Assembly (NCBI GenBank): GCA_002150815.3
Contig: NDFF03000234.1
Location: forward strand, 1-42,666
Length of the DNA: 42,666 nucleotides
DNA from: Grammothele lineata
Taxonomy: Eukaryota > Basidiomycota > Agaricomycetes > Polyporales > Polyporaceae
Reading direction: 5' to 3'
Part shown: positions 1 through 42,666 of the stretch, in pieces
Position numbering within the stretch: the first letter of the stretch is position 1
How the letters are laid out: each line of letters begins with the position of its first letter
Program-made: the position numbers and the translations under genes
Notes under the pieces: model-generated
Databases searched by the model: none
Told to the model about the DNA's origin: nothing
What the model saw: only the letters and a program-made list of their open reading frames with translations

Positions 1-1276
1 GCTCGACTTCGGTCATTTCCGAGAGGTTTCTTGGGACGTCTTGACAGTCCCAGTCGGACGAACACTAGCCGCCCTCGGAGCGGGCGAGAGATGATGACGT
101 GGATCTGATCTTCGCCGTTGTTGCGTCACTGGTACGGAGACTGATGTAGAGAAATGAGACAATGGAGATCCAAGAATAACGGAGTGCTTGTCGTCATAGC
201 GCAGATTTACACGAGAGGATGAGGCGAACTTGGAATACTTACACCGAGACGAACATGTAGACGTATCAATCGAAATTCGTATTGCTTATGTAACTCAATC
301 TCGGCGGCTAACAAAAAGTCGCCACTAGGCCTTTCAGGTTCGCCGCTCACCTCCATGATGCCATACGCTCGTAGCAACGGACTGGCCACACCTCGAGCCC
401 CGCACCATCCTTGTCGTATGCAGAGAATGAATCTCCGCCCATAGTCGACGTAACGCACGGCCCGAAGGTATGTCATACTAAGTAGAACGTGGCACTGATA
501 TTCGCCCTCCTCCCTAGCGCCCATTCGCTGATCTACGCTCACGGGCAGGCTATGCTCCATCCGGAAGCCTAGATATCCGTGAGGTTTCTTGTGGTGGAGA
601 AACCAAGAACAGGTCCGAGCGCTGCTAGAAGCAGTAGCGCCGCGCGCCACCGCCGTCTACACCGCATCCCGAACTTCGGCGTACGGGCCGAGTGCTGGCA
701 GGAAGAACTCTGGTAAATGGTCCACCACGTGGGCATAGCTTAGCGGACGAAACACATACGGTTGTGGGTCGGACGCGCCTCCAGGCGCCTGGCTTATCCC
801 CGTCTCAGGCTCGTTTGTACGAACTCCGGATTCAAAGCCACTCGGCATCCACTGCTGTGCTGTTTCGGAAGGTGTCCATCTTTTGTGGCAAATCGGCGTG
901 TGCGCTACAAGGAGCATTGCACTCGTTTTCGTGCTGCCTACATGCGAGTAGGCTATTTGGTTGCTCATGCGTGACATGAGGGAAATTCAGACAAATGATG
1001 AAAATACTAAGAGGTGCCCTCAGTAAGGCTTACCGCCTTTCCACTCTTGGATTGGTACTCTGATTCAAGAGAGCGTACTAAGTCTACAGGGTAAAGGGAA
1101 AACATTGAACGGATCTTAATATGCTTGATGGGGTATCATCGTACATGAAGTATTGTACATAGCAATGACCAATGATTTTAGGACAGCTGCCAAAGAGTGT
1201 CCGCACGTTGGCATCAAATGTCGAACCAAGAGCAAAGAGAAAGTCACAAGCAGGTCTCGAACCCCCGCTTCCATGA
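1..1276. other. No gene recognised
   Basis: Only scattered short open frames on both strands, none with a recognisable domain or convincing splice structure. This is probably the 3' intergenic side of the leftward DUF6699-like gene. Confidence 0.4.
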
Positions 1277-2101
1277 TCACCACAGGGCGCCCCTTCTCAC
1301 CACGACCACGAACACGCTCCCCAAGGCGCCCCCCTCCGGAAGCTCGTTCGGCCTCGCGGGCCTGATCCCGAAGAACCGCCTGTGCCGCACGAGGCAGTCA
1401 AGTCGCAAGATGGGGTCCCCCGGCTTCCCACCCCGCCCGCGCGCTACGTTCTCTACCTCCTTCCGGAGCTCGGGGTCAAGGGCCGCCCATTCCGCCGGAA
1501 GCGCTTGCTCGCGCAGGCCTCGGTACAGCGCGCACAAGACGTCCCAAACCGAGACGAACGACTTGCTTTCTCGCCGGAGAACCTCGATCCGCAGAGGCAA
1601 GGATGGGAAGACCAGCGTGAGCCTTCGGAGCGCGGGGGCGTCACCGGCCGTGCTGGACTTGACGGCTGGCCGCTCGCGGAGGTCTGCCTCGGAGAGCTTC
1701 GGGTCGGAGGAGAGCAGTTGAGAGGGGTTTTGTCCGACATCCCACGGAAGGGGAGAGGGGGCGTCAGGTGTGGGCGAGAACGCGATGAGGGGGTCGATCG
1801 ATGGGCGATGGACAGGTGGATGGTTGCCGGTTGCCGCTCGAAAGCCCGGGCTGCTGCGTGGTCCGGCGTCCTTGCTCGCATCGCGAGGGTGCTCTGGGTT
1901 TGGCAGCGGCACAGTGACAGCGCTGCGCTGCGCTCCTGGATGTGACGATGAGGAGAGTGGTGAAGGGTTCGAGGAGGTCGCGGACCACGCGGGAGATAAC
2001 ACCCAGCGTGGCCCGTATTGTGGGGTCTGAAAAGTGACCCAGGCAGCGGGCCATACGAAGACTGGTTGACCGAAGGGGTAGTGAGAGGGGTTGGAGGCCA
2101 T
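1277..2101 (-). CDS. DUF6699-like protein (host gene)
   Basis: A single uninterrupted frame of 274 codons begins at a true ATG (2101-2099) and ends in TGA at 1277. The first ~130 residues are Pro/Ser-rich and probably disordered. From about residue 140 the pattern matches the Agaricomycete DUF6699 family as I remember it: a PLPWDV entry motif, a LLSSDP segment, a hydrophobic LRRLTLVFPSLPLRIEVLRR strand pair, then VSVWDVLCALYRGLRE, an ALPAEWAALDPEL helix and a C-terminal LDCLVRHRRFFGIRP segment. The molecular function of that family is unknown to me. It lies 3.7 kb outside the left end of the transposon and is likely a resident gene. No intron is needed. The family call rests on pattern memory and no search was run. 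Confidence 0.7.
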   Translation of the reverse strand: MASNPSHYPFGQPVFVWPAAWVTFQTPQYGPRWVLSPAWSATSSNPSPLSSSSHPGAQRSAVTVPLPNPEHPRDASKDAGPRSSPGFRAATGNHPPVHRPSIDPLIAFSPTPDAPSPLPWDVGQNPSQLLSSDPKLSEADLRERPAVKSSTAGDAPALRRLTLVFPSLPLRIEVLRRESKSFVSVWDVLCALYRGLREQALPAEWAALDPELRKEVENVARGRGGKPGDPILRLDCLVRHRRFFGIRPARPNELPEGGALGSVFVVVVRRGALW

Positions 2102-5100
2102 TGTGAGCGCACTTAGGGTACCAGGGGCGAATTCGCGCTCTCCTTTATAGAATACATGAGCGGAATCGCGAGCACTCCGACGCCGTGCGATGTAGTTGGA
2201 CGACGTCTCAATGGAACAGCGCCACGTAGACGTCCATCACTCTAGGCTCATGCAGCGAACTCTTACAGCGTCGCGCGGAGACAGAGCACTGCATAAGCCT
2301 TGTAGAGATAAGTAAAGACTACTATGGGAGTTTTCCTCCAGACACACAGCACAGCCTACAACGCGACCACTCTAGGCGCCTTGAGTCGGACACTGCCGAT
2401 CTGTACCCAGCCTACTCGTCATTTACTAAAATTGCGCTCATGTGTAGTCACATGAGAGCAACAAAGTTCGACAAGCGGCATCTGTAGCTTGAGACACGGT
2501 GCTGTAAGGTTTCCTCACCCACGCATGACCTCCGAATGGCCACAGCCTCTTAACCGCCTGCGAGGGCGTACTGTTCGCGAATGTTCCAACAATGTCTATA
2601 GACAGTACTGCTGAACAGTTCACGAGAAAACTCATAAGTCCTTTCAGCGGCGAATTACGACGCCGTCCCAAGTGGACCAAGGGAAGGCCCGTGTCCCCCA
2701 CAGGCCACGAGGCATGACCGTCGCTATAATAACCTCCGCACGTGACCGTAGTCCACGAAGCTGCGTGTTCGAGCGCGAAGTGGATATATACAGCAAACGC
2801 TCTGTCATTTCGTCTTACGACCTGTACGTGATCACAAAGAGTTGCAAAGAGCTGATCGTGGTCACGTACAGGCTGACGAGTTTCGGCGCTGAACATCAAC
2901 TCCGCTAACGGGAGTCACGAAGTACATGCCCACCCTGTTGGACGCGCACTGGCCCGCGTCGGTCGTGCACCTGCTCCGATACGCCTCCGATCGTGTTCGG
3001 GCGCGGTAAGGCGTATGAGAAACCCACTGGCTTCTAGAACTAGTCGGCATGGTACTGTTAGGATGAAGATTTAGAAGGAGACTCGACTCACAGGATGAGC
3101 GCGCGAGAACAGATACACTCATACGAACGATGTACGGGAGCCCGACGACGCCGACAAACGATTCGCGCATGGCGGCCGCGTACTTCACGGGGTGGACGTA
3201 GAGTGTGGCGGGCACGGGAGCTGTCATGCGTATCGATAGCATGCGAAGGTGGCCATCGCGAAGGAAGGCCGTAAGTGGCCCGAGCCCGCGGTCGACTTGC
3301 ATACAGGGCGCCCTGCCAGAGATGATAATTAATTCTGAGAAGACGGGGATACCACGAGGTACCAAGCGTACCAGCTGTCCTTTCCCAGCCCGGCAAGATC
3401 CACCTCCAGCGTCCGATCCTGACCGCCCCCGACACGGCGCCGCGACAGGCCCCGACGAGTACAAGTACATCCGAAAGCGTCAGGGTTTGGGTGGCCGGGT
3501 CGGAACAGTCCGCCGTGCGCGATTCGCGGAGAGAGTCGCACGCATGGAAGGTGGCTAACTGCAAGCTACGCGACAGGCGGCGACGCGTAGCCTCGCCGCG
3601 TGCACGAGGTCCGTGCGCAGCGCGCGAAGGCGTGTGCCTGGAAGCGCGGCGCTCGCGCCTGTGCGCAGCGCACCGCCGGGCATCGACGTCCGGATTTGGA
3701 AGGTAAAGTATTCGCCCAGACTCCGCGTCTGGTTTGTCGCGCGCGTCCGAGTTGATGCCAGTGCCGTCAAATGCGGGCGTGTTAGGTGCAAGGGCTAGAC
3801 TCGCCCACTGTGGAGCATCACGGAGAAAAACTCCGGGTGCTTTAGGCTTTGCTTACTCACAGGGGTCCAGACCGGCGGAAGTGGACTGGCGCACAGCAGC
3901 GGTCAGAGCACGGATCCTGTATCGATTAACCAGGTGTACTCACGCGTAGACACAGCAGCGTGACTCCATTGTTCTCTGTGACCACGCTGGGAAGATGGGC
4001 TGGATGTGCCGTCCGTGACCTTAAGTCGAACTCGGGTTCCTAGACAACAGCTAGCTGCCCTTTACGACGCGGGTGATAGTACGTAGCGGCGCCGTTACTC
4101 TGAGCTTGAGGGTGACGGAGCATAACCAGACTTCGACGTACAAACGTAAGACATGAGTCATCTGGTGGTCCTAAGAGCGGGGATGAAACATGTTCGAATG
4201 TTCCATTAACCTGGACAAATCACACCGATAAGCAAAGGCATATATGCTAGTCCGACTCTTGGAACCGTCAAGCAAGCGTACCCACCACACATCCACACTG
4301 AGCGCCCTGTCGCGGACTGCGTCTCGGAGCTGCACTGGTCCGGGCGTGCTCTGCTACTTCTAGCCATCGATAATCAGCGGCCGAGCACCGAACGAAAATT
4401 ACGGGACGGTCACCAATATCAAGCTTCCCCTCCCCGGAGTGGCCCACATATCAGCTCTCATGTGCGTTCAGTAGCATGTCGGATTGATGCGCAGCGCAGA
4501 GAGAGCGATAGCCCTCCGCTCGCAGGGATGCGCTCGGTGCGCCGACCGAAGGCGCGGCTGCAAAACCGATCCCCAGACCGATAATTGTCCTAGTCAGCGT
4601 TCGGTCGGAAGCGGGCGGAGCACGAGACGCGCCGAGCACGGGGTTGAAGCGGGTGCAAATGGTGTACGGAACGTCTCGCTGCCCCTGGACGGTTGCTGAT
4701 GCAAAGGGCGCGGCCCACCGACGTTGGATGTCTTCCAAATATTCATGTCGTGATGGTGGAATCTAGCTCTATGCTCAGACCTTCTAGACTCGGTCCACAA
4801 TGTACGTACACAATATAAAGAATACGTACAAGACAAGTGGATGAAGCTATGGCGGCCGCGGAGGTCGTCCGAATTGTGGAAAGAGAAGTTATCCCGACCG
4901 TGATGACCTGCGTCGCACTGTTTCAGCGGGATCGGTCGTACGCAAGAGCCTTCGAGAACGTCTATAGAAAGAAAACGTCTTGCCTGGAACGGGCTCCAGT
5001 CGAGACGTGCGCAATTCGGTATATTCTTGAGATGGGCGAAAAACCAAGTTAAGATCCGGAGCGGCAACTACTCCCCGAGCAGGGGGACCATTTGAGAACC

Positions 5101-5844
5101 GCGCCACCGGTGACTGGAGTTCCAGTGGGGCGTATCCGGACCGCGATGGCCGCCCAGGGAGGGTGTTCTGTCGGACTGACGGGCAGGAGCAGGATCTCGG
5201 CGGGCCGTTGTTCGCTATAATCGGTGGCGTCGGCTTCGAGAAACGTTACGCAGAACGCGTGAGTGAGTCAGGCTGGAGCATGCAGCGCACCCGGGCCGTC
5301 AGCGAGACGGAGTCATTTTGTCAGAGGTAGTGGCTGGCTCCTCTACGGTTGGTGGCGCGGAACTCAGCTCGCGCGCGGCGAAGAGCGGAACGGAAGAATA
5401 CGCACAATCGGGGGCCGAGGGCGCCGCTCTGGAAATGGCAACTATAGTGCTCAGCCAGCAGGGTGAAGAGAGAAAGCTTCGAGGAGGAGAGTTTGATTTA
5501 TTGCTCGGAGTGTTGAGTCGTTGCGCCCATTAATCCTACACAGGAAAACAAGAGAGATGTCCGTCAGCGACTGTACGCCATCTCTACGTACACGCGTACT
5601 TGAGCCAGTAAACTTCTGTCTTCCAAACCGCACGGACCTCCGCCGCTCCCCGCATCAGGGTCAGCGAGCATGATGCTGATGCGGACACACTCAACTCAGT
5701 CACTCACCTGGTCCACTCTTCGGAGCGGATGGCGGCGGGCCTCGGGGGCCCGATTTGGAGGTGCTCCTCCCCGGCCAATCACCGCCACACTTTGGGTGCC
5801 TGGAGAGTGGGGCAGGGCGCGCTCGCAAGGCTGGAGCGACAGCA
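2102..5844. other. Intergenic host sequence, no convincing gene
   Basis: Several frames of 60-200 codons overlap on opposite strands without any recognisable domain. A 71-codon ATG frame at 4837-5052 (+) is compositionally protein-like (charged, balanced), but it has no recognised family and no clear promoter or splice context. I do not call it a gene. Confidence 0.4.
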
Positions 5845-5853
5845 GCTGTCCGG
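5845..5853. repeat. Candidate target-site duplication, left copy
   Basis: The 9-mer GCTGTCCGG lies exactly 17 bp outside the GATAATATCT block that opens the strongly conserved terminal inverted repeat. The identical 9-mer lies exactly 17 bp outside that block at the right end. KDZ-superfamily elements are known for about 8-bp duplications (described for Zisupton), so 8 or 9 bp is plausible. Confidence 0.7.
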
Positions 5854-6319
5854 AGCTCTAGACATTACATGATAATATCTTCCCGCCTATTAGGCGGAGA
5901 CGAAGATGTATCTTGCCCGCCTAACGAAGGAGGCCGTGGAAGGCGATCCCGTGGTCGGATGGCCCCCATATTTTAGATATCATGTCAGCATGTCATGTAG
6001 AGCATGATTCCGTATGTCAAAAGGTGCTCACCGTCGTATGTCGCGCTTTATGTCGCGCGGGTTGTTCTGGGGGCGGAGGCCGTCTAGCGCCCGGTGCACG
6101 CGCGCCATCAAAACCGAGCCGCCCGCCTGAAGGAGGCACCGGCTACGGTCGCCGGAGATCCCGAGTCCGATTTCCCCCGATCCCTCCCCACTGATGCCCG
6201 AGCAGCCGCCCGATCTCCATCTCCTCCCGCCCCTGCTCCGCCCGCGGCCCGCAAAGGGTCCGTGCGTCCTAGGACCCCGAAGACCCGCCGCCTGTTGGCC
6301 TCCGGCCATCTCGGGCATT
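5854..6319 (+). repeat. Left terminal inverted repeat (466 bp)
   Basis: This is the reverse complement of 36346-36811. From 5871 inward the two copies align without gaps over about 449 bp with some 15-17 mismatches by eye. About 200 bp (roughly 6085-6290) is identical. The outermost 17 bp match at only 10 positions. Near the outer end is a perfect interrupted palindrome, CCGCCTA-T-TAGGCGG (5883-5897), followed by another CCGCCTA around 5916-5923, so the heptamer occurs three times within 41 bp. Two copies of ATGTCGCGC lie near 6037-6060. These are candidate transposase-binding sequences, by inference. Confidence 0.92.
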
Positions 6320-7457
6320 GGTCGCTTTTGCCGGTCTCGGCCCGCGGCACCTCAGCACCTGCCACTCGGTCCACCGGCCCACAGGGTCCGTGCGCCCATT
6401 GGCTGTGAAAGGCGCCAGCTCGCCGGTCATCTCGGGCATTCGCCGGGAGCTTGGGTGTCCGATATTGTCGGAGCAAACGCGCGCCCCAGACGAACGCGGC
6501 GGCGTCCATCCCACAGGGTTTGTTGGTGCGGCACCTATGGAATGTAGAACCTGTATGTTAGTACAAGTGTTAGTGTATACACCCCGTCAACAGATCCAGG
6601 AGGCCGTGGATGGACGCACGAGGGCAGTAGGGCAGCCAGCGCGCACACCAGCGGCGCGAGCTTCAATCGTTGCTTGCAGAAGAGTATCCCTCCGTAAGGC
6701 ACACCGCCGAGGGACGACCGTGATGTTGGTGGCCGCCGCGCAGTGCATGCGGGCATACAGGGGTGAATCCATGGGCCGACTCTCGCCGCGCGGGCTCGCC
6801 AGCCATGCGCAACCAGTTGGGGAGGGGCAGGCGCATCGAGCCACCAGGCATACTATGCTCACCTGCTAACCTGTATCCTCATGCCAGCAGATGGGCCCCT
6901 TGCTTGCAAAAACTTGCCCTCGCTGCGTGGGGATGAACGCGTGGCTGGAGGACAGGGGGAAATGCAGACACGACTGGGCCAAACTCACCTAGCGACCATG
7001 TTGCTCCCTTCTTGTACCGCGACCCATCCTTTCCTGCGTGTTCGGCCTCCGGCGATGAATGGCGCATGCTCTCCTATCCCTGCTGGGCTACTTCGGGCGC
7101 GCATTGGAGGGGGGAATGTGCGTGAACATGAGGCATCACTTACCTGTCTCGCCCTCCTGCAGCACGCTCCAACAGTTCCCATATTCCATTGAATCCGGCG
7201 GCGCGTCAGTGGAGAGGCGAGCTGGGACAGGGGCGAGAAGGTGTCGACGACGCGTGACAGTCGCCTGAGGGAGGCTTGTCGGTGGCGGCGGGTTGAAGGG
7301 AGAGGACGGAGGCTGCGTCAGGCGGACTCTTTCACGCGACCTCGAATCGAGTCCGTCTGCCGGCGCCAGTTGCGCTGCACTCGACACCGCGTACACTTTG
7401 CTCGCTGTACGCCTCTGCTGCAAGTTTCCTCGCCCTACCCATCCGCTGCAAGTTGGC
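6320..7457. other. Unresolved left subterminal region
   Basis: The sequence is GC- and CpG-rich with many short overlapping frames on both strands and no recognised motif. Immediately inside the left inverted repeat, the segment CATCTCGGGCATT occurs twice (about 6307 and 6428) about 120 bp apart. The right end has a single hybrid copy. No gene is called here. Confidence 0.4.
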
Positions 7458-8141
7458 ATGGGTAAGTCATCTTCATTCCCGCGCGCGCTACCACACTGAT
7501 ACCCTGTTATTCAGACACAAACAAGTCTTCCAACAATCGCGCCGTCGCCGCCGCTAGCGGCACGAAGCTGCACTTCATGCAGTCGAAGGGCAGCTACTCC
7601 ACTTTTGCGCTGCCTGCACGCGCCTCGCATCATGTTGCACGTCCGTCAGCCTATCTAGCGTGCGCTCAACATTCTCACTGGTCTACAGAGCGCCGCTTCT
7701 CACCCAGCGCAACCGCCCGCACCTGCAACAGCTCAGGTGAGTCTGTCAGCACGCGCGCCATGACCCGGATTCGGGACGATTCATCTGTTTGCCATAGGAG
7801 ACACCACCCACCCGCCGGCGCATCCCTCGGCCTCCGACGGGCGCCCCCTTGTGGACGATGCTTCACCTTGCGAGGCGTCCGGCTTTGCGGTCGGCTCGTC
7901 TCTGGACATTTCCACTTCAGATCCCGCCCATGACTACGTTGAGGCGTGGACCATGGACCGGCTCTCCCTCGCTGACGATGCCGCTGCGAACCAGCCCGGC
8001 GAGGAATCAAGCCTCTGCGGCGGCGAAGCCGAGCATAGCGATGCGTCTGGGGATGCTCTTATGTCGGGGAGCTTGCTGGCCAGCGGTCCAACCAGCGAGC
8101 ATGGCTTTCCGCTCGACGGCGCTGAGGATTCGTTCATGTAA
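7458..8141 (+). CDS. Putative small acidic protein, unknown function
   Basis: A splice model with consistent phases gives about 200 residues: ATG G at 7458-7461, an intron GTAAGT...TTCAG (7462-7514), an exon from 7515 to 7736 (which may itself lose a 48-nt intron 7641-7688), a second intron GTGAGT...CATAG (7737-7797) and a final exon to a TAA at 8139-8141. The N-terminus is Ser/Ala/Asn-rich. The last ~100 residues are strongly acidic and Ser/Asp/Glu-rich with no recognised domain. The acidic tail, canonical splice signals and frame closure favour a real gene. No homology is recognised and the first exon is very short, so confidence is limited. Confidence 0.35.
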
Positions 8142-9900
8142 CCCTACATAAAGCGTTGGCGCCCTGGCTTTCTTGATTCCTGAATGAAACGCTTCATATG
8201 CCACCTACTCCTTTGGGAAACACACGCGCTCTGCGCACGTGCATAACATCCCACTATTCGGAAGACTTACGTCATTCGATCTGCGTCACACGATCAGATT
8301 GGCTCCCATGGCGCGGCCCGCCACTCCGCGCGCTATCACCTGGATTGCGCCCCACCGCGACGCGAGCCGCAGCCCCTATTACAGCTGAACGCAAAACGAT
8401 AGACCACACGCGCCGTTTCCACCTTACAGATCCGGTACTAGATGCCCACCTTGCAAGGCAATCCGCACCACTCGCCGGGCGAGACGCACCACCTAACGCC
8501 TTCGGCGCGAGCCTCACAGCCAATCCTCACCATCCCAGACTCCACCTGGGGCCACATGTTCCTACACACGAGAGAGCACTCGCGGTCTATCGTTTTGCAT
8601 TCAGCTGTAGACAGTTTCAGCAGCGGGATGCGTCGGACAGATCATAGAGCCATGGAGCGCGGTCCTGATGTGACTGGATCTCGGTTATGTTGTGACACGG
8701 CAGACGACGCGCCTTCGCGGCCTTGTGCTCTTGCTCGCGCGCGGCGGCCCACGGCTGGTAGGCTAGTACGAGTCTAAGTGCGCGGCCGCCCTCCTTGTCA
8801 GTCTTCAGCATAGGAGCATTTGTGGGCCTCTTACTTACCGCTAGATGAGTCCTCGCGCGTTAGGCTTGACCAGAAGTCGTGGGTCGAGTGTATCCCTGAG
8901 AAGTCACGCGAAAAGGGAACTCCTAAGTGAGCCAACCGAGTGCAACCTGCAGGATCCAATAAGTACTTCTTGTCGTGCGATGCCACGCCTAGCGGTAGCG
9001 ACGCATGCTCGGAGGGCAGCTTGAATTACTCGAACTCGCCGGTATAACTGCGTCCTCTCAACTCTCGCGCGCGCTGAGGCGCAAGATTCCTCACCCTCGC
9101 GAGCCTTTGTCCTGCTTGAGTCCTCAGATCAGCTTCGCATGTAAAAATAATGAGTGCACACTGGACAGGGCCTCGCGCGTGACTCAAAGTTGAGCATTCC
9201 CTCGCGGATTCTGCATATACCTAGAATATCAGTAGCTCGCGCGCTGAGGTGGGTCATCGCGCGGGCGAACAACGTCAGACGGCCCGGCTGTCACGCTGGA
9301 GGGCACTGAAGCTGGATCTTGACGCTCGTCACGCCCGGTGGTGCCCCCACTGACCGTCGCCCATGCCTGCCGAGGGGTTGCTGAAACTGTCTATTCGCGC
9401 GTCACGACTCGTAGGGCCCGCGCGATGTGTGCGCACTTCCTTCTCGTATCTACGCCCTCCCCTCGCGCGTTCCGCAACCCGTCAGCATCATAATCACGCT
9501 CGTTTCTCTTGCGCGAACCACACCTACTGTCACGCTACCCATGCCAATCACCCATCGCTCCTCCGCGCTTACACGAGCGCGGTCTTGGGCATCTGTAACC
9601 CTTTCGCGGCGCGTGTATTTCATTCCCACCAAGCGCGCGCGAAGGGCTACCCGCGCGGGGAGATTTTCCGTGCAAGTGGGGTAGTGTGTACAGTAGCCAG
9701 AGCCGCCTGGCCTGTTTGTCCAATACTGCCGACCGTCCGTCGCCTTCTTCGTTACGCGTCGTCATGCCTTCCTGTTGTACCCCTCAAAGGACCTGGCCTC
9801 AGATATGTCCGAGCAGGCTGCTCTCATCCGTCATACGGATGCAATTGACCACGCGTGCCACGTAAGTCGCGCGATTACAAGGGTACGGTGGTATCTCGAG
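8142..9900. other. No gene resolved
   Basis: The octamer CTCGCGCG and close variants are scattered through 8.85-9.5 kb (for example near 8853, 9065, 9173 and 9465), without a fixed period. Frames on both strands are interrupted and show no recognised motif. This may be degenerated cargo or regulatory sequence. Confidence 0.35.
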
Positions 9901-9906
9901 TTCCTT

Positions 9907-10220
9907 TTAGGTACCTGCACTCATACGCGTCTGCACTGCTTCATCCGCCTCGGCTCGACCCGCTTTCCTTTCTCTTACAACGCGATCCACCACTCGCATC
10001 AAGCAGGCCAACGCCGTCGGGGCGTAGACGTGTTTTGGAAAGATAAATCGCTTGACGCTTTGATGCCGACGATGGACGTTCTCGAGGGCACCACCGTGAC
10101 TACACAGTGGCTCCCGAGTGGGTCGGGCTGACATCCACGCGAGCCACGCGCAGGGTAAATCTGGCGGCCGTTTAGTTTCTACGCGCTGTACGATGTTTGA
10201 CGCCGTCTTACCTTGTCCAT
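9907..10220 (-). CDS. Possible leftward gene downstream of shared promoter module
   Basis: A 35-bp module shared with the TET gene promoter (10289-10323) points leftward into this interval. ATG GAC AAG at 10220-10212 is followed by a GTAAGA donor. Below it, two leftward frames look coding: one gives about 55 residues ending RRRWPA, the other ends with a charged helix (RVVDRVVRERKAGRAEADEA). I could not build one consistent transcript. Rightward frames also exist here (VDVFWKDKSLDALMPTMDVL), so the strand itself is uncertain. Confidence 0.22.
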
Positions 10221-10288
10221 TCAGCTCGCCTCAGCCCATCTCCCCGCTACCCAATTCTTCGGACCATGCCCTTCGGCGTCCACCGACG

Positions 10289-10323
10289 ACTTATAGGACT
10301 TGGGCGAGCCCAGTAAGCCATCC
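10289..10323 (-). promoter_or_regulatory. 35-bp TATA-containing promoter module, copy 1
   Basis: Read on the minus strand this matches 33869-33903 on the plus strand at 33 of 35 positions. It includes the blocks CTTACTGGGCTCGCCC and AGTCCTATAAGT. Flanking sequence on both sides is unrelated, so the conserved unit is sharply limited. The plus copy lies about 300 bp upstream of the TET/JBP start codon, in the right place for a core promoter. This suggests a coordinately expressed leftward gene here. Confidence 0.6.
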
Positions 10324-11094
10324 ATGTGCACCGAAAAACACGGCCCCCCGCGAGTGGTAGGCGCGAGGGATTGGAAAGGGAGGGTGCGGATGAGCGCGTG
10401 GCGTCGTTCCGTGTGCCACATGCGACGGGAGCGACTTAGAGGAAACGCGGGGTCCTGGCCGCATTCTGCCATGTATCCTCAGGGGTGGGTTGGCGGGTGC
10501 ATCTTCTTCGCCTTCGCCAAGCGTCGACAAACAGCAACAACCGTGACTTCACGGTTGCGCCTGAACTCATATGTCCTCTCAAGGACTACGGGAAAGCAGG
10601 TATTTCTAAGACAACTTTCAGCTTGCTCACGGGCTCTGGGAGAGTGGTATTCTTACCTGGTGCCCGAGATATCCATTTCCCTCCACCGTTCCCTTCAACT
10701 CAGGTCTCCGGTTCTGCTCACGCTATGGTCGGCGGATTTGGCGCTCTCGGAAGAGCTGAGGCTCATACCTTCGTAAACATCCCGCGCTCGCCCGGGACAT
10801 AGGGTGTATGGGATGGGGGACGGGGATGAGGGGCGCCGCAGCGAATGACCGGCGGGTAGGCGCCCGACGATTCCTGTCAACAAGGTCACGTGACTTATCA
10901 CCCCGCCCCGACATCATATTTCCGACTTGGAGTCTAGACCCTGCGTCGCCTGTGCCTGTTTCAGATCCCTTTCAGGGCGTCCTTCGGTCGATAAGTACTG
11001 GATTCCCCGTATAGATACCATTGATTAGAAGCGCGTCGGAAGTGATAGCAACCTTTGTGCAATCCCATTGACGATAGCTCATGTACACGCGTAA
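10324..11094. other. Ambiguous interval with hairpin copy 1
   Basis: A rightward frame (10485-10802) contains RDFTVAPELICPLKDYGK and resembles a fragment around 10098 reading RDYTVAPEWVGL. This hints at a duplicated coding motif, but leftward frames here are equally open. The first hairpin of the GTGACTTCAC family (10538-10557) lies inside. No gene is called. Confidence 0.3.
10538..10557. repeat. GTGACTTCAC hairpin, copy 1
   Basis: The 20-bp sequence CAACCGTGACTTCACGGTTG consists of perfect 9-bp arms around a CT centre. Confidence 0.8.
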
Positions 11095-12935
11095 CTAGCG
11101 TCCGACCTCGCGAACCAGCCACTCTCCCCCCTCTCCCGGTATGACCGCCGTCCACTCGGAGGGACGCTGTCTCGTGACCTTGTACCCACACTTCGCTTTG
11201 CATTCCATCTGCACGCCGCCGTCTCCCAACTGTGTGATCTTCATGGTTTGAATTGCGCCGCATTCGCATTGCAGGGGAATGTCGTCGCCGAAAGGACGGA
11301 TCGAACGGTGCGCCCACTTCATCGCGTACATTTGAGTCGTCCGTGCGCCCTTGCTGTTAAGATAACGCGCGTAAAAAATCACGCCCGTGTGTCGTCCGAG
11401 ATTAATGCCTGAAGCGGCCAGCTCCAGCACCCGCTGCGGCTTGCCATGGATATCAGCGCCCTCGAGAAGATGCTTCGCAGCGAAACTTTCAAAGAAGGGG
11501 CCCAAAAACGCGGCTTGAACGGACTCGGCCTCGAAGAAGAATGCGTACTTGGTCTTCATTCTAGTGGGCGCGCCGTTGATTAACCACCGCGCTCTCACAT
11601 ACAATGACGTCGCTACTCACTCGTCGCAAAACGCACGCAATACTCGCATATTGTCGCGCAGCTTCACTAGGGCACCGCACGAGATGAAGCCCAGGTGAAC
11701 GTCGTGCTTCGCCCCGAGGGACCTCATGTTCGGTCCGATCATGTTGCCGAACCACTGGCGAAGGCGTCAGCGCACTATCATCCCCATGTGCAAGGGCACC
11801 CACCGTCTGCAGGGATGTTGCCGATGATTCCGGACCCCAGAACAGATCCCCTGTGTCGCTGTGTGAATGCGCGTAGATGAACACCACCACTCGAGCATGA
11901 GGTACGTCGCTGTGGGCATGAATCAATTATGCTTGAATCGTCACCACCCCAGGCAGATGTGCACTCACCCACATAGATTGACCACCGCGCTATCCAGCTT
12001 CTCCCGAAACGCTGTCGCCTCGGTCACCGCCCTGATGTTGAACGCAATGTCTAGGAGGTGGAGGTGGGGATAGTCGTTCTCCTCCTCCTCGAAGTACTGC
12101 TTCAATGAGCAGTGCATTAGATCCGCGGGCGTGCCGCCGAACGCAAGACCCTCCATCCTGATATTGATGATGTACACCGACTGGGTGTTGCACCGCGCTT
12201 GGAGCGAGCGGCGACCCGAGAGCACGAAGGTGTCGTAGCCTTCTGATCTCTCGAACGCAGGTTCATTCTCGATGAAGAAGCCCTGGCGACAGAAGACTTA
12301 GGTCGCATCACAAGGGGAGAACTCAGCACTCACCACGTAAGGCACTGGTTGCTTCTGATATTGTTCATGATCGTGGCAGCCGACACATACATATCGCAGG
12401 TTCTGGAGGAAATCCCCCAGGTCGAACTCCTCCTCCTCGGCGAGTCGCGATGCAAGCGTGACGTGATGAGTCGCGCACACGACACGCTTGCATTTTTCAC
12501 AAACAATGAGATGGCCGCCGTTGTGACAGAGGTAACAGAACTGCTCGCCAGGTCAGCGTTCTACTCAATTCAGACGAGCGGGCACTGACCTCCTCCGAGT
12601 CCATCTTCGGGCGTGGAGGTGGCAGCACCACTATACCCTTCGCCCGCTTCCTCCGCGCCTCGCTCTTTTGCGCTTCCCTCTTTTGGGCCTCCGCCTGCTC
12701 AGCCTCAGCACGAAGGCGATCACGCTCCGCCTCGGCCTCTTCGAGTGCCCTCTTGCGAGCTGCTGTTGGATACCGAGGGATGGTCTGCCCAATCGCCGGC
12801 GGCGCAGCTGGAGGGGTACGCGCAACAGGTACGTGAGCGAAGCAAGGACGCGAGCAGAGTCCACAACGTACGGAGTTCCTCTCGCGGCGCACGATCGCCT
12901 GTGGACCGACGAGCCGTCTGCTTGGTGCGTGCCAT
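11095..12935 (-). CDS. Histone H3-tail mimic with coiled coil and PHD-like finger
   Basis: Seven exons with closed phases give 502 residues: 12935-12872, 12807-12590, 12540-12334, 12282-11969, 11909-11804, 11754-11621 and 11560-11095. Exon 1 encodes only a near copy of the histone H3 N-terminus (MARTKQTARRSTGDR, then APREEL). It keeps R2, T3, K4, Q5, R8, S10 and T11, but has Arg or Glu at positions 9, 14 and 18. Residues ~35-85 form an Ala/Glu/Arg/Lys coiled coil. Residues 96-149 form an eight-ligand cross-brace zinc finger (C96, C99, C108, C111, C116, H119, C146, C149) of PHD/RING type. The rest (150-502) is a globular domain with a VVVFIYAHSHSDTGDLFW strand and a C-terminal zinc-ribbon-like CxC...CxxxC (446-472). 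PHD fingers typically bind H3 residues 1-6, so self-recognition or partner bridging is an inference. A TATATAAAG box lies ~50 bp upstream. Confidence 0.8.
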
Positions 12936-13190
12936 AGTCGATGTGTGCTGTCTCTGAACGTCCGATAAGCCAAGTCGTACTTTATATACCCTCCCGTGCG
13001 CCCGCGTCGCAACACCCATCGTTATTGCCTCGTGCACTCTAGCTCGCGTCCGAAAACGAAAATATATTCCCCTGTGTTACCTACATCTCCTCAAAACGTC
13101 CCGCATAAGGCTCGCTTAGAGGTACAACCCACCGCTCCTACTCTCAACATTGAGTTTCCCTACTTGTGTGACGCGAGTCCAAAGGCACCG

Positions 13191-14444
13191 TCACGTCTGG
13201 ACACAGGAAACGTGGACTCCTGTCCACGCCTCCGCGGCCTGCGCGTCCTCGCGCGACGTGATAGTTATTGTTCCACCTGGACACGAGGAACGTGGACTCC
13301 TGTCCACGCCCCCGCGGCCTGCGCGTCCTCGCGCGGCGGAAAGAAAAATTCACGTCTGGACACGGGAAACGTGGACTCCTGTCCACGCCCCCGCGGCCTG
13401 TGCGTCCTCGCACGACGTGATGGTTATTGTTCCGCCTGGACACGAGGAACGTAGACTCCTGTCCACGCCCCCGCATCCTGCGCGTCCTCGCGCGGCGAAA
13501 GATTGGTACGTCTGGACACGGGAAACGTGGACTCCTGTCCACGCCCCCGCGGCCTGCGCGTCCTCGCGCGACGTGCCTTATTGTGTTCCACCTGGACACG
13601 AGGAACGTAGACTCCTGTCCACGCCCCCGCGGCCTGCGCGTCCTCGCGCGGCGGAAAAAAAATCACGTCTGGACACGGGAAACGTGGACTCCTGTCCACG
13701 CCCCCGCGGCCTGCGCGTCCTCGCGCGACGTGATAGTTATTGTTCCACCTGGACACGAGGAACGTGGACTCCTGTCCACGCCCCCGCGGCCTGCGCGTCC
13801 TCGCGCGGCGGAAAGAAAAATTCACGTCTGGACACGGGAAACGTGGACTCCTGTCCACGCCCCCGCGGCCTGTGCGTCCTCGCACGACGTGATGGTTATT
13901 GTTCCGCCTGGACACGAGGAACGTAGACTCCTGTCCACGCCCCCGCATCCTGCGCGTCCTCGCGCGGCGAAAGATTGGTACGTCTGGACACGGGAAACGT
14001 GGACTCCTGTCCACGCCCCCGCGGCCTGCGCGTCCTCGCGCGACGTGCCTTATTGTGTTCCACCTGGACACGAGGAACGTAGACTCCTGTCCACGCCCCC
14101 GCGGCCTGCGCGTCCTCGCGCGGCGGAAAAAAAATCACGTCTGGACACGGGAAACGTGGACTCCTGTCCACGCCCCCGCGGCCTGCGCGTCCTCGCGCGA
14201 CGTGATAGTTATTGTTCCACCTGGACACGAGGAACGTGGACTCCTGTCCACGCCCCCGCGGCCTGCGCGTCCTCGCGCGGCGGAAAGAAAAATTCACGTC
14301 TGGACACGGGCAACGTGGACTCCTGTCCACGCCCCCGCGGCCTGTGCGTCCTCGCACGACGTGATGGCTTATCGTGTTCAGCCGGGATACGAGGAACGTG
14401 GACTCCTGTCCACGCCCCCGCATCCTGCGCGTCCTCGCGCGGCG
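13191..14444. repeat. Minisatellite of 16 ~78-bp units in 472-bp higher-order blocks
   Basis: About 16 half-units of 78-79 bp alternate in two forms, giving ~157-bp dimers. Three dimers form a 472-bp block: 13351-13822 is repeated at 13823-14294, apparently without change in the parts compared. Each half-unit contains CGTGGACTCCTGTCCACG, a 7-bp-arm hairpin with a TCCT loop (some units have GTAGAC). The array lies 250 bp upstream of the H3-tail-mimic gene, between it and the next leftward genes. Recent block duplication is implied by the near identity. A role as promoter spacer or recombination site is speculation. Confidence 0.92.
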
Positions 14445-15082
14445 CATTCGTTAAGCCCGATCCACACAGCCTCCTCCTGCTTCCTCCACGAGCCGTGCAC
14501 TAGTCCTCCAGAGGCACTTCGACTATCGGCTTGCATTGAAAACGTGGAACACATAGATTACAAGGTACTATATGGTCGCAGACGGCCCGGGAATACGTGA
14601 CTTCACGTAGTTCCCTAAGACCGTCCATATGCAGTGGATGTGTTGTACATACCTCATGGTTTAGCCTTCCTTTCCAGCTGGCATCCCAACGCCGCGCCAA
14701 CTCCTCGGTCTCCGTCGTAAGTATGCTTGATGGTACTTGGTGTTTGCGTTTAATCCTGCGCTGGACGATTTTGAGTCGTAAGAGAGCACGCGGGGAGCAG
14801 TCGCCGCAGGAGGAGAGCGCGAAGGGAAAACGGAAGCTGGGCAGAGGAAGAAGGGTGCGGTGCAGAAGTGCAACCGTGTCCAATCCGGGATCGGTACAAT
14901 AGGCGCCTCTTTCCTAAACGGGTCGCAGGTCACGCGCGTGCTCCGTCCTTTTCGCACGGTATCTTAGCTAAGGGATGGGGACTCAGCAAACCGGTCCCCT
15001 AGCGCTTGGGAGCTCGCCTGTGGGAACGTCGCCGGCAGCCGCCATCAACCGTGGCTGCTGTCGCGCCCTGCGCGCCCACCGG
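14445..15082. other. Gene remnants, strand uncertain
   Basis: On the minus strand a segment ending near 14653 reads TETEELARRWDASWKGRLNH, followed by a plausible 85-nt intron (14652-14568) that contains hairpin copy 2. On the plus strand a basic frame (KRARGEQSPQEESAKGKRK, ~14778-14900) also has a splice acceptor. No complete gene could be assembled. Confidence 0.3.
14589..14615. repeat. GTGACTTCAC hairpin, copy 2
   Basis: The arms are GGGAA+TACGTGA and TCACGTA+G+TTCCC around CT, giving 12 pairs with one bulged G. It lies inside a plausible minus-strand intron (14652-14568). Confidence 0.8.
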
Positions 15083-15160
15083 TCAGCGCTCATCGCGCCT
15101 GTACTCGTGCTCACCGTTGGGCACGGTGAGGTCAACTATCTCCTTCCCCTCATGTCCGCT
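15083..15160 (-). pseudogene. Remnant exon related to the 29.75 kb exon
   Basis: The minus-strand frame reads EIVDLTVPNGEHEYRRDER and then stops (TGA, 15085-15083). The nucleotide sequence from ~15155 to 15030 matches 29747-29880 (plus) at roughly 80%. There the intact exon reads EIVELIVPDSDHEYGHDER. No upstream exons were found in 15161-15410, so this looks like a captured or decayed C-terminal exon. The EIVDLTV core resembles a SUMO-interacting motif. Confidence 0.5.
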
Positions 15161-15410
15161 CCGCGCGCTTTTTTGTACCATAGAACATAATCATAAATGA
15201 TGCTTATTCCACTAGTTATATGAGTGATACAAGTCCCCGGTCAAGCGGCACTGAGCATCCCCTTCCGGGATCACATAGCCCTCCAGGATGCTCTTTCATC
15301 TTGATGTATCTCTTAGAACTCTTCTGCGCCCTTTCGCGTCCACTGCTAACGCAAGTACTTAGTATATTACGGGATGATTGACATTAAGGTGGCCATGGCC
15401 AGTGCGTAAT

Positions 15411-17288
15411 CTAATCGCTATCACAAAGGTCTATCACGTCCGTGGGTTCGACGCGCACCCGCTTCACCCGTCCCCTGCTTGAACCCACATCCAAGGAGGG
15501 CCGGCGGCGGCGTAGATCTCCGGGATCGCGCGCCGGATGAGCATCGCCGTCCACCAGCTGAGCCCGCTTGACTGCAGCCGCGGCCACCGTCGCGCTTCGG
15601 CGCGCGCGCGCGGCCAGTCCAAAAGCCTCCCGGACGTATTGGCGTAGGCTCGCGGGCGCTCGCCGTGCGTTCCCATCCAGCGCGCGAAGGGCGTCACCCA
15701 ACCCGCGCCGCGCGCCGCGCGCGCACGAGGTCAGGAGGACCGCAGCGGGACCCTCGCCGAGGGTGCTATCGAGTTCCGCGAGTTCCGTCGTCTGCAGACC
15801 CCACCCCGACTGGTCTCCCTTCCAGAAACGTACGACCGAGTGAGACGACAGGGCGCTCGCGAGGTGCGCATTATCGTCAGGCAGGTGGAAGTATGACGGT
15901 TCCGTGAGGTCGTCCTATGCAAAGTAAGCATGCGGTCGTTCGCGCGAGGCGGAGCGCTCCAGGCACTCACCGACCACCATACAACCAGAGGTGTATTTGC
16001 CGCCAAACACGCTGCGATGACCTCCCCTGGGCGCTGCCACAGAGGGAGCGGTCGCCCCGCGATCCTCTCCCAAACCTCCAAGCATTCGCCTAGGCGTGGA
16101 CAGACAGTAGTCATCCCCGCAGAGCGGACAAAGACGAAGGGCGAGCCGGCCCGGATGCTCGTTCCCGAGGTGGTGAAGGGGAGATATTGCCAGGACTCCG
16201 CCTCAAAGTCCCACCGCTGAAAGATCGGAATGCCGGTCCCGACGACCGCTCCAATGTTTGGACATTCGGCCATGAGAACCTCCCGCTCAAAATGCATGCG
16301 GACCGTCATGACCTTGGGGCCCGCATCCGCCTGTGTGAATTCGTGAGTGCCCGTGACTGATAAAACGCGAGGTTTGCCCGTACCGAGTACCACAAAACCA
16401 CTACGATAGGATGCTTGTCATCGAGGCGCGTGTATTGGTCAAGCAGTGTCTCCTGTACCGGTGACGATGGTGTTATGCAAGGGTTGTTACCATTCCCGTT
16501 CACACTCACCCAGTCCCCCGTGTCCCTCTCTGGCGTGGCTTCACGGATCGTGCCGTCCGGTGCGTACCTCGGGTTCCGGAACTATATCCCCTCAGTCATT
16601 GAACTCAAGAAACGAAAGACACGCGAGTATGAGACGTACCAGCAGCTGGGTGGTAACGTTATCGAGGCTCTGTACGGGGGGGAAACGCCATAAGCCCGAC
16701 AGCAAGCAATATGGACGATGCCTCACGCACCCCAATCCCTCGCCGCCTGTACGTTCTCTCGGAGCGGGCACGAGGGGCCGGCCTCTGCTCCCGGACCGCC
16801 TTGAGTGCCGCCCTGTGATTCTTCACATCGGCCTTGGCTCGCTCCAATGCCTGCTCGGCAAGGGTCTTTTCGCGGAGGGCGTTGTCGAGGGCGCCCTTCT
16901 CAACCTGCTCCAGCCACTCGATCTGCTCGCGAAGGGCATAGAGCGCCTCCAGATCGGCATCGGTGGGACCGGTTTGGGGTGGAAAGTGGGCTGTTTGGCA
17001 GCGCTTGCACTGCTGCAGATTCAGACGCCCGCAGCCGAAGGAGAACAGTAGCGGACTTACCACGTAGAAATACGCGCCCTCGTAACGCGGCTGGTGCGAG
17101 ATATCGACCGCCTTCACAGCCTTGAACGGGAAATGATGGCATACAGGGCACTCTGACTCAGGTAGAGGAATGATAGGACTCGCCGCACATATGCAGGCGT
17201 GGCGGAATCCTTGAGTGAGACTGGCTTCAGTGAGCTGGGACGGACGCTCGGACCGGGGCCGTAATCGAGCGTAGCCCCGCCCGGCCAT
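15411..17288 (-). CDS. Gene A: zinc-finger/coiled-coil protein with repeated W-LG module
   Basis: Six exons with consistent phases give about 533 residues: 17288-17061, 17012-16731, 16669-16640, 16581-16384, 16330-15971 and 15914-15411. The start ATG follows a pyrimidine-rich leader. The first intron splits a Cys pair (ECPVCHH) from a second (QQCKRC), a possible split zinc knuckle. A long coiled coil follows (ALYALREQIEWLEQVEKG onward). The centre has a module with Trp-x5-Trp, then FVFVRSAGMTTVCPRLGECL, which recurs in gene B. The tail is Arg/Ala-rich, has a KRVRVEP basic patch and ends DVIDLCDSD, a candidate SUMO-interacting motif. The function is unknown to me. The tiny 30-nt third exon and the exact 5' end are the weakest parts of the model. 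Confidence 0.65.
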
Positions 17289-17886
17289 AAGGGAACGGGG
17301 ACGAGTCGCGAATGAGAGGATGAGATGAAGGAGTGGAAGTAGGAGATGTGTCGCAAGAAGAGGTGCACTCCGCTGTCGCGCAGAGAGCGCTTTAAGAGCG
17401 CGGGGGGCGAGCGCTCTCGGGCAATCCAGAGGTTTCGTGTGATCGCTGGGTTTTCCGCAATATTCACTACCGACCCGCCCGTCATATCACCATTTTCGAT
17501 ATAACTTCCTTGTTTCTACGCCCCGCCCAATGATTAGCAGTGGAAGATAATTTTTCAGGGCGCCGCTTGCTGGTAATCCGAGGCGTTCGATCGTATATTC
17601 AGCGGATTCCAAACAACTGGTATCTATGTGTCCATTGCCCTTTGCGCGCCCGCACAGACTCTGTATAGCCAGACTCCGGAAAATCACGCTACACGGTTTA
17701 CATTACGCTGTCGCGCGTCCACAACGGTTTCCCCTGAGTCCGACCAAGCGTCCACCCCTGCCTACGCGCGCGAATAGGGTCAGCATGCCGGCCTTTCGAC
17801 ATTATACCAAACGAAGAAGTCTTGCCTGGTCTGGGTTCATCCTGACACGAGGTCGCGCACGAACCTGGTTTTGAGAGGCGCCCGGA

Positions 17887-18890
17887 TCAGCGACATGTGG
17901 TTGCCAACCGAGTAAGACGTACCCTGACTTGAGCAGCACTGGCGGGGTCTCCTTCGCCCTCCCCCGTCAGATCTATCACTGGGCGCGCCGCGAAAGACTG
18001 TTGACGTGCGCCTTCGCTCGGCTTGAACTTTGGGAGCTTTTTACAGGTTCAATGGAGTCCGCAGCCTGTACAGGGGTGAACGTACCGTCCTGACGGCCAC
18101 GGGTTTGCGCCGTTGATTCTCGAGAATCTGTATCCATTCGCCAAGACCGGCGCAAATGCGGTTGCTGACGTTGCGGATGAGCAGAATGTCGTGCCCGTGG
18201 GGAAGGATGATTTTGTCGTCGGCCCGCACGCGTTTCCAGGTGTCTTTCTTGGGGCACCACCAGTCGATCACAAAATCGTCAGCGGTCGAAGGAGGGATGT
18301 GATGATAGACGGTCCGCAAGATTTCTTCCCGAAGTTGCAGCTCGTTCGCGTAGGGGATGTTCGTATAGAAGGCCTTGGGACCGGCCACGGTCTGTAGCGA
18401 CGTTCGGTCAGGATGTAGACCATCGAGATATACACAGAGCACGCACCGGACCCCACACTATGCATCTCAAACTCGTGTACATCGGGTTCGACGATAGGCG
18501 GAGGTTGGCGTAGTCCTCAATTGCTTCCTGACCTCCATGGACCGTATGCCCGAGCAGCTGCAAGACATAACCGAGTTCCGGGCAAAGGTGGGCGTTGCTG
18601 GCGCGGACGAGGGCGGGCTCATCGAGGATAGTAGTGTCTATGGTAATCTCGTTCGCAGCCTGGGGCATCGTCCACGACATTTCCCAGGACCCCCACACCT
18701 GAAAACGAGCATCGGGATGCAGCGTCAGATGGTCGCGGACGCAACCCAAGTCCGGGAGCGTAGCCTCGCCGGTGTCAGAGTTCATCTCCTCCTCACGCCG
18801 CCCATGGTCGGTGGTAAGCTGGAGACGATTAGCATATTGACACACTGAGCATCATCCCGAACGCACCCAGACAAAGACCTTTCGGGCCAT
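17887..18890 (-). CDS. Gene B: paralogue of gene A, unknown function
   Basis: Four exons give 279 residues: 18890-18879, 18818-18447, 18391-18086 and 18036-17887. The first is a 12-nt exon (MARK) with a good ATG context. Two copies of the gene A module are visible: FQVWGSWEMSW...LCPELGYVLQLL and VIDWWCPKKDTW...ICAGLGEWIQIL. The intron before TVAGPKAFY lies where gene A has its intron before ADAGPKVMT, so the two genes share structure as well as sequence. The C-terminus contains PVIDLTGEGEGDP, a candidate SUMO-interacting motif matching gene A's DVIDLCDSD ending. It has no recognised catalytic motif. It lies 0.6 kb upstream of gene A on the same strand, consistent with tandem duplication and later divergence. 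Confidence 0.62.
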
Positions 18891-19132
18891 GGTCAGAAGC
18901 TCCTGAATGGCTGAGGTCGAACGTGTAATGCAGACTGATCACGGAGCGGTCACGACGTCGTAAGGCTCGCAGTCGCTCGCGTTCGACACCAGCTCGAGCC
19001 CCGATCGAGATCTGGCGAAAATGGTTACTACAAGCTCTGGCTAGTTTTTTCAGACCCTCTCAACCGTTACCCGCGGACAGCTGCTACTGAGATGACATCT
19101 CCGCCTTCACCGGTTAAAAATCGCCCCAAAAA

Positions 19133-19688
19133 TCATGACAACGGCTCCTCGGATGTGCCTTCCGACTCATCTGGAACACCTGAGGGAGAGTTCGGTTGGG
19201 AGTTGAAAGCGATATTTCTGATATGAGACTGACCAGGTTCCGAAGTATTCGCGCCCGTCCCAGTCGATGTAGAACGCTGTTCGCTTTCTTGACTAGCGAC
19301 CGCGCGTTTCCATTGGCATTGTATATCGTAGCTCACAAGTAGGCAGTTGGCTTGAGCTTGGAAGAAGCACGAGGCTCATGAGGTTTGTGTGCTCGCAAAT
19401 CCGCAGAGGCGTACCTGTGAATTCCGAAACGTGTTCCGGGACCTGCAGATCAATCCGGCCGAAACGCTCGCCGTAACTGAGGTCAGAAGTGCGCGCATGA
19501 ACAGCTGGAAATAGCATGTGTTAGCCTGCGCGTCGTTCGAAGCCCAGGAGCAGACCTGGGTCGCTTGACACCGTTGTGTTCGACATAGACGTGCATGTGG
19601 GGCGGGCTGATCCCGTAGTGCCGTCAGGGTCGGACGCAAGCGACGGGCGGTTTTCCAGCGGGTCCGAGTCCGTAGGGTCGGATGTCAT
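19133..19688 (-). pseudogene. KDZ transposase remnant
   Basis: Leftward exons contain the segment SYGERFGRIDLQ, then after an intron LLVSYDIQCQWKRA. These match the KDZ catalytic signature as I know it (GERYxNMD ... SYDIACQW) and the intact copy in this window (KYLYVDL ... TYDINCQY). The CxC2 region and the Glu-containing part are absent. The sequence after the signature is a Ser/Thr/Glu-rich tail ending at TGA 19135-19133. The first ~45 residues from the ATG at 19688 are Ser/Asp/Pro-rich and unlike a transposase. It is either a dead second transposase or a short chimeric gene that captured a transposase fragment. Confidence 0.5.
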
Positions 19689-19888
19689 CCTGGCTAGACG
19701 GAGCTTCGAGGGGCGGGGGCATATCTCCTCGTCCGACCCTTAAAAAGATTGCGGCAAAGTGGAATCCGCTCGCTCGAACACACACGCGCGTGCCGATCGG
19801 CTAGAGAGGGGATCGGAGCTTCTATGGAACAATTCTATGTCTACTCGGACGCAGTCAAACCGAGCCTATTTTCCCGGAACATCATAGC

Positions 19889-22388
19889 TCAAAGCGCCCT
19901 TCGCCCGCCATCTCCAGTGAGCGGAGTCGTCCTGCCCGTTTTGGTAAGGCTGTGACTCGGATGACGCAAATGTCACGTTGTACTCACCCGTCGTCACCGC
20001 GCTTCCTCGCCGACTCCTTGCGATCACGCGGCGGCCGGGACACCACGTTGGAGGCTGTGATGGGAGGCAGAGCCCGCCCCTCGATTGCACGGGGCTTGCG
20101 GGGCCTACGGCCGCGTGTGGACGCTGTGGGCACAGTCTGCCCGCTATAGGAGAAGATGTTGAGCCTTTGTTCGGGAGGAGAGGGCGGACTACTCGACACC
20201 TACCGTGGCAACGCCGGCGCGGACGCCTCAGATGGTGCGTCCGCATTCGATGTGTCGGCGCGAAGGATGTCGGGGCTGTTCTCTGCGTTTAGTGGCTCCT
20301 CTGCATAGTCCGAACCCCCTGCAATCGGTGTCTGCGACACCAACGCTGCTGCGCTCTCGACCGCACTGATAGGCGTGCCATCGACGGTCCCGTCGACCGC
20401 ACTTTCGCTCGCGCTGTTCGCCGCGTGGAGCGCCGACGCGATAGCAAACGCTAACTCGCCAGAGGCCTCGGGCGCAGACGTGGATTGACTCTCTACATTT
20501 TGACGCGAGCGTCGAGGGGCTTAAGTCAGACTGTCTTCCTGTGGCCGAGCGCAACACGCACCTGGAGGCTGGAGGGTGGCCTCTGCCGCTAAACCTCCCT
20601 CATCACCCACGTCTGCCATTGCCACATCATCGTCAGGGAGGTACTCCATCTCCGACTCGACGAATTCGACACTGTGCGAACGGGAACGGGAGGAGCGCGA
20701 AGGCAGCGCTTCAGTGTCGACGGAAGCAACACGCGGGGGCGCCGCGTTGATATTGAGGGGCACGTCGCTGGCAGACGGGTTTAACGCGCTGGACAGCCTA
20801 GCGTGTTGGACGCCCACAACCTGGAGAACGTCTTCCCAGGAATATTCAGCAAGTGTTCGATCTCTCATCAAAGTGTGACTTACTCTGCAGCACGTCCGAC
20901 TCGGACGTGCCGGCGCGAGGGCACAATATGGCATCCCGTATTTCTATGATGAGATATTCAGTTAGCGTTCGAAGTCGTCATGCGGGATTGACTTGCCTTC
21001 TAACGCGCGCAGTGCTTGGTGGACGAGTTCTGCGCCCTCGGTTCGCGCATTTTCAAGTGCACGGGCGCCTACGTGAATGTCATCAGTATGGATAGAGGAG
21101 AGCGTGCTTGGCATGTGAGACTTACGCTCCAACAGAGCACGCCCCGCTTGTGCGGCCTCGCCAACGGAATGGCTGTCACTACCTGACCGCCGAAAACATG
21201 AGTGTTCTCCCGTGAGGTGTAGCTAAAAGGTAATACCTGTGACGCATCGATGTGCCCAGAACTGCAACACAAACTCAACCTCCTCACGTGTGCGACCAAG
21301 AATGTGGCATAAGAACGTCAGCAGGTCTTCGCCCTCTTTCGTACGTCCCTTGGTTGTGCTGCACCAAGTGAGTGGATGAGCGTCGAGAGCGCAGCTTGCT
21401 GCACTCACATTAGGTAACTGGAGCCGCCTCGGTGATTGGGCCCAGCAAGAGCAATGAGACCGCCCCATGCCGCCTGGACGTGGGCGGCCTCGAGCGCTGC
21501 CTCGGCGTAATTTGCGATGTCCTCGGGGTGACTGCAAAGAGCTTCAGAGATGTAACGTTGGCATCCCGAAGAATGTACTCACGGAGGAGCGGGCGGTCGC
21601 ACTTCAGTCGGCGCAACAGCCTCAGTGGCGTCTTCAGAGGCCTCGGAGGCGGTATCATCGTTGGTCCCGAAACGAGCGGCGTTGGCTTCTTGGGCGAGCG
21701 TCTCGTACTTCTTCCGCTCGTCTGCGCCCACGCCGTCGTAAAGCTCCCTTGCGTCGGAGCGTATTTTTTCGACCATGTAACGACCCTTCTCGTTGTATTG
21801 TGCAGGGATACCGTGGTCCCCGGAACTGACGTACATGTCGAAGGCGGAGTACTCCCGTTGGCGTCTCCTGAGAGGAAAATTTGGCATGACAAGAGGCTTC
21901 CGCACAGGGTTGGCTTCGGCAGCAGCTGCGGCTTGTCGATGCGCCGTAATGAAACGTTTGAGATGTGATTTCACGATCTGGTGGGAGCTCGGGAGCTCAG
22001 TAGAGATAAACCAAGCATTTCTCGAAGGACGTACATCGGGAAGCCGGTTCATGCGCTCGTCGTATTGCTCCTGTGTCTCCCGAAATAAAGGTTTGAGACC
22101 CTTAGCCTTGGCCGCGGCCCCCGCGTTTTTACGGCGGATCGCGAAGTCTGCGTCAGACTCGCCCGGCCCTGGGGAGGGATGGGTCGCCTTAAAGCGAGTA
22201 CACATTTCCCCTACCCATGCCTCAATTTCGCACGGTCCCTCCTTAGCAGGCCGGACGCGATGGGCAAAGTGCGACTGAAAATCCTGTTGGAGCCAGGCCA
22301 GCTCGTATCCAGGGAGTTGGGACGTCGTTCGTGTAGCATATTCGCGTTTTCTTGGCACCGATTTGCCCTTTTGCTTAGTTCGGGCCAT
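19889..22388 (-). CDS. MARTKQ-start protein with HMG-box-like region
   Basis: Ten exons close to 671 residues: 22388-21583, 21531-21409, 21358-21237, 21182-21126, 21068-20997 (GC-AG donor), 20943-20884, 20831-20562, 20492-20204, 20143-19988 and 19949-19889. The ATG follows a CT-rich leader typical of fungal promoters. The protein starts MARTKQKGKSVPRKRE, the histone H3 hexamer through Q5 followed by a basic stretch. Residues ~205-265 (YSAFDMYVSSG ... RELYDGVGADERKKYETLA) resemble an HMG box, a minor-groove DNA-binding fold. Exons 2-7 are helical and acidic (EYLPDDDVAMADVGDEGG). The C-terminus carries RGRRPRKPRA, AT-hook-like, and a basic segment. Likely nuclear and chromatin-associated. The HMG call is by eye, and several small exons need transcript support. 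Confidence 0.65.
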
Positions 22389-23811
22389 GAGCGCGAGTGA
22401 GAACGAGAGACGCAACGAATGAGCACGAGAAACGGAAGCAGGCGCGGAGAGTATGGACAGAGCGAGGATGAGTAAGGACAGAGCGAGAAGTATTGCCTGC
22501 TGGTTCACGTTGGTGGGAGAACGTCACATGATGTGACGTTGGGCCGTAACAAGCTCCATTCCAGGTAGAGCGCGTACGTCGCGTAGACTTCATCGCGCCG
22601 CCGTCCGCCTCGCCTCTCTCCGCCTCGCCACTGCCTCAATTATGGGAGACTTACAAGACGACTGCGGGTGCTCGCGCTACCGGGCAGAGTACTCGTTGCG
22701 ATACCGGGCAGAGTACTCGTCCGGCCTCGCGAACGTCCAGTCGTCAGACGAAGACACATGCCGAAGGTGGTAAGTCGCGTTGAACCATGACTCTCATTCG
22801 GGACGACGTGTGCATAGTGACATTGGCCTCTCCTTAGGCACACTTCCAACCAGAACGCAGACAGAGTGGTTGCCTCATACCGACCGCTCCTATTTCCTCC
22901 CACCCTCGCGTTCCAGCGAGCGCGCGCTCGTGCACACACAATCTGAGAGACGCTCTCCCCGTCTCTCGCCAATGGTATGAGGGATCTAGGCGAGACTATT
23001 CGTCGTCTCGCGATGGTCATCGGCTGACGACATCACGTCAATGTTCTGGACTTCGTATAGACTATGATATCGCGCCACAACTCCCAGGAGTACCGCCAGA
23101 GATGCGCTGTGGAGAGGCTTTTCATGCGGGGGAGAACATGGTCGCATCCGACCGTGGCTGTTGACTAGGGAACACCACAGTGGTGCAGAGAAAAACGCTG
23201 TTTCAAGGGGAAACGCGTGCCGATCTCATCTGGACCGCACGGATGAGATTGGTGGTCGATGTGACGCATACGCGGGGACGTATTTGCGCAGAAGTGGACT
23301 TGATATGAAGCGGACCTGACAAGGAACTATCCCTGAAAGGATGAATGTGAAACCGTTGGGGGGCGGGTCCCCCTACGGCTAGCGTCGCCCGAGGGGATAA
23401 ATGGAGTCCAAACATATGCCGTCTGACCCTTGAAAAAATGAGCGATTGATGAGACGGGTCTTCGCAAGCGTGGGTGGACGTATGCACTCGCCATGTATAT
23501 TAGGAGCAACATTTCTACCGTCAAGGAGGGCGACGAGCGGAACATGCCTCATATCGAGATGGAGTATGATGCAGGCACGCCAGGCGCCCGAGAGACGGGC
23601 GACTCGGAGCCTCGTGGCGCAGCGCTCGCGCCCGTTCAGGGTAGGTTCACGGTCGAGTGTGGCCACCTCGGCACGAATTCACGCCCGCTTATCCCGACGT
23701 GATGACGTGTCAATACATGCATCTTCTGGAGAAGATGACTCTGGACGAGGGGAGGACTAAATACTAACAAGCGTCGACCGCGATCCTACGCCCCTTTCAA
23801 AAAGACCGTCT
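22389..23811. other. No gene resolved; short tandem repeat
   Basis: Contains the CT-rich 5' leader of the MARTKQ/HMG gene (22389-22500) and two adjacent copies of a 24-bp unit with core ACCGGGCAGAGTACTCGT (about 22679-22725). A rightward 70-codon frame at 23493-23702 is plausible-looking but unrecognised and unsupported by splice context. Confidence 0.35.
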
Positions 23812-24690
23812 CTACTCCATGAGACCCAGCGCACGCATAACCCTAGCGCGCTCCATGTGGTAAAGAGCGCGATATACCTCGGTATGGTGCTCGGAAACCA
23901 ACACCAGGTCGCGGATAGCGCTGTTGTACCGCTCAGAACGAGCGACCTCCTCTCGCAGGCGTGTCAGCTCGCGGTGAGCGTGGCCTATGCGTGTTCAGTC
24001 CAAGAAGGTAAGGCAGTGAGTGAAGGAACACGACTCACACATGCCTAGGCAGGGGCAGCGCTCCTCTACGGGGTGAGGGGGGGGCGCGCCGATCTCGCCA
24101 GCCGCTGTTTGAGTGGCGAACGTGTCTCTGGCAATGGGGGCAAAGGTGAGCGTGCCTGGCCGTGTCAACTATACCGCAATGACGACTTACTGGGGCGCGA
24201 CGGTGGTCATTGAGATGGAGCGGGGGCAAGCAATTGGGGGGTACGTCGCTGGACGATGGAGGTTGACGTTGAACGTTGAGAAACCACACGAGACGTCCTA
24301 CCCCCACCTGTGAAATCGGGCGTGACCTGGGATCAGCCTCGTTGTCGCCATCCCTGCCTCGCAGGCAGTTGCCATCAGGGAACGCTTCAACCTAGAAGGT
24401 GGCCCATGATGGAACGCCCGACGCTGACTTCTGAATCGTGACGACAGTGGTACACGTTTTGGGGTGTAGGAGTCTAGCCTGCCTATGGGTGAGTCGCTAA
24501 AGAGATACGGGTCGTGTGCGTGACTTCACGCACACGGCCCGTGGAAGCGGAATGCACGAATGGCGGCGCCCAGAGCGCGATACGCACTCACCACTTCCAG
24601 CAAGCGCGAGTGACGCATCAGGTACGCGACGGCTAGAGCGGTGGTCCGCACGTACGCATGGTACAGGCGTTGAGGTACTAGTCACCGTCG
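23812..24690 (-). CDS. Putative coiled-coil protein, 5' end unresolved
   Basis: The C-terminal exon (23984-23812) reads HRELTRLREEVARSERYNSA and ends in ALYHMERARVMRALGLME, clearly amphipathic. The preceding exon (to 24039, donor GTGAGT) gives GTLTFAPIARDTFATQTAAG and a short CPC-x3-C cluster in frame. An upstream exon (about 24671-24592) reads LYHAYVRTTALAVAYLMRHS before another GTGAGT donor. Exons between 24.3 and 24.6 kb, and the start codon, could not be fixed. No family was recognised. One member of the hairpin family lies in the intron after 24592. Confidence 0.45.
24507..24542. repeat. GTGACTTCAC hairpin, copy 3 (longest)
   Basis: Seventeen-position arms around a CT centre. The inner 11 bp (CGTGTGCGTGA / TCACGCACACG) are perfect, then one T/G mismatch, then ACGGG pairs with CCCGT. 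It lies about 50 nt inside a probable intron of the leftward coiled-coil gene. Confidence 0.85.
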
Positions 24691-25421
24691 GTGACATTGC
24701 CTACCGAACATCGGAGAGGGAGAGCAGGGGTAAAGCGGCGGGACTTTGGAGAGCAGAGGCCGGCGGTGACAGGGAGAAGGGACAGGCCGTGCTAGAACCG
24801 CAACGACAATGCACCCTTGGGAGGATGACGAGCGGCCGCAAACGGCAAGGTTCCTGGGTACAGTCACGTGTACAGATCTCACGGCGACGCGCGCCGGAGC
24901 CCCGCGCGCAGTCAGAGGCGCCCGACAGCCCTCAGCCACAGGCCGGCGGGTGCGCCAAGGGAGCGCAACGCCCGACAGCCGAACTTCCGACCGCTCCAGC
25001 GTCCGCGAGGTGCGTGAATCCTTCGGTACTGACTGCCCCTGCTGATATGCAGATGATAGCAGTGGGGCATCCCGCAGGTAACCGTCGCTCTCGGCGAGAA
25101 CAGTCTGCGTGAAGTCACGCTTGCTGTCCACCGTGGGGAGAATCCGAGTAGAAAGGTGACCGTCTCGCGATCTCGCCTGACTGCTAGATGGGTTTCTCCG
25201 CATGTAATAATATAGTATACGGTAATTAAGGCCGTATGAAACTCGTCTTAGGGCTTTGGGATTGCTCGTTTGTTCATGAGCGGGCGCGGAAACCGCGGGG
25301 ATGCTGATCTGGTGGCCCGTGGCTCAACCGGTAGCCCACATCAGTCCGGGTTCGAAAACGCTAACCTGCCCCATCTGTCCGTGCTCCGACAACCTTAGAC
25401 CGTCTGTCGCCGAGTTTCAAC
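24691..25421. other. Central divergent intergenic region
   Basis: It separates the leftward gene block from the rightward KDZ transposase. Both strands carry long frames rich in Pro, Ala and Arg, without domains. Hairpin copy 4 lies inside. Just before the transposase, TGGCTCAACCGG (25319) and GGGTTCGAAAACG (25348) resemble tRNA-type A and B boxes about 30 bp apart, but no full cloverleaf can be drawn. Confidence 0.45.
25100..25127. repeat. GTGACTTCAC hairpin, copy 4
   Basis: Centre GCGTGA-AG-TCACGC (6-bp arms), then a 3x3 mismatch, then ACAG pairs with CTGT. It lies 295 bp upstream of the KDZ start codon. Confidence 0.7.
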
Positions 25422-28400
25422 ATGTCGGCACGCAAAAGACCCAAACACTCTGGGAGCCACAGTCTCGCCACGAAGATCAATATACCTACACGGCGTACTC
25501 CGGCCACAGATCCTGCGAGCACATCCAGCACCACAGGAACGTCGACGGGCTCACTGGGAGCCCCAGACACCTCGACCCCTACCTGCGGTACTCCGCATAA
25601 GAAACGAACACTCCACATGACCTTGACCCCTACCCGACGAACCCCCCGAACTCCCAAAACGGCCCACGAGTCGTCCATCGGCGCCACGCCGCCCATCTCC
25701 GCGCTGGATCCGCTTTTAGAGGAAGTCGCCCAGGAAATGGCGCGAATGAAACAACAAAAGCAACACGTGGTACGTAAGCACGACAGTGCTCGGCACGAGC
25801 TAACATGCAGTCCAGAGTGCCCAAACGCCTCTTACAGCCTGGAGGAAAATGGGAGGGGAATCCCTTCAGGCGGAAGCAGAGTTCGACTGCTCAAGAAACG
25901 AAGAGTACGACAGTCAACAATTCGACAAGGGAGACGTGGAAGAAGAGGACGATGACGATGACAAGGACGTGGCGCTTAGCGACGAAGACGAGGATGACGA
26001 GGGCTCAAAGGCGCGGGGGGGCATTAAGGACCCAGCCGCACGTCATCTGGTGAGTGAAGTGGCGTGCATAATTTTTTGGCTATCATTGAAGCCCCTACAG
26101 CCGTCTGTGCGCGTAAACGCATTCTTCAAATCAGGCGACGCCCGTAGGACCCGAGAACTCCTTGACCAGCGGGAAACGCCTCCGTCAGACCTCACCAAGT
26201 GTCCAGCTTGCAAGAGAGATATTCCTAATGGCCCGGCCGCAGGAGCACCGAAATGCGAAGATGCGATGTACACCTGCATCGACTGTTGGTGGACGGAAGC
26301 TCGCTGTGGCAAGTGCGTGCTCGAACGCCATCGAGATCGTCCTTTTGATCGCTTGAAGAGGTGGGACCCGGCTGCTGGCTTTTGGAGGAAGGCAGACGTC
26401 GGCGAACTCGGTTTCCAGCTCTATCTAGGCCACCAGGGCTCACGCTGCTCCGTCGCTCTAAAGGAACCCAAGAACCTTCGCATCATTCACGAACACGGCT
26501 GCATCTCTCTGCCTGTTGTCTACTGCGCGTGTCCGCCGCGGGCACGTAGGCCCGACCAGCTGTTGAGAGCTGGTCTCTGGCCCGCAACGTGGGTTCAGCC
26601 TAGGACGGCAATAACGCTGACGGCACTTGGGACGTTTCAAAGCCTGAAGCACGGCGCGCAGCTGAACGCTTACGACTACGTGCGGTTCTTAAGGCGTACG
26701 ACTGACGCTGTCAGGACCGACTCTGTGCCGGTAAGAGCCGCTGACTGTATCTATGCTTCCCCGATATTGACGTCCGCGAGCAGGACTTTTATCGCGAGTT
26801 CAACCACTCCGTCCGCATGTATGAATTCGTCAACCAGTGTCGGCGCTCAGGCGTAGCATCAGAGCGCGATTTGCCTGCGGGGAGCTTGACGACGCTCTGC
26901 CCTGCATGTCCTCAACCGGGGCGGAACATGAGACCTGGTTGGGATCAGCGAGAGGAACCAGAGAGGTAAGTGCATTACAGCCGCGAACGCACACTCTCAA
27001 CTAAGACGGCACACAGGCATCGAGACGCTCTGCATTGTTCGATGGATGGCAACTACCATTTCAACATGAAGCCAAGAGAGACGGATCAGAACGACGTCGC
27101 AATGAGCAAGAACGCCTCATACTTCGTCAACCACGAGGACTTTGGATATTTCATCAAAAAGGCGCCGCGCCCGGCCAAGGAGGTCGAGTGTTACTCCTTG
27201 CTATACTCCTGCAATGTCTGACATGTGCATGCAGTCGTCGACGTGCAACGAGTTTACGGCGATCGGCTCGGGAAAGTACAAAGGGCCGGTGACGGGTATT
27301 GTAGCGGTCGTATGTCGCCATATGTGCACCCTGCCCGCTGGCGTCATCGATCTTCATGGGGGAGAAAAGTAAGCTCCGGACCGACTGCCGTCTGTGTGTG
27401 CGCTGAGCTGATCATTGTACGCTGCAGATACCTCTACGTCGACCTCGTACACATCTCCGCGCTGCAGCGATACCGAAACCTCAAGATGATCATCATAACG
27501 TACGACATCAACTGCCAGTACGTGAAAAATCGGGCCAAACGCCTCGAGGCCGAGTTCAGCGAAGAGATGCTGAACAACCTCGCTTCCATCGAGACAGCCA
27601 AGATGCCAGAGCTGAATCACGGGGTCGGAACGTATCACGGTAACATGCACAAGGTAGCCTGTCGTCCTTTCTACTCCCCTCACTTCCTCAAATATTTTGG
27701 ACTCTTGGACGGTGATCCTAATGAGCGCGTCTGGGGGATCGTTAACCCGACTGGCATGAGAACGAAGGAAATGTCACCAGGACACCGCGAGGACGAGCTG
27801 AATGGTGTCTTCAACGAGGAAAATGTGAGACACTATCTTCGCATGCGTACGTGCTTCACATTCGATCAAATAGACGTGCCACTCACCGCTTGATCGCAGC
27901 AAAGAGACTGCACAAGTCCTGGAACGAGGCCGAGGAAATGGTCTCTGAGATGACTGAATATATGACATCTTTGGAGCGCTCCGTAGTCGCCCTATTTGGG
28001 GTAGAAGGTCTGGCCGAGATGAAGGAGAGTCTCGATGACTGGGAGCGCAAGGTCAAGGATCACAAGAATCACGCGAAAATGAAGGTGCCATTCTACATGC
28101 CTGAAGAAGCACGTACGTCCCTTCTCTACCTTCCAGAGGACAGGTCTGTTGACGCGACATAGGCCTGACCACTGCCATGATCGCTCAACAACTGAAACAA
28201 GAACACTCTCGGGCGGGAAATCCCTACGGCAGTGAGCTCGTTGATGCGGTTCAGAGCGCATTAGATCTTGAGGACAGGCGGTGAGTATTGCAATGGTTAA
28301 TGCGTTGTCTGCGGTTGATAAAACCGAACAAAGGGTGGACCTCCTCAAGCAGCTTCGTCAGTCAACGCGCAGCAAAAAGAACCACGAGCACCTCGCACCG

Positions 28401-29571
28401 GCGGTGGCCGAGTACGAGAAGGTCAAGGAGGCGTCCCAGACGTCGTTGAACACGTGGCTAGGCCCGGCGCTACGCGAGGCGATGAAGTCCATCGACCCCG
28501 CTCGATGCTCGCCAACGTTTCCCCGGCGAGATCCAAAAGACGACAGAAATCACGGCGTGGAAGACGAAGCGAATAGTGCGTACAGAAAACGACCGCCGCG
28601 TCGAACTAACGCAGCCCTCGCGATGGACGAGTGGGAGGAAATGTTGGCTGTTCCAGCTGTCCTTCCGCCTTCCGCCTATCATAGCGCGGTGCGCAAACAT
28701 CCAGCCATGAAAGCGGCGGTCGACATCGAGCTTCGTCTTCTTCGCGCCAAGGCTCATCGCGAGCTCGACAACGTGCGCATGCACGTGACAACCCAGCAAT
28801 CGTTGGAAGACCGCACCAAGGAGCATACTCAGGCCGAGAAAGACGCTCCAATCGACCGCCGCCTGGACGAGAAGAAGGCTGCTATCCAGGCTGCCGTGCA
28901 GAGGTACCGTGATATCCGTCGAGAACTCATCCTCCTCGGAATGGACCGCAAGGATCCCGAGCTGAGACGCCTCCGCGACGAGGACCTGGTACCTTACCCC
29001 ATCACTGCAAGCGAAACGCGGGCGGGAGATAGTCGGGCAATGCCCTCGTGGATATGGGGTGACTTCTCTTTCGTTCGTGACACTTACGGGGACATACGCA
29101 AGTTCGTAGAGCAATGTGAGTCGTTAACTCATAGCGCGGAGACGCCTAACTTACTTCGCGACGGCAGCCATCAAGGTGCACTGGTTCCGTATGGAAGCCA
29201 AGCATCGCCGTTGGAAAGAAGAGCTTGCCAAACTGGAAGAAGAGATGTATCACACCTTGCGAGCTTACAAGGCCGATCGTAAGGACTGGGGTGATAGAGC
29301 AGCCAAAGCCGAACAATGTGGAAAAACCGGAGCGGCAGCATACGCACGGAGGTCAGTGGCATCTGGGCCGTGCTGAACATGTAATGACCGTGACGCGGAT
29401 AACAGACAAGCCGAACGAGCCAATCGCATGGTCAAGTGGGCCCGAGAACTGTTCCCAGCGAGTATCTACATCGTGAGGCGCTTTGACAGACGCCATTGAA
29501 TTTCGCTCTAACAGTTCCGACAGGCGCATGGGATTCCTGGGAATCACGAAGACGACATTCAGAAGGATTAG
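25422..29571 (+). CDS. KDZ transposase with CxC2-type cysteine cluster
   Basis: Thirteen exons close in phase to about 1171 residues: 25422-25773, 25811-26049, 26101-26730, 26784-26965, 27017-27182, 27235-27368, 27428-27824, 27905-28112, 28163-28280, 28334-29115, 29168-29351, 29406-29472 and 29515-29571. If the last intron is retained the protein ends at 29499. Residues ~231-274 hold the CxC2-like cluster (C231, C234, C249, C256, C259, C266, C269, H274), followed by the typical LYLGHQGSRC, YCAC and LNAYDYVRFLRRTTD motifs. DGNYHFNMK and FVNHEDF follow, then the catalytic core: D573 (YVDL), D594 (TYDINCQY) and E667 (NERVWG). Charged helices and SWIWGDF make up the C-terminus. The family is a cut-and-paste DDE-type transposase with an RNase H fold. 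No frameshift or premature stop was seen. Confidence 0.9.
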
Positions 29572-29718
29572 CGAGCGGGCGTCGGCAAAGGCCAGTGAGG
29601 GAAGGGAAGGGAAGTAGAGGACGCGCGCGCAAGCCGCGAGCGCGTGCGCTTCGCGGCCTCACCGCTCGCATGTAGCTATGAGGTCGAGCGCGTACTACTA
29701 TAATCTAATACTGTGCAG
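29572..29718. other. Short intergenic or intron sequence
   Basis: Purine- and CG-rich sequence ending in a clear branch point and acceptor (TCTAATACTGTGCAG) before 29719. Confidence 0.5.
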
Positions 29719-32700
29719 ATTAGTGTGCCAAACGCACACGGGACTCCGAGAGAGATAGTGGAGCTCATCGTGCCTGACAGTGACCACGAGTACGGCCACG
29801 ATGAGCGCGGACTAGGTGGCGCGAGGGGCGCGACAGTGGCAGAATCCTCACGCCAGCCATCTATTGGGTGGCTGCTGAGGGCAATGGAGTAAGTGGCTCG
29901 CGACGCAGCATCGACGGCCGCGCGACCATCATTCGCGCTTCCGTACGCGCATGGTCGCGTTATCTCCTGGTGCTAGTTGGAGTGGAGAACGCGCAGGTAC
30001 ACTAGGAGACGTGCGCGCGGGAGTAGTGGAAGTGCACGCCTCCGTAGTACTAGGGCGCGAGCATGCTTGCGTGCATGCGTGTTTACACGAGTGCGTGATG
30101 AGGACGTTACTGGAATGTAAGCATGTATCGTACGAAAATATATTCGATGTGGGCGATCCGCGGGCAATGCTGAGCGGAACCGCGACGTCGCCGTCGCCAT
30201 CTCCGAGGCGACCGCGACCGCGACCGCGACCTCCGAACGAAACGCGACGGCGAAATAAGGACGCAGGTAGATGGACGCGATCACGGGATTGCGGCCCAAC
30301 GCGAGAGTGGCGGGGAGGGCCTCGCGGCGGGAATGACGTCACGAGAAGCGATGGCGCCGACACGGACCGGGGACGCGCACGGGCCGCTACTGTGGCTCGG
30401 CGGTGTTGGTCTTTATTTGGCCGGCGTCCGGCCGGTACCGACGCGCGTGTTCCGCCACTGACATCAAGGCGCAACGCGCGTTAGGTTGCGCTCTCACCTC
30501 GATCTGGCGAAGGATAGTTCCTTCTCAGACAACGCGCGCCAACCTCTCTGCATATCGTTCGACAAGGTGAGCATACCCCCGAATGTACGTGGCTGTTGAT
30601 CTGAGGCGCGCGCACAAGCAAGTTCAACCAACGCCAGCGGAAGAATTGGATCTGCCGAAGGATAGTTCCTTCTCAGACCCTCACGCCGTGCACACAAATC
30701 CGTCACCGTCAAGTCAGGTCCTGTGCCCTCATCTCGCTCTCGAAGACAGGATCGATATCTGGGACATCCCTCTTGCGACATTCGACGCGGGCACCCATGT
30801 GAGTTCACGCGAGTGATGGGAGGGCTTCACGCTGACGAGGGGATCAGGTCCGACATTGTTCGTCACTTCTTCTATGAGGAGGGCCTGTACACCGTGGTGA
30901 ATTGGTCGCCCGTGGAGTCGCTGCCTGGGATACTCATTGATAACCCGGAGCTGAACTTGAACCTGCGCGACATGCGCAAGGCTCTGTGGGCGGGCGCCAC
31001 AGCCCCGGAGATGGCGTACATGCTGAAGAGGTACAGCTCCGAGTCGGCGTTTCTGGCCCGCTTGAGATGCCACGAGCGGGAGCTCCCGGTAGTACACACG
31101 CAGTGGGGCTACACGCTCGCTCCAGAGATCATGAGGGCGTGGGAGGAGATGGAGGATGGCTTCTCCTTCGTAGTCAAAGTCCTCTTCGAGTCTCAAAAGC
31201 GCAACCCGGAATCCCAAGAGCTTCTTCACCGCCGTTGGAACTTGCCAAGCGAGTGCGGATACAAGCTCGCTCACCGGACGGCGTACGGCGCCAGAAAAGC
31301 GGCGCTGCGCGCCAGAGACGCGTGCGTGCTGCTGCTGGCTCGCTGCACGATGGCCATCGCCCTCTGTACGAGTGGAAAGGACGACTCCCGCGGCCCACCT
31401 CCTTGGGTCAAGATACTGGACGAGCACGACGTGCCGACACTCTGGGTGGACACATTACGCGAATCCGTGGTCGCCGACCTCTCTGCGGGCCTTCGCGCTG
31501 GAGCGTTCGTCGACCCGATGCAAACGACGAAATGGATGCATCACGTGCCGTGCATGGTACGAGCCAACCTGCCTGTATACATTTCGTGGGGATCCGACGT
31601 CGGCGCAGTCGTGTCTAAACATCCCTTCCTCGCCGCGTACGTGCCTCCGGCGACTGCGTTCATCCCTTGGGTGTACGAAGAGGACAGTCGACCTCGGGCG
31701 CGTTTGTACTTCCACTGGGATCGTGTGGGACTGCCGCCTACGGAAGGCTTTGCCAGTTCCACCACGGCGTCCAGCTTCGCAGACCAACGGCAGCCCGCGG
31801 ACGCTCGGGTCATGGCTCTGGCAGACGAGAAGAAGCCGCACGGGATCGATCAGCGCCCCGGTGAGAGTCGCGAAGAGTTCAAGGCTCGTCGGGCGCGAGC
31901 GGCCGACGCTCTCGCTGCGAAAGCGACTCCGGAAGAACGAGCGAAACGTGAGGCCATGCGGAGGAAGGCTCTCTCTAGTGTGCGGCCCACCCGTCCAACA
32001 GAGGTCTTTTTATGGAAGCAGGCTATCGACGTCGCTGGAGACTGGCCAGAAGAGTGGGCAGAGCTCGACTATCGATCACGCGTCCCTTTCCGCGCCGTGG
32101 GGGAACTTTGGCCCAGGTATCAAAACGCGCCTAAGGTGTACGACCCTTGGGAAGATGAGTGGGACATCTATCCTGGACCGGATGACGGTCTGTCGGATTC
32201 AGACGACGAAGACGCTTGGGCCGGGGGAGAAGGGGTTCCTGAGACGGTCTCCCTCCCGCGTGGTGAAGTACAGATTTCGAAATTCTTCGAATCCGATCTG
32301 TGCCAGTTCTACGAGGAGGAACAGGGAGGCGGGTTTCGTCCGGCGCTCGAGGCGTTCTCCGACCTGTCGCGGTTCCGCTACGGGCTTATTCCTGAGGTGG
32401 CCGAGGGGACGGGCATCGAGTACGAAAAATACAGCGAGGCTACCGTGCGCAAGTGCTTCGGGCTGCTGGAGGAGGACATGGACGACGCCGCTCGGGCAGC
32501 CGTAAAGCCCGCCAGCGGGCTGGTTGCTGGACTGCTGGCGGACGCCACGCATCCGGATGCCCCGGGCTTGATTTGGGATCTCAACCCCACCTGCGACCGG
32601 TTCATCTTGCTCGGATTCGCAGAGAGCCCCATCCGTTTCTCGCGTCACGTCTTCAACGGCCAGATTGTCTACCGCGTGCGCTATCAGAACGACGTGGACT

Positions 32701-33522
32701 CCGAAGTGACCTGGGGCCTATTCGTCAACGCAACCACAGCCCTGGAACTTAGCCGTCGCCGAGGGGTGAGCACCGTTCAAGATGCCACACGCTTGTTGGC
32801 CAGTCGAGGGACGCGATTCTGTACGGCCTTGTTGCCAGAGCCAAGGGACCGCGCACGCGTCAACACCGCGACGCTCATGCCGATTTATCTGGGCTGGAGA
32901 CCGGCGGGGTTTCGACCGGATGGCAGGGACTATCAGGCATATGAGCAACGCGCGTACGAACTCCTGTCCCAGCCTAGAGGGCGCGCGGCCCTGCTGCGCG
33001 GAGGGATTGTCTGGCGCTTGGCCGTGGAGATCCTCGGTGGAAGTGGCATCGACCGCGCGGAGGCAGGGCCGTCTGCGGACGTTTGGGAGCGTGGGCGCGA
33101 GCTGGTTGAACAGAGGTGCGACTCGTGGTACGAGGACGCACTCTCGGACCACGAGCTCGATGTGATCTGCGGCGTCTACAAGGTCTATACGGGTAAGTGC
33201 GGCTTGAAACCTGAGATGCATAACTGTTGACGCGCCCGTAGACGAATCGAAAAAACAAACCGCGGACGCATCGTGGTGGCCGAAGGCTCAGGTCTGGGAG
33301 TCAGGTTGTTACGACGTGGGTCATTGGTCGTCGTTCGCGGAGCTGTGGTTCCAGAAGCGGCTCGACAAGATAAGGTCGCATGAGGCGCCTCCGAAAACTG
33401 TCGTTGCTTGGAAGAACGACGTGAAGATCGCACCGATCGCCAAGAGGCTGCGGCTGGCGGTGGACATAGCCAGCGAACGCTTCATGGAGTCGCGAACGGC
33501 CGTGTTCTGTGAACAGAACTGA
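29719..33522 (+). CDS. Large unknown protein of KDZ-element cargo
   Basis: The main exons are 30619-30798, 30840-33192 and 33242-33522 (938 codons, phases closed). Likely upstream exons are 29719-29888 (acceptor and GTAAGT donor both good; contains PREIVELIVPDSDHEYGHDER) and 30485-30566. Joining them keeps phase but needs a 596-nt intron, so the 5' end is uncertain and no start codon is fixed. The body has no domain I can name. Conserved-looking stretches include RFILLGFAESPIRFSR, VYRVRYQNDVDSEVTWGLF and, near the end, DASWWPKAQVWESG followed by VGHWSSFAELWFQKRLDKI. This C-terminal pattern seems familiar from uncharacterised Agaricomycete proteins, from memory and unverified. An acidic segment (DGLSDSDDEDAWAGGEG) lies mid-protein. 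The coding duplication LDL[AP]KDSSFSD spans 30485-30700. No catalytic residues are evident. Confidence 0.72.
29889..30484. other. Long putative intron or promoter region
   Basis: Contains a short CGACCG tandem run (about 30208-30232) and frames on both strands rich in Arg and Pro without domains. It is either the long intron of the unknown-protein gene or its promoter, if 29719-29888 belongs elsewhere. Confidence 0.4.
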
Positions 33523-33868
33523 TCGCGCGTGGTGGCGCCCTCAATGGGGGAGGGGAGATACAAGTCGTGCAACCGGCCCTCGATGTTGTAATGATACTCG
33601 TATATATTAATGCACTTGTAGCTACCACGGCATGTAGCTATGTATGATACTACGCGGTGCGAGGTGAATGGAGACTCGGACTACGGCGATTTCCATAGAA
33701 AGCGGAGGAACGGGCCGGCTGCCTGAAAAGCGTGCCTGGCGCGAAATTTGTTGATGGGATGACCACGTGAGAACGCATGGGACGGTTGTGAATGGCGCAT
33801 CCCCGGCGCCTGCGGCACGCGCGTCTTCCTCCCTCACCTCCCCGCCTCAGACGAAGTGGCGCGCAGGC
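33523..33868. other. Intergenic, no gene
   Basis: 3' sequence of the large unknown gene, AT-richer around 33590-33650 (GTATATATTAATGC), then the upstream promoter of the TET/JBP gene. No frame of interest. Confidence 0.5.
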
Positions 33869-33903
33869 GGATAGCTTACTGGGCTCGCCCTAGTCCTATA
33901 AGT
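33869..33903 (+). promoter_or_regulatory. 35-bp TATA-containing promoter module, copy 2
   Basis: Matches 10289-10323 (minus) at 33 of 35 positions. CCTATAAGT sits at the right distance (~30 bp) before a CT-rich leader (TTTACTCTCTGCGCGC) and ~300 bp before the TET/JBP ATG. A 190-nt 5'-UTR intron (34012-34201, GTGAGT...CTGCAG) separates leader and start. Confidence 0.7.
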
Positions 33904-34103
33904 GCTCCGTCCCGCGACGCATCGTTTACTCTCTGCGCGCTTTTGTTGTTACTCCCTTTCGACCTCCTGGGCCTGCGCGCCACAAATTGCGTCCAAAATC
34001 GCGCGCTATAGGTGAGTATTCATGTCAGGTTTCTAGTCAACGCGTAGAAGGTGGCAGCGGGTGACGGACGCGTCATAACGCGTTCACCGAGCACCAGTCG
34101 CGT

Positions 34104-34130
34104 CCGAGAGACGTGAAGTCACGTCCTCGG
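34104..34130. repeat. GTGACTTCAC hairpin, copy 5
   Basis: Arms CCGAG+A+GACGTGA and TCACGTC+CTCGG around AG: 12 pairs with one bulged A. It lies inside the predicted 5'-UTR intron of the TET/JBP gene. Confidence 0.82.
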
Positions 34131-34207
34131 CGCGTTTCTGGTTAAGGGGCGCAAGGGGAGGCGCGTCGACCAGAGACGCGACTTGCTGACGCGCGCTGCA
34201 GGGCGAC

Positions 34208-35856
34208 ATGATGAACGTGACATGTGTTCAGACCGACCTCGATACGGAGGCCCTCGCGTCGGCGGCGTATGAAGATCCCCGGCACGCTGGGGAGACCTGG
34301 CGCTTCGAAAACAACGATCCGACGACGCCTGCACCAGTGGACAGCGAGCCCGAGGACGACGTCGACATGCTCTCCGGGAGCGAGGAAGACCCGCAAGCAC
34401 CTGTCCCTGAAGCGTGTGCTACGGTGGTCGACGCTTCGCAGGAGGGCCGGGGGGGGGCGGGTTCCGAGGCGTCGTGCTCAGACCTGCGCGCCAAGGGAGT
34501 AGACGCGTCCTCCGGGCAGAGCTCGCAAGAGCCGCAGCCTCTGACGGGGAAGAAGCGTCGGGCGAAAGAACGGAAGCAGAGAAAGCGGGCGCAGCAATTA
34601 GAGGCCGACAAAGCAAAGTTCGGCGGCCCGACCAAACCTTCGACCGCGCAGCGACTGTCCCAGGTTACCAGGATCGAGATCGACAGCACAGACGCGTTTC
34701 GGGGGATAGCGCAAAGCGGGTATGTAGGGAAGGTCGGAAAGGGCGTGAGGGGCGGCGTGGGTGCGGGCGAGGAGTGGGTTCTGACGCGTTTGCGCGAGGA
34801 AGGATACCGCATCCTGCCTTGGGATGGAAAGTGAGTTTGTCCTTTGCGCTTGGCCGTCTGGTACTGACGCTTAGCAGGTCGGAAATAGTCTTTGAGGATA
34901 GGGAGGGCCGAATCATCGTGTGCTGTGCGGGCATGCCGCGCTGCGACGACTGGACGAAGGCGGTACATCGAGCGGGAGCCGTGATTACGAAGGGACGTCG
35001 CCGATGCAAGTTCACGAAAAAGCACTTGGCCCATCGCCGAGGCAATCACCCGGCTCTTGCCTGCGGATATTCGAATGGGCAAGGTCAACCAGTCAGGCAA
35101 ATCACCCTGTTATGTGGAGCGAATGCTGACCCCCCTCCCCCTCCTCAGCGGCCGATGAAGCTGCGAAACACGCAGGCACAGGAAGAGGTCTTGAATGAAA
35201 TTCGTGCAGACCCCGCCATCCAACGCATCGCCGGGTTTGGAAGCAGTACGTGGGGAAAGGGTTTTATAGTATGGTCGGTACTGATATTCCACGTTCCAGA
35301 GATGCTCGCGTCCTTCGCCCCCCGTGCGTACGCCGAGACCCGTACAAAGGTGGAAGCGGCGCTCAAGCATCTCGGCGCCGAGCCCAACTTCAAGAACAGC
35401 GTGTACCCTGCCATGACCGTGAATTTCGGGCCTCGGACGGTTTGCTACCCGCACGTGGACAACGCCAATGACCCCTGCAATTGGTGCGCAATCACCGCGC
35501 TCGGCCGCTTCGATCCAACAAAGGGAGGCCACATCATCTTGTTCAACCTGCGGATCGCAATCGAGTTCCCCCCCGGCGCGACCATCCTGATCCCATCCGC
35601 GATTGTCCAGCACGGCAACGTGGCCATCCAGCCGGGTGAGACGAGGCAGTCCTTCACGCAGTACTGCGCGGGCGCGATCTTGCGGTGGGTAGACTGTGGG
35701 TTCCGCACGTACGAGGAGTTCAAGGCGCAGGACAAGGCGGGCTTTGACGCGTATGTGGCTGACCACAGCGCCCGAGTCAAGCGGTGCGTGGAACGATTCT
35801 CCCGCATGGACGAGCTGCAGCAGGACCGGAAGGACTTGCGAGATGGGCTTTTGTAA
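34208..35856 (+). CDS. TET/JBP-family 2-oxoglutarate/Fe(II) dioxygenase
   Basis: Four exons give 496 residues: 34208-34830, 34878-35091, 35149-35245 and 35300-35856. The first ~200 residues are disordered and acidic, with a basic KKRRAKERKQRKR patch (probable nuclear signal). Residues ~220-280 hold a small Cys/His-rich segment (VCCAGMPRCDDW ... RCKFTKKHLAHRRGNHP). The catalytic double-stranded beta-helix spans ~335-445. H363 and D365 (YPHVDNAND) with H416 (VQHGN) form the Fe(II) triad, and R427 (GETRQSFTQY) would bind 2-oxoglutarate. This spacing and the NFGPRTVCYPHVD, GGHIILF and PPGATILIPSA motifs fit fungal TET/JBP enzymes, which oxidise 5-methylcytosine in DNA. All key residues are present. 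It is the last gene before the right inverted repeat. Intron 2 uses a weak GTCAGG donor with a strong pyrimidine tract. Confidence 0.88.
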
Positions 35857-36345
35857 AGTTGCGCGCGCGTCGAATACATCCCCATGTTTTTCACCAGGCT
35901 GAGCGAACTCAAGCTTATGAACAGTGCCGCGCGTAGGGGAGAGGGGCATGCAAGAGGCTGCCTATAAGGCGCAGTAATGGGCGCATACATACCTTCAGAT
36001 GATCGGGGGCGAGCATAGGGCAAATGTCTATTTTATCGCAACCGTTCTACAGCGCTCGCGCAGAGAGCCGCGCGCGCGCGTTAGAGACTCCGTTCCAAAG
36101 CTGGCATGCATGCCCACGCGCGGCACGAACGGACGCGGCACATGGGGCACGCGAACGTGTGCGCGAAGGGACGCGCCCTGGGGAGGAGAGCCCCGAGAAT
36201 GTCGGAGAGAATGCGCGCGCGCAGGAACGGCACGTGATTAACTTCGCTGGCGCGCGCACGGCCTCAGGCTGTGTGCGGAACGCCCTGGGCGGTAAGCGCT
36301 GAGGGCTGGGCGCGCCGAGGGCCGGGGAAATTTGCTAAGGCGGCG
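35857..36345. other. Right subterminal spacer
   Basis: No gene. CpG-dense sequence with runs of CGCGCG between the TET/JBP stop codon and the right inverted repeat. Confidence 0.5.
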
Positions 36346-36811
36346 AACGCCCGAGATGGCCGAAGGCCAACAGACGGCGGGTCTTCGGGGTCCTAGGACG
36401 CACGGACCCTTTGCGGGCCGCGGGCGGAGCAGGGGCGGGAGGAGATGGAGATCGGGCGGCTGCTCGGGCATCAGTGGGGAGGGATCGGGGGAAATCGGAC
36501 TCGGGATCTCCGGCGACCGTAGCCGGTGCCTCCTTCAGGCGGGCGGCTCGGTTTTGATGGCGCGCGTGCACCGGGCGCTAGACAGCCTCCTCCCCCAGAA
36601 CAACCCGCGCGACATACAGCGCGACATACGACCGTGAGCATCTTTTGACATATGGTACCGTGCTCTACATGACATGCTGACATGATATCTAAAATCTGGG
36701 GGCCATCCGACCACGGGATCGCCCTCCATGGCCTCCTTCGTTAGGCGGGCAAGATACATCTTCGTCTCCGCCTAATAGGCGGGGAGATATTATCTTGGAG
36801 TGTCAAATCCT
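36346..36811 (-). repeat. Right terminal inverted repeat (466 bp)
   Basis: Reverse complement of 5854-6319, gap-free over 449 bp with about 15-17 differences. The only weakly matching part is the outermost 17 bp (36795-36811). Confidence 0.92.
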
Positions 36812-36820
36812 GCTGTCCGG
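36812..36820. repeat. Candidate target-site duplication, right copy
   Basis: GCTGTCCGG is identical to 5845-5853 and at the same 17-bp offset from the conserved GATAATATCT block. Confidence 0.7.
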
Positions 36821-37916
36821 CCGTAACCTAAAATCCCTTTACGGTCCGAGCGCTCTCGCCGCCTCCGCCGCCTCCCCCGCGCCGCCGACGAGCGGCGACT
36901 TTTGCGGCGACAGAAGCTGCCCAATGCCGGCGCGGCGGATTGGCAACCTGGCAGTATGAAAGGAAATGCCGACATTGGCGACACCTTGACGGACAAGTAC
37001 TGCGGCACATCGGTGGGAAGATCAACGTGATGAGAGACTTTCGCCTGGAGACGGAGCACAATCGGAGGCAGCTCACCTTGTCCGTGTCGCCGCGGGATAG
37101 TCGTGAAAACAAAGGAGTCTCGTCACGACACGACAACGCTCGCGGTAGTGACGGCACTGAGCGCTGAGCGCCCACTCCTCGTCCCTTTCGGGAAGGCAGG
37201 AGAAGTCCGGAGACGCGCTGGCTGCGGGTGCAGATGACGCCGTGCACCCACCACGTCCGCCTGCGGCCGCCCGTCCGACAGACAAACTCTACGACGTACA
37301 CGTCAGTACTCTGCATCTCCAAGTTCTAGCTCTCCACGCCCTCCCCAGGGGCGTCGGTGCGGCGGACAGACGAACGGACGAAAAACTCACCCGACGCCGC
37401 GCGCAGTACCAACTGGGGAGGGAGCGCATTGCATGTGGTTCGCCCAGCCCCGCGCGTCCTTTCGTCGAAGCCCCTCCTCCCCGCCTCTGTGGTCGGCGCA
37501 CGCGGTGCTCGGCTTGGCTGCCTTCCCCTCCATTCGAATTCCCGACGTCCGGGCACGGCGCCGTGCTGTGCCCCCTCCTGCTGCTTGAGCGTGATGTGTC
37601 TGATCGCAGCACCCACGGACCGGCAGCAGTTGTCAGCCACGGAGAGGCCTCTTTCGAAATCGGCGCCTGCCGTGACCCACCGGTCACCCAGACGCAGCGC
37701 GCGCGGAGCGGGGCAGCGTCGAGCGATCCAGCCATCCCCAGCCGCACGCCGACTAGCACGTCGGCGGTGTCGACGTGCATACCGTCGGGAGCGACGGGAC
37801 GTCGTGTCGGGCGCCCATCGGCTGCGGGGATGCGACGTACGTGGAGAGCGGCGCTGCGTAAGTCATGGTGGATTGCACCGGGGGCGCCGGCCCATGAAAC
37901 AGAGTGTCACATGGCA
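36821..37916. other. Host flank, no gene resolved
   Basis: Several frames of 60-230 codons overlap on both strands (largest 37242-37943 +). They are Arg/Ser/Pro-rich, as expected for high GC, and have no recognised motif. Confidence 0.35.
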
Positions 37917-38422
37917 GTCACATGGCGGACTCTGACCGCATGAGATCAGCATGTAACCCTGTCGCGACATGGAGATGACATTGGGACAGAAACTGCTAAA
38001 TTACCGGGATGTAACCAAGAGGCAAATATCACATGCGCCGTGGCGTTTCACAAAGCATGGAAACACAAAGGATGAGTATGAGTCAGGCTGGATGCAGGCT
38101 GGATACATTTTGAATGTGCGCACAACGCAACGCGCAGATTCTTCCCATTGACATCTGAGAAACATTTAGGAGACAAGTTAGCTACTTTGATAATGTATCC
38201 GCCATGGAGATTTCCTGGAGTCATCCTAGAAAAACTGCAAATGTTTCTGGCATGTTTCAGACTTTTACATACCACTCTCATTTCAAGTGGATCCGCGTGT
38301 TGCATGCGTCATGGAGCCACTTGGCTCGGGTCTGATTACATGCCGGTCTCATTCCAAAAGAAGGTTGTATTTTCCCAGCAGGTGACATGCTGATCTCATG
38401 CGGTCAGAGTCCGCCATGTGAC
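37917..38422. mobile_element. MITE-like element with perfect 38-bp inverted ends
   Basis: 37917-37954 is the exact reverse complement of 38385-38422 over 38 bp (outer end GTCACATGGCGGACTCTGAC). The interior is visibly AT-richer than the surrounding GC-rich host and has no long frame. The first 10 bp (GTCACATGGC) are duplicated just outside the left end (37906-37915). I see no clear target-site duplication. It is too short for a transposase, so it is probably non-autonomous. Confidence 0.85.
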
Positions 38423-38424
38423 CA

Positions 38425-38600
38425 GGTACTACCACTACCACTACCACTACCATTCCCATTACCATCATCACCATTACCACTACCACTACCACTACCACTA
38501 CCACTACCACTACCACTACCACTACCACTACCACTACTAGTACCATTACCACCACCACCACCATCACCACCATCATCACTACTATCACCGCTAATACCAT
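38425..38600. repeat. TACCAC hexanucleotide/trinucleotide microsatellite
   Basis: Long runs of CTACCA/CCACTA with interruptions (ATTACC, ACCACC), starting right at the right end of the MITE-like element. Any frame through it gives low-complexity Val, Gly/Ser or Leu/Pro repeats and is not a gene. Confidence 0.95.
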
Positions 38601-38863
38601 GACTCATCACCGTTCCGTGCCTGAGCCGCTTGACGCTTCATAAGCCCAGGCACGGCCGCTATTGCGCGCTCCGATTTAGATCTCTCGCAAGAAACATTGC
38701 TTAATATGGTGAAGGGGCTACTCGCCGCCGCCATACAGAGCCCAGTACTATTCTTGCCGACGCCAATCCTTACGAGAATATGTGGTGCGCTCACAGGCAG
38801 TCCACCGTCTCCAGCGTGATACCCACATCGTGAAAGACGCTTCTAATGCTGTGAAGATTTCAA

Positions 38864-39309
38864 TTATAAATCCACTGCGTAAGATCTGGGCGCGCTCACC
38901 CAAACACGACTTTCTTTTCCAGCTTTCTGCCCTTGTGGGTCTGAGAGATGTGTCTTAGAATCTACACGAACGCATCCACAGTGTAGAACATTTACTCTGT
39001 GCCAAACTACACTGTGGGGCTTCTCGCCAGTATCAGCAGTTGCGGGCTGCTGATACTTGATCGCCTTCTTCACGGTCCGGTTGCGTGTCCAGTCAAGGCC
39101 ATTTGCGAAAAGCTGCCGCAGCTTCGGATCGAGTAAATAACTAGGTACATCTATGTACGACTTACGAGCTCGAGCTCTGTGTACGTAACGTCGCCTGCGA
39201 AGTTGGGATGGCCCAACAGACACCGCAGCAACTGCGAGTTTGTCAATGTCGCGCACAGCGGACTAATATCATATCCACTCACATTACGTAAGTCGTCGTT
39301 CATCGGCAT
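38864..39309 (-). CDS. Putative small host gene, unknown
   Basis: Two exons close in phase: 39309-39166 (MPMNDDLRNVSGYDISPLCA onward, ending TYTELEL) and 39121-38864, joined by a 44-nt GTAAGT...CGAAG intron, about 133 residues. The ATG is preceded on the coding strand by a pyrimidine-rich tract (complement of the purine run 39331-39445), a common fungal promoter feature. No domain is recognised. The second exon (LRQLFANGLDWTRNRTVKKA) looks protein-like. Further introns downstream cannot be excluded. Confidence 0.4.
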
Positions 39310-39330
39310 GGTCGCGTCGACGTACTCAGA

Positions 39331-39500
39331 GAAGAAGAAAGAGAGTGACGGAGGGACAGAGGAGGAGGGCGCGAGAAACAGAGAGCGCGAAAGCGCGAGG
39401 AGAGAACACGAGGAGAGCGCGAGAGCGCGAAGAGAGAACGCGAGAGTTCGAAGGTGAGGGCCCCAACGCCAGAGTGCCAGCACGAGAGCGCGAGAAGGAA
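39331..39500. repeat. Purine-rich GAGCGCGA tract
   Basis: About 170 bp of GAGAGCGCGAGAGCGCGAAG-type imperfect repeats on the plus strand, immediately upstream of the leftward putative gene. Confidence 0.7.
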
Positions 39501-40699
39501 AAGCTCTAAGACCCGATGTGCGTTCGCAAGAAGTGCGACGACATGAGACGGCTTGTGCAAGTAGCAATGCGATAGTAGAAGACCATGGTACTAAATGTAG
39601 GGTTAACCAAGCATCTGATACACTCATCGGGCGCCTTTCGAGAAGTCCAGCTTGCATAGACCTTAGTTACCCTACACCGGAAGTAGATGAGAGCTACGGG
39701 TGATCCGTATGATCTGGATAATCAAGGCACATTGACGATGGCAGGACGTTGAGTACGACGCCCTGCACAGACCAGCGTCGCACTCGGGATGTCGGAAAGG
39801 TATTAAACACGCCACACACCTACAGAGTGCTTGAATTGGATCGCGTTACGAAGATATTAGGTAGGCGGAAAACCATTCGTACACGCACAACATATAAACC
39901 CATATCATTACGGAAGTCGGTATAGGAGATTCGTTCAAGTCTCGCTCGAGCGCACAGAACCTAGGCAACGCGACACCAAAACCGCACCGCTCGGGCGAGG
40001 ATCGATGCCGAACCGTTCGATATGGCTCGAACCAGTTCCCTCAAGGTTACTACAGTCTGGTGGGCGAATATGAGAGCCGAGAGGAGTGAATGAACGTACC
40101 CTCTAAGGACCCACCCCGAGCGGCAGAAACGTAGTGACGACAACATACCGAGACTGGACGTTGTTGAAACGAACTGCAGCCGGTAGTTTACGTCGCTGTG
40201 CTGTCCGAAATGACATGACATATGTGATCTCTTTGAGGAGGTCATTGTTGTGTAGAGGGAAGGAAGACTACCAGCCAAAAGTACGTACATAGTGAAGGGT
40301 GTGTGAGGACAGGCGGTTCAAACAGCAGGAGAACGAGGGCGGAAGAATATGAGGTACGAGTGAATTCTTGAAGGTTTTGGATGAAACTGGTATTGCTCAA
40401 GGGTCAGGGTCCGGGGTTAGGCGGCACAAAGCTCTGATGACGTGGCTATCGTCCCGGTGGGAAGGGGGAGTGGAAGTCCATACGGCTACGGGTGGAGGCG
40501 TTTGAATGCCGGGAGGGGAAAGGACGGACGACGAGGAGCAAGGGCGTACCTACGAACTGCTGGCGAATCTAGCGGGCGAAGCGGAATGCAAGAGATTTTG
40601 GGCCGCAGGTGCAATGACCAGGGTTTGCGGTCTATCCAAGTGCCACAGCATGGCGACTAAAGCCGCGGAAGAGGGCAGGGGAGGCAGATATGCACAACA
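39501..40699. other. No gene recognised
   Basis: Scattered frames only. A leftward 109-codon frame (39961-40290) and a rightward 113-codon frame (40506-40847) lack motifs. Confidence 0.35.
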
Positions 40700-41230
40700 C
40701 ACGAAAGGCTTGCTCACCAAGACACGTCCCTCCTCTCGTATCTCCGGGTCTTGCAGCGAATCGCTTGAGAGACAGCACCTAATGAACGCCCCGACAGATC
40801 AGCTCGATGGGGCCGGGACAACCAGGGAAGACGCAGAGGAGACGTAGTAATAGTAGCTGTAACATAAACTCACCCAGGCAACGCGTTGCAGGCGGAGGGC
40901 GCGTCAGTCTCTCTGTTCAAGTGGCCGCTCAATGGAAATGCTGCCAGTAGAGCGGTCAAACGAGGCTGGCGACAGAAAGAACAGAGAAATGCGAAGAAAT
41001 CGGGGAAGAGTGGCGGGAGAAAGAAAGGCGAGTTGCGAGGGAGGTGAGTAGAGAGGAGCAGAGCTAGCTCGCGGCGGCGTATTGAGTTGAACACGGCGAA
41101 GGCCCCGAGGACGCCGGCGTCAATGCTGTCCCTCCCTCCCACCCGGTTCCCGTCCGCGCCCTCGTCGTCCGACTCGCTCGACTCGCTATTGCCGAAGAGT
41201 AAAACTACTAGTACTATGGGTACACGCATA
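40700..41230 (-). CDS. Possible leftward multi-exon gene
   Basis: A leftward ATG near 41230 opens with a hydrophobic then acidic N-terminus (VLLFGNSESSESDDEGADG), followed by NSIRRRELALLLSTHLPRNS, and reaches a GTGAGT donor near 40874. A further exon could lie between the AG at about 40779 and a GTGAGC donor near 40723 (SLQDPEIREEGRVL). Phase closure was not verified and no family is recognised. Confidence 0.25.
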
Positions 41231-42666
41231 CTTTCGTGATGCCATTGCGGCGCTGAGCAGTTCTCAGACGGAGGCAAGGCCACCACGAACAACGCCGCAC
41301 CATTGTCTATCCTCTACAAAGGCGACACGAGGAAGATGACCGAAGATAGTGGATACAGGGACCGCCAGCATTCTATCCGTTTTACGCCACCTCGAGGTAA
41401 GTCTGCAGCTCTTGCGTTCGTCCATTCTCCTGACCGCGCCCCAGAGAATTCCTTGTCCAGCTGCGAAAAACTGTGGTTCCTGGATAATCAGGGCGAGTAG
41501 TCTGTCTATGACAAAACATAGAAGATGAATTAGTTGCGTACAGAATCCGCCAAGCTAACACCACGCTCACAAAACCAAAGCGGCGATTGTTCGAACAAGG
41601 CCAATCTGAAAGCCAAACGCGCGGGTGAGGGAAATCGAGGAAACAACTCCTCTCGCTGAACGTGGTTGACGAGAATATTACGGAGCACTGGAAGTGGCTA
41701 ATACTCAATGAATAGCCCTTCCCCGAGTTGAGAAGCTTAGTAGAGTGCTTACTTGATAAGGCAGCACACGCTCTATTAGCATGTCCCCTCCATCAGTAGT
41801 CTTACGTCATTTTTGAAGGGCTGTGATGTAAACACGTGTAAGCTTGACGACGGAGGAATGCGGAGGCTCTCGGCTTTTATCACGCCAACCCTGATCGACA
41901 GAGTGGTCTTGGACTCTTAGTATGCACCGTCGCCATATAGAGGGTCGAGCTCGTAATAGGACCCTTCCTCTACCCCCTAGTCACGGGCAAGTACTACCGG
42001 TTCACTGTGCCATGTACCCGCAGAGCCTGTAGAAGCGGGACTATACCGCCTGTCGAACGTATCCTCCTCCAGGTGCTACGGCTCGACGTGCGGCCCTCAG
42101 GGTCTAGTTTGAAGAACCCATGCGAGTTGTGTCCTTCTCACTCGAAGACATCAACGCGCGGGGAATTCACAATACGATGCGCGAAGGATGGTACGACGTC
42201 CGACGTGACGCGTATCTGGGCGCACCCAAGTGGGCGCTCCATTCACCCGTCTCCGCGACTATGACGCTCGTCAAACGCATGCACTTCTTATAGCACACAT
42301 TTGCCCATCATCACAGCCGTGGAATGCGGACTATTTCGCGCCCAAGAAGGCTGCATATATTTGAAGGGGCAGGCGCAAATGGATTCACAGCGGAACTTGG
42401 CGTCACATTCTAGTTTCATCTATTTTGGTGCTCCACCGCTCACCTTGTCGTAGAACTATGAGTGCTTTCGAAGGCGGCGGGCGCAACAGCCTGTAAGGTG
42501 CATCAAGACCATTCCGTTCGTTGGTAGCACGGATACCCGCGTCCAAAGGTGATCCTCTAAGACTGTCGTGCGGGCCCCAACCGGCAAAGCCGGGGCCGGA
42601 TTGGTCACATTAGAGCAACGCTGTAGTCAGCAAGGCTCCATAACGGGCATTATCAACCATTGCGGG
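41231..42666. other. No gene recognised
   Basis: Only short frames (up to about 108 codons, both strands) without domains, splice structure or repeats of note. Confidence 0.4.

Follow-up and report, generated by a model that had tools for sequence, protein, structure and literature searches.

The N-terminal tail of histone H3 is imitated both by host regulators and by a genetic parasite. The SNAG proteins GFI1 and SNAI1 have an N-terminus that mimics the H3 tail for LSD1, and influenza NS1 is a viral histone mimic whose H3-like motif is short and C-terminal. On the reading side, the fingers of CHD4, PHF21A, TRIM33 and TRIM24 recognize the H3 N-terminus. TET/JBP and KDZ genes are reportedly a subject of Iyer et al. 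2014. In DNMT3A, H3 reading gates the enzyme: its ADD domain blocks the enzyme to which it belongs and binds H3K4me0, as described in excerpts of PMC10393158. TET-positive fungal KDZ transposons combine a KDZ transposase bearing a CxC2 cluster with a TET/JBP-like gene (Kojima 2025, PMC12730594); excerpted text of the same paper gives Zisupton terminal inverted repeats (TIRs) with 8-bp duplications, and Kyakuja TIR-less ends with 7-bp duplications. In Arabidopsis, the VANC protein encoded by VANDAL transposons binds fast-changing tandem arrays and causes loss of DNA methylation, according to part of PMC5735166.

The window analysed here is contig C175 of the Grammothele lineata genome (41.8 Mb, 252 contigs), 42,666 nucleotides in full. 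It contains a gene, hereafter the H3-mimic gene, that is a member of an undescribed family and whose predicted protein is a copy of the H3 tail, an H3-type finger and a predicted caspase-like half in one chain (Table 1). As in the SNAG proteins, the N-terminus of the family mimics the H3 tail, and the Amanita tail shares their proline after the methionine; the family differs from them in its 12–15 of 20 matches to H3, its transposon origin, its own H3-type finger and its predicted caspase-like domain. In contrast to that of NS1, the copy is N-terminal, spans 20 residues and is kept in Amanita, Pisolithus and G. lineata. The finger is similar by profile to the ADD domains of DNMT3A, DNMT3L and ATRX and to CHD4, PHF21A, TRIM33 and AIRE, but its third ligand pair reads C-x2-H/C where theirs reads H-x2-C, it scores below the Pfam cut-off, and the protein carries an H3 tail of its own, with no methyltransferase match found in it. 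The likeness to VANC is architectural only, consisting in a transposon-encoded protein and fast-changing tandem arrays in the element (PMC5735166, in part); the H3 tail, the finger and the predicted caspase-like domain set our protein apart. With the TET-positive KDZ transposons the host element shares the KDZ transposase with CxC2 and the TET/JBP-like gene. A term search of the main text of PMC12730594 found no PHD or histone-like protein, 'PHD' being absent and 'histone' used four times in other senses, and a literature search judged from titles and abstract openings found no work on such proteins. A first-pass annotation of this DNA had pointed out the tail and the finger; the predicted caspase/CHAT-like domain, the complete 31-kb element with its target duplications and the upstream tandem arrays go beyond it.

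Table 1. Features of the window, with window positions and strand.
Feature	Position	Strand	Evidence or remark
Whole DNA transposon, 30,959 bp	5854..36812		Inverted repeats and duplicated target at outer ends
Left 8-bp target site duplication, CTGTCCGG	5846..5853		Identical to 36813-36820
Right 8-bp target site duplication, CTGTCCGG	36813..36820		Identical to 5846-5853
Left terminal inverted repeat arm, 471 bp	5861..6331	+	448/471 (95%) versus right arm
Right terminal inverted repeat arm, 471 bp	36334..36804	-	448/471 (95%) versus left arm
H3-mimic gene, 7 exons, 502 aa	11095..12935	-	GT-AG spliced model; kept in paralogue and two other fungal lineages
Exon 1, H3-like tail MARTKQTARRSTGDRAPREEL	12872..12935	-	15/20 H3 identities; dN 0.35, dS 2.0 versus C2 paralogue
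Exon 2, charged linker, coiled-coil-like by eye	12590..12807	-	Least conserved part, 20/73
Exon 3, eight-ligand PHD/ADD-like zinc finger	12334..12540	-	Four-member profile matches CHD4 (E 1e-4) and weaker readers in PDB
Exon 4, start of predicted caspase/CHAT-like domain	11971..12282	-	Fold model of the relative P0001 (229-444)
Exon 5, His of predicted dyad (H282), YAHSHSDTGDLF	11804..11908	-	Invariant throughout A1 and A2 (alignments)
Exon 6, Cys of predicted dyad (C329), FISCGAL	11623..11754	-	Invariant in A1 (3 sequences)
Exon 7, end of predicted caspase-like domain and four-Cys ribbon-like end	11095..11560	-	C446, C448, C468, C472 invariant in A1 (3 sequences)
Tandem array, ~80-bp units, 15.7 copies	13191..14444		255 bp upstream of H3-mimic start codon
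Second MARTKQ gene, 269 aa, starts MARTKQKGKSVPRK...	21582..22388	-	H3 likeness beyond ARTKQ not above chance
CxC2 cysteine cluster of KDZ transposase	25804..26853	+	PF18803, 93.2 bits, cut-off 27
KDZ transposase domain	27030..27890	+	PF18758, 77.5 bits, cut-off 26.6
854-aa stop-free open frame	30666..33227	+	No family match over a cut-off
TET/JBP-like dioxygenase gene (presumed)	34190..35853	+	HxD...H...R motif by eye

An H3-like N-terminus kept across fungal lineages

Six GT-AG introns of 49–64 nt, by predicted splicing, give the H3-mimic gene an open frame of 502 residues on the minus strand, at the coordinates that the first-pass annotation had proposed. About 50 bases ahead of the ATG there is a TATA-like sequence, TATATAAA. 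The first exon is 64 nt long and comprises 21 codons, up to the equivalent of H3 L20, plus one base. Its reading as an H3-tail mimic held up: 15 of the 20 residues are identical to H3 1–20, and the changes (K9R, G13D, K14R, K18E and Q19E) include the replacement of K9, K14 and K18 by Arg, Arg and Glu that had been noted at first sight. Both strands of the window together hold 1257 ATG-initiated 21-mers, among which the next best H3 likeness was 6/20, and the alignment score of the tail was reached by none of 3000 shuffles. Across the whole genome, a degenerate MARTKQTAR pattern occurred with zero mismatches in five places, which are four H3 genes and the H3-mimic gene. At three or fewer mismatches there were 24 places, compared with 10 for a reversed control, and a proline-start version of the pattern gave 17 places, compared with 6 in the control. 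Beside the H3 genes, the H3-mimic gene and the paralogue described below, the only place with a single mismatch is C105:47282 (MARTKQIARSVQ...), where the H3 likeness stops at residue 8 and the frame continues, by eye, into an apparent alcohol dehydrogenase start.

Searching the genome for relatives returned one intact paralogue on contig C2 (C2:155158→153270; 517 aa, one intron corrected by eye), which begins MARTRQTAKRSTGGTAPQRAL and has the 64-nt first exon and intron phase of the H3-mimic gene. Protein searches added four distinct relatives: P0001 and P0003 from Amanita muscaria, P0002 from Pisolithus thermaeus and P0004, an Amanita-type metagenome frame that is 92% identical to P0001. In the first two of these searches scoring was confined to the candidates with the most words in common (7993 and 7994), and relatives may therefore be missed, which makes four a lower bound. 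An H3-like stretch precedes FCYLC in all four. P0004 begins directly with the H3-like tail, MPRTAQTAKKSTGGSAERVWL; in P0002, whose gene model is longer, the tail, MARTKQTAGRTTSGYAKPAQL, begins at residue 194; and P0001 and P0003 show just the tail end, QTAKKSTGGSAERVWL, to which an upstream stretch has been joined in their models. Thus the three public models P0001–P0003 start upstream of the true tail, which has hidden it from annotation.

Taken over the six proteins (the products of the H3-mimic gene and the C2 paralogue, with P0001–P0004), an H3-like tail stands ahead of the same cysteine finger in every case, and the methionine of the tail is present in four. Homologues in other Agaricomycetes, a suggestion of the first-pass annotation, were found in Amanita and Pisolithus with the tail kept, and none of the six is a homologue lacking an H3-like N-terminus, the observation that would have spoken against a mimic. 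Two decayed family relics in the same genome, C165:9555-9815 and C79:7875-8039, fall outside this count; over the 2.6 and 1.8 kb that were read, neither shows a tail. None of the Pfam models scored the family above its cut-off, NCBIfam gave no over-cut-off match in five proteins, and 0 of 74 stretches from the viral contigs searched were confirmed.

We compared four tails, in the order H3-mimic gene, C2 paralogue, Amanita-type and Pisolithus. Each of these distinct tails outscores all 3000 of its own shuffles, with 12–15 of 20 residues identical to H3. Eight positions never vary: R2, T3, Q5, T6, A7, T11, A15 and L20. The residue after the methionine is always Ala or Pro, Pro being that of the Amanita tail; position 9 is R, R, K and R, and K14 and K18 are kept in none. 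The invariant N-terminal positions are those that PHD/ADD-like readers contact. Position 4 is K, R, A and K, so that mimicry of a K4 mark is not a family trait; the earlier proposal that a K4-type mark is the point of the tail is thereby not supported.

Comparison of the two paralogues shows the tail to be the segment with the highest identity, at 14/21 (67%). Identity elsewhere is 27–49%, with 28/67 in the finger, 20/73 in the linker, 21/62 in the ribbon and 41/101, 39/80 and 39/94 in the three parts of the caspase-like half. By the Nei-Gojobori method the tails differ with a dN of 0.35 and a dS of 2.0, the latter near saturation over 21 codons, and the codons differ at 9 of the 13 residues that the two tails have in common after the methionine. 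The low dN beside a near-saturated dS, together with the differing codons, speaks for purifying selection that keeps the H3-like residues of the tail, rather than for a recent copy. On the sequence evidence, the N-terminus is both H3-like beyond chance and apparently kept by selection, as we would expect of an H3-tail mimic.

Zinc finger and predicted caspase/CHAT-like domain

The cross-brace finger of H3-tail-reading type that had been proposed for this protein has all eight ligands in place (C96, C99, C108, C111, C116, H119, C146 and C149). Four sequences of alignment A2 share the ligand pattern C4-C-(H/C)-C2, which differs from the C4-H-C3 of the PHD family PF00628; P0004 scores 16.4 bits against that model, for a cut-off of 24, and the window finger gives no PHD match. 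A finger profile built from four members was compared with the PDB and matched CHD4 with an E-value of 1e-4, the sole match below 0.001 of 42 listed (E ≤10). Weaker matches were to PHF21A (0.0013), TRIM33 (0.0027) and TRIM24, and further ones, with E-values of 0.02–0.07, to MLL PHD3, ATRX ADD (0.044) and AIRE. With the H3-mimic protein alone as query, TRIM33 (0.0009) and histone H3 (0.0011) topped the list. The finger resembles by profile the PHD/ADD-like readers of the H3 N-terminus, and we predict that it belongs to the H3-tail-reading class, in agreement with the first-pass annotation. A docking model of tail and finger was of poor quality, its best Foldseek match being MLL PHD3 with an E-value of 0.84.

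In readers of unmethylated K4 such as AIRE and PHF21A, the residue two before the first finger cysteine is acidic. This residue is Glu in both genes of the G. lineata genome, in which tail position 4 is K or R, and Leu in Amanita, in which position 4 is Ala; Pisolithus does not fit. Tail position 4 may thus covary weakly with the finger.

The C-terminal half may adopt a caspase/CHAT fold with its His and Cys in place, a prediction of low confidence. In the P0001 model, itself of low confidence, residues 229–444 gave ten fold-search matches with E ≤0.001, eight of which were SAVED-CHAT proteins or caspases. H313 of this model follows strand 305–311 and C361 follows strand 355–359, an arrangement that agrees, by chain position only, with the His after strand 3 and Cys after strand 4 of clan CD. 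In the H3-mimic protein, H282 and C329 are invariant in alignment A1 (three sequences) and H282 is also invariant in A2. The fold was predicted from alignment A6, which is noisy in the columns that come from reading through introns and out-of-frame exons; alignments A3 (misplaced fragments), A4 and A5 (both partial) were left out.

The host element and the arrays upstream of the gene

The inverted-repeat arms and target duplications place the H3-mimic gene inside a single 30,959-bp transposition unit, and so confirm the transposon context that had been assumed for it. The ends of this unit are fixed because two relatives of about 1 kb with the same inverted repeats (C127:123240-124268 and C1:1108216-1109242), presumably non-autonomous, have perfect 8-bp duplications of their own, CACGCATG and CCCCTCTC. 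The element encodes both hallmarks of a KDZ transposon, the KDZ domain and the CxC cysteine cluster, each over its cut-off. Its TIRs and 8-bp duplications fit Zisupton, and not Kyakuja with its 7-bp duplications, CA..TG ends and absence of TIRs.

Toward its right end the element carries a gene that we take, from its HxD...H...R motif, to be of the TET/JBP family; the protein exceeded no Pfam cut-off, and PDB searches returned no dioxygenase. A further 22 places in the genome match it, the closest at 80% and the next at 63%. The closest lies 2.2 kb from the C2 paralogue, and both intact H3-mimic genes are thus linked to closely related TET/JBP-like genes. Around the C2 paralogue we found no inverted-repeat ends in the 11.5 kb read, and no KDZ match within 50 kb among the matches listed, of which there were at least 71. 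The end of a Helitron-like helicase frame, recognized by eye at C2:150501-152535, adjoins this paralogue, whose host element may therefore differ from the KDZ element of the window.

The second MARTKQ gene in the element was considered as another H3 mimic but finds little support as one, its score being reached by 92 of 5000 full shuffles and by 1162 of 5000 shuffles with ARTKQ kept; no other copy of it was found in the genome. Just outside the element is a DUF6699 gene (PF20415, 51.2 bits) at 1280-2236 on the minus strand. An (ACTACC)n array of 22 copies occupies 38428-38563, within a lower-GC stretch to the right of the element.

In every lineage seen, the H3-tail gene is preceded by a tandem array, the units of which are unlike by eye. 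That of the C2 paralogue consists of 8.9 copies of 75 bp and lies 159 bp upstream of the ATG (positions 4819-5504 of L044, which starts at C2:150501). Upstream of the tail, the Pisolithus P0002 gene model has a 27-residue period at which 60 of 171 positions repeat (81 bp if DNA) and the Amanita P0003 model a 17-residue period at which 178 of 318 repeat (51 bp if DNA); P0001 shows a repeat trace only (11/79 positions). The true start is hidden in P0002 and P0003 because their gene models read the array as protein.

Possible roles and origin of the tail

We favour, with a probability of roughly 0.4, the explanation that the protein's finger has a built-in ligand in the tail, which likely restrains the caspase-like domain until genuine H3 enters into competition. 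The presence of an H3-tail copy beside an H3-type finger each time suggests that tail and finger meet, in cis or between molecules, and a gate would be the simplest use of such a pair ahead of a predicted caspase/CHAT domain. Precedents are the ADD domain of DNMT3A for gating by an H3 reader and a SAVED-CHAT filament, known from a PDB entry title, for chaining. Removal of the initiator methionine, to be expected with Ala or Pro next to it in four tails, would expose A/P-R-T. The tail would then bind the finger of the same or a neighbouring molecule, leaving the protein shut or chained, and unmethylated H3 would release it. The caspase-like domain could thereupon target a chromatin protein close to the element and so, together with the TET/JBP-like enzyme, counteract silencing. 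The H3-mimic protein is likely, on this evidence, to be a self-gated device usable by the element against host chromatin silencing; DNA-methylase domains are encoded in the G. lineata genome. The full sequence of events, in which a forged tail occupies the reader until unmethylated H3 at the silenced element frees it, with proteolysis beside the element's DNA demethylase as the outcome, seems doubtful as a whole. Of the uses first proposed for the tail, self-binding is favoured over decoy capture, a preference drawn from the weak covariation of position 4 and not from structure.

A conserved H3-tail copy in a transposon protein, accompanied each time by an H3-type finger, would bring histone mimicry, known from viruses and host regulators, to mobile DNA, and the way in which fungal transposons counter chromatin silencing becomes testable. 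If the full sequence of events holds, this would be, to our knowledge, the first mobile element that encodes a histone-tail mimic and its own reader. The natural series of tails, which keeps R2-T3-x-Q5-T6-A7 and changes K4, K9, K14 and K18, also offers a probe of H3-tail pockets.

A possible alternative is that the tail is aimed at the host, filling the H3-tail pocket of LSD1, as SNAG domains do, or of other readers, and thereby either drawing them to the element or blocking them there. The H3 likeness of the tail extends to L20, further than the contacts of a PHD finger normally reach. The tails have A or P at position 1 and are free at position 4, as between H3 and the SNAG domains, for which K4 is not needed. 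The genome has two occurrences of the SWIRM domain, a domain of LSD1, but SWIRM is also found in complexes other than that of LSD1, and the host partner is hypothetical. In excerpts of PMC5896174, LSD1 is blocked by SNAG peptides, which imitate the H3 tail, the SNAG domain of GFI1 needs Pro after Met, and LSD1 assays use H3 1–21, which is near the length of the copy. The proline start of the Amanita tail and the freedom of position 4 keep this alternative serious; it leaves unexplained why tail and H3-type finger are paired in six of six proteins.

It is unlikely that the protein is an H3-clipping protease whose finger docks on H3 tails while the caspase-like domain cuts, the copy being a pseudo-substrate or itself cut off. 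H3 clipping occurs after A21, and the copy, spanning H3 1–20, corresponds to about the part that is lost; the predicted caspase/CHAT fold with its invariant His and Cys would supply the blade. However, the fold model is of low confidence and catalysis is putative, and the residue following L20 differs among the four tails (P, R, K and S). Least probable of all is that the start of an H3 gene (promoter and first codons) was captured long ago and that the tail, as its remnant, serves expression or nuclear import only, with no mimicry: H3-like tails are basic and such a capture could have brought an H3 promoter, but the dN of the tail is far below its saturated dS, R2-T3-x-Q5-T6-A7 is invariant while several basic residues change, and no H3 intron matches.

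Whatever its role, the tail does end its exon at the equivalent of H3 L20, as the first-pass annotation observed. Its further description as a shuffled exon fared less well. The four H3 genes of the genome have no intron at L20 in the stretch read, their introns coming after about residue 29–31 and, in one gene, also at G12/G13, and the Amanita-type P0004 is read from tail to linker in one frame with no intron at L20. Exon capture as such is therefore unsupported, and shuffling of an exon from an H3 gene was rejected; we infer that capture of an H3 5' end followed by intron gain fits better. The H3 genes on C33, C231 and C237 encode AAKSQARKTAA, with two extra residues before the K27 region compared with the H3 gene on C119.
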